In this document: positions 1 to 62,333 of the stretch, piece by piece
Layout of the letters: every line of letters begins with the position of its first letter
Numbering within the stretch: the first letter of the stretch is position 1
NCBI GenBank assembly: GCA_027044945.1
Contig: JALUBK010000048.1
Location: 1-62,333 of the forward strand
DNA from: Campylobacterales bacterium
GTDB lineage: Bacteria > Campylobacterota > Campylobacteria > Campylobacterales > JALSKU01
DNA: 62,333 nucleotides
Direction: 5' to 3'
Position numbers and translations under genes: made by a program
Notes under the pieces: model-generated
What the model was told of the DNA's origin: nothing
The model's database searches: none
Seen by the model: the letters and a program-made list of their open reading frames with translations, nothing else

Positions 1-437
1 TCTACACTAAACTTTCTATCATCTTGATATACAAATCCATCACTTCCTGTATTGTATGGAGGGTCAATATAAATCATTTTGATTTTTTCATAATAAGCAT
101 TTGAGAGATGTTTCAAAACTTCTAAATTATCCCCTTTTATTAGAAGATTTTGAGAGTTTTTATTTTCAGCTTTACTATTAAACTCTTCATCTTCTTTTAG
201 AAGAGTTGTCGCTTCATCACTTGCAAGAACTCTTGCATAACTTTTACCAAGCCAATCTAATCCATACGATTCTTTTGAAAAGTCAATCTCACTTTTTGAT
301 AGTTCTTTTTTAAACTTTTTAAAATCAAAATCTCCATTTTTATCAAAACACTGCGGAAAATCCCTTTTTAGTTTTTCTAAATTATCATTTTTAGGTTTTA
401 AATTTTTAGTTACTTGTTTTTTACATGTATTTGACAT
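1..437 (-). CDS. Type III restriction-modification DNA methyltransferase (Mod), N-terminal part, cut by window edge
   Basis: About 145 N-terminal residues are visible, reading leftward off the window. The start is an ATG at 437 preceded by an AAGGAA ribosome-binding site. Residues 125-130 read DPPYNT, the catalytic motif IV of N6-adenine or N4-cytosine methyltransferases of the beta class, followed by GSDGFVYQDD, which is typical of type III Mod subunits. The preceding stretch NLLIKGDNLEVLKHL is the usual lead-in. Mod gives sequence specificity and methylates adenine in a Mod-Res complex. The gene starts 15 bp after recN on the same strand, an unusual place for a restriction gene and possibly an acquired one. 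The res subunit, if present, lies outside the window. The family call is strong; the completeness of the system is unknown. Confidence 0.85.
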   Translation of the reverse strand, partial: MSNTCKKQVTKNLKPKNDNLEKLKRDFPQCFDKNGDFDFKKFKKELSKSEIDFSKESYGLDWLGKSYARVLASDEATTLLKEDEEFNSKAENKNSQNLLIKGDNLEVLKHLSNAYYEKIKMIYIDPPYNTGSDGFVYQDDRKFSV

Positions 438-452
438 AAATATTCCTTGTGT

Positions 453-1988
453 TTATTTTTCTAGTAAACTTTTTGCAAATTTTATAGCTTCTTCTCCTAT
501 TTTTTCTCCGCTAATCATTCTAGCCAACTCTTTTACTCTTTCATCAAAAGCTTCAAGTTTTCTAACTTTGCTTTCTTTATTGTCTTTATAAACCAAAAAG
601 TGCATATCTGCTTTTGAAGTCAATTGAGGCTGATGCGATATTGCAAATATTTGATAATTTTTTGATAATTTTCTAAGCACTGTTGCTATACTCATTGATT
701 CTTTACCGCTTAAATTTGCATCAACTTCATCAAGTATCAAAATACCATTTGTATTTATATTCAATTCATCATTAAAACTACTCAAAAAAGCAAGTCTTAC
801 TCGATTGAATTCACCAGAACTTATTTTACTTAATTCTACTCCCCATAATTTTATTAAAATTTTATCAATTCCATTTATATCTAAATCTTTTTTCTCTAAA
901 GTTAAGGTAATATTATCAAGATAAAGCATTTTTAAATATTGATTTATTTTATAATTCAATTCTTTTAAAGCCTCTTCTCTTTTTTTGCTTATTTTTAAAG
1001 CTAATTCTTTTGAATTTTTGTCCAATTTTATATATTCTTTTTCAAGTTCTTCTTTTTCAAACTCTAAATTTTCGTATTGTTTTAACTCTTTCTTTTTATT
1101 TTCTAAATATTTTAGAGTTTCTTCAACAGAACCATATCGTTGAATCAAAGAAGATATTTTCTCAATTCTATCTAAAATATTTTCTATTTCACTCTCATCT
1201 AATTCACTAAATTTTTCTATACTGTTTTCAAATTTTGCTCTTAAATCATTTAAGCTTTCATCCAAGAAAGAAGTGTCTTCATCTAATAAAGAAAGTGCTT
1301 CTATAGCATAATTTTCATATTCAAATATATTGTTTGCTTTTTCTATTGCTTCAAGAATTTTTTCTTTTTTTGATAAAGATTTTTTTATTTGCATTAACTC
1401 TTCATATTCACCTATTTTTGGATTTATTTCTTCTATTTTATTTATTTCATACAATATAAAATCTTTTGTTTCTTGAGCTTTTTTTTCTTTTTCTTCTATC
1501 AAATTCAACTTCTTTTCTATTTTTTTAAATTCCAAAAAAGATTCTTTAAATTTTTCTAATAACTCTTGATGCTCACTTGTTTTTTTTATCTCAATAGTAT
1601 CTAAAACTTTTAAAATCCTACTGTTTTCAAACTCTTTATATGATTTTGAAGAAAGATAATCAATAAAATTTGAAGAAATTTCTTTTATATTTTTTTTTGA
1701 AAATTGACTACCATTTATAAAATATCTTGCAGTTTTGTCTTTTGAAAATCTGAAAATATTAATCTCTTCATCATCCAATCCATATTTTTGAAGATTTATA
1801 TCATTATCCAAACTCACTTCAGCTCTTTTTGCATTTATCTCTTTCAGTGCAAAAACTCCTAAAAAAGCATTTAAAAGTATAGATTTTCCAACCCCACTAG
1901 CTCCGCTAAAAAGGATTAAACCATTTTCAAATTCAATATCAACTTCAGAAAAACTTATATAATCTTTTAAATAAAATCTTTCTATCAT
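453..1988 (-). CDS. recN: DNA repair protein RecN (SMC-like ATPase)
   Basis: RecN is a cytoplasmic SMC-like ATPase that acts early in double-strand break repair. The 511-residue product begins with an ATPase head carrying the Walker A motif GASGVGKS near residue 29. It continues through a long charged coiled-coil region (about residues 130-360, very rich in Lys and Glu). It ends with the second half of the head: LSKISSGEFNRVRLAF as signature, ILDEVDANLSG as Walker B, and the switch AISHQPQ. The length is slightly below the usual 520-555. The ATG at 1988 lies 4 bp after the nadK stop, so nadK-recN form an operon; the pairing of NAD kinase with recN is common in bacteria. Confidence 0.95.
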   Translation of the reverse strand: MIERFYLKDYISFSEVDIEFENGLILFSGASGVGKSILLNAFLGVFALKEINAKRAEVSLDNDINLQKYGLDDEEINIFRFSKDKTARYFINGSQFSKKNIKEISSNFIDYLSSKSYKEFENSRILKVLDTIEIKKTSEHQELLEKFKESFLEFKKIEKKLNLIEEKEKKAQETKDFILYEINKIEEINPKIGEYEELMQIKKSLSKKEKILEAIEKANNIFEYENYAIEALSLLDEDTSFLDESLNDLRAKFENSIEKFSELDESEIENILDRIEKISSLIQRYGSVEETLKYLENKKKELKQYENLEFEKEELEKEYIKLDKNSKELALKISKKREEALKELNYKINQYLKMLYLDNITLTLEKKDLDINGIDKILIKLWGVELSKISSGEFNRVRLAFLSSFNDELNINTNGILILDEVDANLSGKESMSIATVLRKLSKNYQIFAISHQPQLTSKADMHFLVYKDNKESKVRKLEAFDERVKELARMISGEKIGEEAIKFAKSLLEK

Positions 1989-1992
1989 TTAT

Positions 1993-2865
1993 TTAGGCTC
2001 CCCAATTTAATTTCTCTTTTAAAACTGAAAAATAGTTTCTATCAAGTCTGTGTATCAATTTTACACCTCTTGGAGCAATGCTAAGTTCAATGCTATCATA
2101 ATCTTGTAATGTATAATTTTCTTGTCCATCTAAAGATATAAGCACATCGTCTTCGCTTTTTATTTTTACTTTAAAATCAACTGGTAAAATAAGAGGTCTT
2201 TGAGTCAATGAATGAGAACAAAGAGGAGTAAGAATCAATGCTTCAGTAAGAGGGAAAACTACAGGTCCACCACTAGATAAATTATATGCGGTAGAGCCTG
2301 TAGGAGTTGAGATAATCAATCCATCTCCATAATAACTGTTAAATAAATCTTCATCTATAAAAGCATCTATTTTTATCATGCATCCTGTCATTTTTCTTGA
2401 AAATACTGCATCATTGAAGGCTATAGCATTTTTTACCGATTCTTTGGAATTAAATTTTACATCCAAAACCATTCTGTTATCTATTCTATATTCATTTTTA
2501 AAAAGTTTATCTAAAAAATTTTCTATTTCATTATAGTTTATATCTGTCAAAAAACCAAGTTTTCCAGCATTGATTGCCAAAATGGGCTTATTGTATTTAT
2601 AACTTCTTCTACTTACAGAAATAAGAGTCCCATCTCCTCCTACACAAATAATAACATCGCTTTTTTTACACATTTCATCAAAATCAATACCTTCTAAATT
2701 TAAAAGAATTGCACTTTTATTTTCAATAATTAATTCTATTTTATTTTCATCAAGCTTTTTTTTAATTTTTTCATAATATGGATAAAGATTGTAACTATTT
2801 GGTCTTAGCACTAAACCCATTTTTTTAATTTTTTTAATTTTTTCATCCATATTTACAATTTGCAC
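1993..2865 (-). CDS. nadK: NAD kinase
   Basis: NAD kinase makes NADP+ from NAD+ using ATP or polyphosphate. The 290-residue product has the diagnostic GGDGT motif (CVGGDGTLISVSR, about residue 75), the NE/D-type substrate motif (AFNDAVFSRK) and the glycine-rich ISTPTGSTAYNLSSGG loop. The chosen start is a GTG at 2865 with GGAAG six bases upstream; a shorter version starting at the ATG five codons later is also possible. It is the first gene of a nadK-recN-mod run and is divergent from the PAS protein at 2927. Confidence 0.95.
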   Translation of the reverse strand: MQIVNMDEKIKKIKKMGLVLRPNSYNLYPYYEKIKKKLDENKIELIIENKSAILLNLEGIDFDEMCKKSDVIICVGGDGTLISVSRRSYKYNKPILAINAGKLGFLTDINYNEIENFLDKLFKNEYRIDNRMVLDVKFNSKESVKNAIAFNDAVFSRKMTGCMIKIDAFIDEDLFNSYYGDGLIISTPTGSTAYNLSSGGPVVFPLTEALILTPLCSHSLTQRPLILPVDFKVKIKSEDDVLISLDGQENYTLQDYDSIELSIAPRGVKLIHRLDRNYFSVLKEKLNWGA

Positions 2866-2894
2866 TTTTTACTTCCTATTAAAAAATATTATAG

Positions 2895-2900
2895 TATAAT
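2895..2900 (+). promoter_or_regulatory. Predicted -10 element of PAS-protein promoter
   Basis: TATAAT lies 26 bp upstream of the ATG at 2927, in the short divergent gap between nadK and the PAS gene. No clear -35 is visible, as is usual for sigma70 promoters of Campylobacterota. Confidence 0.5.
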
Positions 2901-2926
2901 ACCCAAATTTTTTTGAAGGAATGTTT

Positions 2927-3466
2927 ATGAGCAAAAAAAGATTAAGTAAGCTAGATGCACCAAAAATTTTAAAAAATGATGAAAGAATTATGAATGAAAA
3001 TGATTTTATTGTTTCAAAAACTGATACAAAAGGTTTTATAACTTACTGCAACCAAATATTTATGGATATGTGTTTATATAGTGATGAGGAGCTTATTGGA
3101 GCTAATCATAATATTATAAGACATCCAGATATGCCTCGTATTGCTTTTAAAGTGTGCTGGGATCTTATACAAAACAAGCAAGAATTTTTTGGATTTGTAA
3201 AAAATTTAAGAAAAGACGGTGGATATTATTGGGTTTTTGCCGACATAACTCCTTCAATTGATTCAAATGGTAATCTAATAGGATATTATTCAGTTAGACG
3301 AAAACCATCAAGAAAAGCTTTAGAAGTAATTATTCCTCTTTATAAACAATTAATTGATGCTGAAAAAAGAGGTGGCATGTCAGCCTCAGAGGCTCTTTTT
3401 GGAGAACTTTTAAAGAAAAACAACACTACATATAATGAGCTTGTAACATCGTTACAAAATATGTAA
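2927..3466 (+). CDS. PAS-domain signal-transduction protein, Aer/CetB-like
   Basis: This 179-residue soluble protein carries one PAS domain (about residues 25-130). The stretches TDTKGFITYCNQIF, NHNIIRHPDMP and KDGGYYWVFADITP match the PAS family found in Aer and in the split energy-taxis proteins CetB/CetC of Campylobacter. Those proteins bind FAD and pass redox information to a separate membrane receptor. There is no transmembrane segment, HAMP or MCP domain here, so a partner would be needed. An ATG six bases further upstream abuts the AGGA directly; the ATG at 2927 has a normal six-base spacing and is preferred. The redox-taxis role is inferred from the family, not seen. Confidence 0.75.
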   Translation: MSKKRLSKLDAPKILKNDERIMNENDFIVSKTDTKGFITYCNQIFMDMCLYSDEELIGANHNIIRHPDMPRIAFKVCWDLIQNKQEFFGFVKNLRKDGGYYWVFADITPSIDSNGNLIGYYSVRRKPSRKALEVIIPLYKQLIDAEKRGGMSASEALFGELLKKNNTTYNELVTSLQNM

Positions 3467-3489
3467 TAAAATATTTAACTTATTTTAGA

Positions 3490-3495
3490 TATAAT
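3490..3495 (+). promoter_or_regulatory. Predicted -10 element of aspS promoter
   Basis: TATAAT 35 bp upstream of the TTG start of aspS, within the 63-bp gap after the PAS gene. Confidence 0.45.
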
Positions 3496-3529
3496 TATTC
3501 TTTCAATTTTGTAAAAATAAGGAAATAGT

Positions 3530-5284
3530 TTGAGAACACATTATAATACTGAAGTTAGTGAAAATGATATAGGTAAAGAGGTTCGACTTTGCGGATGGGT
3601 AAATAGCAGAAGAGATCATGGAGGGGTAATTTTTATAGATTTACGAGACAAAACAGGACTTGTTCAATTAGTTTGTGATCCAAAAGATAATGAAGAAGCT
3701 TGGAAGATTGCTGATAGCATTAGAGATGAATTTGTTTTAATTGCAAGTGGAAAAGTTAGATACAGAGGCGAAGGACTTGAAAACCCAAACCTAAAAACAG
3801 GAAAAATAGAAATAATTGTTCAAAATTTAACAATAGAAAATAAATCTCTTCCTATGCCATTTGATTTGGGAGATGAGAAAGTAAATGAAGAAATAAGATT
3901 AAAATACAGATATTTGGAACTTAGAACTAAAAAAAGTTTAGATATTTTTAAATTAAGAAGCAAAGCTTCAATAGCTGCAAGAAATGCTTTAGACAAACTT
4001 GGTTTTTTAGAAGTTGAAACCCCTATTTTAACAAAATCAACTCCCGAAGGAGCTAGAGATTATTTAGTGCCAAGTCGTGTTCATAATGGTGAATTTTATG
4101 CACTTCCTCAATCTCCACAACTTTTTAAACAACTTTTGATGGTAGGGGGATTTGATAAATATTTTCAAATTGCAAAATGTTTTAGAGATGAAGATTTAAG
4201 AGCAGACAGACAACCAGAATTTACACAAATAGATGTTGAAATGAGCTTTTGTGACCAAGAAGATATCATGAAGGTGGCAGAAAATTTACTTTTTAATATT
4301 TTTAAAGCTTGTCAAAAAGAGATACCAACAAGTTTTGACAGAATAACTTATAACGAAGCTATGGAAAAATATGGTAGCGATAAACCAGATTTAAGATATG
4401 ATTTATCGATGGTTGATGTTATTGATATTTTTGAAAAAAGCTCAAATGAAATTTTTACTTCAATCGCAAAAGATAAAAGAAGAAATAGAATAAAAGCTTT
4501 AAAAGTTCCAAATGGAGATAATATTTTTTCAAAAAGACAAATGAAAGGTTTTGAAGAATATGTTAGAAAATTTGGAGCAAAAGGACTTGGTTATTTTCAA
4601 ATGAAAGAAGATGGATTAAAAGGACCATTAACCAAATTTTTTACTCAAGAGGATTTGACTGAACTTATTAATATTTGTGATTTAAAAGTAGGCGATGTTG
4701 TATTTTTTGGTGCAGGAGATAAAAAAATAGTTTTGGATTATATGGGAAGATTTAGAATTTATTTAGCAGAAATGATGAATATAATTCCTCAAGATGTTTT
4801 TAAATTTATATGGGTAGTTGATTTTCCAATGTTTGAAGTAGAAGAAGGAAAAGTTAAAGCACTTCATCACCCTTTTACAATGCCAAAAGACTTCAATCAA
4901 GACATAGAAGATATTAGCTCTATTGCTTATGATATAGTTTTAAATGGAGTTGAATTGGGAGGCGGAAGCATAAGAATTCATAAAGAAGAAATTCAAAATA
5001 AAATTTTTAAATTACTTGGTATTTCAGACGAAGAAGCAAATCAAAAATTTGGATTTTTGCTTGAAGCTTTAAAATTTGGAGCACCTCCTCATGGCGGATT
5101 TGCTATTGGATTTGACAGACTAATTATGTTATTGAGTAAAAGCGAGAGTATAAGAGATGTTATCGCTTTTCCAAAAACACAAAAAGCACAATGTTTGCTC
5201 ACAAATGCACCTAGTGAAGTTGATAATGAACAATTAAAAGAGTTGGGACTTAGAGTAAGAAAAATTACAACTACAGAACAATAA
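3530..5284 (+). CDS. aspS: Aspartyl-tRNA synthetase, bacterial type
   Basis: This enzyme charges tRNA with aspartate; many relatives in this phylum also charge tRNA-Asn and rely on GatCAB. The 584 residues have the OB anticodon-binding domain first ([19 protein letters not shown]), then class II catalytic motifs. Motif 2 is visible as [20 protein letters not shown] and motif 3 as [13 protein letters not shown], with the bacterial GAD insertion between them (about residues 280-400). The start is TTG at 3530 after AAGGAA; no better ATG exists nearby. It is followed after 12 bp by adk. Discriminating versus non-discriminating specificity cannot be read confidently here. Confidence 0.95.
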
Positions 5285-5296
5285 AAGGATAAAAAA

Positions 5297-5875
5297 ATGA
5301 AAAAGTTATTTTTAATTATTGGAGCACCAGGAAGCGGTAAAACAACAGATGCACAAATTATAGCAGAACACAATAGTGAAACTATTGCTCATTATTCAAC
5401 CGGAGATTTACTAAGAGCAGAAATTGCAAGCAAAAGCGAACTTGGAAAAACAATAGAAGGATATACTTCAAAAGGTAATCTTGTTCCTTTAAACATAGTT
5501 ATAAATACTATTGTCAATGCTATAAAAAATTCAAATAAAAATATAATTTTGATCGATGGATTCCCAAGAAGTGTAGAACAAATGAGAGAACTTGATAAAA
5601 TTTTACAACAAGAAAACAATATAAAACTTACTTCGGTCATAGAAGTTGAAGTTAGTGAAAAAGTTGCAAGAGATAGAGTTTTGGGGCGAGGTAGAGGAGA
5701 TGATGATAATGAAGAAGTATTTAATAATAGAATAAAAGTTTTTACTGATCCTCTAAAAGAGATACAAGATTTTTATAATAAAAAAAATCTTCTCAAAAAA
5801 ATTAATGGCGAGAGAACAATAGAAGAAATTGTTAGTGAAATGGAAAAATATATAAAAGGATTGGCAGGTTTATAA
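5297..5875 (+). CDS. adk: Adenylate kinase, short form
   Basis: Adenylate kinase interconverts ATP + AMP with 2 ADP. The 192-residue product carries the P-loop GAPGSGKT at residues 9-16, the AMP-binding region [12 protein letters not shown], the motif LIDGFPRS and the LID-proximal arginines [19 protein letters not shown]. The LID is short and has no Cys4 zinc site. An AAGGA site precedes the ATG. The stop overlaps the start of the next gene by one base (TAATG), indicating translational coupling. Confidence 0.95.
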
Positions 5876-6621
5876 TGATAAAAAATCCTGTTTTTTATAG
5901 TGTTATTATTGGCACTGAAATACTCAATGGAAGAAGAGAAGATAAACATTTTGAATTTATAAAAAATGAATTAATAAAAAGAGGTTGGGAACAAAAAGCA
6001 TGTTTTACCATCAAAGATGATCCTCTTTTTATGGAAAATGTTTTCAACCTTGTAAAAAATGATCCGAATTCAGTTATGTTTAGTTTTGGAGGGATTGGTG
6101 GCACTCCTGATGATTATACAAGACAAACTGCAGCAAAAGTTTTTAGAAACAATAAGATAGAACAAAATCAAGAAGCTTTGAAACTTATCATTAATCAATT
6201 TGGCCAATCTGCTTATCCCCACAGAGTTAATATGGCAAATCTTCCAAAAAATGCTTTACTTTTAGAAAATATTGTAAATAAAGTTCCGGGTTTTGGGATA
6301 GATGAAAGATTTTTCTTTGTTCCTGGTTTTCCGGAAATGGCTCATCACATGGTGATTGAAGCATTAGATAAATTTTATCCTAAAAATTACAAAAAATATT
6401 TTTGTAATTTTGTTGTATTTGCAGGTGAGAATGAGCTTATAGACACTATGAAAGAACTTCCTTTAGATTTAGAATTTTCTTCATTGCCAAAATTTGTTGG
6501 CGATAAAAGAAAAGTAGAAATTTATATAGCTGACAAAGATAAAAAAAGAGTAGATACTTGGTGTAATTTTTTTAAAGATGAAATTACGAAAAAAAATATT
6601 AAATTTAAAGTGCTTTGTTAG
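5875..6621 (+). CDS. CinA N-terminal-like molybdopterin-binding-domain protein
   Basis: The 248-residue product resembles the N-terminal MoCF-biosynthesis domain of CinA: IGTEILNGRREDKHFEF at the start and FSFGGIGGTPDDYTRQ around residue 70, matching the GG-GPT-DD motif of the family. The C-terminal nicotinamide-nucleotide amidase domain of full CinA is absent. Single-domain forms are common in this phylum; their reaction is not established, with a nucleotide pyrophosphatase role as one possibility. It overlaps the adk stop by one base and ends in a terminator shared with metE. Confidence 0.8.
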   Translation: MIKNPVFYSVIIGTEILNGRREDKHFEFIKNELIKRGWEQKACFTIKDDPLFMENVFNLVKNDPNSVMFSFGGIGGTPDDYTRQTAAKVFRNNKIEQNQEALKLIINQFGQSAYPHRVNMANLPKNALLLENIVNKVPGFGIDERFFFVPGFPEMAHHMVIEALDKFYPKNYKKYFCNFVVFAGENELIDTMKELPLDLEFSSLPKFVGDKRKVEIYIADKDKKRVDTWCNFFKDEITKKNIKFKVLC

Positions 6622-6643
6622 CCGAAGAAAAATCTTCGGCTAA
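6618..6643. terminator. Bidirectional rho-independent terminator between cinA-like gene and metE
   Basis: A perfect 11-bp stem (TTAGCCGAAGA paired with TCTTCGGCTAA) with a four-base loop, flanked by TTTT on the right. The stem contains the stop codon of the plus-strand gene and touches the metE stop on the other strand, so it serves both convergent genes. Confidence 0.9.
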
Positions 6644-6645
6644 TT

Positions 6646-8913
6646 TTATCTAAAGCTTTTAACAGCTTCCACCATATTTTTAAGACTTGGCTTAACTTCT
6701 TCCCATTTTCTGGTTTTTAGACCACAATCAGGATTGATCCAAAGTTGCTCTTTTGGCAAAACTTCCAAAAGTTTTGAAATTTGTTCTTTTATCTCTTTTA
6801 CAGTTGGAATTCTAGGAGAATGAATATCATAAACTCCAGGACCTATCTCTTTTTTATACCCTACTTTCTTAAAAACTTGAAGCAATCTATTACCACTTCG
6901 TGAAGTTTCTATAGTTATTACATCGGCATCCAATGCTTCAATAGTTTCTATAATATCATTAAAATCACTATAACACATATGTGTATGTATTTGTGTTTTT
7001 GCTTCCGCAACAGAAGTAGAAATTTTAAAACTCTCAACAGCCCATTTTTCATAAATTATTCTTTTTGCTTTTCTCAAAGGATATCCCTCTTTAAAAGCTG
7101 CTTCGTCAACTTGAATAATTTTTATACCCGCTTTTTGAAGATCGTTTATTTCATCTCCAATAGCAATAGCAATCTGTTTTGCACTTTCGTCTCTTCCTTG
7201 ATCATCTCTTACAAATGACCAATTAAGCATTGTAACAGGTCCTGTCAGCATTCCTTTCATCGGTTTTTTAGTTTTACTAGCAGCATAAGTTATCCAATCA
7301 ACACTCATAGGCTTAGGTCTGCTTACATCTCCAAAAAGCAAAGGAGGTTTAACACATCTACTGCCGTAACTTTGCACCCATCCATTTTTAGAAAATGCGA
7401 AACCATCAAGCATTTCTCCAAAATATTCAACCATATCATTTCTTTCTGGCTCACCATGAACTAAAACATCCAAATCACATTCTTCTTGAAAAGCAACACA
7501 ATCATCAATATATTTTTTTATCTCTTTTGTGTATTCATCAGAAGATATTAAATTGTTTTTAAAATCTCTTCTTACTTTTCTAAGTTCCGAAGTTTGAGGA
7601 AAAGAACCAATAGTTGTTGTAGGTAAAACGGGAAGATTTAATATTTTTTTCTGTATTTCAATCCTTTCTTTATAAGGCAATTCTCTTTCTATAGAAATTA
7701 TATTTTTAATCCTGTTTTTAACTTCATTATTGTGTATTCTTTTAGAACTTTTTCTAAAATGCAATGCTCTTTTATTTTTAGCCAATAACTCTTTATCTTT
7801 TGCATTCAAATCATTTTCATTTTTAAAAAATAAATTTGTTACTAAGTCAAGTTCATCAAGTTTTTCCAATCCAAATGATATCCAATTTTTAATTTCATCA
7901 TCCAATTTATTCTCATATTTAAGAGTATAAGGAACATGCAATAAAGAACAAGAAGTTGAAATTATAATTTTTTCTTTGGAGACAATTTGAGAAATATTTT
8001 TTAAAAAATTGACTTTTTTCTCTATATCGCTTATCCATACATTTCGTCCATCAATCAAACCAGCTATCAAAGTTTTTCCACTTTTTTTAATAGCCTCCAA
8101 GCTTTTAATATTTTCCTCACCATATACAAAATCAACACCCAATGCCCAAATATTTGTATTGACAAGGATATTTGTAGCTTCATTTGAATGTTCAAAATAA
8201 GTTACTACTGCAATTTTGATATTGTTTGAAATATTAGAAAGTCTGTCATAAGCAATTTTTAAAAGGGATAATTCTTTTGAAGTTACATCTTTTGCAAACA
8301 AAGGTTCATCAAATTGAACTGTTATTTCTTCATCAAAATTTGCAATTTCTCTAATAAGCTCTTCATATATTGGCATGATTTTATCAAAAGCATCAAATAC
8401 ATTTTCAAAATCAATTGCTCTTGAAAAAGCAAGATATGTAACTGGTCCTATTAAATTAATTTTTGATTTTATACCACACTCTTTTGCTTCAAAATATTCT
8501 TCTTTTATTTTTGAAATATTAAGTTTATATTTATCTTCTTTTGATAATTCTGGCACAATATAATGATAATTTGTATTTAACCATTTTGTCATGGACATTG
8601 CAGTTATATTTTTAGAACCTCTTGCCATTGCAAAATATCTCGAAAGAGGATCTTCTATATCTCTAAATCTCTTTGGAATAGCACCCAAAGTTATACTCAT
8701 ATCAAGCATATTGTCATATAATGAAAAATCATTACTGCTTATATATGAAATATTTGCTTTTTTTTGATATTCCCAATGTCTTTTTCTTAAACTTGAAGCA
8801 ACTTCTAAAAGTTCTTTCACCCCACTTTTTTTTGCCCAATAGCTCTCTAAAGCTCTTTTTAATTCTCTTTGTTCTCCAATTCTTGGAAAACCTGTTACCC
8901 AATTTTGAGGCAT
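6646..8913 (-). CDS. metE: Cobalamin-independent methionine synthase
   Basis: MetE transfers a methyl group from methyltetrahydropteroyl-triglutamate to homocysteine, the last step of methionine synthesis. The length of 755 residues is the family's usual size. The C-terminal catalytic barrel shows the zinc ligands in VHGEPERNDM, HTHMCYSDF and NPDCGLKTR, plus the family signature IIQVDEAAFKEGYPLR. The N-terminal barrel starts with NWVTGFPRIGEQRELK. The start is an ATG at 8913 after AAGGA. No S-box or other methionine riboswitch is apparent in the short upstream region. Confidence 0.97.
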   Translation of the reverse strand: MPQNWVTGFPRIGEQRELKRALESYWAKKSGVKELLEVASSLRKRHWEYQKKANISYISSNDFSLYDNMLDMSITLGAIPKRFRDIEDPLSRYFAMARGSKNITAMSMTKWLNTNYHYIVPELSKEDKYKLNISKIKEEYFEAKECGIKSKINLIGPVTYLAFSRAIDFENVFDAFDKIMPIYEELIREIANFDEEITVQFDEPLFAKDVTSKELSLLKIAYDRLSNISNNIKIAVVTYFEHSNEATNILVNTNIWALGVDFVYGEENIKSLEAIKKSGKTLIAGLIDGRNVWISDIEKKVNFLKNISQIVSKEKIIISTSCSLLHVPYTLKYENKLDDEIKNWISFGLEKLDELDLVTNLFFKNENDLNAKDKELLAKNKRALHFRKSSKRIHNNEVKNRIKNIISIERELPYKERIEIQKKILNLPVLPTTTIGSFPQTSELRKVRRDFKNNLISSDEYTKEIKKYIDDCVAFQEECDLDVLVHGEPERNDMVEYFGEMLDGFAFSKNGWVQSYGSRCVKPPLLFGDVSRPKPMSVDWITYAASKTKKPMKGMLTGPVTMLNWSFVRDDQGRDESAKQIAIAIGDEINDLQKAGIKIIQVDEAAFKEGYPLRKAKRIIYEKWAVESFKISTSVAEAKTQIHTHMCYSDFNDIIETIEALDADVITIETSRSGNRLLQVFKKVGYKKEIGPGVYDIHSPRIPTVKEIKEQISKLLEVLPKEQLWINPDCGLKTRKWEEVKPSLKNMVEAVKSFR

Positions 8914-8971
8914 AATTATATCCTTTATAATTTTAATTTATTTAAAAAATATTTATTTTGTTAATGAAAAA

Positions 8972-9163
8972 TTATAAAATCGAAGGGGGAGAAATGCCGG
9001 TCAGTCTATAACTATAATTTTCACAATTACAATGTGGTTTTCCAAGATTTTGAGTAAGTCTAAGCACAAGCGAACATTTTCTTTTAAAAATACAATTACA
9101 ATGTAAAGGATTTTTAACATTCAACAATGAAAAAATAGCTTGTATAAATCTTTTTGTCTTCAC
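8972..9163 (-). CDS. Small Cys-rich hypothetical protein (63 aa)
   Basis: A 63-residue ORF sits between truD and metE on the same strand. It begins with GTG preceded by AAGG at seven bases. It contains two HCNC motifs (LHCNC and PHCNC) about 22 residues apart and a further Cys (KCS), which could bind a metal. It is basic and ends SPPSIL. I do not recognise a family. The Cys pattern, the ribosome-binding site and the fact that it fills an otherwise unexplained 276-bp gap support it as real; nothing shows what it does. Confidence 0.5.
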   Translation of the reverse strand: MKTKRFIQAIFSLLNVKNPLHCNCIFKRKCSLVLRLTQNLGKPHCNCENYSYRLTGISPPSIL

Positions 9164-9189
9164 TCTAAAACCTTAAATTTTTATAAATT

Positions 9190-10269
9190 TCAACTGTGTA
9201 AAATCTCTTCAACTAAAACTGTAGCATAAGAACCTTTAGGTAAAAAAAATGAAAGTTCATACCAAGCTTCCTCTTTTTTATACTTATATCCCAAAATTTC
9301 AGGAAATATCCATGCAAATCTTCTTGAACCATTCATTTTAGAGATAACTTCTTCGCATTCGCTAAGAAACTCTTTTTCAATTGTTCCAGCTTCCCCTGTT
9401 GCTCTTTTTGTTTTATTGCCAGGCAGTATTCCAGTAACAGTTATATCTTTTTTATTAAATCTTTCAACTTCATTATCCAACTCAATACATTCAAAAGCTT
9501 TGCCATGAGGATAATGATGAAGTATATCTCCTGGCAATATTTTGAAAAAATTTGGTTGTTTTTTTAACTCTTTTATTAAAGTTGCATTATAAATAAAAAC
9601 TGATTCAAGCTCTTTTGCATTAAATGATTCACACATTTTACTTATTTCAACTCTTTTGCTAAGCCATAGATTAAAAATATGACTTTGATAGGCACTTATA
9701 AAAAAATCTCTTTTTTTTCTATTTTTTATATGAGTTTTACCAAAAAGTAACTCTTTTCCTATTTGATAATTATTTCCTTCTGTGCCAAAACGCTGATAAC
9801 CAAAATAATTAGGAAGTCCATTTTTTGCAATAATTTTTATAGCATTTTCTATCTTTTGAGCATCAATCAAACTTACTTTTTTAAATTTTATATAAAATTT
9901 GTTACCTTTTAGATGACCAATTCTTATTTTATTATTGTGGTAAGTTGTGCTTATTATTTTTATATTATTATCTTCTATAAGGTCAATTTTATCTTCATAT
10001 TTTTTGTATATGCTTATATATTGTGTTGTAATTCCATCTTTATCTTTAAGTCCTGCATAGCCTATATCTTTAGTTTTAGAACCTGTTATCTCACTTATTT
10101 TTTGCACCAATTTCCAAGTGGTCATATCTTTTTTTCTTATTTTAAGAATAAGATGTTCTCCACTTCCACTAAATTCATACAAAGGAACTTCTTCTACAAC
10201 AAAATCCTTACTAGTTTTGCTAAAATGAACTTTAATCGGCGAATGAGTAGTAAAATATAATTTATTCAA
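9190..10269 (-). CDS. truD: tRNA pseudouridine(13) synthase TruD
   Basis: TruD makes pseudouridine at position 13 of tRNA-Glu. The catalytic Asp lies in GYAGLKDKDGITTQYIS (about residue 75-90), matching the GxKD family motif, followed by NYFGYQRFG and the TRUD insertion domain. The length of 359 residues is normal. The start is TTG at 10269 after AGGGA. thiL lies upstream on the same strand across a 56-bp gap and the small Cys-rich ORF downstream. Confidence 0.93.
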   Translation of the reverse strand: MNKLYFTTHSPIKVHFSKTSKDFVVEEVPLYEFSGSGEHLILKIRKKDMTTWKLVQKISEITGSKTKDIGYAGLKDKDGITTQYISIYKKYEDKIDLIEDNNIKIISTTYHNNKIRIGHLKGNKFYIKFKKVSLIDAQKIENAIKIIAKNGLPNYFGYQRFGTEGNNYQIGKELLFGKTHIKNRKKRDFFISAYQSHIFNLWLSKRVEISKMCESFNAKELESVFIYNATLIKELKKQPNFFKILPGDILHHYPHGKAFECIELDNEVERFNKKDITVTGILPGNKTKRATGEAGTIEKEFLSECEEVISKMNGSRRFAWIFPEILGYKYKKEEAWYELSFFLPKGSYATVLVEEILHS

Positions 10270-10325
10270 TCTGTTCCCTACATATAGTTTTTTATATTAT
10301 ATCATATTTTATTCAAAAAAACACT

Positions 10326-11144
10326 CTAAAAATGATTTTCTTTGCATATGTTTTTAAATTTTCCTCTTATTGCCTTTGCAAAAATAGTTACAGGAGTTTT
10401 TGTTTGTTTTGATAAAGATAATATTTTATCTTTATATTTTTTATCAAAAGAAAAAAGTATTTCGTATTCCTCTCCACTGCAAATCTTATTTTTTGAAATC
10501 TTTTTAAAAAATTTAAAATTTAATTTATTTATTTTTCCCAATCTTGATAAATCTTTACTTAAACCATCAGATATATCTAAAGCAGAATGAATAAATTTTG
10601 AAGCTTTATAAAAAAATTTATCTTTTAAAATAGGGGTAATAAATTTTGATTTTTTATATATTTTTTCATTTTTTAAAAGTTTTTTCAAATCTTTTCTTAC
10701 ACTTCCCAAACTTCCAGTATAAGCTATTAAATCTCCTTTTTTTATGCCAATTCTTTTTATCGGTTTTTTTGTTTTTGAAATAATAGTCAATGATATATCA
10801 AGTTTATCTCCAGCAATAGTATCACCGCCTATCATTGCAATATTATATTTTTTACAAATTTCTTCAAAACCAAGGTATAACTCTTTTATATCTTTATAAG
10901 AAAAATTTTTAGGAATTTTTATGCCAAGCATTGCATATACCGGTTTTGCATTCATGACAATTGCATCCGAAATATTTACAAGCATACTTTTTTTGGCTAT
11001 CTCTTTTAAGCTCATCCATCTTCTTTTAAAATGTATATCTTCGCAAAAAAGATCTTTTGAATAAACCATCTCATCTACCACTGCACCGTCATCACCTATG
11101 TGTTTATTTTTAAAAAGTGATATAAAATAATCCTCTTTGTTCAA
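10326..11144 (-). CDS. thiL: Thiamine-monophosphate kinase
   Basis: ThiL phosphorylates thiamine monophosphate to thiamine diphosphate. The 272-residue product has the AIR-synthase-fold motifs GDDGAVVD near the N-terminus, MIGGDTIAGD in the middle and SALDISDGLSKDLSRL in the C-terminal half. It is shorter than the 325-residue enzyme of enterics, mainly at the C-terminus. The start is TTG at 11144 with AGGGAAA upstream. It is divergent from sdhA, with a shared 187-bp regulatory gap. Confidence 0.92.
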   Translation of the reverse strand: MNKEDYFISLFKNKHIGDDGAVVDEMVYSKDLFCEDIHFKRRWMSLKEIAKKSMLVNISDAIVMNAKPVYAMLGIKIPKNFSYKDIKELYLGFEEICKKYNIAMIGGDTIAGDKLDISLTIISKTKKPIKRIGIKKGDLIAYTGSLGSVRKDLKKLLKNEKIYKKSKFITPILKDKFFYKASKFIHSALDISDGLSKDLSRLGKINKLNFKFFKKISKNKICSGEEYEILFSFDKKYKDKILSLSKQTKTPVTIFAKAIRGKFKNICKENHF

Positions 11145-11229
11145 AATATTTCCCTTTATTTTACTTTTATATTAAACTTATTGTGTTATTATACTGTAAA
11201 ATAGATTTTATCTTAAAAAGTGAAAATTT

Positions 11230-11266
11230 GTAACATTTTAATTTTATTTAGTTTTTAAAATGTTAC
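11230..11266. promoter_or_regulatory. Inverted repeat in thiL-sdhA divergent region, candidate operator
   Basis: A perfect 12-bp inverted repeat (GTAACATTTTAA and TTAAAATGTTAC) separated by 13 bases. It ends 28 bp upstream of the sdhA -10 element, so it covers the -35 zone and above. It resembles a terminator (TTTTT follows) but no transcript should end here, because the genes diverge. A regulator-binding site is the more likely reading. Confidence 0.5.
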
Positions 11267-11294
11267 TTTTTGTCTATTTTAAACTTTATATTTG

Positions 11295-11300
11295 TATAAT
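11295..11300 (+). promoter_or_regulatory. Predicted -10 element of sdhABE promoter
   Basis: TATAAT 32 bp before the ATG of sdhA, preceded by a T-rich stretch typical of Campylobacterota sigma70 promoters. Confidence 0.5.
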
Positions 11301-11331
11301 ATCTTTAAATTTTAAAACAAGGGATCGCTAT

Positions 11332-13053
11332 ATGAGCATACCAATATATCACTATGATGCTATCATAGTAGGAGCTGGACTTGCTGGGCTTGCTGCAGCA
11401 AGAGAGATTGAAAGCCATGGGAAGCATGTTGCAGTTATAAGCAAACTTCATCCACTAAGAAGCCATTCTGGGGCTGCTCAAGGTGGTATAAATGCTGCAT
11501 TAAAAGAAAAAGATAGTATAAAATCTCATATGTTTGATACTATTAAAGGAAGTGATTATTTAGCTGATCAAGATGCAGTTAAACTTATGTGTGAAGGAGC
11601 TCCAAAAACTGTTAGATGGGCAGAAAGTATGGGAGCTGTTTTTAGTAGAGAAGATGACGGAACTATTGCTCAAAGACCTTTTGGAGGACAATCTTTTCCA
11701 AGAGCTTGTTATGCAAGAGATAGGACAGGATTGACACTGCTTCAAACAATGTTTGAACAAGCAGACAGAGACGGTGTTGAATATTGGGATGAATGGTATG
11801 TAGCAGATATAATACAAGAAAACAAAAATGTATATGGAGTTGTTGCTTATAATATCAGAACACTTGAACCTGCAATTTTTAATGCCAGAGCTGTAATGTT
11901 AGCAACTGGAGGATATGCAAGAGCTTATAAAATAAATTCAAATGCACATGCTAATACTGGTGATGGTTTATCAATATATGCAAGACATGGATTGCCCTTA
12001 AAAGATATGGAATTTGTTCAATTTCATCCAACAGGATTGGCTGGAACTGGTATCCTTATCAGCGAAGCTGCAAGAGGTGAAGGCGGAAAACTATTCAATA
12101 GTGAGGGTGAAAGATTTATGGAAAAATATGCTCCTGAAAAATTGGAGTTGGCACCTAGAGATTTAGTTAGTCGTTCAATAACAAAAGAGATACTTGAAGG
12201 CAGAGGTGTAGGACCAAATAAAGATGCTGTTTATCTTGATCTTACTCATCTTGGAAAAGAAAAAATATTAGCAAGATTGCCTGAACTTAGAGATTTAGCT
12301 ATTACATTTTTAGGACTTGACATGATCAAAGAACCTATTATGGTAGCCGCTACTGCTCATTATTCTATGGGTGGAATTCCAGTAGATAACGACGGAAGAG
12401 TGAAGTTGAATCAAGAAGATAGAATTAAAGGATTGTATGCAGCAGGTGAATGTGCTTGTGTTAGTGTTCATGGAGCAAACAGACTTGGAGCAAATTCATT
12501 ACTTGAAGCTATGTTTTTTGGAAGGCATACAGGAAAAGCTATAGTTTCAGATCTTAGAAAAAAAGATTTTCTTGTTCATAAAGAATCTGACGAAAAAGAT
12601 GCAGATAGAATGTTGAATGAAATAAATACCATTATGACTTCAAATGGAAACGAAAAAGTGTCTGCTTTAAGAGTTGAACTTCAAGAAAGTATGACACAAA
12701 ATGCAGGAGTTTTTAGAACAGAAGAATCTCTTTTAAAACAAAGAAAAATATTAAAAAATCTTAGAGATAGGTTTAAGCATATAAGAATAGACGATAAATC
12801 AAAAATTTACAATACTGATTTACAAGAAGCCATAGAGTTAGGTCATATGCTTGATTATTCTGTATTTATAATCGAAGGTGCAATAAATAGGCAAGAAAGT
12901 CGAGGTTCTCATTTTAGAGATGACTATCCAAAAAGAGATGATGAAAAATTTTTGAAACATACTTATGCAACAATGGATGAAAACGGTGAAATACATATAG
13001 ATTATAAAGATGTAAATCTTGGAATTTTTGAGCCACAAGAGCGAACATATTAA
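11332..13053 (+). CDS. sdhA: Succinate dehydrogenase/fumarate reductase flavoprotein subunit (SdhE-type enzyme)
   Basis: This flavoprotein interconverts succinate and fumarate. The 573 residues start with the FAD-binding [19 protein letters not shown], then HSGAAQGG around the covalent-FAD histidine region, and catalytic residues in QFHPTG and the late [14 protein letters not shown]. An in-frame ATG 24 codons upstream exists, but GGGA before the ATG at 11332 and the conserved N-terminus favour the shorter form. There is no twin-arginine signal, so it is cytoplasmic, unlike the periplasmic MfrA of Campylobacter and Wolinella. It forms an operon with sdhB and sdhE. Confidence 0.92.
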
Positions 13054-13068
13054 AAGGGGCTACGAAAG

Positions 13069-14046
13069 ATGACTAATTATGCAAAAAGAAAAATAAAATT
13101 TAATGTTTTTAGATTTAATAGTGAAACTGATCATTTACCATATTATAAAGAATATGAAATGGAAGTATCTCAAGATGAAGTAGTTCTTGATATATTAAAC
13201 AGAATCAAATGGGAATTTGATGGAAGTTTTAGCTATAGAAGAAGTTGCAGACACGGAATCTGCGGAAGTTGTGCTATAAAAGTAAATGGAAAACCAGTTC
13301 TTTCTTGTAAAGAAAATGTTTTTCATTTAGTAGAAATGTTTGGAGAAGAACTTACTCTTGATCCCCAAGATGAAAAAAGAGCTATAAAAGATATGGTAAT
13401 AGACAAAAAAAATTTTTGGAATAAATACGAAAGTGTAAAACCTTATCTTGTAGCTGAAGTTCAAGAACATCCCAATCATGAAAATATAGTTTCCCAAAAA
13501 GAATCTAATAAAATTGATGATGCGGATTATTGTATAGAATGCGGAAACTGTTTTTATGCTTGTCCTGCTGTCAAAGCAAATGATGATTATATTGGTCCTG
13601 CTGCACTTTTAAAAGCTTTTAGATTTAATGCTGATGTTCGAGATAATGCAAAAAAAGAAAGATTAGAAATTGTCAATGAACCAGGTTTTGGTGTTTGGGA
13701 TTGTGTAAAATGTTATGAATGTGCTGAAGCTTGTCCGAAAGATTTATCTCCTATCAATAAAATAACAAAATTACATAATCAAATTTTTGAAAATAAACAA
13801 GCTATCAATAATGTTGCTACAAGACATGCTGTTGGCTTTAAATCTTCAATTAAAAAACACGGTATTTTAGATGAAGGAGAGCTTGTCCGATACAGCGAAG
13901 GAAATATTGGAGTTTTAAAACATATACCAGAAGCTGTTTCAATGTGGAAAAAAGGTAAATTAATAATGCCTTGGAAAATGCCAAGTTCTAAGAACATGGA
14001 CGAAATTAAAAAACTTGTTGATATAGCTTCAACAGTTGATTTTTAA
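13069..14046 (+). CDS. sdhB: Succinate dehydrogenase/fumarate reductase iron-sulfur subunit
   Basis: This subunit wires electrons between the flavin and SdhE. The 325 residues hold a plant-type [2Fe-2S] site (SCRHGICGSCAIKVNGKPVLSC, Cys spaced 5-2-n) near residue 60. Two C-terminal Cys clusters follow, CIECGNCFYACP and CVKCYECAEACPK. The third Cys cluster is of the CxxCxxxCP type, consistent with SdhE-linked enzymes. It starts 15 bp after sdhA. The C-terminal tail after the last cluster (about 100 residues) is longer than in mitochondrial-type SdhB, as usual for the SdhE-containing class. Confidence 0.92.
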   Translation: MTNYAKRKIKFNVFRFNSETDHLPYYKEYEMEVSQDEVVLDILNRIKWEFDGSFSYRRSCRHGICGSCAIKVNGKPVLSCKENVFHLVEMFGEELTLDPQDEKRAIKDMVIDKKNFWNKYESVKPYLVAEVQEHPNHENIVSQKESNKIDDADYCIECGNCFYACPAVKANDDYIGPAALLKAFRFNADVRDNAKKERLEIVNEPGFGVWDCVKCYECAEACPKDLSPINKITKLHNQIFENKQAINNVATRHAVGFKSSIKKHGILDEGELVRYSEGNIGVLKHIPEAVSMWKKGKLIMPWKMPSSKNMDEIKKLVDIASTVDF

Positions 14047-14056
14047 GGAGAATTCA

Positions 14057-14935
14057 ATGAATAAATTAAAATATGCACTATATACTGGATGCACCGCCAA
14101 AGAAAGCACTCCTGAATTATTAAAATCAACTTTAGCTGTTGCCAAAGCTTTAGATATTGAATTGATTATTTTAGAAGAAGCTAGTTGTTGTGGAGCAAGT
14201 CACTTACAAGATTTTGATGATTTTTTATCTTTAACATTAAATGCTAGAAATATATGTTATGCCGAAAAACTTGGTTTTACAATGATAACAATTTGCAATA
14301 CTTGCCAATTAAACCTTTCTATGACCAAAAAAAAACTTGACAAAAATAAGGAATTAAAAGCTAAAGTCAATCAAAAATTAAATGAAGTTGGTTTGGAATA
14401 TAAAGGAAATGTTGATATAAAACATTTTTTATACGCACTTATAGATGATATTGGAGTAGAAGAAATCAGAAAAAGAGTAAAAAAACCTTTAGCAAATATT
14501 AATATTGCACCTTTTTATGGATGCCACAATATAAGACCTAGTTCTTTGCAAAGCAAAAACAATGGCAATGAAAATCCTTATGTTCCAGATTCTATTGAAA
14601 GATTGATAGATGCTCTTGGCGGAAATTCAATAGATTATGCACATAAAAATAAATGTTGTGGTTTTCATGTAGAATTACAAGCTCCAAAAACAGCAAATAT
14701 CCTCTCTGGCAATGCAATGACTGATGCTATGGATAATAATGCTGATGCAGTAGTAACACCTTGCCCTCTTTGTCATTTAAGACTTGATGTGCAACAACAT
14801 AACATATCAAAAGAGATCGGTAGAGATGTTAAGATGCCTATACTTCATCTTCCTCAAATGATAGGATTAGCCCTTGGATTGGCTCCTGAAGATTTAGGCT
14901 TGAATCACAATATAAGTGAAATAACTTTCTTATAA
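14057..14935 (+). CDS. sdhE: SdhE/HdrB-like CCG-domain subunit of succinate dehydrogenase/fumarate reductase
   Basis: This 292-residue subunit resembles heterodisulfide reductase HdrB and is thought to link the SdhAB pair to the quinone pool without a cytochrome b subunit. Two Cys-rich CCG domains are visible: CTAKES...EEASCCGASH...CNTCQLNL in the first half and FYGCHNIRPSS...HKNKCCGFHV...CPLCHLRLD in the second. The ATG at 14057 has AAGGAG eight bases upstream; an earlier in-frame start would overlap sdhB. A 16-bp-stem hairpin follows the gene. Confidence 0.9.
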   Translation: MNKLKYALYTGCTAKESTPELLKSTLAVAKALDIELIILEEASCCGASHLQDFDDFLSLTLNARNICYAEKLGFTMITICNTCQLNLSMTKKKLDKNKELKAKVNQKLNEVGLEYKGNVDIKHFLYALIDDIGVEEIRKRVKKPLANINIAPFYGCHNIRPSSLQSKNNGNENPYVPDSIERLIDALGGNSIDYAHKNKCCGFHVELQAPKTANILSGNAMTDAMDNNADAVVTPCPLCHLRLDVQQHNISKEIGRDVKMPILHLPQMIGLALGLAPEDLGLNHNISEITFL

Positions 14936-14941
14936 TTAAAC

Positions 14942-14978
14942 AAACATAAATAAGATATTTTATATCTTATTTATGTTT
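14942..14978 (+). terminator. Hairpin after sdhABE
   Basis: A perfect 16-bp stem (AAACATAAATAAGATA with its complement) and a five-base loop, starting 6 bp after the sdhE stop. The following sequence is AT-rich without a clean U-run, so it may terminate or stabilise the 3' end. Confidence 0.65.
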
Positions 14979-14999
14979 AATATATAAGAATTATTAGGA

Positions 15000-15005
15000 T
15001 ATAAT
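15000..15005 (+). promoter_or_regulatory. Predicted -10 element of superoxide reductase promoter
   Basis: TATAAT immediately at the left edge of the 40-bp palindrome; transcription would start inside the palindrome's left arm. Confidence 0.5.
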
Positions 15006-15040
15006 ATTTTTAAAGTTAATTTTAACTTTAAAAATATTAT
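15001..15040. promoter_or_regulatory. 40-bp perfect palindrome overlapping start site of superoxide reductase gene
   Basis: Two perfect 19-bp arms (left arm ATAATATTTTTAAAGTTAA, right arm its exact complement) separated by TT. It overlaps the -10 element and fills the 5' leader up to the ribosome-binding site AAAGGAAAAG. It can act as a DNA operator for a dimeric repressor such as a Fur/PerR-type protein, or as a long RNA hairpin in the leader. Which of the two cannot be told from sequence. Confidence 0.7.
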
Positions 15041-15052
15041 AAAGGAAAAGAA

Positions 15053-15442
15053 ATGCCAAAAATAAACAAATATGTAGATATAGACTCAGTCGAGAGAGAA
15101 GCAAAAAAGGATTATATAGACAGACATTCTCCTTTTATTTATTGTGCTGATAGTGCAAAATCTGATGAAATTTTTGAAGTAACTGTAAAAGTAGGAAAAG
15201 AATATACTCATCCAGATGATTTTGATCATTATATTGCGAGTATTTCATTATATAATGGTGAAACACTTTTAGCTAAAGCAGATTTTATGGCAGGAACTCT
15301 TGGTGGTCAAGGTGCAAAAGGTCAAACAGAAATAACATTTAGAGTTAAGCCAAAAGGTAAAAAAATGAAATTTGTAGCTCAAAGCTACTGCACTAAACAC
15401 GGTATTTGGGAAAGTGATCCAAAAATTGTTGAAGTCATTTAA
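15053..15442 (+). CDS. Superoxide reductase (neelaredoxin-type, single iron centre)
   Basis: Superoxide reductase turns superoxide into hydrogen peroxide without making oxygen, a defence of anaerobes and microaerophiles. The 129-residue protein has all five ligands of the Fe(His)4Cys centre with family spacing: His25 (DRHSP), His53 and His59 (HPDDFDHY), Cys113 and His116 (CTKHG). There is no desulforedoxin domain at the N-terminus, so it is the 1Fe type. The usual Glu-Lys pair just before the first His ligand is Asp23-Arg24 here. It stands alone between two hairpins under its own palindromic promoter region. A SoxZ reading was considered and dropped. Confidence 0.9.
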   Translation: MPKINKYVDIDSVEREAKKDYIDRHSPFIYCADSAKSDEIFEVTVKVGKEYTHPDDFDHYIASISLYNGETLLAKADFMAGTLGGQGAKGQTEITFRVKPKGKKMKFVAQSYCTKHGIWESDPKIVEVI

Positions 15443-15452
15443 TTTTTATTTT

Positions 15453-15488
15453 AATCCCGTTCTATAAATTTTAAAAAGGAACGGGATT
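15453..15488 (+). terminator. Terminator-like hairpin overlapping the start of the uracil-DNA glycosylase gene
   Basis: A perfect 10-bp stem (AATCCCGTTC and GAACGGGATT) with a 16-base loop, followed by TTT and then directly the ATG at 15492. The AAGGA ribosome-binding site of the next gene lies at the loop-stem border, so the hairpin may both end the superoxide reductase transcript and limit translation of the next gene. Confidence 0.75.
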
Positions 15489-15491
15489 TTT

Positions 15492-16169
15492 ATGAAAAGA
15501 TTTAAAAAGTTAAAAATATTAAATGAATTATATAGATATAAACTTATCGGATTAAATTATATAGATGATTTTCATATTGATTTAAAAACACAAAATATGC
15601 AATCAAATTATCAACTTCCAAATTCTTTAGAATCTCTTAAAAATATTGTTTTAAATTGTCATTTGTGTCAATTATCAAAAACAAGAAATAAAGTTGTTTT
15701 TGGAGAAGGAAATCCAAATGCAAAATTGATGTTCATAGGAGAAGGACCTGGAGCAAATGAGGATAACACAGGAAAACCTTTTGTTGGAAGAGCTGGAAAT
15801 TTATTGACAAAAATCATAGAAAATGTTTTGGAATTAAAAAGAGAAGATACTTATATATCAAATATTGTAAAATGTAGACCTCCACAAAATAGAGTTCCAA
15901 CTGAAACTGAAGCAAATGAATGTATGCCCTATCTTTTAAAACAAATAGATATCATTAAACCTTCTATTATTGTAACACTAGGCTCTACTGCTTATAAATA
16001 TTTGACAAAAGATACAACTCCTATTTCAAAAATAAGAGGTGAAATTATAAACTACAATAATATAAAACTTATCCCTACTTTTCATCCTAGTTATTTACTT
16101 AGAAATCCTTCTGCTAAAAAGTTTGTTTTTTACGACATGAAAAAAGTTAAAAATTTATTAAAAAATTAG
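15492..16169 (+). CDS. Uracil-DNA glycosylase, family 4 (iron-sulfur)
   Basis: This enzyme removes uracil from DNA. The 225 residues show the family 4 pattern: Cys ligands in CHLCQLSKTR and later KCRPPQNR and NECMPYLL for a [4Fe-4S] cluster, the water-activating motif GEGPGANED, and the closing motif HPSYLLRNP. The first 45 residues precede the conserved core. Its ribosome-binding site is embedded in the hairpin after the superoxide reductase gene. Confidence 0.93.
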   Translation: MKRFKKLKILNELYRYKLIGLNYIDDFHIDLKTQNMQSNYQLPNSLESLKNIVLNCHLCQLSKTRNKVVFGEGNPNAKLMFIGEGPGANEDNTGKPFVGRAGNLLTKIIENVLELKREDTYISNIVKCRPPQNRVPTETEANECMPYLLKQIDIIKPSIIVTLGSTAYKYLTKDTTPISKIRGEIINYNNIKLIPTFHPSYLLRNPSAKKFVFYDMKKVKNLLKN

Positions 16170-16170
16170 A

Positions 16171-16176
16171 TATAAT
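16171..16176 (+). promoter_or_regulatory. Predicted -10 element of the 16206 gene
   Basis: TATAAT directly after the glycosylase stop and 30 bp before the TTG start at 16206. Confidence 0.4.
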
Positions 16177-16205
16177 GTTGATTAAAAATTTATTGGAGAT
16201 ATAAC

Positions 16206-17414
16206 TTGAGAAAAATTTTATTTATTTTTTGCTTTTTTTTAACTACTTTTAGCTTTTCTAAAAGTTTATATTTGTCTAATTTTCCATTGCCTTCTGCTTA
16301 TATTATCGATCTTGACAATACTGCATGTTATGAAAATTGCTTAGAAAATTACTTAAACAAAGGTCAAGTTTTTTCATTTTTATCTCATTATCTTCCTATA
16401 GTAACAAATAAAAAATTAAAAAATCAATATAAACTTTTGCAATCAATATTAAATATAAAAAATACTACAAATAAAGAAATATTTTCAATAGCTCTTTTGG
16501 TTCCCAAAAAAATTATAGGAAGATATGCTATAAGCACTGCAAATTCTATTATTGCATATCTTTTATCAAGAAATATAAATTTTCAACTTGAAGTTTTTAA
16601 TTGTAAAAATGAAGATTTATCTTTTATACAAAAATCCATAGAAGAGATAAAAAATAAAAATTACAAATTTGTTATTGCTCCTTTTACTTCAAAAGGTTTA
16701 AAAAATCTGTCTAAAATCCATACCTCATTAATTTTCTATATACCTACACTCAATAAAAAAGAATTTCCGAATATAAAAAGTAATTTTATTTTTGGCGGAA
16801 TTAATTATAAAAAACAAATTAATACCCTTTTGTCTTTTGCTAATAATAGGCTTGCTATTTTTTCAGATGAAAGCTCCATAGGTTTTCAACTAAATAAAGA
16901 TATAGAAAATAGCAGAAAAAACATTGTCTATAAAAAAATAATTCCTTATGATACAACAAGATTTAAATATTTTTTAAAAAGAAATTCAAGATTGAATAAT
17001 AGTTCAATTTTTCTTAATACACCTTTGGTTACCTCAAGTCTTTTGGCATCTCAATTTAGATTTTACAAGATTAAACCTTATGCCCTGTTTTCAACCCAAA
17101 TTAATTATAATCCTATTTTACTTAGCTTAACTCAATATGAAGATAGAAAAAATTTTTATATAGCAAATTCTATAGGAAAAGCGAATAATCATTTAGTGCT
17201 AATAAATAAACTTTTAGGAAATAATATTACTTTTGATTGGATAAATTATTCCACATCTATAGGAATAGATTATTTTTATACTTTATTTTTCAACAATAAT
17301 GCCAATAGATTTTTTGATGAAAATATTTCTGCAAATCAAGTCCAATATGCTATTAAAATCTTCAAACCTACAAAATCAAGCTTTCAACAAATAATTAATT
17401 TTAATCAGCCTTAA
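16206..17414 (+). CDS. Secreted protein with periplasmic-binding-protein-like fold, function unknown
   Basis: The 402-residue product starts with a signal peptide (KILFIFCFFLTTFSFS) after a TTG codon with GGAG upstream. The mature part alternates beta and helix, with ALLVPKKIIGRYAISTANSI near residue 95 and segments such as YKFVIAPFTSKGL and RLAIFSDESSIGFQLNKDI. These recall the type I periplasmic-binding fold of LppC/LpoA-like proteins. No ligand site or lipobox is evident. I do not recognise a specific family. It lies between the glycosylase and hydrogenase genes and has its own -10 element. Confidence 0.6.
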   Translation: MRKILFIFCFFLTTFSFSKSLYLSNFPLPSAYIIDLDNTACYENCLENYLNKGQVFSFLSHYLPIVTNKKLKNQYKLLQSILNIKNTTNKEIFSIALLVPKKIIGRYAISTANSIIAYLLSRNINFQLEVFNCKNEDLSFIQKSIEEIKNKNYKFVIAPFTSKGLKNLSKIHTSLIFYIPTLNKKEFPNIKSNFIFGGINYKKQINTLLSFANNRLAIFSDESSIGFQLNKDIENSRKNIVYKKIIPYDTTRFKYFLKRNSRLNNSSIFLNTPLVTSSLLASQFRFYKIKPYALFSTQINYNPILLSLTQYEDRKNFYIANSIGKANNHLVLINKLLGNNITFDWINYSTSIGIDYFYTLFFNNNANRFFDENISANQVQYAIKIFKPTKSSFQQIINFNQP

Positions 17415-17438
17415 AGTTTTTATTATTGTAAAAAATGA

Positions 17439-17454
17439 ATGAATATTAATTCAT
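17439..17454. promoter_or_regulatory. Inverted repeat upstream of hydrogenase operon, candidate operator
   Basis: ATGAAT-ATTA-ATTCAT, a 6-4-6 inverted repeat ending 16 bp upstream of the TATAAT at 17471. It overlaps the -35 zone, a position suited to a repressor or activator such as a nickel- or oxygen-responsive regulator. Confidence 0.35.
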
Positions 17455-17470
17455 ATTTGTATTACTTTAA

Positions 17471-17476
17471 TATAAT
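17471..17476 (+). promoter_or_regulatory. Predicted -10 element of hydrogenase operon
   Basis: TATAAT 39 bp before the GTG start at 17516. Confidence 0.45.
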
Positions 17477-17515
17477 TATTGCTAAAATAAGAAAAATGTA
17501 AAAAAGGAGAGATTT

Positions 17516-17797
17516 GTGAATGAAACATGTATACGGATGTATTGTGAATCTGAAGGAAGATGCCATGGAATTGTTTTAATTTTTTTCAAAGAAGAACAAA
17601 AAAATAGAATATTGGCAAAAACTGATGAATTAGCTTTAAGACATAGGGTTACACCAGATGTTTCTATTCGTAATCTAGAAAAATATGGAGAAATATTTAT
17701 AGAGTTTTATGATGAATATAGTCATGAAGGTGCATATTTTTTTGAAGATTTAATAGAAACATTAGGTGCTAAATTATGTAATTGTGAGGACTTATAA
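17516..17797 (+). CDS. Small acidic protein heading the hydrogenase operon, function unknown
   Basis: A 93-residue protein begins with GTG after AAGGAGAG. It has Cys residues near both ends (ETCIRMYCESEGRCHG and KLCNCEDL) and an acidic aromatic stretch (EIFIEFYDEYSHEGAYFFEDL). The Cys pattern could hold a metal or cluster but matches no family I know. It directly precedes and overlaps the hydrogenase small-subunit gene by one base, so a role as an accessory, maturation or regulatory subunit of that complex is likely by context only. Confidence 0.65.
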   Translation: MNETCIRMYCESEGRCHGIVLIFFKEEQKNRILAKTDELALRHRVTPDVSIRNLEKYGEIFIEFYDEYSHEGAYFFEDLIETLGAKLCNCEDL

Positions 17798-18675
17798 TGA
17801 AAAAAATCATTCCTAAATTATTTAGAATAAACACAGGAAGCTGTAATGGTTGTGATGTTGAATTTGTAGCTACTGCTTTAGTCGAAAAATTTCATATCGA
17901 AACATTAGACATAGAAATGGTAGAAGAAATTAAAGATGCTAATTTATTAGTGATAACCGGACCTTTAACAGCAAGAAGTGAATCTTTTTTTAAAGATGCT
18001 CTAAGACAGGTAAAAAAACCTTTTGCTGTAGTTGGAATAGGAACTTGTGCAATTAGTTGTGGAATTTTTAGAGATTCTTATGCCATAAACGGACCTATTG
18101 ATAAATTTGTAGAAGTTGATGTTAATGTTGCAGGTTGTCCTCCAAGACCTCAATCTATCGCAGAAGGTATTGCAAAAGGCATTAAAATATTAGAACAAAA
18201 AATGAACGGAGAAGCAACTCCTAAAAAAATTGATTCTAATTTTAAAGATTTTTCAGCTCCAGAAACTTTTAGAGGAAGACTTTCTTTAAATGAAGAAAAT
18301 TGTGTAGCTTGTAGAACTTGTGAAACTGTTTGTCCATCAAATGCTATTGAAATTTCTAAAACTAAAGATGGCTTTATTCATAAAATTTGGCATAATTCTT
18401 GTTGTTATTGTGGAAATTGTGCCTATTTTTGTCCAACTGGTGCAATTTTTACAACAAATAACTTTGATACAGCAAAACTTCAAAATGAAAAATTCAGCGA
18501 TGTAAATATAGGATATATACATTATAGCACATGTTCTAATTGCCAAGAAAAATATATGGCTCCCACAAAAGGACTTTTAAATAAGGCATATAATGAAAAT
18601 AATATAAAAAAACTAAATGAAAAAATTTGTCCTAAATGTAGGAAAGAAGCAAATTTTAAAAGGATATATTCATGA
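17797..18675 (+). CDS. Group 4 [NiFe] hydrogenase small subunit fused to a HycF/NuoI-like ferredoxin
   Basis: The 292-residue product joins two parts. Residues 1-135 are a NuoB/HycG/EchC-like small subunit with the proximal-cluster cysteines Cys16 and Cys19 (SCNGCD), a GTCAISCG site and Cys114 (AGCPPRP). Residues 165-215 hold two [4Fe-4S] motifs (CVACRTCETVCP and CCYCGNCAYFCP). The tail carries four more Cys (TCSNCQ and CPKC), as in HycF. In E. coli formate hydrogenlyase these are separate proteins HycG and HycF. Electrons would pass between the NiFe site and a soluble partner. Confidence 0.88.
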   Translation: MKKIIPKLFRINTGSCNGCDVEFVATALVEKFHIETLDIEMVEEIKDANLLVITGPLTARSESFFKDALRQVKKPFAVVGIGTCAISCGIFRDSYAINGPIDKFVEVDVNVAGCPPRPQSIAEGIAKGIKILEQKMNGEATPKKIDSNFKDFSAPETFRGRLSLNEENCVACRTCETVCPSNAIEISKTKDGFIHKIWHNSCCYCGNCAYFCPTGAIFTTNNFDTAKLQNEKFSDVNIGYIHYSTCSNCQEKYMAPTKGLLNKAYNENNIKKLNEKICPKCRKEANFKRIYS

Positions 18676-19175
18676 ATATAGAAGAATTTAATAATGCAGT
18701 AAAAAGAAAAATATCCCATAGCTATGAAATAAAAGAGGATAAAGATAATTATGACAATACTATAGCTTGGGTAATTTTAAGTAACAAAAAAGATATAGAA
18801 CCTGTAGCAAAAGCTATTCAAGCCTATAAAGGAAGATGTATTGTTGTTACTGCATATAAAAATAAAGATGATTCCCATACTGTTGTATATCATTTTGACA
18901 TAGAAGGATTACTTATCAATGTAAAACTTGTAACAGACGATGAAAGTATTTTTTCTATTGCTGATATAATTCCTAGTGCGAACTGGGCAGAAAGAGAATT
19001 AAGAGAAATGTATGATATTGAACCACTTGGACATCCAAATAAAGATAGATTATTTTTAGATTATAGCATAGCTAAAGGTGTTCTAAATGAATATATACCT
19101 TTTTCTAAAATGCAATTAGGCATAAGTGAAAATGACATACTTTGGAAAAATGTAAATAAGGAAATAGAAGAATGA
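18672..19175 (+). CDS. Hydrogenase subunit, NuoC/EchD-like (30 kDa complex I homologue)
   Basis: The 167-residue protein has the complex I 30-kDa signature near its C-terminus: ANWAERELREMYDIEPLGHP followed by RLFLDY. In Ech and Coo hydrogenases this is a separate small subunit; in E. coli HycE it is fused to the large subunit. It overlaps the small-subunit gene by 4 bp (ATGA) and the next gene by 4 bp, so the three are translationally coupled. It carries no metal site and acts as a scaffold for the large subunit. Confidence 0.88.
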   Translation: MNIEEFNNAVKRKISHSYEIKEDKDNYDNTIAWVILSNKKDIEPVAKAIQAYKGRCIVVTAYKNKDDSHTVVYHFDIEGLLINVKLVTDDESIFSIADIIPSANWAERELREMYDIEPLGHPNKDRLFLDYSIAKGVLNEYIPFSKMQLGISENDILWKNVNKEIEE

Positions 19176-20254
19176 AAGAAAAAATTACTATAGGACCTTT
19201 TCATCCAGAATTAGAAGAATCTGTTTATTTTAAATTGACTGCCGATGAAAATAGAATAATAACAAATGTGGAAATTATTAATGGTTTTATTCATAGAGGA
19301 ATGGAATCACTTATTACAGAAAAAAATTTTATGCAAAATCTTATTTTAACTGAAAGAGTTTGTTCGCTATGTTCAAACAATCATACTTTTGCCTATGCTT
19401 TAGCTGTAGAAAAAATTTCAGGAGTCAAAGTTCCACCTCGCGCAGAAGCATTAAGAGTTATTGCTGATGAAATAAAAAGAGTAGCTTCTGACTTATTTAA
19501 TCTTGCTATGTTATCACATTTGCTTCATCATCATGAGCTCATGAAAGAAACAATGAATACAAGAGAACATATGCAAGACCTCAAAGAAATAATTTGGGGA
19601 AATAGAATGGATATGAGTGCCAATCAACTTACAGGAACAAAATATGATTTAAATGATAAAAAAATAAAACTTATTTTAGAAACATTATCACTTGTTGAAC
19701 CTAAAGTTAAATCTCTTCAAGAAAAATATGAAAATGATCCGATTGTAAGAGAAAATACAATAAATGTAGGTGTATTGCCTTATGAAGATGCATTAAGACT
19801 AGGAGTTACTGGACCTGTTGCAAGAGGAAGCGGCATTAACAATGATGTAAGATCTATAGCTCCATATTCTATGTATAAAGAATTAAAACCAAAAGTAACA
19901 TTAAGAGAAGGTGGTGATATTCATTCTAGAGCCATGGCTAGATTTGGAGATATCACAGATGCTATAAGAATGATAAAAGAAGTTGTTCACAATCTTCCTA
20001 GTGGAGATACTTATGTAGAAAAAAGACCACATATTCCAGCAGGAGAAACTGTTGTAAGAGTAGAAGCACCAAGAGGAGAACTTTTTTATTATTTAAAAAC
20101 AGACGGAAGTCAAAAACCAGTAAGAATGAAATGGAAAGTTCCTACCTTTACAAATTGGGAAGCTTTAAGGATAATGCTTTTAGGAGATAAGGTAGATAAT
20201 GTAACTTTAATTCTAAACAGTATTGATCCATGTATATCTTGCACAGAAAGATAG
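19172..20254 (+). CDS. Group 4 [NiFe] hydrogenase large (catalytic) subunit, no C-terminal extension
   Basis: The 360 residues are homologous to NuoD/EchE/CooH. Both nickel-binding CxxC pairs are present: Cys64/Cys67 in ERVCSLCSNNH and Cys354/Cys357 in DPCISCTER, so this is a hydrogenase rather than a complex I subunit. The protein stops exactly after the Arg of CTER, where many hydrogenases keep a peptide that is cut off by a maturation protease. It would therefore need no endopeptidase. It overlaps the NuoC-like gene and is followed by a ferredoxin gene after 11 bp. Confidence 0.92.
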   Translation: MKEKITIGPFHPELEESVYFKLTADENRIITNVEIINGFIHRGMESLITEKNFMQNLILTERVCSLCSNNHTFAYALAVEKISGVKVPPRAEALRVIADEIKRVASDLFNLAMLSHLLHHHELMKETMNTREHMQDLKEIIWGNRMDMSANQLTGTKYDLNDKKIKLILETLSLVEPKVKSLQEKYENDPIVRENTINVGVLPYEDALRLGVTGPVARGSGINNDVRSIAPYSMYKELKPKVTLREGGDIHSRAMARFGDITDAIRMIKEVVHNLPSGDTYVEKRPHIPAGETVVRVEAPRGELFYYLKTDGSQKPVRMKWKVPTFTNWEALRIMLLGDKVDNVTLILNSIDPCISCTER

Positions 20255-20265
20255 GAGAAAAATAG

Positions 20266-20772
20266 ATGAGAAATAATAGATTTATATATGCAGATCCGAA
20301 TAAATGTATCGGATGTATCAATTGTGAATTAGCTTGTTCTGCCAGTCATATGGGAGTTGATATTGATGTTGTTTATGATATGTTGCTAAAAAAAGAAGAG
20401 ATAATACCTTCAAGAAATAAAGTTGTTAAAATAGAGGGTAAAACAACCCCTATGCAATGTATGCAATGCAATGATGCTCCTTGTCTTAATGTTTGTCCTA
20501 TTGATATTATAAAATTTGAAGATGGTTTTGTTAAATTTTATGAAGATGATTGCATAGGCTGTCATAGTTGCGAAATAGTTTGCCCTTATGGTGCAATAAC
20601 AATGGGGATCAATACAAAACCAGATGCTCCAGTAAGCAAAATGGTAGCACTTAGTTGCGATTTATGTGGAGGAGAAAATGGAAAACAGGCTTGTATAAAT
20701 ATATGCCCTACTGATGCAATAAGTTTAATTGATCATAAATATTTTAAACAAATGCAAGAAACAAAAAGTTAA
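20266..20772 (+). CDS. Four-cluster ferredoxin, HydN/HycB-like
   Basis: The 168-residue protein has four Cys motifs of the [4Fe-4S] type: CIGCINCELACSAS at the start, CMQCNDAPCLNVCP in the middle, CIGCHSCEIVCP, and CDLCGGENGKQACINICP. This is the HycB/HydN/CooF pattern of electron carriers that link formate dehydrogenase or CO dehydrogenase to group 4 hydrogenases. No fdhF or cooS is next to it. It sits between the catalytic subunit and hypA and probably shuttles electrons between the hydrogenase and the GltD-like flavoprotein or an outside enzyme. Confidence 0.88.
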   Translation: MRNNRFIYADPNKCIGCINCELACSASHMGVDIDVVYDMLLKKEEIIPSRNKVVKIEGKTTPMQCMQCNDAPCLNVCPIDIIKFEDGFVKFYEDDCIGCHSCEIVCPYGAITMGINTKPDAPVSKMVALSCDLCGGENGKQACINICPTDAISLIDHKYFKQMQETKS

Positions 20773-20776
20773 AAAT

Positions 20777-21118
20777 ATGCATGAATACAGCATCGTCCAA
20801 TCAATGCTTAGCTTGTGCGAAAAATATTCAAAAGGCAAAGAGGTTGATAAAATAGTGGTTAAAATTGGTAAAATGAGTGGCATTGAACCACATTTTTTAA
20901 AAGAAAGCTTTAATTTTTTCAAAGAAAATACTATTTGCAAAGATGCAACAATGCAAATGGAATTAATCGACATCACAATAATTTGTGAAAATTGTGGCAA
21001 AAAATCAAAAGTTGATAGTTATAACTTTTTTTGTCCTTATTGTAAAAGTGGAAATACAAAAGTTTTAACAGGGCAAGAAATGCTCATAGATTATATAGAA
21101 CTGAAGGAAGAAAAATGA
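20777..21118 (+). CDS. hypA: Hydrogenase nickel-insertion protein HypA
   Basis: HypA delivers nickel to the hydrogenase large subunit. The 113-residue protein starts MHEYSIVQSML, with the nickel-binding His2 and Glu3, and has the zinc motif CENCGKK...CPYC in the C-terminal half. The ATG at 20777 gives this canonical N-terminus; longer in-frame starts run into the ferredoxin gene. The ribosome-binding site is weak, which fits coupling to the ferredoxin gene that ends 4 bp upstream. Other hyp genes are not in the window. Confidence 0.95.
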   Translation: MHEYSIVQSMLSLCEKYSKGKEVDKIVVKIGKMSGIEPHFLKESFNFFKENTICKDATMQMELIDITIICENCGKKSKVDSYNFFCPYCKSGNTKVLTGQEMLIDYIELKEEK

Positions 21119-22545
21119 ACAGAAAAAAGCAGTATCTAAAAATAAAAAAAGAGACTCCAAAAAAAAGAGAAGCAAGAAAAAGAGTAAGTGATTTTTATCC
21201 TACATATTATATTTTTACAACAGAGGAAGCTTGTACGCAATCATTAAGATGTATCAAATGTCCTGTTGATTTATTAAAAGGTATAAAGAGTGAATTTAAT
21301 TTCTGCAGAACTGGCTGTCCTTTAAATAATAAAATTCCAATTTGGATAGAAAAAGTAAAAAACAAAGATATAAAAGGAGCTTTTGAAATTAGCAATGAAA
21401 CTTCACCATTTCCTGAAATTTTAGGTATGGTCTGCCCTCAAGATGTTCTTTGTCAAGGAGGATGCACTTTATCAAAAACCATTAGTGGAAGTGTAGCTAT
21501 TGGTGCAATTGAAGTTTATTTAAATGAACAAGCTTTTAAAATGGGACTTAAACCTGATTATGGAGAAAATATTAAAAAAATTGGAAAAAGAGTTGCTATT
21601 ATAGGGAGTGGGCCTTCTAGTATGAGTTGTGCTACTTTTTTGCTTAGAGGCGGAGTTGAAGTAGATATGTTTGAAAAATCAGACAGACCCGGAGGACTCC
21701 TTACTTATGGTATTCCTAATTTTAAAATAAAAAAAGATGTAATTCTAAGAAGATTCAGATGGATGCAAGAAGCTGGAATGAATTTGCATTTAAACAGCAA
21801 TATAGAAACTCCAGAACAAATAAAAAGAATGATGGATGATTATGATGCTATCTTTGTAGGTGCAGGAGCTCCTAGAGGCAGAGGTGCAAGAATGAAAAAT
21901 GAAGATGCACATGGTGTATATAATGTTATGGATATTTTAAAACATGCACAAAAAAGAGTTTTTGAAGACTTTTATGAAAGCATATTGGAAGGCAAAAATG
22001 TCATAGTTATAGGAGGCGGAGATTCTGCTATGGATGCTGTTAGAACTTCAGTCAGAATGAAAGCAAAATCAGTTAGATGTGCATACAGAAGAGATGAAAC
22101 AAATATGCCTGGTTCTCACAAAGAAGTGGTAAATGCAAGAGAAGAAGGTGTTATTTTTGAATTCTATACCGCTCCTAAAGAAGTTATAATAGACAAAGAC
22201 AGATATGTGCGAGGATTAATATGTCAAAAAACAAAATTGGGTAGTTCCGATCACACAGGAAGACGAAAGATAGAGATTATAGAAAATAGTGATTTTACAT
22301 TGGATTGCGATGTAATTATATTGGCATTAGGTTTTGATAACATTGTATTTCCTTGGTATGATGATGCACAAATAAATACAGGAAAATGGGGAAATATTAT
22401 CGTAGATGAAAATAAAAGAACTTCAAATGCAAAAATTTATGCAGGAGGAGATGTTGTCCGAGGTGCAGATCTGGCTGTTACTGCTGCTGCTGACGGAAAA
22501 AAAGCAGCTTTTTCGATACTTGAAGATTTTAATAAAAATAAATAA
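21115..22545 (+). CDS. GltD-like NAD(P)-linked FAD/iron-sulfur oxidoreductase
   Basis: The 476 residues match the glutamate synthase small-subunit family. An N-terminal Cys-rich domain (CIKCPVD, FCRTGCPLNN, CPQDVLCQGGC) binds Fe-S clusters. An FAD site follows (VAIIGSGPSSMSCATFLL) and then an NAD(P)H site (NVIVIGGGDSAMDAVRTSV). No gltB is nearby, and the ATG overlaps the hypA stop by 4 bp, so it belongs to the hydrogenase operon. It likely exchanges electrons between NAD(P)H and the ferredoxin or hydrogenase; this is inference from context. Confidence 0.85.
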   Translation: MNRKKQYLKIKKETPKKREARKRVSDFYPTYYIFTTEEACTQSLRCIKCPVDLLKGIKSEFNFCRTGCPLNNKIPIWIEKVKNKDIKGAFEISNETSPFPEILGMVCPQDVLCQGGCTLSKTISGSVAIGAIEVYLNEQAFKMGLKPDYGENIKKIGKRVAIIGSGPSSMSCATFLLRGGVEVDMFEKSDRPGGLLTYGIPNFKIKKDVILRRFRWMQEAGMNLHLNSNIETPEQIKRMMDDYDAIFVGAGAPRGRGARMKNEDAHGVYNVMDILKHAQKRVFEDFYESILEGKNVIVIGGGDSAMDAVRTSVRMKAKSVRCAYRRDETNMPGSHKEVVNAREEGVIFEFYTAPKEVIIDKDRYVRGLICQKTKLGSSDHTGRRKIEIIENSDFTLDCDVIILALGFDNIVFPWYDDAQINTGKWGNIIVDENKRTSNAKIYAGGDVVRGADLAVTAAADGKKAAFSILEDFNKNK

Positions 22546-22553
22546 CTATTTAG

Positions 22554-22588
22554 ATTCTGCATATTGCTTCAAAAACAATATGCAGAAT
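22554..22588. terminator. Terminator hairpin between GltD-like gene and ybgC
   Basis: A perfect 13-bp stem (ATTCTGCATATTG and its complement) with a nine-base loop lies in the short gap between convergent genes. It has no long U-run, but its position fits a shared bidirectional terminator. Confidence 0.75.
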
Positions 22589-22592
22589 AAAT

Positions 22593-22967
22593 TCAAAAAA
22601 TATTTTCTAATTTTTCTAAAAGAAAACTATCAATTTTTGAAGGTTTACCGTTTTTTATATGAACAAGTTTTATTCTCATAGAAAATATTTTTTCTTTTTT
22701 TTCATTCCAAACTTCTTGCAATAAAATCATACTTATTTTATTAATAAATTCTTTGGTTGTTGTTACCTCCAAAAGTTCACCCAAAGTAGCACTTTTTAAA
22801 AAAGTAGCCTGTAAATCTCTTGCAACAAAAGAAGAGTTTTTATTTTGAGGAGAAATACCTTCCAAAAAAAGTATTTCGCTTCTTGCTCTTTCACAAAAAT
22901 TTATATACTTAGAATGATAAACAATACCACCAGCATCGGTATCTTCGTAATACACTCGTATCTTCAT
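22593..22967 (-). CDS. ybgC: Acyl-CoA/acyl-ACP thioesterase YbgC (hotdog)
   Basis: The 124-residue protein has the 4-hydroxybenzoyl-CoA thioesterase motif YYEDTDAGGIVYHSKYINF with the catalytic Asp, then CERARSEIL. In many bacteria YbgC hydrolyses short acyl-CoA or acyl-ACP thioesters and sits with tol-pal; here it follows ribB across 2 bp. It is not part of the pigment cluster 7 kb away, though aryl polyene clusters often contain a thioesterase of this family and none is present in the cluster itself. Confidence 0.88.
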   Translation of the reverse strand: MKIRVYYEDTDAGGIVYHSKYINFCERARSEILFLEGISPQNKNSSFVARDLQATFLKSATLGELLEVTTTKEFINKISMILLQEVWNEKKEKIFSMRIKLVHIKNGKPSKIDSFLLEKLENIF

Positions 22968-22969
22968 GC

Positions 22970-24007
22970 TTATACCAAATCGCTCTTTATTTTTATCTCT
23001 TCTTTTATATTTAAGCCAAACCCACTAAGTCCTACAAATTCCACACCTTTTTTACCAACTAAAAGATTTATATTTTTTATACCTAATTTTTTTAATATTC
23101 CTGCTCCTATGCCATATTCTTTCATGTATGGATTTTTATTTTCTTCTTTTTCCAAAAATATTAAAATACCGCCATTTTTTTGTAAATATTTTACTGAAGA
23201 TATAAGATTGTTATATTTTGTTTCATTTGAAAGTAAGTCTATATCTGTTCCTATATTGTGAAATTTTACATTTGACTCCTCTTTTAATAAACCAAATTGA
23301 TAAACTATGTGATGAGCTTTTCTGTGATCTATAAAATCAATTCGCTTAGCTTCGCTTCCTAAAAACTGTGCCCTTCCTTCGCTTATTTCTCTTACTAAAG
23401 ATTCGTTTTGCAATCTGTATTCAACTAAATCAGAAATATATACTATATTAATACCATATTTTTTTGAAAAAAGTTCCAAATCATCTCTTCTTGCCATTGT
23501 TCCATCATCTTTCATTACTTCACAAATTACACCAACAGGTAAAAGTCCAGCCATTTTACACAAATCAACAGATCCTTCAGTATGTCCTGTTCTCACAAGA
23601 ACTCCACCTTTTTTGGCAATAAGAGGAAAAATATGTCCTGGTCTGACTAAATCTTTTGCAGTGGATTTATAATTGCTTAAAACTTTTATCGTCATATCCC
23701 GTTCATAAGCTGAAATTCCTGTGGTGCATTCTTTAGCATCAACAGTTACAGTAAAAGCTGTTTCATGTTGAGAATTATTGTTGGCAACCATAGGAGACAA
23801 ATTCAATCTATTTGAAATTTCTTTTGTAACAGAAACACATATTAACCCTTTTGCATGTGATGCTAAAAAATTTACTTTCTCTGGAGTTGATAAAGTTCCA
23901 GCAAAAACTAAATCTCCTTCATTTTCTCTATCTTCGTCATCTATCATAATAATCATTTTACCATTTTTTATATCATTTATAGCTTGTTTTACTCTTTTAG
24001 TATGCAA
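22970..24007 (-). CDS. ribB: 3,4-dihydroxy-2-butanone 4-phosphate synthase with degenerate RibA-like C-terminus
   Basis: The N-terminal 200 residues are RibB: DDEDRENEGDLVFAG binds metal and substrate and RTGHTEGSVDL holds the catalytic His. This half turns ribulose 5-phosphate into the four-carbon precursor of riboflavin. The C-terminal 145 residues sit where GTP cyclohydrolase II should be but have no Cys at all, so the zinc site is gone and that activity is unlikely. A GTG 11 codons upstream is possible, but the TTG at 24007 has AAGGA six bases before it and gives the usual RibB N-terminus. Confidence 0.92.
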   Translation of the reverse strand: MHTKRVKQAINDIKNGKMIIMIDDEDRENEGDLVFAGTLSTPEKVNFLASHAKGLICVSVTKEISNRLNLSPMVANNNSQHETAFTVTVDAKECTTGISAYERDMTIKVLSNYKSTAKDLVRPGHIFPLIAKKGGVLVRTGHTEGSVDLCKMAGLLPVGVICEVMKDDGTMARRDDLELFSKKYGINIVYISDLVEYRLQNESLVREISEGRAQFLGSEAKRIDFIDHRKAHHIVYQFGLLKEESNVKFHNIGTDIDLLSNETKYNNLISSVKYLQKNGGILIFLEKEENKNPYMKEYGIGAGILKKLGIKNINLLVGKKGVEFVGLSGFGLNIKEEIKIKSDLV

Positions 24008-24079
24008 ATTTATTCCTTTTATTTTTTTGTATTTTATCACTTTTAACTTAAAATTTACAATATTTTAAGCAAGATTAAG

Positions 24080-24085
24080 TATAAT
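24080..24085 (+). promoter_or_regulatory. Predicted -10 element of yebC promoter
   Basis: TATAAT 29 bp before the yebC ATG in the divergent gap with ribB. Confidence 0.45.
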
Positions 24086-24114
24086 ATTTTTCTATTTGAT
24101 AAAAAAGGATGAGT

Positions 24115-24828
24115 ATGTCTGGACACAACAAATGGTCAAAAATAAAACATGTAAAAGCCAAACAAGATGCCATAAAAGGAAAAGTTTTTACAAAAGCTAT
24201 TAAAGATATTACTACAGCTGCAAGAGCAGGTGGTGGAGATTTAGAAACAAATGCTGCACTTAGACTTGCAGTCGAAAGAGCAAAAGCTGTTTCAATGCCA
24301 GCATCAAATATACAAAGGGCTATAGATAAAGCCACTGGAAATTTACAAGGTGTGCATTATGATGAAATAACTTATGAAGGATATGGACCTAACGGTGTAG
24401 CCATCATGGTAGAATGCATGACTGATAATAAAAATAGAACTGTTGCATCTATAAGACATGCTTTCACTAAAAATGGAGGAAGTATGGGGGAAAGTGGTTG
24501 TGTAGCTTGGATGTTTGACAAAAAAGGTATCATAACTGTTCAAAGAAGCGATAAAGATGATGAAATAATGGAAATTGCTATGGAAAATGGAGCAAATGAT
24601 ATAAAAGAATTTGATGATTTTATTTTATTTGAGTCAGATCCGAATGATTTTAATTTGCTTTTAAAAGCAATAGAAAAAGCGGAGGCAACAATATTGGACA
24701 GTTCGGTAGAATTAGTAGCTAACAATGAAGTTGATGTTGAAGATGATATTGCTGAAAAAGTTGAAAAACTTATAGATATACTAGAAGAAGATGAAGATGT
24801 TCAAAATGTATATCACAATATGAGCTGA
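24115..24828 (+). CDS. YebC/TACO1-family protein
   Basis: The 237-residue protein begins [18 protein letters not shown] and contains [17 protein letters not shown], both highly conserved in YebC/PmpR. Members act as transcription regulators or help ribosomes through difficult stretches such as proline runs. The earlier ATG at 24109 touches the AGG directly; the ATG at 24115 has normal spacing and gives the family's usual start. Confidence 0.95.
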
Positions 24829-24854
24829 TTAACTTCATAGTTACTTTTATATGA

Positions 24855-24860
24855 TATAAT
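24855..24860 (+). promoter_or_regulatory. Predicted -10 element of the PpiC-type gene
   Basis: TATAAT 24 bp before the ATG at 24885, in the 56-bp gap after yebC. Confidence 0.45.
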
Positions 24861-24884
24861 AATAAAAAAATTTAAAGGATAAAA

Positions 24885-25703
24885 ATGAAAAAGATGATTT
24901 TAAGTGCGGTTGTAGCATCTGCACTATTAACAAGTTCTGCTATGGCAGTAGAAAAAATATATGCTAAAGTAAACGGAATGAATGTAACAAGTAAAGATAT
25001 AGAGATGATTATAAGAAATCCTAGAATTAATTTTAGCAAACTTCCACCAAAAATTCAACAAGAAGTTATTAATCAAGCTATTAATAGCAAAATATTAACT
25101 CAAAATGCTATAAAAAACGGAATAGAAAAAACAAAAGCTTTCAAAAGAGCTCTTGCGATATTAAAAAATAATTTAGCTCTTGAAACATGGATGAAAAAAG
25201 AGTATGAAAAAGCAAAAGTAACAGATAAAGCAGCAAAAGCTTTTTATATTCAAAATAAAGATAAATTTGTCCAACCTGCACAAGTAAAAGCAAGACATAT
25301 TTTAGTTAAAAGTGAAAAAGAAGCAAAAGCCATAATTGCCAAACTAAAAGGATTGAGTGGAGAAAAACTTAAAAATGAATTTATAAAATTGGCAAAAGAA
25401 AAATCAGTAGGACCAAGTGGAGCAAATGGCGGAGAACTTGGATGGTTCAGTGAAAGAAGAATGGTTCCTGCTTTTTCAAAAGCTGCTTTTGCTCTAAAAA
25501 AAGGTGAAATCACTAAAACTCCTGTAAAAACACAATTTGGCTATCATATTATATATGTTGAAGATAAAAAACCTAGTAGAACTATTCCTTTTGAAAATGT
25601 TAAAGATAGAATCAAAGCTCAACTCAAAATCAAAGCTTTTCAAAAAAATGTTCAATCAATTGCTAAAAAATTAAGAAAAAATGCCAAAATAGAAAGATTC
25701 TAA
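24885..25703 (+). CDS. Periplasmic peptidyl-prolyl isomerase, parvulin type (PEB4/SurA-like)
   Basis: The 272-residue protein has a clear signal peptide ending SSAMA before VEKIYAKV. It has a SurA-like N-terminal chaperone domain and a PpiC parvulin domain (KARHILVKSEKEAKAIIAKL to FGYHIIYVEDKKP). It matches the PEB4/CBF2 proteins of Campylobacter and Helicobacter, which fold outer-membrane proteins. It is followed after 19 bp by fba, a pairing also known in Campylobacter (peb4-fba). Confidence 0.93.
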   Translation: MKKMILSAVVASALLTSSAMAVEKIYAKVNGMNVTSKDIEMIIRNPRINFSKLPPKIQQEVINQAINSKILTQNAIKNGIEKTKAFKRALAILKNNLALETWMKKEYEKAKVTDKAAKAFYIQNKDKFVQPAQVKARHILVKSEKEAKAIIAKLKGLSGEKLKNEFIKLAKEKSVGPSGANGGELGWFSERRMVPAFSKAAFALKKGEITKTPVKTQFGYHIIYVEDKKPSRTIPFENVKDRIKAQLKIKAFQKNVQSIAKKLRKNAKIERF

Positions 25704-25722
25704 AAATATTAGGAGATTAAAA

Positions 25723-26799
25723 ATGAGTGCAACAAAAGTTTTAGATATCGTTAAGGCAGGAGTTTTAAGCGGAAAAGATTTACAAAATCTTTTCCAATTG
25801 GCAAAAAAAGAAAAATTTGCAATACCTGCTGTAAATGTTGTGGGAACCAATTCTATAAATGCTGCTTTAGAAGCAGCTAAAAATGTTAATTCTCCTATTA
25901 TTATTCAATTTTCAAATGGCGGAGCATCATTTGTTGGAGGTAAAGGTATAAGTGGAAATAAAGCAAGTATATTGGGTGCAATCAGTGGAGCTATACATAT
26001 TCATACTGTCGCCGAAGCTTATGGTGTGCCGGTAATCTTACATACAGATCATGCAAACAAAAAACTTCTTCCGTGGATAGATGCACTTTTAGATGCAGGC
26101 GAGCAACATTACAAAAGAATTGGAAAACCTCTTTTTAGTTCTCATATGATAGATCTTTCTGTTGAATCGTTGGAAGATAATATTTCTATTTGCGAAAAAT
26201 ATTTAAAAAGAATGAGCAAGATAGACATGACTTTGGAGATTGAATTGGGCGTTACAGGCGGAGAAGAAGACGGTATTGACAATAGCGATATTGACAATTC
26301 AAGGTTATATACTCAACCAGAAGATGTAGCTTTAGCTTATGAAAGACTTAGCAAAATAAGTGATAATTTTACAATAGCAGCATCTTTTGGAAATGTTCAT
26401 GGTGTTTATAAGCCAGGAAATGTAGTGCTTACTCCAAAAATTTTAGATAATTCTCAAAAATATATAGAAAAAAAATATAAAACTTCTCAAAAACCTGTTA
26501 GTTTTGTGTTTCATGGAGGTAGTGGTTCAAGCTATAAAGATATTCAAGAAGCTGTTAGTTATGGTGTGGTTAAAATGAATATTGATACTGATACACAATG
26601 GGCTTTTTGGGAAGGAACAAAAAAATATATAGAAATCTACCACGATTATTTGCAATCCCAAATAGGAAATCCTGACGGGGAAGATAAGCCAAACAAAGGC
26701 TATTATGACCCTAGAAAATGGTTAAGAGCTGGAGAAACATCAATGATTGAAAGACTTAAAATTGCATATAAAGATTTAAACTGCATTGATAAAAATTAA
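25723..26799 (+). CDS. fba: Fructose-bisphosphate aldolase, class II
   Basis: This zinc enzyme splits or forms fructose 1,6-bisphosphate in glycolysis and gluconeogenesis. The 358 residues show the zinc ligands in HTDHANKKLLPW, the ELGVTGGEEDG loop, FGNVHGVYKPG and FHGGSGSS, plus NIDTDTQWAF. Length and motifs fit the class IIA form. It lies just after the PEB4-like gene, and the following PLP-enzyme gene overlaps its 3' end by 14 bp. Confidence 0.96.
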   Translation: MSATKVLDIVKAGVLSGKDLQNLFQLAKKEKFAIPAVNVVGTNSINAALEAAKNVNSPIIIQFSNGGASFVGGKGISGNKASILGAISGAIHIHTVAEAYGVPVILHTDHANKKLLPWIDALLDAGEQHYKRIGKPLFSSHMIDLSVESLEDNISICEKYLKRMSKIDMTLEIELGVTGGEEDGIDNSDIDNSRLYTQPEDVALAYERLSKISDNFTIAASFGNVHGVYKPGNVVLTPKILDNSQKYIEKKYKTSQKPVSFVFHGGSGSSYKDIQEAVSYGVVKMNIDTDTQWAFWEGTKKYIEIYHDYLQSQIGNPDGEDKPNKGYYDPRKWLRAGETSMIERLKIAYKDLNCIDKN

Positions 26800-27715
26800 A
26801 AATTCGCCTGTAAGTCAAATTGATTTTTTTGGATTTGATTTACTCATTAAAAGGGATGATTTGCTTCATCCCGATTTCACAGGAAACAAAGCAAGAAAGT
26901 TTGCTTATTTTCTTGAAAAAGATTTGGGAGATATAGACAAAATTGTTTCTTTTGGTTCCAATCAATCAAATGCCATGTATTCACTTTCAGTTTTATGTAA
27001 ATTAAAAAATAAAAAATATGAATATTATACTCATCATATATCTTCATTTTTAAAAGATAATCCTGTTGGAAATTATAAATATGCATTAAATAATGCAATG
27101 GATATAAAATTATATAATGATTGCCCCTATTCTTTTTTGAAAAATAATAGAAATCTTTTTTCAAAAACAAGAAAAATTGGTAAAACTTTATTTATTCCAG
27201 AAGGTGGAAGATGCGAAACTTCAAGATATGGCATCAATCAATTAGCATTAGAAATAATAAATTACAAAAAGATAAAAAATATAAAAGATTTATTGATATT
27301 TTTACCTTCAGGAACTGGAACAACAGCACTTTTTTTACAAAAATCATTACTATCTAACAATGACAATAGTAAGGTTTTGACAATATCTTGTGTTGGCTCA
27401 AAAGATTATTTAAAAAAAGAATTTTATTCATTAGAAACAGACAATGCTTATCATCCTAAAATTTTAGATACAAAAAACAATTATTTTGGTAAATTAGATT
27501 GTCAATTATATAAATTTTGGATAGAATTACAAAAAGAAACAAATATTGAATTTGATTTACTTTATGACCCTATAGGATTAAAAAGTTTATTTGAATTTTT
27601 GAAAAACAAGAAAATAAATCCTAAAGAAAAATTGATGTATATACATCAAGGCGGAATAAAAGGAAATGAATCCATGATACAAAGATATAAAAGGAAATGT
27701 TATGAAAATTTTTAG
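26786..27715 (+). CDS. PLP enzyme of the D-cysteine desulfhydrase/ACC deaminase family
   Basis: The 309-residue product carries the PLP lysine context in LLHPDFTGNKARKFAYFL, the GSNQSNAMYSL substrate loop (SNQ replaces the usual SNH) and the phosphate-cradle PSGTGTTALFL. Family members deaminate 1-aminocyclopropane-1-carboxylate or desulfurise D-cysteine; substrates vary and cannot be told here. The start is TTG inside the end of fba. It overlaps hisD by 14 bp, so the three are probably co-transcribed. Confidence 0.82.
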   Translation: MIKIKNSPVSQIDFFGFDLLIKRDDLLHPDFTGNKARKFAYFLEKDLGDIDKIVSFGSNQSNAMYSLSVLCKLKNKKYEYYTHHISSFLKDNPVGNYKYALNNAMDIKLYNDCPYSFLKNNRNLFSKTRKIGKTLFIPEGGRCETSRYGINQLALEIINYKKIKNIKDLLIFLPSGTGTTALFLQKSLLSNNDNSKVLTISCVGSKDYLKKEFYSLETDNAYHPKILDTKNNYFGKLDCQLYKFWIELQKETNIEFDLLYDPIGLKSLFEFLKNKKINPKEKLMYIHQGGIKGNESMIQRYKRKCYENF

Positions 27716-28997
27716 TATAAACGATAATGATTTTAGTGAAAACTTTGATAAACTCTTAAACAGAGGGAAAATGGATATTGAAGGTGTATCTTCTATCGTC
27801 CAAAATATATTAAATGAGATAAAAGAAGATAAAAATAGTGCTTTAAAAAAACATATTGCCAAATTTGACAAATGGACACCAAAAAATGACAATGAGCTTC
27901 AAATATCAACACAAGAGATGAAAAAAGCTTATGACAATTTGGATGACAATTTAAAAAATGCTTTACATAAAGCTTATGAAAGAATAACTTCTTTTCATAA
28001 AAAACAATTAAAAAAATCATGGTTTGATTATGAAGAAAATGGAAATACACTAGGACAAAAAGTTACTCCTGTTGAAAAAGCAGGACTTTATATACCTGGT
28101 GGAAAAGCAGCATATCCAAGTTCTCTTCTTATGAATGCAATACCAGCCATAGTAGCCGGAGTTAAAGAAATAGTAGTTTGCACTCCTACACCAAATAATG
28201 AAATAAACAGTTTGCTTTTGGCATCTATGCATTTGTGTAAAATTGAAAAAGCTTTTAAAGTTGGTGGAGCAAGTGCAATAGGAGCTTTGGCTTACGGCAC
28301 AGAAAATATACCAAAAGTTGATGTTATAACAGGTCCTGGTAATATTTTTGTAGCAACTGCAAAAAAATTAGTTTATGGTGAAGTAAATATTGATATGATT
28401 GCAGGTCCAAGTGAAATCGGTATTATTGCTGATAATTATGCCAATCCTAAATTGCTTGCTATTGATTTGCTTTCTCAAGCAGAGCATGATGAAATGGCAA
28501 GTTCTATCATGATAACAACTGATAAAGATTTGGCAATAAAAACAAAAGATCATATTTATTCTTTTTTAAAAACATTAGAAAGAGAAGAAATTGCAAGAAA
28601 GTCTATTGAAACAAGAGGTGCAATAATAATAGTTGATACAATAGAAAAAGCAATAGAACTCATGAATAAAATTGCACCAGAGCATTTAGAAATAATGACA
28701 GAAAAACCTTTTGAATTATTGCCATTTATAAAAAATGCTGGGGCTATTTTCTTGGGTAAAAATACTCCTGAGCCTATGGGAGATTATATAGCAGGCCCAA
28801 ATCATACCCTTCCAACAGGAGGAACTGCAAGATTTTATTCACCATTGAATGTAGAAATTTTTACAAAAAAATCTTCTATTATATCGATCAGTGAAAAAGG
28901 CTTACAAGAACTTGGCGAATCTTGTGCCCTATTGGCTCATACAGAAGGATTGACAGCACATGAGCGAGCAATACAAATAAGATTGGATAAGAAATAA
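27702..28997 (+). CDS. hisD: Histidinol dehydrogenase
   Basis: HisD performs the last two oxidation steps of histidine synthesis. The 431 residues include VTPVEKAGLYIPGGKAAYPSS, TGPGNIFVATAKK, the zinc-binding QAEHDEMASS and the C-terminal AHERAIQIRL. Length and motifs are standard. The rest of the histidine pathway is not adjacent, as is usual for scattered his genes in this phylum. Confidence 0.96.
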   Translation: MKIFSINDNDFSENFDKLLNRGKMDIEGVSSIVQNILNEIKEDKNSALKKHIAKFDKWTPKNDNELQISTQEMKKAYDNLDDNLKNALHKAYERITSFHKKQLKKSWFDYEENGNTLGQKVTPVEKAGLYIPGGKAAYPSSLLMNAIPAIVAGVKEIVVCTPTPNNEINSLLLASMHLCKIEKAFKVGGASAIGALAYGTENIPKVDVITGPGNIFVATAKKLVYGEVNIDMIAGPSEIGIIADNYANPKLLAIDLLSQAEHDEMASSIMITTDKDLAIKTKDHIYSFLKTLEREEIARKSIETRGAIIIVDTIEKAIELMNKIAPEHLEIMTEKPFELLPFIKNAGAIFLGKNTPEPMGDYIAGPNHTLPTGGTARFYSPLNVEIFTKKSSIISISEKGLQELGESCALLAHTEGLTAHERAIQIRLDKK

Positions 28998-29031
28998 TAA
29001 AATTTAGATTTTATAATTTATTAAGTATTAA

Positions 29032-29055
29032 TATAATAAAATATACTAAGTATAT
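29032..29055 (+). promoter_or_regulatory. Promoter -10 with overlapping palindrome before lipoprotein gene
   Basis: TATAAT at 29032-29037 is followed by the 7-1-7 palindrome ATATACT-A-AGTATAT at 29041-29055, which would straddle the transcription start. AAGGAG precedes the ATG at 29080. The arrangement looks like a repressor site. Confidence 0.45.
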
Positions 29056-29079
29056 TGTATCAACATTAAAAGGAGTTTT

Positions 29080-29646
29080 ATGAAAAAATTACTAAAGTTA
29101 ATTAGTTTTGGTTTAGTATTGCCTTTTTTTATTATAGGTTGTGCAAGTTCTATCGGGAGTTTTAATGGCAATATAAAACAAAATGTTATAAAAGGTAAAA
29201 AATTTTATACTCAATGTAATATGCATGCTTATAGAGGAAAAGTTGATACAGTCAATTATTCTGTCGGTATGTTTATACCAGTAAATAGCAAAGTAAGTAT
29301 TCTTGGTAACAATAGAAATAAGATAAAATTTGATTATAATGGTAAAACTATAATTTTAAATAATAGAAAAAAATATTCTGGTGCAAATATTAAACAAATA
29401 TTTTATCGTTATTTCGGAAAGAAAAAAATAAATCTAAACAAATTCAATAAGTTAGACAAAAAAGCTATTGAAAATGGAATAGTTACAATAGGCATGAGCA
29501 AAAAAGCTGTGCTTGTCTCTCTCGGTTATCCTCCAGCAAGTGCGACACCTAGTTTAAAATTAAACCAATGGAGATACTGGAAAAATCGTTGGAATACTAT
29601 ATTAGTTTTTTTCAAGAACAACAAAGTCGTTAGAATTAAAAATTAA
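29080..29646 (+). CDS. Lipoprotein with BamE/SmpA-like domain
   Basis: The 188-residue product has a lipoprotein signal with lipobox FIIGC at residues 17-21. The C-terminal part reads GMSKKAVLVSLGYPPASATPS then NQWRYWKNRWNTILVFFKNNKVV, the pattern of SmpA/BamE-fold proteins. The middle region is unassigned. It is probably an outer-membrane lipoprotein; a true BamE role is not shown. It is single, between hisD and the pigment cluster, and ends with a terminator. Confidence 0.75.
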   Translation: MKKLLKLISFGLVLPFFIIGCASSIGSFNGNIKQNVIKGKKFYTQCNMHAYRGKVDTVNYSVGMFIPVNSKVSILGNNRNKIKFDYNGKTIILNNRKKYSGANIKQIFYRYFGKKKINLNKFNKLDKKAIENGIVTIGMSKKAVLVSLGYPPASATPSLKLNQWRYWKNRWNTILVFFKNNKVVRIKN

Positions 29647-29659
29647 ATCTACTAATTTT

Positions 29660-29690
29660 TTGGAGAGAATTCATAAAATTTTCTCTCCAA
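29660..29690 (+). terminator. Terminator hairpin separating the lipoprotein gene from the pigment cluster
   Basis: A perfect 10-bp stem TTGGAGAGAA / TTCTCTCCAA with an 11-base loop, starting 14 bp after the lipoprotein stop. It isolates the downstream cluster from read-through. Confidence 0.75.
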
Positions 29691-29710
29691 TATACCAATA
29701 TACCAAATTA
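29687..29710. repeat. Three tandem 8-bp repeats just upstream of the pigment cluster
   Basis: CCAATATA, CCAATATA and CCAAATTA follow each other without a gap and end 14 bp before the first gene of the cluster. No other plausible control element lies between the terminator and the first ATG. Confidence 0.55.
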
Positions 29711-29724
29711 ACGGAAATTAGCCA

Positions 29725-30639
29725 ATGAAAAAAAAAGTTTTGGTGATTTATTACTCTCAAACTGGTCAATTAAAATATGTTATTGATAACTTTATAAAAG
29801 ACTTATATGATGAGGAAATTTTAGTAGATATAAGATCCATAAAACCTAAGAAAAAGTATCCTTTTCCATGGCCTTTTTATCAATTTTTTGATGAACTTCC
29901 CGAATCTGTCTATCTTGATGGATGCAAAATAGAAAAAATTGAAGATATTGACAAAGATTATGATCTTGTAATCATTGGCTATACAGTTTGGTATATGTCT
30001 CCATCTATTCCTATTGCTGCTTTTATGAAATCCGAACAAGCAAAAAAAATCTTAAAAAACAAACCTGTTGTTACTCTTGTAGCTTGTCGTGATATGTGGA
30101 TTTTAGCACAAGAAAAAATGAAAAAAATGCTTAAAAATATTGGAGCAGTCCATATCGATAATGTAGTGTTGACAGACAGAGGCGGAAGTGTTGCAAGTCT
30201 TGTAACATTACCAAGATTTTTATGGACAGGTAAAAAAAATGCTTTTTTATTTTTTCCTCCTGCTGGAATTGACGAAAAAAAGATTGAAAAAACTTCTCGT
30301 TTCGGCAAAAGACTCAAGAAGGCTTTAAAAAACAATGAAGAAAAGAGAAAAAAACCACTTCTTAAAAATCTTGGAGCAGTTAGTGTAAACGGCAAACTTA
30401 TAGCAACAGAAAAGATAGCAAATCGCAGTTTCAAATTTTGGGGCAAACTCATTAAAATAGCTGGAAAAAAATATTCAATCCAAAGAAAAATAATTATCAC
30501 TATTTATTTTATTTTTTTGCTCAGTTTAATTTTTACTGTTGTTCCTCTTAATATTATAATCAGAAAAATAGTTTATCCTTTTCAAAAAGATAAAATAAAA
30601 GCTATGGAAAAATATTACGAATTACCAAGTGGGAGATAA
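29725..30639 (+). CDS. darA: DarA-like dialkylresorcinol biosynthesis flavoprotein (aromatase)
   Basis: The 304-residue protein starts KVLVIYYSQTGQLKYV, a flavodoxin-type FMN phosphate loop, continues with KPKKKYPFPWPFYQFFDELPESV, which I recognise from DarA proteins, and ends with a membrane segment (about residues 252-276). In dialkylresorcinol pathways DarA is held to oxidise the cyclohexanedione made by DarB to the aromatic resorcinol. It directly precedes the DarB-like gene (8-bp gap) and opens the 28-gene cluster. The start has GGAA upstream. The family call rests on remembered similarity. Confidence 0.8.
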   Translation: MKKKVLVIYYSQTGQLKYVIDNFIKDLYDEEILVDIRSIKPKKKYPFPWPFYQFFDELPESVYLDGCKIEKIEDIDKDYDLVIIGYTVWYMSPSIPIAAFMKSEQAKKILKNKPVVTLVACRDMWILAQEKMKKMLKNIGAVHIDNVVLTDRGGSVASLVTLPRFLWTGKKNAFLFFPPAGIDEKKIEKTSRFGKRLKKALKNNEEKRKKPLLKNLGAVSVNGKLIATEKIANRSFKFWGKLIKIAGKKYSIQRKIIITIYFIFLLSLIFTVVPLNIIIRKIVYPFQKDKIKAMEKYYELPSGR

Positions 30640-30647
30640 GAAAAATT

Positions 30648-31793
30648 ATGAAAGAAGTTTATATCAATAAAATATCAGCATTTTTGCCAAACAAACCTAT
30701 TGACAATGATAATATAGAAAAAGTATTGGGACAAGTAGGAGATAAACTTTCAAGAGCAAAAAAGATAATCCTAAAATCAAATGGGATAAAAACAAGATAT
30801 TATGCCATAGATCCAAAAACTCGCAAAACAACTCATACCAATGCTCAATTAACAGCAAATGCTATTAAAGAACTAGAAAAACAAGGATTAAATCTTTCAA
30901 ATGTTGATCTTCTTGCTTGTGGCACCACTCTTCCTGATCAAATAATGCCAAATCATGGTTTGATGGTGCATGGAGAACTTGGAATACAACCATTGGAAGT
31001 TATAACTACTTCTGGAATATGCCTAAGCGGTATTACTGCTATGAAATATGCTTATCAAGCAATCAAAAGCGGAGAAGCCAAATCAGCAATCTCTACTGGA
31101 AGCGAAAACTCTTCGTCCGTCATGAGGGCAGAAAATTTTGAACCAGAGTTCAAAAGTAAAGTTCAAGAACTTGAAAAAAATCCTTCTATTGCTTTTGAGA
31201 AAGATTTTTTAAGATGGATGCTTAGCGATGGGGCTGGAGCTGTTGCAATGAGTAACAAACCAAATAGCGATAAAATTTCTCTAAGAATAGATAAAATTTT
31301 TATTATTTCATATGCAAATGAATTAGAAACTTGTATGTATGCCGGTGGAAATAAATCAAAAGATGGAAAGCTAAAAGGATGGAGAGAATATATACCAGAA
31401 GAATGGTTAAAATATTCTATTTTTGCAGTCAAACAAGATGTAAAACTACTTAATGAAAAAGTTGTAGAATACACAGTTGAAAAAGCTTTACAATATATGC
31501 TTAAACATAATATGTTTGATCCGAAAAAAATTGACTGGTTTGTTCCTCATTACTCTTCTGAATATTTTAGAGATGAAGTCTATAAGAAGATGATTAAAGC
31601 TTCTTGCGATATTCCGCAAGAAAAGTGGTGGACCAATCTTTCATATAAAGGCAATACTGGATCAGCATCTATTTATATTATGCTTGAAGAACTATTTAAT
31701 TCCAATCGTTTAAAAAAAGGAGATAAACTTTTGTGTTATATTCCTGAAAGCGGACGTTTTTCAACCGGTTTTATACTTATGGAAGCAGTCTGA
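30648..31793 (+). CDS. darB: DarB-like ketosynthase III forming the dialkylresorcinol ring
   Basis: A 381-residue KASIII-type condensing enzyme. The nucleophile is Cys125 in TSGICLSG, with the later His in DWFVPHYSSE and Asn in SYKGNTGSAS completing the Cys-His-Asn set. The CPC-DAR branch (DarB/StlD) condenses and cyclises two acyl thioesters into a dialkyl cyclohexanedione. The length and the adjacency to darA distinguish it from ordinary FabH (about 320 residues). The stop overlaps the next start (ATG within TGATGG). Confidence 0.85.
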   Translation: MKEVYINKISAFLPNKPIDNDNIEKVLGQVGDKLSRAKKIILKSNGIKTRYYAIDPKTRKTTHTNAQLTANAIKELEKQGLNLSNVDLLACGTTLPDQIMPNHGLMVHGELGIQPLEVITTSGICLSGITAMKYAYQAIKSGEAKSAISTGSENSSSVMRAENFEPEFKSKVQELEKNPSIAFEKDFLRWMLSDGAGAVAMSNKPNSDKISLRIDKIFIISYANELETCMYAGGNKSKDGKLKGWREYIPEEWLKYSIFAVKQDVKLLNEKVVEYTVEKALQYMLKHNMFDPKKIDWFVPHYSSEYFRDEVYKKMIKASCDIPQEKWWTNLSYKGNTGSASIYIMLEELFNSNRLKKGDKLLCYIPESGRFSTGFILMEAV

Positions 31794-32200
31794 TGGATAT
31801 AGAAAATGTTCCTCAAGACAATATTTCCACCTATGGAAACAATAAAAAAGCTATTTATGCCCGTGACAAATCCGGAAAATTATGTATCGTTGGATCTACT
31901 GGATGGAGTGCAGAAGAAATAGCAACAATACAAGCAGTTGAAGTTTTGAAAAAAAATGCAAAAAAAGCATACTATGCAGTCAAACAAGGAAAAAAATCAC
32001 CATTATATTACCATATGTATGCTATGCGTATGGATTTACAAGTGCTTTCTGAATCAACTGGTTTTTTTAAATGGCGTATTAAACTTGATTTTAATCCTAA
32101 AATTTTTCAGAAAATAAGTAATAAACGATTAAATATCTATGCTGATGCTTTGGGAAAAACTCCTGAACAATTAAAAACAATGGAAAAAACAAAAATATGA
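31793..32200 (+). CDS. Conserved small protein of the dialkylresorcinol block, function unknown
   Basis: A 135-residue basic protein without signal peptide or membrane segment. Notable stretches are GKLCIVGSTGWSAEEIATIQAVEVL and SPLYYHMYAMRMDLQVLSESTGFFKWRI. I know no domain for it. It is coupled at both ends: one-base overlap with darB and four-base overlap with the BtrH-like gene. A role tied to dialkylresorcinol formation or its transfer is suggested only by this position. Confidence 0.7.
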   Translation: MDIENVPQDNISTYGNNKKAIYARDKSGKLCIVGSTGWSAEEIATIQAVEVLKKNAKKAYYAVKQGKKSPLYYHMYAMRMDLQVLSESTGFFKWRIKLDFNPKIFQKISNKRLNIYADALGKTPEQLKTMEKTKI

Positions 32201-33204
32201 CTTCAACAACCTTTAATCATTCATATTCAGCCCACTGTGAAAGTGGAGTCATATCCTCTCTTCTAAGACATCATGGAATGAATATTAGCGAACCAATGGC
32301 TTTTGGACTATCCAATGCATTAACCTTTGCTTATCTTCCTTTTGTTAAAATGGGTGGAATGCCTTTGATCGCTTATCGAAGCATGCCTCACTCAATTATA
32401 AAAAAATTATGCAAAAATTTGAATGTAAAAATAAAAATGGAAAAATTTTCCGATCCTCAAAAAGGGACTAAGCGATTAAATGAGTTATTAGCTCAAAACA
32501 AAATCATCGGATGCCAAACTTCTGTTTTTTGGTTGCCCTATTTTCCAGAAGATATGAGATTTCATTTTAATGCCCACAACCTTATAGTGTATGGAAAAAA
32601 TAAAAATGAATACTTCATAAGTGATCCAGTTTTTGAAAATACACTTAAATGCGAATGCAAGGCTCTTACAAAAGCTCGTTTTGTAAAAGGAGTAATGGCA
32701 CCAAAAGGATTGCTTTATTATATTGACAAAACTCCTAAAAATATTGACTATAAAATTCTTATTCCAAAAAGTATTCAAAAAACTGCTAAAATGATGCTTA
32801 AAACACCAATTCCTATTGCTGGACTAAGAGGTATAAAATTTCTCTCTAAGTCTATTTTTAAATTAGAACAAAAAGATAAAGAATATGCTCGTTTATTTCT
32901 TGGACATATCGTAAGAATGCAAGAAGAGATAGGAACAGGAGGTGCTGGATTTCGTTTCATATATGCATCATTTTTACAAGAAGCTTCTGAGATTTTTGAC
33001 AATGATCAAATTTTGAAAAAATCTTCTGAAATGATGCTAGAAGTTGGTGATAATTGGCGAATGTTTGCACTTCTTATAGCAAAATCAATTAAATCAAAAA
33101 AAGATATTAACTATAAGTGCATATCAGATAAATTATTGGAAATGGCATATTTAGAATCTAAAGTTTATCTAAAAATGCTTGAATTTAACAGGCAACAAAA
33201 GTAA
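32197..33204 (+). CDS. BtrH N-terminal-domain protein, candidate acyl-ACP:dialkylresorcinol acyltransferase
   Basis: The 335-residue protein starts SAHCESGVISSLLRHHG, matching the BtrH N-terminal domain with a nucleophilic Cys14, and has the partner His in MRFHFNAHNLIVYG (about residue 128). The C-terminal 150 residues are helical. BtrH moves an acyl group from a carrier protein to an aminoglycoside in butirosin synthesis. In this cluster the same chemistry could join the aryl polyene acid to a phenolic hydroxyl of the dialkylresorcinol, the ester of flexirubins. The family is seen; that reaction is inference. Confidence 0.75.
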   Translation: MTSTTFNHSYSAHCESGVISSLLRHHGMNISEPMAFGLSNALTFAYLPFVKMGGMPLIAYRSMPHSIIKKLCKNLNVKIKMEKFSDPQKGTKRLNELLAQNKIIGCQTSVFWLPYFPEDMRFHFNAHNLIVYGKNKNEYFISDPVFENTLKCECKALTKARFVKGVMAPKGLLYYIDKTPKNIDYKILIPKSIQKTAKMMLKTPIPIAGLRGIKFLSKSIFKLEQKDKEYARLFLGHIVRMQEEIGTGGAGFRFIYASFLQEASEIFDNDQILKKSSEMMLEVGDNWRMFALLIAKSIKSKKDINYKCISDKLLEMAYLESKVYLKMLEFNRQQK

Positions 33205-34079
33205 TGATTTTCTTAAAAAATGTTACAAAAAAATTTGGCAATACAGTTGCATTAGATCAACTCTCTTTGCAAATTAAAAAGGGAATTATATTTGGATTGC
33301 TTGGTATTAATGGTGCCGGTAAAAGCACCATATTATCTATCCTTAACGGTTTGAGTGATTTTGACGAAGGTTATATTGAGGTTTTTGGGTTGAATTTAAA
33401 AAAAGAAAAAAGAAAGATAAAAGAGATTAGTTCCTTTATTCCTCAAAATTTAGCATTTTATGAAAAATTAACTGTCAAAGAAAATCTGGATTTTTTTGGT
33501 AAAATACAAAAGTGCTCAAAAGAAAATTATGAAAGAGCCATACAAATTAACTCTTTATCACACATACTCAATCAAACTGCAAATATTCTCTCAGGAGGAC
33601 AAAAAAGACGATTGAATATAGCCATAGGATTACTCAACAATCCTCGTATTATTTATTTTGATGAGCCTACTGTCGGTGTCGATCCTAAAAGTCGTAATGA
33701 AATTCTTGATTCTATCAAGCACTATAAAAAAATGGGAATTACAGTGATCTATACAAGTCATTACATGAATGAAATAGAAAAAATTTGCGATGAAGTAGCT
33801 ATTATAGATCAAGGAAAAATTATCAAACAAGATAAATTAGAAAATCTACTCTCAAACAGAAAATTAAATAAAGTGTTAATAGAAACAGTATATAATCAAA
33901 AAATAAAAGATTTAAAACTAAATTTAAAAGATGAAAGTTTAATTGAAGCAAATCAAGAAGAACTTCCTCAGATATTAAAGATATTAAATAAAAATGATAT
34001 TTTTATCAAACAAATCTATTTTGGAACAACCAATCTTGAAAAATATTTTTTAGAAGCAACGGATCAAGACGATGTTTAG
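33204..34079 (+). CDS. ABC transporter ATP-binding protein
   Basis: The 291-residue ATPase has Walker A GINGAGKST, the signature LSGGQKRRLNIA, Walker B IIYFDEPTVG and the switch His in IYTSHYM. It belongs to the drug/lipid exporter type (DrrA/NatA-like). It overlaps the preceding stop by one base and the permease gene by 8 bp, so the pair forms one exporter, probably for the pigment or its dialkylresorcinol part. Confidence 0.92.
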   Translation: MIFLKNVTKKFGNTVALDQLSLQIKKGIIFGLLGINGAGKSTILSILNGLSDFDEGYIEVFGLNLKKEKRKIKEISSFIPQNLAFYEKLTVKENLDFFGKIQKCSKENYERAIQINSLSHILNQTANILSGGQKRRLNIAIGLLNNPRIIYFDEPTVGVDPKSRNEILDSIKHYKKMGITVIYTSHYMNEIEKICDEVAIIDQGKIIKQDKLENLLSNRKLNKVLIETVYNQKIKDLKLNLKDESLIEANQEELPQILKILNKNDIFIKQIYFGTTNLEKYFLEATDQDDV

Positions 34080-35205
34080 TGCAATGATTAAAAAAGAACT
34101 TATTTTAATAATGAGAGACAAACATGCATTATTGGCACTTTTTATTATGCCTGCTATATTTATTCTTATTATGTCTGTTGCTTTAAGAGATCAATTTACT
34201 CAAAATAAAATCGTCTTCAATATCAACATTATAAACAATAACAAAAGCTCTGCAAGTAAAGAGTTGATTAAAAAAATAAAAGAAAAAAATAACTTTAAAA
34301 TAGTAAAAAATAAACAAGCACAATTTCTTATAATTTTTCCAAAAAATTATAAGAAAGATAATAAATCAAAGATTATTATCAGTGTAAAATCCTCAATAAA
34401 AAGCGATTTGATAGGGATTTTTAAGGCAAAACTTGCACAAATTATTTTTGCACAAAAGATAAAAAATTTTGAAAATACAATAAAATATTTTATGCCTAAT
34501 CAATCTAAGTCTATAAATAATTTAAAAATAGATCCGAATTCATTTTTTATTATAAAATATCAAAAAAATGATAAAATTCCAAATGCAACACAACAAAGTG
34601 TCCCTAGCTGGATTGTTTTTAGCATGTTTTTTATTATTATACCTATGTCAACCATTTATATAAATGAGAAAAAACAAAACACTCTTGCTCGTTTAAATTC
34701 CATGAATATATCCATAGCATTTATGGTTATTTCAAAAAGTATTCCCTATATCATCATAAACCAATTACAAACTTGGATCATGATTTTAGTAGGAATTTTT
34801 TTAGTTCCATACTTTAATACACCCGCTTTAGCAATAAATGGAACAATATCGGCCATTATGCTTTTATCGCTTTCCCTTAGTCTTTCTGCTGTTGGAATAT
34901 CATCTTTGATAGCTGTTAGTGCCTCGTCAAGTGAACAAGCTACAACTATCGGCGGTATTTTAAATATACTGCTTGGTGCTATTGGCGGAATCATGGTTCC
35001 AAAATTTATAATGCCTGAATCTATGCAAAAATTAGCAAATATTTCGCCAATGTCTTGGGGACTTGATGGTTTTTTAAAGATTTTTTTACAAGCTGGAGAT
35101 ATAACTACGATAGCAAATGAATCATTGTATTTGACACTGTTTGGTATCTTAACTCTCCTATTATCGATAGCAATACTTAAATTGAAAATTAATAAAGGTT
35201 TATGA
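34072..35205 (+). CDS. ABC-2 type transporter permease
   Basis: The 377 residues start with one membrane helix (ALLALFIMPAIFILIMSVAL), a 150-residue external domain, and five or so C-terminal helices (SWIVFSMFFIIIPMSTIYI onward, with the conserved late segment GGIMVPKFIMPESMQKLANISPMSW). This is the DrrB/YhhJ-like layout. The partner ATPase is encoded upstream. Its stop overlaps the ACP gene by four bases. Confidence 0.9.
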   Translation: MFSAMIKKELILIMRDKHALLALFIMPAIFILIMSVALRDQFTQNKIVFNINIINNNKSSASKELIKKIKEKNNFKIVKNKQAQFLIIFPKNYKKDNKSKIIISVKSSIKSDLIGIFKAKLAQIIFAQKIKNFENTIKYFMPNQSKSINNLKIDPNSFFIIKYQKNDKIPNATQQSVPSWIVFSMFFIIIPMSTIYINEKKQNTLARLNSMNISIAFMVISKSIPYIIINQLQTWIMILVGIFLVPYFNTPALAINGTISAIMLLSLSLSLSAVGISSLIAVSASSSEQATTIGGILNILLGAIGGIMVPKFIMPESMQKLANISPMSWGLDGFLKIFLQAGDITTIANESLYLTLFGILTLLLSIAILKLKINKGL

Positions 35206-35474
35206 AAATGGATTTGAATAACATAAAAATAGAATTGAAAAATATGATTATCGAAGAATGCGAAAAAGACCACATTACTCCTGAAGAGATAAAAGATGAT
35301 ATAGAAATATTTTCTAATGAAAGCGGATTAGGGCTTGACTCTCTTGATGCTTTACAAATATCAATAGCATTGCAAAACAGATATGGCATCAGAATAGCCG
35401 ATCCAAAAGAGTTCAGAAGAAAAGTTACCACTATAGAAAAATTAGCACAATTTATTATAAAATGCCATGGATAA
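35202..35474 (+). CDS. Acyl carrier protein 1 (dialkylresorcinol block)
   Basis: A 90-residue ACP with the phosphopantetheine serine in GLGLDSLDALQIS. It sits between the ABC permease and the first ketosynthase pair, overlapping both neighbours. Position suggests it is the DarC-type carrier or serves the first ketosynthase pair. It is clearly different in sequence from the other three ACPs of the cluster. Confidence 0.9.
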   Translation: MKMDLNNIKIELKNMIIEECEKDHITPEEIKDDIEIFSNESGLGLDSLDALQISIALQNRYGIRIADPKEFRRKVTTIEKLAQFIIKCHG

Positions 35475-36588
35475 GATTTATTTTCTAAACTCATACATCA
35501 AATCAGCTCAAGGCAACATGGAAGAAACTATCAAAAAAATTATTGAACAAAATATACACATTGGTTCTAAAACTATAAAAGATTTAGATGGCGATATAAA
35601 AGTTCCTTATTATGAATTGAAAAACAATATATCAAAAAATCCTCAAACTGTTTTTGACATAATAAAAAAGAGTGTTGAAGAAATTATTTCGCCACTTAGC
35701 AATTCAGACAAAAAGAGAACTGCTCTTGTGATGGGAACATCATTGGCAGATTTTCGCTTGACAAACACTATGGAAAATGTTATTTTAAATAAAAAACAAA
35801 AAGATTTACCGAAAAAAATAAGTATAAATACATATACTAGACTCATTGCTAAAGAACTTGGTTTGAGTGATTTTACAATGACAATCAATACCGCATGCAC
35901 ATCAAGCACAAATGCTATCATAGAAGGAGCAAATCTTATTAAAAGTGGTATTTTTGACCATGTGGTAATAATCGGTATTGAAATTTTTTCCACAATTATT
36001 ACAAGCGGATTTAATATATTGGGTATGCTTTCAAAAGATACCATTAAACCTTTTGATAAAAATAGAAATGGTCTTATTCTAGGAGAAGGCATAGCATCTA
36101 TTCTTCTTGGAAAAGAAAAATCACCTTGGCTTCTAAAAGGCTCATACTCAAACTGCGACTCCAAAACAGTAACATCTGTCGGAAGCGATGGCGAAGAATA
36201 TGTTAATGTCATGAAAAAAGCATTAAAAAGTGCAAAAATAAAGGCAAAAGACATTACAGCGGTTAAAGCTCATGCCACAGGAACTACAAGCAATGATCTT
36301 GCAGAAATAAATGCAATGATTCAAATTTTTGATAAAAATATTCATTTTACTGCCCTAAAACCATATATTGGACATACATTGGGAGTTTGCGGAGCATTGG
36401 AAATCGCTCTTTTTATGAAATTTATAGATAATGGAATTATTCCTAAAACCATTGGATGCGATAAATCTATTGTAAAAAATTACCGCCCTATTTCAAAAGA
36501 TTTTTCTTGCAAAAATGGACTTTTTATGTGTAATTTTTTTGGCTTTGGTGGCAATAATACTTCAATTATTTTACAAAGAGATTATTAA
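35467..36588 (+). CDS. Beta-ketoacyl-ACP synthase (KAS II type), intact active site
   Basis: The 373-residue condensing enzyme has the full Cys-His-His set: INTACTSSTNA, KAHATGTTSND and LKPYIGHTLGVCGALE. The N-terminal 60 residues are less conserved than in FabF. It overlaps the ACP gene by 8 bp and is followed immediately by a ketosynthase-like protein without the Cys, giving a likely KS/chain-length-factor pair. Confidence 0.9.
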   Translation: MDKIYFLNSYIKSAQGNMEETIKKIIEQNIHIGSKTIKDLDGDIKVPYYELKNNISKNPQTVFDIIKKSVEEIISPLSNSDKKRTALVMGTSLADFRLTNTMENVILNKKQKDLPKKISINTYTRLIAKELGLSDFTMTINTACTSSTNAIIEGANLIKSGIFDHVVIIGIEIFSTIITSGFNILGMLSKDTIKPFDKNRNGLILGEGIASILLGKEKSPWLLKGSYSNCDSKTVTSVGSDGEEYVNVMKKALKSAKIKAKDITAVKAHATGTTSNDLAEINAMIQIFDKNIHFTALKPYIGHTLGVCGALEIALFMKFIDNGIIPKTIGCDKSIVKNYRPISKDFSCKNGLFMCNFFGFGGNNTSIILQRDY

Positions 36589-37395
36589 ATGAAATTGTAT
36601 ATACAAGGTTACAGTTCTTACAGAAATGATATAGACAAAGAAAATATAAAACAAATATTAAAAGAAAAATATAAACATGACACAAGACGACAAGATGATT
36701 TTATTTTACTTGGAGTTTATGGGGCAAACAAACTAAAAGAGTTTTGCAAAATTTCACAAGATAACGAGCTTTATATAACAAGCGGTATAGGCAATATTGA
36801 TGTTTTGCAAAAATGTTGTCATTATATTTATGAGAAAAATCAATTAATTCGCCCATTTGATTTTATAAATTCAGTTGGAAATACATTGAGTTATTATGTA
36901 GCCAAAACACTCCAGTTAAAAGGTAAAAATATTTTTCAAATATCAGATAATTTTACCTATCTAAATACTCTTATTTTTATCTATGCCTCACTTAAAATAT
37001 CCAAAAACAGTGCAATAATAGGAGCTATAGATCATTTAACAAAAGATTTTGAAGAGTTAGCAAAAAAAATTTCAGATATAAACAATGATACAAACATGAT
37101 AAGTAGTGTTAATTTTCAAAAGCTATCTTTAGAAAAAGCAGATGCTTTGGCAGAAATAGAGTTTGAAAATAAAATATACAACATAAAAGAGATCAAAAAT
37201 ATTATACATACCTTTAAAGGAAACATAAAGTGCTCTATGAGATCTCAAAAACTTGATTGTCAAAAGGAGAAAAATTTTTTTGAAACAGAAATTTCCAATG
37301 CAATAAATAAAACATTAAAAAAGAAACAAAATATGTTATATATAGATTGCCATGATGATAGATATAAAATTTTAAAAGTGAGAATTATAAAATGA
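36589..37395 (+). CDS. Degenerate ketosynthase-like protein, possible chain-length-factor partner
   Basis: The 268 residues keep a thiolase-like core (DFINSVGNTLSYYVAKTL, then GKNIFQISDNFTYLNTLIFIYASL, then NSAIIGAIDH), but the nucleophile elbow has Phe122 where Cys should be. The His motifs are absent and the protein is about 100 residues short. It cannot condense by itself. It follows the intact ketosynthase with no gap and overlaps the next ketosynthase by four bases, fitting a non-catalytic partner. The assignment is moderate because similarity is low. Confidence 0.6.
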   Translation: MKLYIQGYSSYRNDIDKENIKQILKEKYKHDTRRQDDFILLGVYGANKLKEFCKISQDNELYITSGIGNIDVLQKCCHYIYEKNQLIRPFDFINSVGNTLSYYVAKTLQLKGKNIFQISDNFTYLNTLIFIYASLKISKNSAIIGAIDHLTKDFEELAKKISDINNDTNMISSVNFQKLSLEKADALAEIEFENKIYNIKEIKNIIHTFKGNIKCSMRSQKLDCQKEKNFFETEISNAINKTLKKKQNMLYIDCHDDRYKILKVRIIK

Positions 37396-38486
37396 GTGTA
37401 TATATTACAAATTATGAAGTTGAATGTAGTGCTGGTGATTTAGATGCTCTTATGCAAGCACTTTACGACAAAGAAAATCAAATTACAATCGATACCAATT
37501 ACATTGATGATAACAAACCTGTCGGACTTGGAAAAATGAAAAATGATAACTTTTTTAAAACATTATTAAACAAAGTATCTAATGTGTTAAAAACCTCAAC
37601 ATTAAGTAATTTCAAAGAAACTTTGCTGATTGTGGGTTCTTCTGTGGGCGGCATGAAAGAGAGTGAAACTATTTATTTTAAAGAAGGAAATTATAAAAAT
37701 ATTAATCCATTAAGACATACTATATCAGTTATAAGCGAAACACTTAACGAAAAATTTGGCTTTGCAGATACTCGTGCTATATCAACTGCTTGCACTTCAA
37801 GTGCCAATGCTTTACTTATCGCAAAAAGATTGATAGAAGTAGGTGCATATAAAAATATTTTAGTTGTCGGTGCAGATACACTGTGCCATACAACAGTTTG
37901 TGGCTTTCATGCACTTGGAGTTTTATCTGATTCTCCTTGCCGTCCATTTGATAAATCAAGAAATGGAATGAATGTCGCAGAAGCTATTGCTGTGCTACTC
38001 TTAAGCTCTGAAAAAAATGATAATAGCATTGAATTTCTTGGAGCTGGAGCAAGTAGTGATGCTTATCATATTGCTCATCCAGACCCCGAAGGAAAAGGTG
38101 CTATGAAAGCTATGAATAATGCTTTAAAAGATGCAAAGATAAAACCAGAAGAAGTTGATTATATCAATGCTCATGGAACAGGAACTATCGCTAATGACAA
38201 TGTGGAAGCATTAGCAATCTCAAAAATTTTTAACAAATGCTACATAAGCTCATCAAAAGCGATTACTGGACACACACTCGGTGCCTCTGGAGCACTTGAA
38301 TCAATAATCTCTTGTGAAGTTATACACCGAGGATTAATTCCTCCTCAAACAGGACTGAGAGAACAAGAAAACAAACTTCTAAACATACCAACAGTTCCCA
38401 TAGAAAAAAGAGTTCATTATATTTTAAGTAACTCTTTTGCTTTTGGAGGAAACAATGCATCATTGCTTTTTGGGAGTATAAAATGA
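37392..38486 (+). CDS. Beta-ketoacyl-ACP synthase (KAS II type, ApeO-like), intact active site
   Basis: The 364-residue enzyme has the Cys in ISTACTSSANA, the first His in INAHGTGTIANDN and the second in SSKAITGHTLGASGALE, with the FGGNNASLLF end. It is overlapped by four bases with the following chain-length-factor gene, the ApeO-ApeC arrangement known from aryl polyene clusters, in which the heterodimer extends the polyene. Confidence 0.92.
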   Translation: MSVYITNYEVECSAGDLDALMQALYDKENQITIDTNYIDDNKPVGLGKMKNDNFFKTLLNKVSNVLKTSTLSNFKETLLIVGSSVGGMKESETIYFKEGNYKNINPLRHTISVISETLNEKFGFADTRAISTACTSSANALLIAKRLIEVGAYKNILVVGADTLCHTTVCGFHALGVLSDSPCRPFDKSRNGMNVAEAIAVLLLSSEKNDNSIEFLGAGASSDAYHIAHPDPEGKGAMKAMNNALKDAKIKPEEVDYINAHGTGTIANDNVEALAISKIFNKCYISSSKAITGHTLGASGALESIISCEVIHRGLIPPQTGLREQENKLLNIPTVPIEKRVHYILSNSFAFGGNNASLLFGSIK

Positions 38487-39130
38487 AACAAGTCGCTGTA
38501 AATATTTTATCTGCTGTTAAAATTTATGCTCATAAAAAAATAGAAAATTTAGACGAAAAAAGAATAGTTCCTAAAATGATGATCAGAAGAAGATTGACTC
38601 GTAATGCAAAAATCATGCTCTATTTAGCTGATAAATGTGGATTTGAAGGAGGTAAAATTGTATATGGAAGTGCTTTTGGAGAACTCCAACCAACAGCAGA
38701 AATAACAAATTCTATCTTTAACAAAATTCCAATTTCACCTACATTATTTCAAAATAGTGTTTATAACACAGCACCTTCATATTTTTCTTTGCTAAAAAAA
38801 GACACTGATGAAATTATCACTGTTTCATCAGGAATGAAAACATCAAAAGATACATTAAAAACTGCAACTCTTCAAGCTCTTGTTTCAAAAGAAAGAGTTC
38901 TTTGTATAGTGACAGAGTGTATAAATATTCCAAAAATAGAAGAAGTAAAAAAATGCACTGAATTTCTCGAATCAGGTGCTGCTATTATTATTGAAATTGC
39001 AAAAGATGATAACAAGGCTGTGCCTATTAATTTTTCAACAGATAAAAAATTTATACCATCTATAAAAGAATTAATAGATGTTGTAAATATGTTTGAAAAC
39101 GGCTTAAATAAAATATTTATAAATCTTTAA
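38483..39130 (+). CDS. Ketosynthase chain-length-factor-like protein (ApeC-like)
   Basis: A 215-residue protein of the short ketosynthase N-terminal-like family seen in aryl polyene clusters: VYGSAFGELQPTAEI, IPISPTLFQNSVYNTAPSYFSLL and IITVSSGMKTSKDTL follow that family's pattern. No nucleophilic Cys occurs at the elbow, so it is non-catalytic and would pair with the ketosynthase encoded just before it. Confidence 0.8.
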   Translation: MKQVAVNILSAVKIYAHKKIENLDEKRIVPKMMIRRRLTRNAKIMLYLADKCGFEGGKIVYGSAFGELQPTAEITNSIFNKIPISPTLFQNSVYNTAPSYFSLLKKDTDEIITVSSGMKTSKDTLKTATLQALVSKERVLCIVTECINIPKIEEVKKCTEFLESGAAIIIEIAKDDNKAVPINFSTDKKFIPSIKELIDVVNMFENGLNKIFINL

Positions 39131-39149
39131 ATAGACAAAAGGACACTTC

Positions 39150-40214
39150 ATGAAAAATAAAAAATTATCTGCAGAAGAAGCACTTTTAGAAGCACAAAAA
39201 ATCGCCTTTGCCCCTGTAATATTTCAAACTGCTCGACTTTTAAAAGAGTTTGGAATATTTAAAATATTGTATGATAATAAAAAAACAGGTTGCACGACAG
39301 AAGAGATAACAAAAGAAAGAAAAATATCAAAATATACGGTAGAAATTCTTTGTGAATCAGGCTTGAGCATGAATGCTTTAGAATTAAAAGATAATAAATT
39401 TTTCTTGACAGATATTGGATATTTTCTTCTTTTTGATGAAATGACAAATGTAAATATGAATTTTAATCATTATGTGAATTATATAGGTCTTTTTGATTTA
39501 GATAAATCACTTTTAAAAAATGAACCTTCAGGATTGCACAAGGCATTCAATCCTTCTTGGAAAACAATTTATCCACACTTATCAGAACTTCCTGAAAAAG
39601 CAAAAAAAAGTTGGTTTGCATTTGATCATTTTTATTCAGATGCTTGTTTTAAAACACTGGTTGATATAATGTCAAATCGCTCACATAAAAAAATGATGGA
39701 TATAGGAGGAAATACTGGTAAATGGGCAATAGCTCTAACAAAAGCTTCGCCCAAAACACAAGTAACAATTATAGATCATCCCAAGCAAATTGAAGTTGCT
39801 TTAGAAAATGCAAAAAAAGCTGGTGTTGATGATAAAATTGATGGAATTGAAATGGATATCTTAGATCATTCCCAATCATTCAAAAAGGGATATGATGCTG
39901 TCTGGATGAGTCAATTTTTGGATTGTTTTGGACCTGAAGATATTGTTAAAATATTAAAAAGAGTAAATAAAGCAATAAACAAAGAAGCAAAAGTATATAT
40001 TATAGAACCTTTTTGGGATAAACAAAGTAGCAATATTGGCAGTTTTTGTCTTATTAATACTTCACCATATTTTACTGCTCTTGCCAATGGAAAAAGCAAA
40101 ATGTATAAATCAACTCAAATGGAAAGTTATGCCAATAAAGCAGGGTTAAAAGTTGTAGAACAAATAAATCATCTTGGATTTGGTCATACTTTGACAGTTT
40201 GCAAAAAAAGATAA
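39150..40214 (+). CDS. SAM-dependent O-methyltransferase
   Basis: The 354 residues have an N-terminal winged-helix dimerisation domain (AFAPVIFQTARLLKEFGIFKIL) and a C-terminal Rossmann domain with motif I MMDIGGNTGKWAI and IIDHP at the end of beta 2. This is the methyltransf_2 class of small-molecule O-methyltransferases. In the cluster it may methylate the phenol or catechol of the aryl head. It starts 19 bp after the previous gene with AAAGGA upstream. Confidence 0.88.
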   Translation: MKNKKLSAEEALLEAQKIAFAPVIFQTARLLKEFGIFKILYDNKKTGCTTEEITKERKISKYTVEILCESGLSMNALELKDNKFFLTDIGYFLLFDEMTNVNMNFNHYVNYIGLFDLDKSLLKNEPSGLHKAFNPSWKTIYPHLSELPEKAKKSWFAFDHFYSDACFKTLVDIMSNRSHKKMMDIGGNTGKWAIALTKASPKTQVTIIDHPKQIEVALENAKKAGVDDKIDGIEMDILDHSQSFKKGYDAVWMSQFLDCFGPEDIVKILKRVNKAINKEAKVYIIEPFWDKQSSNIGSFCLINTSPYFTALANGKSKMYKSTQMESYANKAGLKVVEQINHLGFGHTLTVCKKR

Positions 40215-40248
40215 TTTTTTATAAGAATAATATTAAATAAAGTTTATA

Positions 40249-40254
40249 TATAAT
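40249..40254 (+). promoter_or_regulatory. Possible internal promoter (-10) in the pigment cluster
   Basis: TATAAT within the largest gap of the cluster (72 bp), 32 bp before the ATG of ACP 2. It could give the downstream aryl polyene half a transcript of its own. Confidence 0.4.
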
Positions 40255-40286
40255 ATAATAATACATTATTTATAAGGTTTAATAAA

Positions 40287-40538
40287 ATGATTACGACTTC
40301 GGATTTAAAACAGGCAATTATAGATGGCTTAAATTTGGAAGATATGAATATTAATGACATAAATGATGCAGATCCTTTGTTTGGTTCTGACGGTCTTGGA
40401 TTGGATTCTGTAGATGCTATAGAATTAACACTTATTTTAGAAAAAAACTTTGGTGTTAAAATAACAAATATGGCCGATGCGGAAGCTATTTTTGCTTCGA
40501 TAAATAGTTTGACAAATTATATAAACGAGCAACACTAA
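40287..40538 (+). CDS. Acyl carrier protein 2
   Basis: An 83-residue ACP with GLGLDSVDAIEL carrying the phosphopantetheine Ser. It is strikingly similar to ACP 4 on the minus strand at 52782: both have LFG-DGLGLDS-DAIELTL, then VKIT and LTNYIN at the same positions. It starts the second half of the cluster after a 72-bp gap with a possible promoter. Confidence 0.92.
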   Translation: MITTSDLKQAIIDGLNLEDMNINDINDADPLFGSDGLGLDSVDAIELTLILEKNFGVKITNMADAEAIFASINSLTNYINEQH

Positions 40539-40544
40539 TAGAAA

Positions 40545-40844
40545 ATGAACAGTTTTATCAATGACTTTTTTACAGTTTTGAAAAAAAGAGATAGTGAAGG
40601 AACTGTATCTTTGTGCGATAAAGAACATCCTATTTTTAAAGCACATTTTCCTGAACAACCCATCCTGCCTGGTTTTATTCATCTTGAAATAATTACAGAA
40701 CTTTTTGGAGAAAAAATAAAAAAAATAAAAAAAATAAAATTTGTAAAACATGTTGAACCAAATTCAATAATAACATATAAAAAAATAAAACATAAAATTA
40801 CTGCAACCGTTAATAATGAAGAAGTTGCTAGTTTTATTCTATGA
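40545..40844 (+). CDS. Hotdog 3-hydroxyacyl-ACP dehydratase (ApeI/FabZ-like)
   Basis: The 99-residue protein has the FabA/FabZ core HPIFKAHFPEQPILPGFIHLEI with the catalytic His. It is shorter than FabZ (about 145) but like the compact dehydratases of aryl polyene clusters. It would remove water after each ketoreduction to leave the conjugated double bond. A 9-bp in-frame repeat encodes KIKKIKKIK near residue 60. It overlaps the glycosyltransferase gene by four bases. Confidence 0.85.
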   Translation: MNSFINDFFTVLKKRDSEGTVSLCDKEHPIFKAHFPEQPILPGFIHLEIITELFGEKIKKIKKIKFVKHVEPNSIITYKKIKHKITATVNNEEVASFIL

Positions 40845-41524
40845 TATATATTGTTATACCCTCTTATAATTCACCGTTTATTGATGATGTAATAAACGAT
40901 GTAAGTAAATATGACTATAAGATTATAGTTATAGATGACGGTTCAAGCAAACCTATCAAACTTAAAAACAAAGATATTGAAATAATCAGACATGATGTAA
41001 ATTTGGGCAAAGGTAAAGCTATTTTAACAGGAGCAAAAAAAGTAAAAGAACTTGGTGGTAAATTTTTTGTAACAATGGATGCAGATAAACAACATCTTGC
41101 ATCTGAAATAGAAAAATTAATAAATGCTTATACAGACAATACCATTGTTATAGGCAATCGTAATTTTGATAATAAAACTGTGCCTAATAGTTCAAAATTT
41201 GGTAGAAAATTTAGTAATTTTTGGGTAAAGCTTGAAACATTTTTATCTATAGGAGATACACAAAGTGGATTTAGAATTTATCCTGTTAGTATATTGGATC
41301 TTCCACTCAAAAAAAAACGATTTGATTTTGAAATAGAAGTGCTTGTTTTACATGTTTACAATGGAGGAAAAATAGCAGATGTAGATGTAGAATGTTATTA
41401 TCCTCTCAAACATGAAAGAATTTCTCATTTTGACAAATTATATGACAATATTCGCCTTTCTTTTACCCATTCAATGCTTATTTTTCAACGATATTTTTTG
41501 TTAAGAGGCTGGTTATGGAAATAA
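40841..41524 (+). CDS. Family 2 glycosyltransferase
   Basis: The 227 residues begin IYIVIPSYNSPFIDDVI and include VIDDGSS and the metal-binding MDADKQHLASEI, then GDTQSGFRIYP, the pattern of dolichol-phosphate mannosyltransferase-like GT2 enzymes. Aryl polyene clusters often carry a GT2 domain fused to an LpxL-like acyltransferase; here the two are separate genes overlapping by 10 bp. The substrate is unknown. Confidence 0.9.
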   Translation: MIYIVIPSYNSPFIDDVINDVSKYDYKIIVIDDGSSKPIKLKNKDIEIIRHDVNLGKGKAILTGAKKVKELGGKFFVTMDADKQHLASEIEKLINAYTDNTIVIGNRNFDNKTVPNSSKFGRKFSNFWVKLETFLSIGDTQSGFRIYPVSILDLPLKKKRFDFEIEVLVLHVYNGGKIADVDVECYYPLKHERISHFDKLYDNIRLSFTHSMLIFQRYFLLRGWLWK

Positions 41525-42414
41525 AACAGTATGGCAACACAACTGGAACTAAAATTATTCTATTGTTTTATAAAATTCTTGGTTATAAAATTCCAGCTTT
41601 TATAGTCAATTTTATCGCTCTTTACTATACAATAACTACCACTTCTGTAAAAAAAGTTTTACAAAGCTATTATAGTCATTTGGGAATAAAATTGGACTTG
41701 AAGCAATATTTTAAGCATATTAGATTTTTCTCATTTTCAATCTTTGATCGTTTTATTTCTCGAACAAATCCTTATGAGATAAAAATTGACAAAGTAAATA
41801 GTAAAGATTTTTACAAACTTAGCAATGGGGGAATTATATTGCTTTCTCATTTTGGAGGCTGGGCAATAGCCGCAAATGCCTTCAAAGACGACAAATTACC
41901 TACTGTTAATATTGTAATGAAAGAAAGCACAAAAGAGAATTTGAAAAAAGTTGAAAAAAAAGAAGTTCGAAACAACGAAAAACATGTCCATATTATTGAC
42001 CTTAAAATAGGAGGACTTGTTTCAAATATAAAAATTGCAAATGCTCTCATGGATAATGAAATTGTTGCTTTTATGGCAGACAGAGTTATAGATCCTTTAA
42101 AAACCGTTGCTGTTAATTTTTTAAATGAAAAAGTTAATTTCAACAAAACTCCTTTTGATATTGCTATAAAAACCAAAAAACCTATAATGGCTATTTTTAT
42201 TGTCAATATAGGACTTCAGCATTATAAACTGACAGTAATAAATATCAATCCAAAAAACAAAACAACAAAATCATTAGCACAATCTTATGCAAATATTTTA
42301 GAAAAATTAATAAAAAAATATCCAGAACAATGGTATAATTTTTATGATTTTTTCAAACAACAAGGAGTTAATAACAATAATGACAATAGACAACACAACA
42401 CAAATATCTTATAA
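41515..42414 (+). CDS. LpxL/HtrB-family acyltransferase
   Basis: The 299-residue protein has an N-terminal hydrophobic segment and the region GGIILLSHFGGWAIAAN, where LpxL enzymes have their HX4D/E motif; the acidic residue is not at the expected place. Later EIVAFMADRVIDP resembles the second LpxL motif. It may attach the aryl polyene or a fatty acyl chain to a lipid anchor. It overlaps both neighbours, the ammonia-lyase by 35 bp. Confidence 0.82.
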   Translation: MEIKQYGNTTGTKIILLFYKILGYKIPAFIVNFIALYYTITTTSVKKVLQSYYSHLGIKLDLKQYFKHIRFFSFSIFDRFISRTNPYEIKIDKVNSKDFYKLSNGGIILLSHFGGWAIAANAFKDDKLPTVNIVMKESTKENLKKVEKKEVRNNEKHVHIIDLKIGGLVSNIKIANALMDNEIVAFMADRVIDPLKTVAVNFLNEKVNFNKTPFDIAIKTKKPIMAIFIVNIGLQHYKLTVININPKNKTTKSLAQSYANILEKLIKKYPEQWYNFYDFFKQQGVNNNNDNRQHNTNIL

Positions 42415-43897
42415 AGATTTTTTACAGAATAAACAAGTAAAACTAAGTAAAAATCCCAAATTTATTGATTTTATAAATGCGGGACATCATTTTTTATTGG
42501 ACAATATCCGCAAAGGTCGTCCTATTTATGGTGTAACTACTGGATTTGGTGAAGCTGGAAAAAACTATGCATCATTTGAAGAAGCTGAAGAATTACAAAA
42601 AAATCTATACAGTTTTCATGGATGCGGAGTTGGTAAATACTTAAGCGAAAAAGTTTCACGATTAATGATTATCGCTCGGCTGATTAGCCTTAGCAAAGGA
42701 AAAAGTGGTATTAGTTATGATCTTCTTAAACGACTTGAATTGCTTCTGGATAAAAAAATATATCCTCGCATTCCATCTCAAGGCTCTGTGGGAGCAAGTG
42801 GCGATTTGACACCTCTTTCTTACATTGCAGCTGCAATCGCAGGTGAAAGAGAAGTTTATTATAAAGGCGAAACAAGAAAGACTTCTGAAGTTTATAAAAA
42901 ACTTGGTATAAAACCTTACAATTTTAAACCAAAAGAAGCCCTTGCTATCATGAATGGAACCGCAACTATGAGTGCTGTGGGCATTGATGCAATAGAGAGA
43001 TTTGAAATTATTTTAAATACTGCCGAAACATTTATGGCTTCTATATATGAACTTTTGCTTTGCGATACTACACCGTTAGAACCATTTGTGCATGAAAGTA
43101 AACCTTTTGCAGGACAAATTAAAACTGCCGAAAATATTCTTAGAAAATGTCAAGGCTCACAACTTACTCATGAAGCTTTTAGTAGATATGAAAACTTTCA
43201 TCTTGAAAAAGAGTTAAATATCCAAGATCGTTACTCCATCAGATGTGCTCCTCAAGTTTTAGGTGTAATTCGTGACAATTTAGAATTGGCAAAGAAATGG
43301 ATAGAAACAGAGGTAAATGGAGTAAACGATAACCCTCTTATTGACCATATAGGAGGCAAAATATATACATCAGGAAACTTTTATGGCGGATATGTAGCAC
43401 ATGCTATGGACACTATGAGAATATGCGCTGGCAATCTTGCAGATATTTTAGATAAAGAGTTTGGACTTTTGGTAGATCATAAATTTAATAAAGGCCTGGG
43501 AGAAAGTTTGAAATTAAATAAAAAACCTACCCATCATGGTTTCAAAGCTATGCAGATAACTTTAAGCTCTTTAAGTGCTGATGTTATGATGAATACTGTC
43601 CCAGCATCTCTAAATTCTAGACCAACAGAATCACATAATCAAGACAAAGTCAGCATGGGTGCCACAGCAGCACTAAATTTTGCAAAACAACTTCCAGATT
43701 TAACATTTATGTTAAGTATTGCTCTTATTGGGGTTGCTCAAGCTGTTGATATACGGGGAAAAGATAAATGTTCACCTATTTTACAAAAAAATTATACAAT
43801 TATAAGAAAAGAGGCAGAAAAAATTATAAAAGACCGTCGCATGGATTTAGATATTCAAAAAATAGCAAAAATGATCAAAGAGGGAGTATTTGCATGA
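42380..43897 (+). CDS. MIO-type aromatic amino acid ammonia-lyase (HAL/TAL/PAL family)
   Basis: The 505-residue enzyme has the Ala139-Ser140-Gly141 triad (GSVGASGDLTP) that forms the MIO group, the catalytic Tyr50 in YGVTTGFG, and the C-terminal NSRPTESHNQDKVSMGA. It turns an aromatic amino acid into a cinnamate; in flexirubin pathways tyrosine gives 4-coumarate as starter. The selectivity loop reads YSFHGCG at residues 77-83, unlike the His-Leu pair of Rhodobacter TAL. The ATG at 42380 has AGGAG upstream and is preferred over an ATG 12 codons earlier. Confidence 0.9.
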   Translation: MTIDNTTQISYKDFLQNKQVKLSKNPKFIDFINAGHHFLLDNIRKGRPIYGVTTGFGEAGKNYASFEEAEELQKNLYSFHGCGVGKYLSEKVSRLMIIARLISLSKGKSGISYDLLKRLELLLDKKIYPRIPSQGSVGASGDLTPLSYIAAAIAGEREVYYKGETRKTSEVYKKLGIKPYNFKPKEALAIMNGTATMSAVGIDAIERFEIILNTAETFMASIYELLLCDTTPLEPFVHESKPFAGQIKTAENILRKCQGSQLTHEAFSRYENFHLEKELNIQDRYSIRCAPQVLGVIRDNLELAKKWIETEVNGVNDNPLIDHIGGKIYTSGNFYGGYVAHAMDTMRICAGNLADILDKEFGLLVDHKFNKGLGESLKLNKKPTHHGFKAMQITLSSLSADVMMNTVPASLNSRPTESHNQDKVSMGATAALNFAKQLPDLTFMLSIALIGVAQAVDIRGKDKCSPILQKNYTIIRKEAEKIIKDRRMDLDIQKIAKMIKEGVFA

Positions 43898-44586
43898 AGA
43901 AAGTTCTCATCACAGGCTCAACCGGTGCTATCGGCGAAGCTTGTGCCAAATATTTTCATGATGAGGGATATTTTGTATATCTACATTATAGAAACAATAC
44001 AAAAAAAGCAAACAAACTTCAATCTTCTTTGCAAAATTCTAAAACAATCCAATTTGATATAACAGATAAAAAAAGTGTTCGCACTGCATTGGAAAATATT
44101 GAAGTTGAAGTATTAGTCAATAATGCAGGAATTACAAAAGATAATCTCTTTTTTTGGATGAGTGATGAAGAATGGAACAGTGTAATAAATACTTCTGTAA
44201 ATGGAACTTATTATGTTACGAAAGCTGTGCTTAAAAATATGATTGCAAACAAATCAGGAGCAATTATAAATATTGCTTCAGTATCAGGTATTGCGGGAAA
44301 TGCAGGTCAAACCAATTATTCGGCAGCAAAAGGAGCAATAATAGCTTTTACAAAAGCTCTAAGCACAGAAATTGCTCGTTACAATATCAGAGTAAATGCA
44401 GTAGCACCTGGACTTATAGCATCCGAAATGACTAAAGATTTACCACTTAAAAATATGAAAAAAAGCATCCCATTACAACGAATAGGCAAACCAAAAGAAG
44501 TTGCAGAGTGTGTCTTTTTTTTAGCAGACAAAGCTTCATATATAACAGGAGAAATTTTAAATATCAGTGGTGGAATGGTGCGATGA
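43894..44586 (+). CDS. 3-ketoacyl-ACP reductase (FabG/ApeQ-like SDR)
   Basis: The 230-residue short-chain dehydrogenase has TGSTGAIG for NADPH, NNAGIT, the Ser of ASVSG and the YSAAK catalytic motif, with the FabG-like end ITGEILNISGG. It would reduce each 3-ketoacyl-ACP of the growing polyene. The ATG overlaps the ammonia-lyase stop by four bases; longer in-frame starts lie inside that gene. Confidence 0.93.
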   Translation: MKKVLITGSTGAIGEACAKYFHDEGYFVYLHYRNNTKKANKLQSSLQNSKTIQFDITDKKSVRTALENIEVEVLVNNAGITKDNLFFWMSDEEWNSVINTSVNGTYYVTKAVLKNMIANKSGAIINIASVSGIAGNAGQTNYSAAKGAIIAFTKALSTEIARYNIRVNAVAPGLIASEMTKDLPLKNMKKSIPLQRIGKPKEVAECVFFLADKASYITGEILNISGGMVR

Positions 44587-45899
44587 AAGTAGCCATCATT
44601 GGTGGTGGTATCAGTGGGCTTATATGTGCATTGATGCTTGAAAAAAAAGGATACAGTCCAACAATATTTGAAAAAAATAGTGCTGTTGGCGGTGTATTTA
44701 ACTCTTTTTTTAAAAAAGGTATATTGTTCGATATTGGATTTCATTATTCAGGCTCTTTAGCAAAAGGGCAATATCTTGACACAATGTTCGAATATTATAA
44801 TTTAAAAGACAAATTGAAATTGAGCAAATATGATTTTGCATTTGATTCAATATATCTTGATGATAAAATTTTTCATATTCCAAACAATTCTATAGCTTTT
44901 AAAGAGATGCTGAAAAAATACTTTCCACAAGAAAAAATTGCAATAGAAAAATTTTTTTTAGAGTGTCTAAAATCATCTATTATTTCTATTGATACACCTA
45001 TAGATCATAGATCACTTGACAAAGTAATGATCGACTTCAAAGACATCAAACTAAAAAAATTATTACAACATTTTACTATATTTTTTTCCAAACAACAACA
45101 CAAACAAGCATCATTTGATATATATGCAAAAATAATGATCTCAATGCTTGATGGCACGAGAAAGATAAAGGGAGGCGGAAAAGCTGTCGTAGATGCTATA
45201 AAAAATTCACTAAAAAAAAGCACCATAAAAACAAAAAGCGAAATTGTCGAATTTATCACAGAAGAAAAAACAATAAAAGCTTTAAAATACAATGGCAAAA
45301 CAGAAAAATATGATAGCTATATAAGCACAATTCATCCAAAAACTCTAAGTCAACTCATAAGATCAGAAAATAGAAATATAAATAGATATTTTCAACATAT
45401 CAAATCTCTTGAAGAAACACCTTCTGTTTTTGCTATATTTTGCCTTATCGAAAAAGAGATAAAAAATAATCTTTATTTTTATGATAAAAAATGTTTATCT
45501 GTGCTTCCATCTCGCCAACACAACGGAAAAACTGTTGCTACAATATTGATAGAGTGCGATTATAATACTTATGCAAACTTGGATAAATCAGCATACAAAG
45601 AAAAAAAAGCAAATGAGTGTGCTAAATATATAAAAAAATTAAAAAAATTAGCCGATTTTGGAAATATTGAGGTTATTGATATTTCTACACCTCTAACAAA
45701 ACAGAGGTATTCAAATGGATATAATGGAAGTTTATATGGCATATTATGCTCTAACAAACAAAAAATATTATCCATGCTTACGCCAAAAAGCCGATTTGAC
45801 AATTTATATCTTGCGGGTGAAAACATCATTGCTCCGGGTCTGTTGGGCTGTTGGTTTGGAGCTGAAATTGTTACAAATTACTTTAAGGATATTGCATGA
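44583..45899 (+). CDS. CrtI/RetSat-like FAD-dependent oxidoreductase
   Basis: The 438-residue flavoprotein starts KVAIIGGGISGLICALMLEKKGY with a GG dinucleotide-binding motif and ends NLYLAGENIIAPGLLGCWFGAEIV, as in phytoene desaturases and retinol saturases. Similar proteins occur in flexirubin-type clusters. Its reaction here (desaturation, isomerisation or reduction of the polyene) is not known. Four-base overlaps at both ends show tight coupling with the ketoreductase and ketosynthase genes. Confidence 0.85.
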   Translation: MKVAIIGGGISGLICALMLEKKGYSPTIFEKNSAVGGVFNSFFKKGILFDIGFHYSGSLAKGQYLDTMFEYYNLKDKLKLSKYDFAFDSIYLDDKIFHIPNNSIAFKEMLKKYFPQEKIAIEKFFLECLKSSIISIDTPIDHRSLDKVMIDFKDIKLKKLLQHFTIFFSKQQHKQASFDIYAKIMISMLDGTRKIKGGGKAVVDAIKNSLKKSTIKTKSEIVEFITEEKTIKALKYNGKTEKYDSYISTIHPKTLSQLIRSENRNINRYFQHIKSLEETPSVFAIFCLIEKEIKNNLYFYDKKCLSVLPSRQHNGKTVATILIECDYNTYANLDKSAYKEKKANECAKYIKKLKKLADFGNIEVIDISTPLTKQRYSNGYNGSLYGILCSNKQKILSMLTPKSRFDNLYLAGENIIAPGLLGCWFGAEIVTNYFKDIA

Positions 45900-47137
45900 A
45901 AACTATAAAAATCAGACGAGTTGTAATAACAGGTATAGGTTTAAACTCTCCTCTTGGAAACAGTTATGATGAACTTTTTAAAAACTTAAAAAGTTCTAAA
46001 AGTGGTATCGAATATATACCTGAATGGGAAAATGTCAAAAATTTGAGCACAAAAGTTGCAGGTAGAGTCAAAAATATAGATTTTAAACAAATTCCCAGAA
46101 AATACCGCAGATCAATGGATCGTGTTGCACAGCTTTGTGCCATATCAACTACAGAAGCTCTTAAAGATGCCAATTTGCCAGAAGAGATAAGAACATCAAA
46201 AAGATGTGGATTATCATTTGGATCAACAATGGGTGGCAATAAAACAATGTTTGATTATGTGCCTGAAATAAAAGAAAATATGAGCTTTCGCGGTCAAAAT
46301 TCAATGGGTTTTTTAAAAATTATGAGTCATACAGTATCTGCAAATATAGCACAAATGTTTTCTATCAAAGGAAGAAATATCCCAACCTGCTCTGCTTGCA
46401 CATCCTCAGCACAAGCAATAGGAGCTGGTTATGAAAGCATAAAATATGGTCTTAGCGATGTAATGATTTGTGGAGGTGGAGAAGAACACCATTATCTTTC
46501 AGCTGGAGTTTTTGATATAATGAGTGCTGCAACCACAAAGCACAATCATGAACCAGAAACTGCCTCAAGACCTTTTGACGAAAGTAGAGATGGACTTGTT
46601 GTCAGCGAAGGAAGCGGAGCTATTGTTTTAGAAGAGTTAGAACATGCATTGGATAGAAATGCTAAAATCTATGGAGAAATTATAGGTTATGCAACCAGTT
46701 GCGATGGAGAACATATTACAACACCATCTCAAAATGGCATGAAACAAGTCATAAAAACTGCTTTAGAAGATGCAAATATAAATGCTTTTGATGTTGAATA
46801 TATAAATGCTCATGCTACTGCTACCAAAAAAGGAGATATTGCAGAATCTCATGCCACATATTCAATCTTTGGTAACAAACCATTTGTCAGTAGCACAAAA
46901 GGTCATATGGGACATCTTCTTGGAGGTTGTGGTGTTGTAGAAACTATTATTTGTCTTATTGCATTAAATAAATCTTTTTTACCTCAAACACTTAATTTTA
47001 AAAAATTAGATCCAGAGTGTGCATCTATTAATATTTTAAGAAAAAATATGGAAAAAAATATTATAATTGCAATGAATAATAATTTTGCATTTGGTGGCAT
47101 AAATACATCATTGATACTTAAAAAATATAAAGGATAA
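45896..47137 (+). CDS. Beta-ketoacyl-ACP synthase (FabF/ApeR-like), intact active site
   Basis: The 413-residue enzyme is the most FabF-like of the set: RVVITGIGLNSPLG at the start, Cys in PTCSACTSSAQA, His in INAHATATKKGD and STKGHMGHLLGGCG. It has no adjacent chain-length partner, so it probably works as a homodimer, perhaps for the first extension as ApeR is thought to do. It is followed by ACP 3 after 4 bp. Confidence 0.92.
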   Translation: MKTIKIRRVVITGIGLNSPLGNSYDELFKNLKSSKSGIEYIPEWENVKNLSTKVAGRVKNIDFKQIPRKYRRSMDRVAQLCAISTTEALKDANLPEEIRTSKRCGLSFGSTMGGNKTMFDYVPEIKENMSFRGQNSMGFLKIMSHTVSANIAQMFSIKGRNIPTCSACTSSAQAIGAGYESIKYGLSDVMICGGGEEHHYLSAGVFDIMSAATTKHNHEPETASRPFDESRDGLVVSEGSGAIVLEELEHALDRNAKIYGEIIGYATSCDGEHITTPSQNGMKQVIKTALEDANINAFDVEYINAHATATKKGDIAESHATYSIFGNKPFVSSTKGHMGHLLGGCGVVETIICLIALNKSFLPQTLNFKKLDPECASINILRKNMEKNIIIAMNNNFAFGGINTSLILKKYKG

Positions 47138-47141
47138 TAAA

Positions 47142-47387
47142 TTGACAGAACAAGAAATATTTGAAAAAATAAAAGCGATTTTGGTGAAAGAGTTTGAAGT
47201 AGATAAAGACACAATTACAATGGAATCCAATTTATTTAAAGATTTAGATTTTGATAGCTTAGATGCTATTGATTTGGTTGTAACACTCGACAAAGAACTT
47301 GGAGTAGAGTTAAAAACCGAAGAGATGAATAGCATAATTACCATTAAAGATGTTTGCGATTTCGTAAAATCTAAAATTACAAAATGA
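47142..47387 (+). CDS. Acyl carrier protein 3
   Basis: An 81-residue ACP, closest to fatty-acid type AcpP: EKIKAILVKEFEV, DLDFDSLDAIDLVVTL with the phosphopantetheine Ser, and EEMNSIITIKDVCDFV. The start is TTG after AGGATAATAA. It follows the ApeR-like ketosynthase and is coupled to the next membrane-protein gene by a four-base overlap. Confidence 0.92.
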   Translation: MTEQEIFEKIKAILVKEFEVDKDTITMESNLFKDLDFDSLDAIDLVVTLDKELGVELKTEEMNSIITIKDVCDFVKSKITK

Positions 47388-47929
47388 GTAATATTTTTAC
47401 ATTATTTTTTGCCCCTTCTTTTGTTTTGCTTATTCGATTTTATAATTTTAAAATAGTTACAATTATTTATATTATTTTTGCGATAATATTATTTGGTATA
47501 ACTTTAATTAGAAAAAAAAATTATAAAGACTTATTGACACCTTTTATATATATTGTGCTACTTTTATTTGCATATTTTTTTAATAGTTTCAACGGTATTA
47601 AAATGATTCCTGTTTTTATATCTTTGATATTTTTTACTCTATTTTTAAATGCTACAATTCAAAAAAAAGCATTAGTTTATAATTTTACAAAAAGATTTTA
47701 TCCAAAACCTTTGCAAAATAAAGAGATAGACTTTTTAAAAAAATCTGATTTTTACTGGACGATAATAACATTCATAAATACATTAATTCAATTTATTTTA
47801 GTTTTTTATGGCAACAATGTCGCTTGGGCTTTTTACAGCTCTGCTGGATGGTATATTTTATTTTTTATTGCTCTTGTAGCACAAATTTCTTATGGAAAAT
47901 TGTATGCAATTAACAAAATGTCTTCTTAG
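47384..47929 (+). CDS. Aryl polyene-cluster integral membrane protein (COG4648-like)
   Basis: The 181-residue protein has about five hydrophobic helices (around residues 5-20, 24-40, 53-67, 73-90, 128-148 and 155-172). The loop FTKRFYPKPLQNKEIDFL matches the small membrane proteins found in aryl polyene clusters. It may help present the acyl product to the acyltransferase encoded next. No catalytic motif is visible. Confidence 0.75.
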   Translation: MSNIFTLFFAPSFVLLIRFYNFKIVTIIYIIFAIILFGITLIRKKNYKDLLTPFIYIVLLLFAYFFNSFNGIKMIPVFISLIFFTLFLNATIQKKALVYNFTKRFYPKPLQNKEIDFLKKSDFYWTIITFINTLIQFILVFYGNNVAWAFYSSAGWYILFFIALVAQISYGKLYAINKMSS

Positions 47930-48653
47930 CTTATATACTTTTTTACTATTTTGGGGACTTATAATTCTACTTATAACACCCTCCTTGATGTTGTATTTTA
48001 TATTTTATCCATTTAAAAAATACCCTGAAGATATTTTTCAATGGTGTGCTTCTGTAATTTTTAAAATATTTTTCAAACTTCATCCTTTAATTGTTTTAGA
48101 ATTCGAATTGCCACCAATTCTTCCTGATGGTGCTGTATTTATTGCAACTCATCAATCATGTCTTGATTATCCTCTTCTTGGCAGTTTTATTCCGCATTAT
48201 TTGACAATCACAAACATAAATACTGAGCTAATCCCTCTTGTATCAGAAATAAGCAAATTGATAGGAGTAAGATATGCAAACAATCAAAATCTTGGAAAAA
48301 TTTCTATTATTTACAAAGAAATGGAAAATGCACTAAAAAATAACAGAAATATAATAATTTTTCCAGAAGGCACCAGAGATGATGGTAAAAATTTAAAACC
48401 TTTTAAAAAAAGTGCTTTTAGATTATCAAAAAACAGCAATAGCCCCATTATTCCTATTATAATCGACGGAACTATAAAACTTATCGCCAAAGGTGATTTA
48501 TGTTTTAAAACAATCCAAAAAACAAAAATCTTAGTAAAAATGCTTGAACCGATATATCCTGATAATTTTTCAAGCGATGAGGAGATGTTGAAATTTGCAA
48601 AAGGAAAAATGCAATATAAATTCCATAAAAATAATAAAAAAGGCACAAGATGA
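47904..48653 (+). CDS. PlsC-like acyltransferase
   Basis: The 249-residue protein has the HX4D motif in ATHQSCLDYPLLGSF and FPEGTRDDGKNLKPFKKSAF, the acceptor-binding motif of 1-acylglycerol-phosphate acyltransferases. An N-terminal hydrophobic helix anchors it. Such an enzyme is a standard part of aryl polyene clusters and probably links the product to a lipid. An ATG at 47892 is possible, but the one at 47904 has GGAAAAT seven bases upstream. Confidence 0.88.
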   Translation: MQLTKCLLSLYTFLLFWGLIILLITPSLMLYFIFYPFKKYPEDIFQWCASVIFKIFFKLHPLIVLEFELPPILPDGAVFIATHQSCLDYPLLGSFIPHYLTITNINTELIPLVSEISKLIGVRYANNQNLGKISIIYKEMENALKNNRNIIIFPEGTRDDGKNLKPFKKSAFRLSKNSNSPIIPIIIDGTIKLIAKGDLCFKTIQKTKILVKMLEPIYPDNFSSDEEMLKFAKGKMQYKFHKNNKKGTR

Positions 48654-49141
48654 AAAAAATTTTAATACTATTTCTGACTTTAACAACGATCGTTTTTGCA
48701 AATAAATATAATTTTACAGAAATAAGATATAGTGATGCTCTTGATAAAAACTTAACCCTTCATGGAAAAATATCTTTCAATGATTTTGGATTAAAAATCA
48801 ACTACAAAAATGGAAAAAATATAATATATGATAATGGAGAGTTAAAAATTTTTAAAAAAGGCAAATCTATAAAATTAAACAATAGACAAAAAACTGGAAT
48901 TATAGGATATCTTGACACTATTATGCTTCTTTATATGGGGGACAAATCACTTCTTAAAGAATCATTTAAAGTATATAAAAAAAGTCCTAAAATTTTTTAT
49001 ATCACACCAAAAAAAGACTCAATAAAAAATTTTATAAATTCAATATACCTTCAAAAAAAAGATAAAAAGATAAAAAAGATAACAATCAATCTTAAAAATA
49101 AAGATATTATAACAATAAGAATAGATAATGAAATACATTAA
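48650..49141 (+). CDS. LolA-like periplasmic carrier
   Basis: The 163-residue protein has a signal peptide (KKILILFLTLTTIVFA) and a beta-rich mature part with alternating charged and hydrophobic residues, as in the LolA-like proteins next to MMPL exporters in aryl polyene clusters. It probably carries the lipidic product across the periplasm. It overlaps both neighbours (4 and 14 bp). Direct sequence identity to LolA is too low for certainty. Confidence 0.7.
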   Translation: MKKILILFLTLTTIVFANKYNFTEIRYSDALDKNLTLHGKISFNDFGLKINYKNGKNIIYDNGELKIFKKGKSIKLNNRQKTGIIGYLDTIMLLYMGDKSLLKESFKVYKKSPKIFYITPKKDSIKNFINSIYLQKKDKKIKKITINLKNKDIITIRIDNEIH

Positions 49142-51236
49142 TCAATTAATTCTTTTAGTCCTTTTGATTGTTGCTTTTATATTAAAAGACAGTATGCACT
49201 TTTCGACAAATTTATTATCACTTTTTACATCAAAAGAGTCTGTAAAAATGATAAATATTGCAAATAAACTTGGCTATTCGAAAGAAATGCTAATTGCTGT
49301 TAAAGGATTTGACTTAAAATCAAAATATGAAATTATTAATATAGCAAAAAAACTCAGAAAAAATCCCTATATCAAAAGAGTTGAAACAAATACTTTTCCT
49401 TCAGAAAAACTACAATCATACTATAAAAGATATTTTCCTATTTTAGCTAATTTTAATAACAGCACTCTTTCAGATAAAACTATAAAAAATAAACTGCAAA
49501 CAATATACAAAAATCAATTAAACAATACTCTTTATACACCTGTTAATAAATATGACCCTCTTGAACTTTTTAAACTTAATATTCAAAGTAATAAAGAAAA
49601 TACAAGAGGAGATATGATATCATTAGGAAATTATGGATATATGATTCGCATTACAACAAAAATATCTCCTTCTGAACTCGGAAAAGCTAAAAAATTATAT
49701 AAAACTGTTACAAAAATTCTCAAAAAGTATCCAAATACAGTAGCATTTGCACCATTCTTTTATAGTGTAGAAAATTCAACAATAATCAAAAAAGATGTAG
49801 AAAAATTATTGATAATATCAACTATCATGCTTATTATAGTTTATTATTTGCTTATAAAAGACATAAGATTGTTATTTCAAACTCTTATCACTTTTTCATC
49901 ATCTACTTTATTTGCAACCATTATATGCACTCAAATTTTTAAAAATTTCAATTTATTATCAATTGCATTTGGAACAAGCATAACGGCTATTAGCATTGAT
50001 TATCTTTTGCACTATTATTTTCATGGTTTCGAATATCTTAAAAAACATATAAATAAAAGTGTGCTACTGGGCTTTTTGACAACATTTGCAGCATTTTTTG
50101 TTTTTTCTTTCATTCCTGTTAGTATTATTTCTCAAATAAGCACATTTGCTTTGATTTCATTATCCTTCTCTTATATAATTTTTACATTTGTTTTTCCGCA
50201 TCTTGGATTTAAGTCATATCAAAATAACGATTCATACAAGCAATTCAAGTTAAAAATACCGGCATCTGTTTTTTTTGTTATTTCGATAATTCTTTTTGTA
50301 TATTCATTCGCAAATTTTAAATTTGATAATAACTTAAGAGATCTTGATTATCAAAATAAAAAACTAAATTCTATAGAAAAACTTTTCAAATCAAATTTAT
50401 CAAATCAATTAAAACCGGTAATTGTTCGAGGAAAATCTATTGAAAATCTACTTGAAAATCTTCATAAACTGCACAAACAAATACCAAATACATTTTCTAT
50501 CGCATCTTTTGTTGTTGACGAAAAAAGTTGTAAAGAAAAAAAAGAAACACTTAGAAAATATAATTTTAAGAGATTAAATATGCTTATAAACAAAGATGCA
50601 AAAAAAATTGGTTTTAAAAAAGGTTATTTTAAAAATGCTTATAAGTTTGTTTCAAAACTTCCTTCTTGTGATATAAAATATATAGATTTAAATATTTTTA
50701 AAGATTATCATCTTTATATAGTTAAAAATGGCAATTATTACTACACTTTTGCTATGGTATCAAATCTAAAAAAAGCAATATCTAACCATTTTGTTGAAAC
50801 AATAGATATAAAAACATTTTTTAATAAAATCCTTAATACAATTTATAAAGAGATGATGTTTTATTCTTTTCTTGCGATTTTTATCATCATAATTTTAATA
50901 GCTTTAAGTGTTCATAATAGATTTATATATGCTATAAATTATATTTTATTTCCTCTGTCTTTAACTTTAGCTCTACTTGTAACAACCACAAAAATAAATA
51001 TATTGCATCTATTTTCCATGGTTATACTCATCGCCATAGGTATAGATTATGGTATATACATGAGCCATACACAAAAATTATCTCAAACTATTAAAGCAGT
51101 TAAATATTCCCTTTTAAGCACATTTGCTGGTTTTGGAATCTTAGTGTTTAGCTCTATTAATGCACTACATTCAATCGGAATTGTCATTACAACAGCAATG
51201 TTAGCTATTTTTATTTTAATAGAGGTTATGCAATGA
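49128..51236 (+). CDS. MMPL/RND-family exporter of the aryl polyene cluster
   Basis: The 702-residue protein has the RND layout in short form: helix 1 near the start (LILLVLLIVAFILKDSM), a 200-residue periplasmic domain, six helices (around residues 225-385, with FGTSITAISIDYLLHYYFHG), a second periplasmic domain, and five or six more helices (IAIGIDYGIYMSH). The two GTSITAISIDY / IAIGIDYGIY segments are the conserved proton-relay helices. It would extract the product from the inner membrane for the LolA-like carrier. Confidence 0.9.
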   Translation: MKYINQLILLVLLIVAFILKDSMHFSTNLLSLFTSKESVKMINIANKLGYSKEMLIAVKGFDLKSKYEIINIAKKLRKNPYIKRVETNTFPSEKLQSYYKRYFPILANFNNSTLSDKTIKNKLQTIYKNQLNNTLYTPVNKYDPLELFKLNIQSNKENTRGDMISLGNYGYMIRITTKISPSELGKAKKLYKTVTKILKKYPNTVAFAPFFYSVENSTIIKKDVEKLLIISTIMLIIVYYLLIKDIRLLFQTLITFSSSTLFATIICTQIFKNFNLLSIAFGTSITAISIDYLLHYYFHGFEYLKKHINKSVLLGFLTTFAAFFVFSFIPVSIISQISTFALISLSFSYIIFTFVFPHLGFKSYQNNDSYKQFKLKIPASVFFVISIILFVYSFANFKFDNNLRDLDYQNKKLNSIEKLFKSNLSNQLKPVIVRGKSIENLLENLHKLHKQIPNTFSIASFVVDEKSCKEKKETLRKYNFKRLNMLINKDAKKIGFKKGYFKNAYKFVSKLPSCDIKYIDLNIFKDYHLYIVKNGNYYYTFAMVSNLKKAISNHFVETIDIKTFFNKILNTIYKEMMFYSFLAIFIIIILIALSVHNRFIYAINYILFPLSLTLALLVTTTKINILHLFSMVILIAIGIDYGIYMSHTQKLSQTIKAVKYSLLSTFAGFGILVFSSINALHSIGIVITTAMLAIFILIEVMQ

Positions 51237-52423
51237 AAATAATATATATACAAAAAAATAATGATAGAGAATTTTTTTCAACTCCCGCAAAATATTCTAA
51301 AATTCCATCTTCTAATTGGCAATATATAAATCCAATAGATAAAAAATATTTTGTAAAGACATTTTTTGAAAAATTTTTATCTGATAGTAAAATCGTTTTG
51401 TTTGATGCAAGACATAAACAATTGCTGCAATATTACAATTCAATCAATATTTCAACATTATCTAAAGCTGACATTTTAAACAAAAATTGTCGTTTATTAT
51501 TTTTTACATCAGGTAGCACTGGTTTTCCAACAGGTGCCTTTAAAACTAAAGAAAATCTTATGTCAGAGGTAAAAGCATTAGCTAAACTTATAAAAAAATC
51601 GAATATAAAAAAAGTTGTTGCTACTGTTCCATTTGTCCATATTTATGGAGTTTTAGTCGGTTTATTACTGCCATATTATTTGGATACAACTCTTGTTATA
51701 AAAGAGGATTTTCTTCCGTATGAATTGTTAAAAGAGGCCGGAGAAGAAAAAACATTAATAATCACAACACCTGTTTTTATCAAGGCATTAAATAAATTAG
51801 ATGAAAAAAAAGATTTATCTAAAACAATTTTTATTTCATCTACAGGACCTCTAAGTCCCAATGATGCTAAGATATTTGAAAAAAAATACAAAACAACACT
51901 ACTTCAACTTTTTGGTTCGACAGAAACTGGAGGAATAGCTTATAAATTTGGTTCTGAAAAAAAATGGCTACCGCTGGAAAATGTGCACATTTCAATTCAT
52001 GAAGAAAAACTACAAGTTTCTTCTCCATATATATCGCCTTTTGTATTAAATCAAAAAATATTATCTGTTTCTCAACCATTTACCACTGAAGATATTATCG
52101 AAATTGATGGAAACGGTTTTATGCTTGTAGGTCGAAGCAACAAAATAGTTAAAATTGCCGGAAAAAGAATATCAGTATTACAGTTAGAATCAATTATTGA
52201 AACCATTCCAAATATAAAAAAAGCTTTAGTATCAGTCATTTACAAAAAAAATCATTTCAGAAGTGAACAAATTATTATCACATTAGAAAGTTCAGAAAAA
52301 ATATCCAAACAAATCATAAGAAAAAAATTAAGTGAAAATTATGGAGCATTGACTATTCCATTTGAAATTAATTATGTGGATAAAATCAATATTTCATCAA
52401 TGGGGAAAAAAATATTAATCTAA
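51233..52423 (+). CDS. AMP-binding aryl/acyl-ACP ligase (ApeH-like)
   Basis: The 396-residue adenylating enzyme has the P-loop FTSGSTGFPTGAFKT, the motif LLQLFGSTETGGIAYK and the hinge LVGRSNKIVKIAGKRIS. It would activate the aryl acid (coumarate or similar) and load it on an ACP. It is shorter than typical acyl-CoA ligases (about 500), as is normal for ApeH-like proteins. It overlaps the exporter gene by four bases, and its stop overlaps the stop of the convergent dehydratase gene. Confidence 0.87.
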   Translation: MKIIYIQKNNDREFFSTPAKYSKIPSSNWQYINPIDKKYFVKTFFEKFLSDSKIVLFDARHKQLLQYYNSINISTLSKADILNKNCRLLFFTSGSTGFPTGAFKTKENLMSEVKALAKLIKKSNIKKVVATVPFVHIYGVLVGLLLPYYLDTTLVIKEDFLPYELLKEAGEEKTLIITTPVFIKALNKLDEKKDLSKTIFISSTGPLSPNDAKIFEKKYKTTLLQLFGSTETGGIAYKFGSEKKWLPLENVHISIHEEKLQVSSPYISPFVLNQKILSVSQPFTTEDIIEIDGNGFMLVGRSNKIVKIAGKRISVLQLESIIETIPNIKKALVSVIYKKNHFRSEQIIITLESSEKISKQIIRKKLSENYGALTIPFEINYVDKINISSMGKKILI

Positions 52424-52776
52424 TAAACCATCAGCACAAAATTCCCTTTTGCTATCAATTTATCTAATTCAAAAATTTGAAATGATACATATCTGAAATT
52501 ATCCAAAGTATGTTCATCTATAATTTGAGCCGTTAATACAGTAGAATTTGGATCCATAAGCAGTTCAACATCTCTAGCACTTACCAAAAAAGCACTTTCT
52601 TCTTCATGCTTTCTAAATGCAGAACTACTTTGAGCTGCCGCCTCAAGTAACATGGCAAGAGTAGGATATTCTTCAAACTCTATCAATACATTTGCCGTAT
52701 TCCCATCTTTTTTCAAAAGTTTTTTAGCAAACAATATTGGAGGTAAATGTGGTAATTGTAATTGCATTTCTGACAT
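52420..52776 (-). CDS. Hotdog dehydratase, ApeP-like
   Basis: The 118-residue protein begins with LPHLPPILFAKKLLKKDGNTANV, the N-terminal pattern of ApeP-family 3-hydroxylacyl-ACP dehydratases, and continues as a single hotdog fold. Aryl polyene systems use two dehydratase proteins; the other is at 40545. It is transcribed against the cluster, behind ACP 4, and its TAG stop shares two bases with the ligase TAA. Confidence 0.78.
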   Translation of the reverse strand: MSEMQLQLPHLPPILFAKKLLKKDGNTANVLIEFEEYPTLAMLLEAAAQSSSAFRKHEEESAFLVSARDVELLMDPNSTVLTAQIIDEHTLDNFRYVSFQIFELDKLIAKGNFVLMVY

Positions 52777-52781
52777 ATTAT

Positions 52782-53042
52782 TTATTTTTCATTTATTTTT
52801 TGATTGATATAATTTGTCAGAGTAGCACAAGAGGTAAAAATTGCTTGAGCCTCAGACATATCGGTTATTTTAACACTAAATTCTCTTTCTATCATCAAAG
52901 TTAATTCGATAGCATCTATCGAATCCAAACCCAATCCATCATCTCCAAAAAGAGACATATTATCCTCAAATTCATCTAAGTTCAAATCTTCAAGCTGTAA
53001 GCTTTTAATAATATTAATCTTAACTTCTTCTGTGCTTACCAT
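52782..53042 (-). CDS. Acyl carrier protein 4
   Basis: An 86-residue ACP with DGLGLDSIDAIELTL, a close paralogue of ACP 2 at 40287. The ATG at 53042 has AAAGGA ten bases upstream; ten more in-frame codons upstream look non-conserved. It is the first gene of a two-gene minus-strand unit with the ApeP-like dehydratase and has its own -10 element at 53094. Confidence 0.9.
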   Translation of the reverse strand: MVSTEEVKINIIKSLQLEDLNLDEFEDNMSLFGDDGLGLDSIDAIELTLMIEREFSVKITDMSEAQAIFTSCATLTNYINQKINEK

Positions 53043-53093
53043 ATCAACTTTATCCTTTCTTTTTTTTAACAAAATTTCTTTTAATAAGTTTTA

Positions 53094-53099
53094 ATTATA
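53094..53099 (-). promoter_or_regulatory. Predicted -10 element for ACP 4 / dehydratase unit
   Basis: TATAAT on the minus strand, 51 bp upstream of the ACP 4 start and just after the tgt stop. Confidence 0.45.
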
Positions 53100-53113
53100 G
53101 CATAAATTTATAT

Positions 53114-54244
53114 TTATTGGCTAATTGACCTTTTTTGATAAAAATTTTTCTTAAATTCTTGAAATTTATTGTTCAAAATAGCTTCTCTTGCATTTTTGAC
53201 TAAATTTATATAATAATGTATATTGTGTAAAGAAGCAAGTCTGTAATATGTAATCTCTTTTGCTTTAAAAAGATGATGAAGATAACCAGCAGAATATTTT
53301 TGACAAGTATAACAATGACACTCTTTATCTACAGGCTCATCTAAAAATTTATATTTAGCTGATTTAATATTTACTTTTCCAAAAGATGTAAAAAGTGTTC
53401 CATTTCTTGCATTTCTTGTAGGCATCACACAATCAAACATATCAATTCCTCTTTCTATGTTTTCTATCAAATCTTCAGGTGTTCCTACTCCCATTAAATA
53501 TCTTGGTTTATTCTTTGGCATAAAAGAAGTTGTCCAATCAACCATATCATACATCTCCTGATTGCTCTCGCCTACACTCAATCCTCCTATTGCATATCCG
53601 TCATAATCCTCCAAAGAAACCAATCCAAGAGCTGATATTTTACGCAATTGTTTATCTGTTCCACCTTGAATAATTGCAAATATATTTTGCTTTGCATTTT
53701 CCTCTTTTTGTTTCATGATGTTATGATATTTAATAGCTCTTTTTGCCCACTCATAAGTTCTTTCAACAGAAAGTTTAATCCTCTCTTTTGTTGCCGGAAG
53801 AGCAACTAAGTCATCAAGTATCATCATAATATCACTATTTAAAGCATATTCAATATCTAAAACTTTCTCTGGTGTAAAATAATGCATCGAGCCATCTATA
53901 TGACTTTTAAAATTTATACCATTATCATCTGCTTTGGAGTGAGAATTTAAAGAAAAAGCTTGAAATCCTCCACTATCTGTTAAAAAACTATTTGTATATT
54001 TAGTAAAACCATGTAATCCTCCAAAAATTTTAGCTTTCTTTTCACCATCTCTTAAATACATATGATAAGTATTTGCTAAAATAATTTTAGTTTTTAATAT
54101 GTCCATCATATCCACACTATCAAGGCCTTTAACACTTCCAGCCGTCCCAACTGGCATAAAAATTGGAGTGCAAATAGAACTATGTGCTGTTTTTATAGTG
54201 CAAGCTCTAGCATTTCCGTCAATATTATCTATTTTAAATTCCAT
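53114..54244 (-). CDS. tgt: Queuine tRNA-ribosyltransferase
   Basis: Tgt exchanges guanine 34 for the queuosine precursor in tRNAs with GUN anticodons. The 376 residues show the nucleophile region [27 protein letters not shown] and the zinc site [17 protein letters not shown] with the downstream His. The gene lies just past the pigment cluster and is divergent from the COG3400 gene with a 41-bp gap. Confidence 0.96.
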
Positions 54245-54273
54245 ATATAATCTTCCTGCAAAATATTTTTAGC

Positions 54274-54279
54274 TATAAT
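54274..54279 (+). promoter_or_regulatory. Predicted -10 element of COG3400 gene, implying a leaderless transcript
   Basis: TATAAT ends only 6 bp before the ATG at 54286, and no ribosome-binding site is present between them. If used, transcription would begin at or next to the A of the start codon. Confidence 0.45.
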
Positions 54280-54285
54280 AATAAC

Positions 54286-55710
54286 ATGAAAGAGATATTA
54301 ATAATTGCTGATGGAATTGTAGCAAAAGAATTTTTAGAAAGAGTTTGTTTAGACAATACTTCTGATAATAATTATAAAGTAATATATTACAACGACAAAG
54401 TTCTCACGAATAAAAAAGTTGATAATATAAAATATTTTAAATTTGATCCTACAAGTTTTTCCAAACTAAGAACTGTTTTTAGCGAAAATATTGCAGAAAT
54501 ATTTTTAATAGTCAAAAATAAATTTGATGCTGAAGAAACATATAAAAATATAAGAATATTAAACAAAGATATACATATAATTCTTTTAGATAATTGGAAT
54601 ATAAAATCAAAAGATACAAATCTTTCATTGCTTAATGCTCATGATATTTTATCTTCCAGACTTTTTGATTTTTTGCCAAATGTTTCAGTTATAGCACAAA
54701 ATGTTGGTCTTGGATTGGGAGAAATCATGGAGGTTAGCGTCCCATTTAGTAGCCCTTATATATACAGACATGTTTCGAGCATAAGACAAAAAAATTGGAA
54801 AATTACAGCTATTTACAGAGCACATGAACTGATTCTTCCAAATAGATCAACAATGATAATGCCAAATGATACTTTACTTTTAATAGGTAATCCTAATATT
54901 TTAAAAGGTGTAAGTATTATTATAAAACAAGAATTGGGTTCTTTCCCCTCCCCTTATGGTAAAAATATTTATATCTTAATCGATATGTTACAAAATTCCA
55001 ACCAAGAAATAGAAAATATAGTAAATAGTGCTTTTATATTACATTCTATGATAAACAATCAAAAACTTATCATAAAAGTGATCAATCCAACATATTGTCA
55101 ATCTTTTAACAAAATAAAATCTTACGATAAAGGTTCAACAAAAGTTTTTATTGATTATGAAACAACTGATTTTAAAAAAGCTTTTTTAAAAGATTTGGAA
55201 ATATCAAATGCAGGTATAGTGGTTACAAACAGCAAAATGTTTAAAAAATATAAAAAATTGTTTTATAGTGCTAAAATTCCTATATTTAAAATAGGTCAAT
55301 ATGATTTTAGCAAAATAAAAACAACTGTTGTTTTGCCCGAAGAAGAGATAGATATAGAAAAATTAACAGCTACTATATTTGATATATCTGCACAATTAGA
55401 ACTTGATATAGAACTTTATAATTATGATCCAAATTCAGCAGAAACAAACAAAGACTTAATACATCATTTTAAAAATTTAGCTGCTGTGTTTAATAGAAAA
55501 TTAACAATAATACAATCAAAACAAAATCCTATCACAGAGCTAAAAGAAAGAGAAAATATTTTACATTTTATTCCTTTTACCAAAAACATAAAAAAAATAA
55601 ATATTTTTTCACTTTTCTCCACTAATTTTCAAAAATTATACTACAAACTGGATAATGCATATCAAATTTTTATACCAATAGAAGAAAATATTGCAGATGA
55701 GCAAAAATAA
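54286..55710 (+). CDS. COG3400-family protein with TrkA-N/RCK_C-like domains
   Basis: The 474-residue protein has a Rossmann-like N-terminal part (KEILIIADGIVAKEFLERV) and an RCK_C-like ligand-binding domain (SSIRQKNWKITAIYRAHELILP through NDTLLLIGNP, about residues 160-205). The C-terminal half is a second alpha/beta region. It is a conserved Campylobacterota protein found next to tgt and aroB; its role in potassium or nucleotide sensing is only suggested by the RCK-type domain. Confidence 0.8.
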   Translation: MKEILIIADGIVAKEFLERVCLDNTSDNNYKVIYYNDKVLTNKKVDNIKYFKFDPTSFSKLRTVFSENIAEIFLIVKNKFDAEETYKNIRILNKDIHIILLDNWNIKSKDTNLSLLNAHDILSSRLFDFLPNVSVIAQNVGLGLGEIMEVSVPFSSPYIYRHVSSIRQKNWKITAIYRAHELILPNRSTMIMPNDTLLLIGNPNILKGVSIIIKQELGSFPSPYGKNIYILIDMLQNSNQEIENIVNSAFILHSMINNQKLIIKVINPTYCQSFNKIKSYDKGSTKVFIDYETTDFKKAFLKDLEISNAGIVVTNSKMFKKYKKLFYSAKIPIFKIGQYDFSKIKTTVVLPEEEIDIEKLTATIFDISAQLELDIELYNYDPNSAETNKDLIHHFKNLAAVFNRKLTIIQSKQNPITELKERENILHFIPFTKNIKKINIFSLFSTNFQKLYYKLDNAYQIFIPIEENIADEQK

Positions 55711-55728
55711 TGAAAGGAATTATATACA

Positions 55729-56781
55729 ATGAAAGCAAACATAGACATACAAACAAAAGAGGATAAAAGTTATTCTGTTTATATAAACGAACTTAAAACA
55801 TTAGAGTTTAATACAAAAGTTGCTATTTTGACAAATCCTAAGGTTTCAGGATTGCATTTAAAAACACTTCTTTCAAAAATAAATGCAAATGAATTATATA
55901 TTATAACTGTTCCAGATGGAGAAGAGTATAAAAATTTGGACACTATATCGTATGTTTTAGATAGATTAAACGAACATCAACTTGATAGAAAATCTTTAAT
56001 TATAGCTTTTGGTGGTGGAGTTATCGGAGATATGACAGGATTTTGTGCTTCCATATTTTTAAGAGGTATTGAATTTATTCAAATTCCAACCACCCTACTC
56101 GCTCAAGTTGATGCCAGTGTTGGCGGAAAAACAGGAGTAAATAATAAATTTGGTAAAAATCTCACAGGTTCGTTTTATCAACCAAAAGCAGTTTATTGTG
56201 AAACTTCTTTTTTAAAGACCTTACCCAATAGAGAATTTGGTGCAGGAGTTGCCGAAATGATAAAAATGGCTCTTACTTTTGATAAAGATTTTTTTGAATG
56301 GTTTGAAAAAAATGATTTAAAAAATGAAGAAAATTTAAAATATGCCATAAAAAAATGCATCCAAACAAAAGCAAGAGTTGTATCTTTAGATGAAAAAGAA
56401 GCTGGCATTAGAGCAGTTTTAAATTATGGACATACTTTTGCTCATGTTATAGAAAATGAAACAAATTATTGTGTTTATCTTCATGGAGAAGCTGTGGCTA
56501 TCGGAATAGTTATGGCAAATAAATTGGCATTAAAGATGAAATTAATAGATCAAAATGAGTTTGACAGAGTAGAAAAATTATTAAAAAAATATAATTTACC
56601 AACATCTTATATGATAAAAAATATAAATAACTTTTATGAAACTTTTTTTCATGATAAAAAAACATCAAACAACAAACTAAAATTTATTCTTTTAAATCAT
56701 ATAGGTGATTATGTGATTAAAAATAATATAAAAAAAGAGATTGTTTTAAATGCCTTAAAGGATAATTGTATTGAAAAATAA
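55729..56781 (+). CDS. aroB: 3-dehydroquinate synthase
   Basis: AroB makes 3-dehydroquinate from DAHP in the shikimate pathway. The 350 residues show the NAD-binding [14 protein letters not shown], the substrate loop [20 protein letters not shown] and the zinc His residues in [11 protein letters not shown] and [16 protein letters not shown] precedes the ATG. The mtaB start lies inside the last codons. Confidence 0.97.
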
Positions 56782-58018
56782 AAAAGTATTTTTTAAGACT
56801 TTTGGATGCAGAACAAATATCTATGATACTCAAATCATGATTGAAAATCTTAAAGATTTTGAAATAACCAATGGTGAAAAAAATGCGGATATTATAGTAG
56901 TAAATTCTTGCACAGTTACTAACTCAGCAGATGCTAAAGCAAGAAATTATATCTCAAAAATGTCAAAATTAAATAAAAAAATTATTTATACAGGTTGCGG
57001 AGCTATCAATAAAGGAAAAGAACTTTTAGATAAAAATAAAGTTTTTGGAGTTTTTGGACACAAAGAAAAAGAAGAGATAAATACACTTTTAAAAAATAAT
57101 AAAAATTTTTATCAGGTTGGGAAACTTGATACAATAGAAAAAAGCATGGTTTATAATTTTGAAGGAAAAAACAGAGCATTTGTCAAAATACAAGAAGGAT
57201 GCAATTTTAATTGTAGTTATTGTATTATTCCTACTGTTAGAGGTTTAGCTAGAAGTCAAGATGAAGATAAAATTTTAACTCAAATCAAAATATTAACTCA
57301 AAATAATTACAGTGAATTTATTTTAACCGGCACAAATATAGGAAGTTATGGGAAAGACAAACAAACCAATTTAGGTGAATTACTAAAAAAAATATCGCAA
57401 ATAAAAGGAGTTAAAAGAATAAGATTGGGCAGTATTGAACCAATACAAATAGATGACAGTTTTAAAGAAATACTAAATGAAGATTGGTTGGAAAAACACT
57501 TACATATAGCTTTGCAACACACAAATGAAGAAATGTTAAAAATTATGCAAAGAAGAAATAATTATAAAAATGATAAAAAACTTCTTGAAATGCTTTCGTC
57601 TAAAGGTTTTGCATTGGGAACTGATTTTATCGTAGGGCATCCCGGTGAAAGTGAAGAAAGATTTGAAGATGGTTTTGAGAAATTAAAAATTTTACCACTT
57701 ACTCATATTCACTGTTTTATATATAGCAAAAGAGACAATACTTATTCAGCTACTCTTAAAAATGAAATAAATGGTAAAATATCAAAGCAGAGACTTAAAA
57801 AAGTGGTCAAATTAATCAATGAAAAAAATTATCATTTTAGAAAAAACATTACCATGCCTCTTAAAGTGCTTATTGAAGAATTTAAAGAAGGATATTTTGT
57901 AGGATTAGATCAGTTTTTTAATAGAATTAAAATAAAAAGTGATAAAAATATTGATAAAAAGTGGATTGTATTAAATAATTTTACAGCAAAAAAGGATATG
58001 AACTATGCAAATTTTTAA
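56771..58018 (+). CDS. mtaB: tRNA t6A37 methylthiotransferase MtaB
   Basis: MtaB adds a methylthio group to t6A at position 37 of tRNAs reading ANN codons. The 415 residues have the N-terminal cluster cysteines (FGCRTN, NSCTVT, TGCGAI), the radical-SAM motif [17 protein letters not shown] and a C-terminal TRAM-like region. The start is TTG overlapping the aroB end by 11 bp, and the stop overlaps the next gene by 14 bp. Confidence 0.93.
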
Positions 58019-59672
58019 AAATAAAAAATTATTTTACTCATTATTAGCTTTTTTTATAATTATTCTTCTTTTAATATTTGGATATTATAAAAATAATGCT
58101 ACTTTTATAAACAATCAAACATATCAGAAATTATTAAATAATGGAAAAATAAAAGAAGCAAAAATAGACAATGATTTACTTATATTATACACATCATCAG
58201 GAAACAAATATAAAATTTTAAAAACAGGAGTTGATTTAAAAACTCTTCTACAAAATGTTCCTATAAAGGTCGTTCAAGATAACACTATCGTTGATGACAC
58301 CATTAGTGGCTTGATACTTTTTTTTATTGTTTTTGCTTTTATTTTATATCTTAGAAAAAAAGAGTTAAAAAATCTTAAAGATATCAATCAAAAAGAACCA
58401 AAAAGAGAAATATCTGACATTAATAATATTATTAATGCACCAATAAAACCTGCTATCTCACATATAACTTTCAAAGATATTGCTGGGATAAAAGAGGTAA
58501 AAGAGGAATTAAATGAAATAGTTGATTTTTTAAAAAATCCTGCTAAATATAAAAATTTTGGAATAAAATTACCCAAAGGAGTTCTTCTTGTGGGGCCTCC
58601 CGGAGTTGGAAAAACGATGATAGCCAAAGCCGTTGCAGGTGAAGCAAATGTTCCTTTCTTTTATCAAAGCGGCTCATCTTTTGTGCAAATTTATGTAGGG
58701 ATAGGTGCTAAAAGAGTCAGAGAATTATTCTCTTATGCCAAAAAATATGCACCTTCTATTATTTTTATTGATGAGATAGATGCAGTAGGAAAAGCAAGAG
58801 GAAATTATAGAAATGATGAGAGAGAATCAACTCTAAATCAATTACTTTCGGAAATGGATGGTTTTGAAGATAGCTCGGGAGTTATTGTTATAGCAGCTAC
58901 AAACAAAATAGAAGTTTTAGATGAAGCACTTTTGCGTTCAGGTAGATTTGACAGAAGAGTTTTTGTATCTTTGCCAGATAAAGACGAGAGAATAGATATT
59001 ATAAACATATATTTAAAAGATAAAAAACACTCTGTAAATATTAAAAATATATCTGAAATAACAGTGGGTTTTAGCGGAGCAGCACTTGCAACACTTGTGA
59101 ATGAAGCAGCCATAAATGCACTCAAAAGAGGTAGCAAAACAATAGAAGAAAGTGATTTTTATGCTGTTAGAGATAAAGTTTTACTTGGAAAAAGAAAAAT
59201 ACTTAGTTTTTCTCGCAATGAAAAAGAGATACAAGCCTTATATCAATCAGCAAAAGCTCTCAGCGCTTACTGGTTTGATATAAATTTTGATAAAGTTTCT
59301 ATCGTAAATGATGGTATAAAAGATATAGATAAAGAGATAGAATCAAAAAGCAAAATGCTATCAAAAATCAAAGTTTATCTTTCTGGTTCTATTGCAACAG
59401 AAATTTTTTATCAAGACAAATTTTCAAATTGTTTTAATGATTTAGAAAAGGCAAAAAATTTGGCTAATTTAATGGTCGAAAAATACGGCATGGGAAATAC
59501 AATATACCCCAACAAATTAGATATATCAAACATTTTGGAAGAAGAAAAAAATGAAATTAAAAAATTTTTAGAGGGCTATACAAAAATATTAGAAAAAATA
59601 AAAGAGCATATGCTTGAAAAAGAAATTATCACAAAAAATGAACTTAAAAAGATAATACATGAAGTTTTTTAG
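58005..59672 (+). CDS. FtsH-like membrane AAA ATPase without the zinc-protease motif
   Basis: The 555 residues follow FtsH order: two membrane helices (about 9-27 and 101-116), Walker A GPPGVGKT (197-204), Walker [10 protein letters not shown], and the second region of homology ending RSGRFDRRV. The C-terminal domain aligns with FtsH, but where FtsH has HEAGH this protein has YQSAK at residues 413-417, so zinc cannot be bound and proteolysis is excluded. It is a likely unfoldase or assembly factor. A similar FtsH-like gene lies beside aroB and the MiaB-like gene in Helicobacter, as I recall. Confidence 0.9.
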
Positions 59673-60171
59673 TGGTTTTTGTTTCAAAAATGAAAAAAAA
59701 GCTTTGGATAGATTTTTAGTTGAGAATGATTTTAGCATCGCTGGTTTTAGTTATGGAGCTCAAAAAGCTTTTTTGAAGGCTTACAATACAAAAGAAAGAG
59801 TGGATTTGTTGCAACTTTTTTCACCTGCTTTTTTTCAAAGCACAAATGATAAATTCAAAAAATTACAATTAATCTCTTTTAGAAGAAACAAAGAAGAATA
59901 TCTTAAAAATTTTTATAAAAATGCTTTCTACCCCTCTTCTTCTTTTGATCAAGAATATAAAAAAACAGATACTATTTTGGATTTGGAAAATTTATTGTAT
60001 TTCGTCTGGGATAAAAACAAACTCAAAAAATTAAAAGAACGAAATGTTGAAATAGAAGTTTATATTGGAGAAAAAGATAAAATAGTAAATATCAAAGAGG
60101 TGCAGAATTTTTTTAAAGATTTTGCAAAAATTTATTTTTTAAATAAAAAAGGACATGTATTATGGATATAA
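59659..60171 (+). CDS. bioV: Alpha/beta-hydrolase, BioV-like pimeloyl-ACP methyl ester esterase
   Basis: The 170-residue small hydrolase has the nucleophile elbow GFSYG (Ser about residue 36), an Asp in GEKDKIV and a His in KKGHVLWI at the very end. Size and motif fit BioV, described in Helicobacter as the esterase that releases pimeloyl-ACP for biotin synthesis. It overlaps the FtsH-like gene by 14 bp and mogA by 10 bp. The specific BioV assignment rests on size, motif and phylum. Confidence 0.65.
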   Translation: MKFFSGFCFKNEKKALDRFLVENDFSIAGFSYGAQKAFLKAYNTKERVDLLQLFSPAFFQSTNDKFKKLQLISFRRNKEEYLKNFYKNAFYPSSSFDQEYKKTDTILDLENLLYFVWDKNKLKKLKERNVEIEVYIGEKDKIVNIKEVQNFFKDFAKIYFLNKKGHVLWI

Positions 60172-60689
60172 AAATAGGAATTTTAACAGCATCAGATAGA
60201 GCAAGCGCAGGAATTTATGAAGATATTTCAGGTCAAGCTATCATCGATACACTAAATGATTATCTTAAAAGTTCTTGGATAAAGGTGTATAAAATAATAC
60301 CAGATGATCAAAAAAACATAGAAAAAACTTTAATCAATATGGCCGATAAAGATAATTGTTGCCTTATAATAACCACAGGAGGAACAGGTCCAGCTAAAAG
60401 AGATGTAACCCCAGAAGCTACCGAGAAAGTATGTGATAAAATGATGCCCGGATTTGGCGAATTAATGAGACAAGTAAGTCTAAAATATGTTCCCACAGCC
60501 ATACTCTCAAGACAAACAGCAGGCATAAGAAATCAAACTTTAATAGTAAATCTCCCCGGCAAACCAAAGTCCATAAGAGAGTGTCTAGATGCGGTTTTCC
60601 CAGCCATTCCTTACTGCATAGACCTACTTGAAGGACCATATATAAAGTGCAACGAAGATGTAATAAAACCTTTTAGACCGAAGAAATAG
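60162..60689 (+). CDS. mogA: Molybdopterin adenylyltransferase
   Basis: MogA adenylates molybdopterin before molybdenum insertion. The 175 residues include ILTASDRASAGIYEDISGQAI, TTGGTGPAKRDVTPEAT and VNLPGKPKSIRECLDAVFPAIPYCIDL, all typical of MogA rather than MoaB. Its end overlaps the convergent WYL regulator gene by 17 bp. Confidence 0.93.
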   Translation: MDIKIGILTASDRASAGIYEDISGQAIIDTLNDYLKSSWIKVYKIIPDDQKNIEKTLINMADKDNCCLIITTGGTGPAKRDVTPEATEKVCDKMMPGFGELMRQVSLKYVPTAILSRQTAGIRNQTLIVNLPGKPKSIRECLDAVFPAIPYCIDLLEGPYIKCNEDVIKPFRPKK

Positions 60690-61596
60690 TCTGCTTATCA
60701 CAAAAAACTCGTAACATTGAAATAAATTCTTTTTGAAGTGAAAGTGGCGAAAGGATATAAAGATCTGGAAGCCACTTTTTTACTTCATAAAGCACAGCTT
60801 TTTTGGAAGTTGCTTGAATGCTAAATTTTATACTTCCGTCACTATAATTTTCTAAAATTTTTTGAGAATTAAAAAAACTTTTTCTAAAAAAATATTTTGC
60901 TATACTTTTATCAGCATAAAATGTAACTTTAAAAGGTTTACTATCTGGCTCAAACCATATATTTACCGCATTTTTTAGTATCTCCATCTTATCTTTATCT
61001 ATCTCAAAATTTTCGTTACAAACCGATAAATTTTTTATATCCTTAATATAAAAAGTTTTAAATCTTCCATCGCCTCTATCTTTTGCATAAAGATACCAAA
61101 AACCTTCAAAAATAGTTATCTTGTATGGCTCGGCTATTCTTGATTTTTTGTAATAAAATTTGACAGTTTTTTTATCAGTTATAGCTTGTTGCAAAGATTG
61201 GACTATCTCTAAATGAGTATCTAAATCCTCCATAACCATTTTGGAGAGTATAAAATTTTCATCTTCTTTATAAAATTTATCAAGCATTTTGGTAGCTTTC
61301 ATCTCAAAATTTGCTCCAAAAGATTTTGAGATACTTTTTAACATTTCCAAAATTACAAGTTCTTCAGCATTTATCAACTTTTTTAGATCGAAATTATCTT
61401 TGTATCTATAAACTCCTCTTTCACATATTATAGGAAAAATCCTACTAAGTCTTTCATTTATATCTTTTTGTATAGTCCTAATGCTAACATTATACTCTTT
61501 AGCGAGTGCCTCTTTGGTTACCTTCTCTTTAGTGTTTAACTTTTTTAAAATTCCGACCAATCTATACATAGCTTTATCATAACTACTATTTTTCAA
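60673..61596 (-). CDS. WYL-domain transcriptional regulator next to cas6
   Basis: The 307-residue protein has an N-terminal HTH (MYRLVGILKKLNTKEKVTK, then ALAKEYNVSIRTIQKDINERL) and a WYL domain (about residues 150-225, with KKTVKFYYKKSRIAEPYKI and FEGFWYLYAKDRG), followed by a WCX-like C-terminus. WYL proteins often regulate defence genes and can sense nucleic-acid ligands. The TTG at 61596 has AAGGAG seven bases upstream and is preferred over a GTG 11 codons earlier with a poor site. It is divergent from the Cas6 gene, 87 bp apart. Confidence 0.88.
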   Translation of the reverse strand: MKNSSYDKAMYRLVGILKKLNTKEKVTKEALAKEYNVSIRTIQKDINERLSRIFPIICERGVYRYKDNFDLKKLINAEELVILEMLKSISKSFGANFEMKATKMLDKFYKEDENFILSKMVMEDLDTHLEIVQSLQQAITDKKTVKFYYKKSRIAEPYKITIFEGFWYLYAKDRGDGRFKTFYIKDIKNLSVCNENFEIDKDKMEILKNAVNIWFEPDSKPFKVTFYADKSIAKYFFRKSFFNSQKILENYSDGSIKFSIQATSKKAVLYEVKKWLPDLYILSPLSLQKEFISMLRVFCDKQTISSV

Positions 61597-61647
61597 AAAA
61601 TACTCCTTTTGCTCAAAGATGGAAAGCACGTCTTCTACTTATTGTGC

Positions 61648-61653
61648 TATAAT
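61648..61653 (+). promoter_or_regulatory. Predicted -10 element of the cas6 promoter
   Basis: TATAAT 30 bp before the TTG start of cas6, in the divergent gap with the WYL regulator. Confidence 0.45.
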
Positions 61654-61683
61654 TTTATCATAATAAATTTTAAGGACATAGAT

Positions 61684-62333
61684 TTGAGATATTTTGAACT
61701 GACATGCATGGCATATTTAAAAAGAGATATACATTTTCAAGATAGTTTTGAAGCTATAAGAAAATATATTAAATTTTGCTTAAGCAAGGATAATGAGTTT
61801 TCTAAAATATTTGAAAAAAATAGCTTTAGATATTATTGCTTTGACAACTTCTCAGAGGCAGAAAAAGACGGTATATATAAAAAAACTAAAGAGTATCGCT
61901 TGCGAATAAGATCTTTTGATGAAAAACTTATCTCATTTTTGTCAAAATCTTTAAGAGAAAATATTAATAACCCAAACTTTTTAGTGCTCTCAACTTTGCA
62001 AAATGAGATAAAACAAAGATTTATCCATGAGTTAAACTCCATAACTCCGGTTATCATAACGACTGAAGAGAGGTTGTTTTGGACTTATGAAAAAGATGGA
62101 GATATAATGAAATTTCAAAAACAACTCCAAGACAATTTAGAGAAAAAATACCAAAGTTTTTTTAAAAAACCTATAAGCCCACCACAAAATTTCATACAAC
62201 TCTTAGAGTTCAAAAACAAAAAACCCCAAACCATAACTTTCACCAAAAACAACAAAAAACTAAAATTTTTCGGCAACAAGATAAAAATAACCCCAAATGA
62301 AGATGATATAAGCCAAAAATTAGCCTTCACAGC
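61684..62333 (+). CDS. cas6: CRISPR-associated endoribonuclease Cas6, N-terminal 216 residues, cut by window edge
   Basis: An open frame without a stop runs from a TTG at 61684 (AAGGA seven bases upstream) to the window end. It reads YFELTCMAYLKRDIHFQDSF at the start, then RLRIRSFDEKLISFL, FIHELNSITPVIITTEERLF and KKYQSFF, and near the edge KFFGNKIKITPNEDD and QKLAF. This is the two-RAMP pattern of the Cas6 proteins of Campylobacterota as I recall it. Cas6 cuts pre-crRNA at repeats. The glycine-rich loop that usually closes the protein would lie just beyond the edge. Other cas genes and the repeat array should follow outside the window. Confidence 0.8.
   Translation, partial: MRYFELTCMAYLKRDIHFQDSFEAIRKYIKFCLSKDNEFSKIFEKNSFRYYCFDNFSEAEKDGIYKKTKEYRLRIRSFDEKLISFLSKSLRENINNPNFLVLSTLQNEIKQRFIHELNSITPVIITTEERLFWTYEKDGDIMKFQKQLQDNLEKKYQSFFKKPISPPQNFIQLLEFKNKKPQTITFTKNNKKLKFFGNKIKITPNEDDISQKLAFT

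Follow-up and report, generated by a model that had tools for sequence, protein, structure and literature searches.

The window, the whole stretch of 62,333 nucleotides analyzed from a Campylobacterales bacterium (contig JALUBK010000048.1), carries an operon that likely encodes a soluble, cytoplasmic and reversible H2:NADP(H) oxidoreductase descended from an energy-converting group 4 hydrogenase of the Coo type. Hydrogenases of this group are closely related to complex I and count as ion pumps. Here, the pump has apparently been shed, once, and the hydrogenase and its NADP(H) module have been kept. This would be a natural dissection of a complex I-like machine, of which membrane-bound and pump-less sister enzymes can be directly compared. 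The cassette also offers an answer to the question of NADPH supply in hydrogen-oxidising Campylobacterota, and is small enough for tests in cultivable strains.

Gene organization of the operon

The operon consists of seven tightly packed genes on the forward strand (17516-22545, Table 1), with spacings of -1, -4, -4, 11, about 4, and -4 bases in operon order. Our gene calls and domain matches agree with the gene content and coordinates given in an earlier note on this DNA. That note also gave the operon its own promoter region, which the 101-bp gap upstream, with its good Shine-Dalgarno sequence, weakly suggests, although promoter-like matches in our scan were at or below chance. The inverted repeat downstream is a probable terminator common to the gltD-like gene and the convergent ybgC; the scan for consensus terminators did not pick it up. 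The G+C content of the operon (30.4%) is inside the range of the window, hence its composition is no mark of foreign origin.

Table 1. Features of the operon and its borders, in positions of the window.
Feature	Positions	Strand	Basis
Upstream gap, putative promoter region with Shine-Dalgarno AAAAAAGGAGAGATTTGTG	17415..17515	+	sequence reading
Conserved 93-aa ORF, first operon gene	17516..17797	+	no Pfam or NCBIfam match
Small subunit (NuoB/CooL-like) fused to two-[4Fe-4S] CooX/HycF-like domain	17797..18675	+	PF01058 E 1e-22, Fer4 domains
NuoC/CooU-like subunit	18672..19175	+	PF00329 E 4e-19
[NiFe] hydrogenase large subunit, NuoD/CooH-like	19172..20254	+	PF00346, PF00374
HycB/HydN/CooF-like ferredoxin, four [4Fe-4S] motifs	20266..20772	+	best NCBIfam matches AegA N-terminus, HydN
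HypA nickel metallochaperone	20777..21118	+	PF01155 E 2e-29
GltD-like flavoprotein: two [4Fe-4S], FAD, NADP(H) site	21115..22545	+	TIGR01318 466 bits, AegA C-terminus 460 bits
Inverted repeat, 13-bp perfect, 9-nt loop	22554..22588	.	sequence reading downstream of gltD-like gene

The conserved 93-aa ORF that opens the operon is an addition to the earlier note. It has 18 invariant residues across 10 operons, and its AlphaFold model (pLDDT 83) predicts a beta-beta-alpha-beta-beta-alpha fold, which gave no significant fold match in the PDB.

The hydrogenase and flavoprotein modules

By sequence, the large subunit is a group 4 (NuoD-related) protein, closest to NuoD, Mbh, and Hyc and not to groups 1-3. 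It matched PF00346 with an E-value of 1e-54, and its best relative of solved structure was the membrane-bound hydrogenase of P. furiosus (6cfw_L, E 2e-61), followed by NuoD and HycE. The group 3 models frhA, ShyA, and HydA scored far below the NuoD and FpoD models. Our comparison set was 30 full operons, all of which had the identical set of six core genes. The four NiFe ligands of the large subunit (C64, C67, C354, and C357, in two CxxC pairs) were invariant in all 30, as were all 16 cysteines of the HycB-like protein and the CooX-type cluster cysteines of the fused small subunit, whose CooX/HycF-like domain has CxxC...CxxC at the C-terminus. The large subunit ends in DPCISCTER, without a C-terminal extension.

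The known group 4 partners were sought as well. CooM and CooK, expected of group 4c, are absent from both the operon and the genome. The CO dehydrogenase CooS had no match above the TIGR01702 cut-off in the same genome, only one weak fragment of 27.5 bits, and we rejected coupling to CO on this ground. Neither formate dehydrogenase nor HycC/HycD, as in formate hydrogenlyase (group 4a), was found in the operon.

The GltD-like protein has Fer4_20 and Pyr_redox_2 domains with dinucleotide-binding motifs, and combines the two [4Fe-4S] motifs of its family with FAD and NADP(H) Rossmann motifs. Its seven Fe-S cysteines are invariant in the 30 operons, and the NADPH-type YRRD..MPG motif is conserved. 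From motifs and gene order, we infer specificity for NADP rather than NAD and direct docking of HycB on GltD. A separate canonical gltBD is present in the genome (at C40), hence the protein is not a stray subunit of glutamate synthase.

Absence of the membrane subunits

The earlier note had found no membrane subunits in the operon, and this is borne out: there is no such gene, and the sequences of the operon proteins have no clear transmembrane stretches. CooM/CooK relatives in other operons have many. The premise that membrane subunits are a normal part of group 4 enzymes is correct too, with an exception previously seen in Sulfurospirillum multivorans (PMC5357620). Matching subunits elsewhere in the genome had been named as what would speak against a soluble enzyme. 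In our search of the genome with PF00361 and PF00146, the only matches were NuoL/M/N and NuoH, together with HyfB/F/C from a separate complex. Neither this genome nor 17 others with a pump-less operon had a free CooM or CooK, and true CooM/CooK were confined to five membrane-type genomes among the 23 examined. We thus rejected free membrane subunits at other loci, where only Nuo and the separate Hyf complex were found. The enzyme could still loosely associate with a membrane complex from another locus.

Apparent loss of the pump and proposed spread of the cassette

CooM- and CooK-like subunits are present in 6 of the 30 operons, from Nautiliaceae or their group, and absent from 24. These orthologous operons with membrane subunits go beyond the content of the earlier note. 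In the membrane-type loci, the small subunit and the ferredoxin are separate genes, whereas they are fused in the window. The rooted NuoD tree places the pump-less members on one side of a branch (97/93), which is recovered with another outgroup set (96/76). We sought a closer CooH outgroup among plasmids, where the best group 4 relatives were about 35% identical, hence only distant outgroups were available for the tree. The divergences of NuoD and GltD are correlated with an r of 0.95, a value that shared history by itself raises. The flanks of L054 on the proS side and on the mfrABE side match those of L053, and CooM/CooK are missing from L054. As read from these flanks, L054 shows an in-place deletion of CooM/CooK. 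The trees fit a single loss, and the two subunits were apparently lost once.

Two genomes of the same genus as the window (G004 and G006) lack the operon between the conserved orf402 and ybgC/ribAB. Hence, all seven genes were gained or lost together, and the empty site makes acquisition of the whole cassette probable.

Proposed mechanism and alternative explanations

In the mechanism we favor, H2 would be split at the NiFe site of the NuoD/CooH-like subunit, and electrons would travel one at a time from the CooL cluster through the CooX-like domain, HycB, and the [4Fe-4S] pair of GltD to FAD, from which a hydride would leave to NADP+. The path would be linear overall; electrons may also exit to free ferredoxin at HycB. 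At high vent H2, the enzyme would supply NADPH to the reductive TCA cycle, and at low H2 or with excess NADPH the reverse reaction would release H2. The membrane-bound form would already have contained the GltD-like subunit. A loss of CooM and CooK, most simply a single one, would have followed, and the cassette without the pump would have spread among Campylobacterota. Since the pump was lost and the NADPH module kept, H2 is probably a direct source of reductant for CO2 fixation in these vent bacteria. Our literature search found no biochemical assay of any member, and the low abundance of Ech-like subunits in reported Sulfurospirillum proteomes counts against this explanation (PMC6242987).

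We regard it as rather unlikely that the main partner of the soluble hydrogenase is free ferredoxin, docked at the clusters of the HycB-like protein or the CooX-like domain, while GltD would be a side branch equilibrating NADPH and ferredoxin. In formate hydrogenlyase and hydrogen-dependent CO2 reductase, HycB-like proteins serve as subunits for electron transfer, and autotrophs using the reductive TCA cycle need reduced ferredoxin (PMC2628731), but all 30 operons encode a cofactor-complete GltD, and unless a pump or bifurcation is involved, H2 would have to reduce ferredoxin uphill (PMC2628731). Bifurcation or confurcation between H2, NADP(H), and ferredoxin would meet this demand of the host and suit both the many Fe-S clusters and the GltD-like fold shared with bifurcating NfnB, yet we hold it to be highly improbable. 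The position of NfnB Arg201, which lies next to FAD N5 and is held crucial for bifurcation (PMC10482914), is occupied by a lysine (Lys204) in all 30 operons. The protein also scored 324 bits with GltD (6s6s) versus 255-259 bits with NfnB, and the operon has no NfnA, HydB/C, Etf-like partner, or other second flavin or bifurcating module. The lysine and the missing module disfavor bifurcation. Of the soluble enzyme with possible electron splitting put forward in the earlier note, the coupling of H2 to NAD(P)H is thus the best-supported reading, in a genome without CooM/CooK, and the splitting is not sustained. A split-electron system of an undescribed kind, formed by the HycB-like protein with its four clusters together with the GltD-like FAD, has only a slim chance; in it, H2 would reduce both NADP+ and ferredoxin membrane-free, at a bifurcation site that dispenses with the NfnB arginine.

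Equally slight is the prospect of a membrane-bound ion pump borrowing subunits from another locus, such as complex I (NuoH/L/M/N) or HyfBCEF of contig C12, all present in the genome. The HyfB/C/E/F genes share an operon with large and small subunits of their own, large subunits similar to that of C12 occur in genomes without the operon hydrogenase, true CooM/CooK have the restricted distribution given above, and the operon is gained or lost without any membrane gene. The hydrogenase-GltD unit might instead feed a neighboring MfrABE-type fumarate reductase directly, for H2-dependent fumarate reduction. The mfrABE genes lie directly 3' of gltD in all seven f15/Nautiliaceae loci and upstream of the operon in the window (11260-14935), and coo and fdr operons were earlier drawn as a single neighborhood in Nautilia and Caminibacter (PMC2628731). 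However, in the genus of the window mfrABE occupies the same place even without the operon and is 88-91% identical, and other pump-less operons have no adjoining mfr in the stretches read, which leaves this explanation the faintest likelihood. MfrABE is a conserved block of the genus, and we also rejected the idea that it reached the window as a partner transferred along with the operon.

Comparison with known systems

Pump-less relatives are already noted in the literature, and prior art is substantial. In S. multivorans, the 'Ech' genes EchEDFC (SMUL_1307-1310) were reported in 2017 as a CooH-like group 4 hydrogenase without membrane subunit genes, a lack called remarkable, and their order fits the f20 loci L055 and L092; the accessible part of this account covers the four structural genes and does not mention a GltD-like partner (PMC5357620). 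A Coo-type cluster without cooM/cooK, CooLUHF, was listed in 2021 for a vent bacterium, Sulfurimonas sp. S2-6, whose large subunit its authors placed with CooH. They suggested H2 production from CO, and the accessible text discusses neither the absence of the pump nor a GltD partner (PMC7952632).

CooMKLXUHF3 of Nautilia profundicola and Hyd-3 of Nautilia PV-1 share the core genes and the mfr/fdr neighborhood of L019, L052, and L053 but keep CooM and CooK (PMC2628731, PMC10092268). NADPH production was proposed in 2022 for the membrane-bound Hyd-3, on the grounds that a subunit binding NADPH appears to be co-expressed (PMC10092268), and in the N. profundicola genome paper, NADPH was proposed to form by way of a partial complex I operating in reverse electron transport (PMC2628731). 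The group 4c CO-induced hydrogenases of Rhodospirillum rubrum and Carboxydothermus have the same CooL/X/U/H-type module, whereas the operon in the window lacks CooM, CooK, and CO dehydrogenase (CooS).

Other systems resemble the electron-transfer end. E. coli AegA/YgfT, which is one of the top NCBIfam relatives for both genes in the window, joins a HycB-like ferredoxin to a GltD-like flavoprotein, but as a single fused protein without hydrogenase. In [FeFe] hydrogenase group A2, a catalytic subunit is likewise followed by a GltD-like protein, the catalytic subunit being of the unrelated [FeFe] type (HydDB, PMC5037454). The soluble NADP-coupled [NiFe] hydrogenases of group 3b share the predicted overall reaction, H2 + NADP+, whereas the large subunit in the window belongs to the NuoD/group 4 lineage, with a GltD-like protein as the NADP module.

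Gene content and conservation of the operon

The operon comprises seven genes in one direction, which overlap or are separated by at most 11 bases. Domain searches confirmed the gene content claimed in an earlier note: a fusion of a NuoB-like small subunit with a two-cluster ferredoxin, NuoC, a NuoD that matches NiFe_Hases, a ferredoxin of the HycB/HydN/AegA type, HypA, and a GltD-type flavoprotein. Among solved structures, the large subunit is nearest to the membrane-bound hydrogenase of Pyrococcus furiosus, and the alignment runs to the last residue and includes the DPCxxC motif. The operon is bounded by a 5' gap of 101 bp with a Shine-Dalgarno sequence and by a 13-bp inverted repeat 3' of gltD. 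Its first gene, a conserved ORF, matches no known family and gave no significant fold match; it lies where membrane-bound relatives have CooM/CooK.

We compared the window with 29 further loci, i.e., 30 orthologous operons (L009 and L085, on the same contig, were counted once). The small subunit, NuoC, NuoD, HycB, HypA, and GltD are encoded in all of them, and the four NiFe cysteines, the 16 of HycB, those of the CooX-type cluster, and the seven Fe-S cysteines of GltD are invariant. The NuoD-like subunit was found at E below 1e-75 in 23 of the 397 sampled genomes of the phylum, and the named organisms nearest by hydrogenase are all Campylobacterota. Among the genomes searched, identity is at least 53% within the clade and at most 37% for the next relatives, with none between.

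Features and their coordinates
Feature	Sequence	Position	Strand
MfrABE-type fumarate reductase with HdrB-like CCG subunit	window	11260-14935	
Desulfoferrodoxin-type gene	window	15053-15442	
Hydrogenase operon	window	17516-22545	
93-aa ORF, first operon gene	window	17516-17797	
HyfBCEFG-I complex	own-genome contig C12 (L006)	237-6962	
NuoCD-like large subunit of that complex	own-genome contig C12 (L006)	5076-6440	
689-aa fusion at the NuoF position, nuo operon	own-genome contig C21 (L007)	1515-3587	minus

Probable loss of the membrane subunits

In six of the 30 loci, namely L019 (titled Nautiliaceae) and L052, L053, L086, L087, and L088 (genome group f15), a CooM-like protein (1158-1170 aa) and a CooK-like protein (319-320 aa) are encoded directly upstream; the L053 pair was typed Proton_antipo_M and NADHdh. 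Both are missing from the other 24. From the title of L019, gene order, and published gene numbering, we infer that f15 corresponds to Nautiliaceae and group f20 to Sulfurospirillum.

The earlier note's claim that the operon lacks membrane subunits held when homologues were sought genome-wide. Hydropathy revealed no clear membrane span in any operon protein. Across 23 genomes, CooM (E 0) and CooK (E at most 1e-139) were confined to the five f15 genomes whose operons are of the membrane type; in the remaining 18, among them the window's, the search found distant Nuo/Hyf/Ech-like homologues only. In the window's genome (1.42 Mb, estimated completeness 100%; the window is contig C48), PF00361 and PF00146 matched nothing but Nuo genes and the Hyf genes on contig C12; the latter belong to a separate operon that encodes a large and a small subunit of its own. 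Since its large subunit lacks both [NiFe] CxxC motifs, the C12 complex is probably not a hydrogenase. Many Campylobacterota have proteins resembling this subunit.

In a NuoD tree rooted with Ech, Azospirillum, and Butyrivibrio group 4 enzymes, and computed without L091 (a long-branch pump-less row), the pump-less members fall on one side of a branch (97/93). The same branch has 96/76 with Ech as sole outgroup and all rows in, and 87/98 in an unrooted five-protein tree. These trees fit a single loss of CooM/CooK, with outgroups that are distant and long-branched. Locus L054 (genome G022, also f15) lacks CooM, CooK, and a small adjacent gene. On the proS side, its flank shares 83-86% identity with the corresponding flank in membrane-type loci, and gltD is followed by mfrABE, as it is there. 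It shows an in-place deletion of CooM/CooK. The NuoD of L054 has a long end branch (0.44).

Probable acquisition of the operon

Two genomes of the same genus, G004 and G006, keep the order mfrABE - desulfoferrodoxin - uracil-DNA glycosylase - orf402 - (ybgC) - ribAB - yebC, from which the operon is missing; in G004, orf402 and ybgC are 76 bp apart. The window's desulfoferrodoxin-type gene, between mfrABE and the operon, belongs to this block conserved in the genus. Eight genomes of the genus were searched and none has the hydrogenase, and the window NuoD shares 84-87% identity with relatives from other families. Given this empty site, distribution, and identity, the cassette was probably gained as one unit; the alternative is that the same-genus relatives lost it. 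In seven f15/Nautiliaceae loci (L019, L052, L053, L054, L086, L087, and L088), mfrABE starts 1-2 bases past gltD, which suggests that it is co-expressed with the hydrogenase operon.

Proposed electron path

GltD-like modules pass NAD(P)H electrons to partners via low-potential [4Fe-4S] clusters (PMC8097209). The window flavoprotein is nearest to GltD and AegA, and retains the YRRD..NMPGS stretch that aligns to NADPH-dependent GltD; the two YRRD arginines are invariant in the 30 operons. The earlier note had considered electron splitting possible. In NfnB, bifurcation is tied to Arg201, near FAD N5 (PMC10482914). The aligned residue is a lysine in all 30 operons (Lys204 in the window), as in Azospirillum GltD, and the domain search of the operon revealed no second bifurcating module. 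Both observations argue against splitting, and we favor a linear H2:NADP(H) chain on these sequence grounds.

The standard potentials of H2 and NADP(H) are -414 mV and -320 mV. From these, electron transfer from H2 to NADP(H) would release about 18 kJ/mol at 1 bar H2 and be close to equilibrium when H2 is low, and therefore no pump would be needed. NADPH from the hydrogenase could also feed the respiratory chain, because the genome has canonical gltBD and a complex I operon in which a GltD-like NAD(P)/FAD module is fused to a NuoF-type Fe-S domain. A PF16514 NuoE-like protein adjoins this fusion.

Comparison with known systems

Related clusters have been described before. For the CooH-like group 4 cluster of S. 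multivorans, the missing membrane subunits were termed remarkable (PMC5357620), and for Sulfurimonas S2-6, CooLUHF was listed (PMC7952632). In 2009, a coo operon of enigmatic role was described beside fdr in Nautilia, and CooLH without the full operon in Caminibacter mediatlanticus (PMC2628731), which may be the G022 genome carrying L054. For the relative in Nautilia PV-1, NADPH production was proposed (PMC10092268). Our analysis adds that these cases look like one family in which the GltD partner is universal and a single loss of the pump is most likely. It also contributes the in-place deletion, the empty-site comparison, and a residue-level case against bifurcation of the Nfn type.
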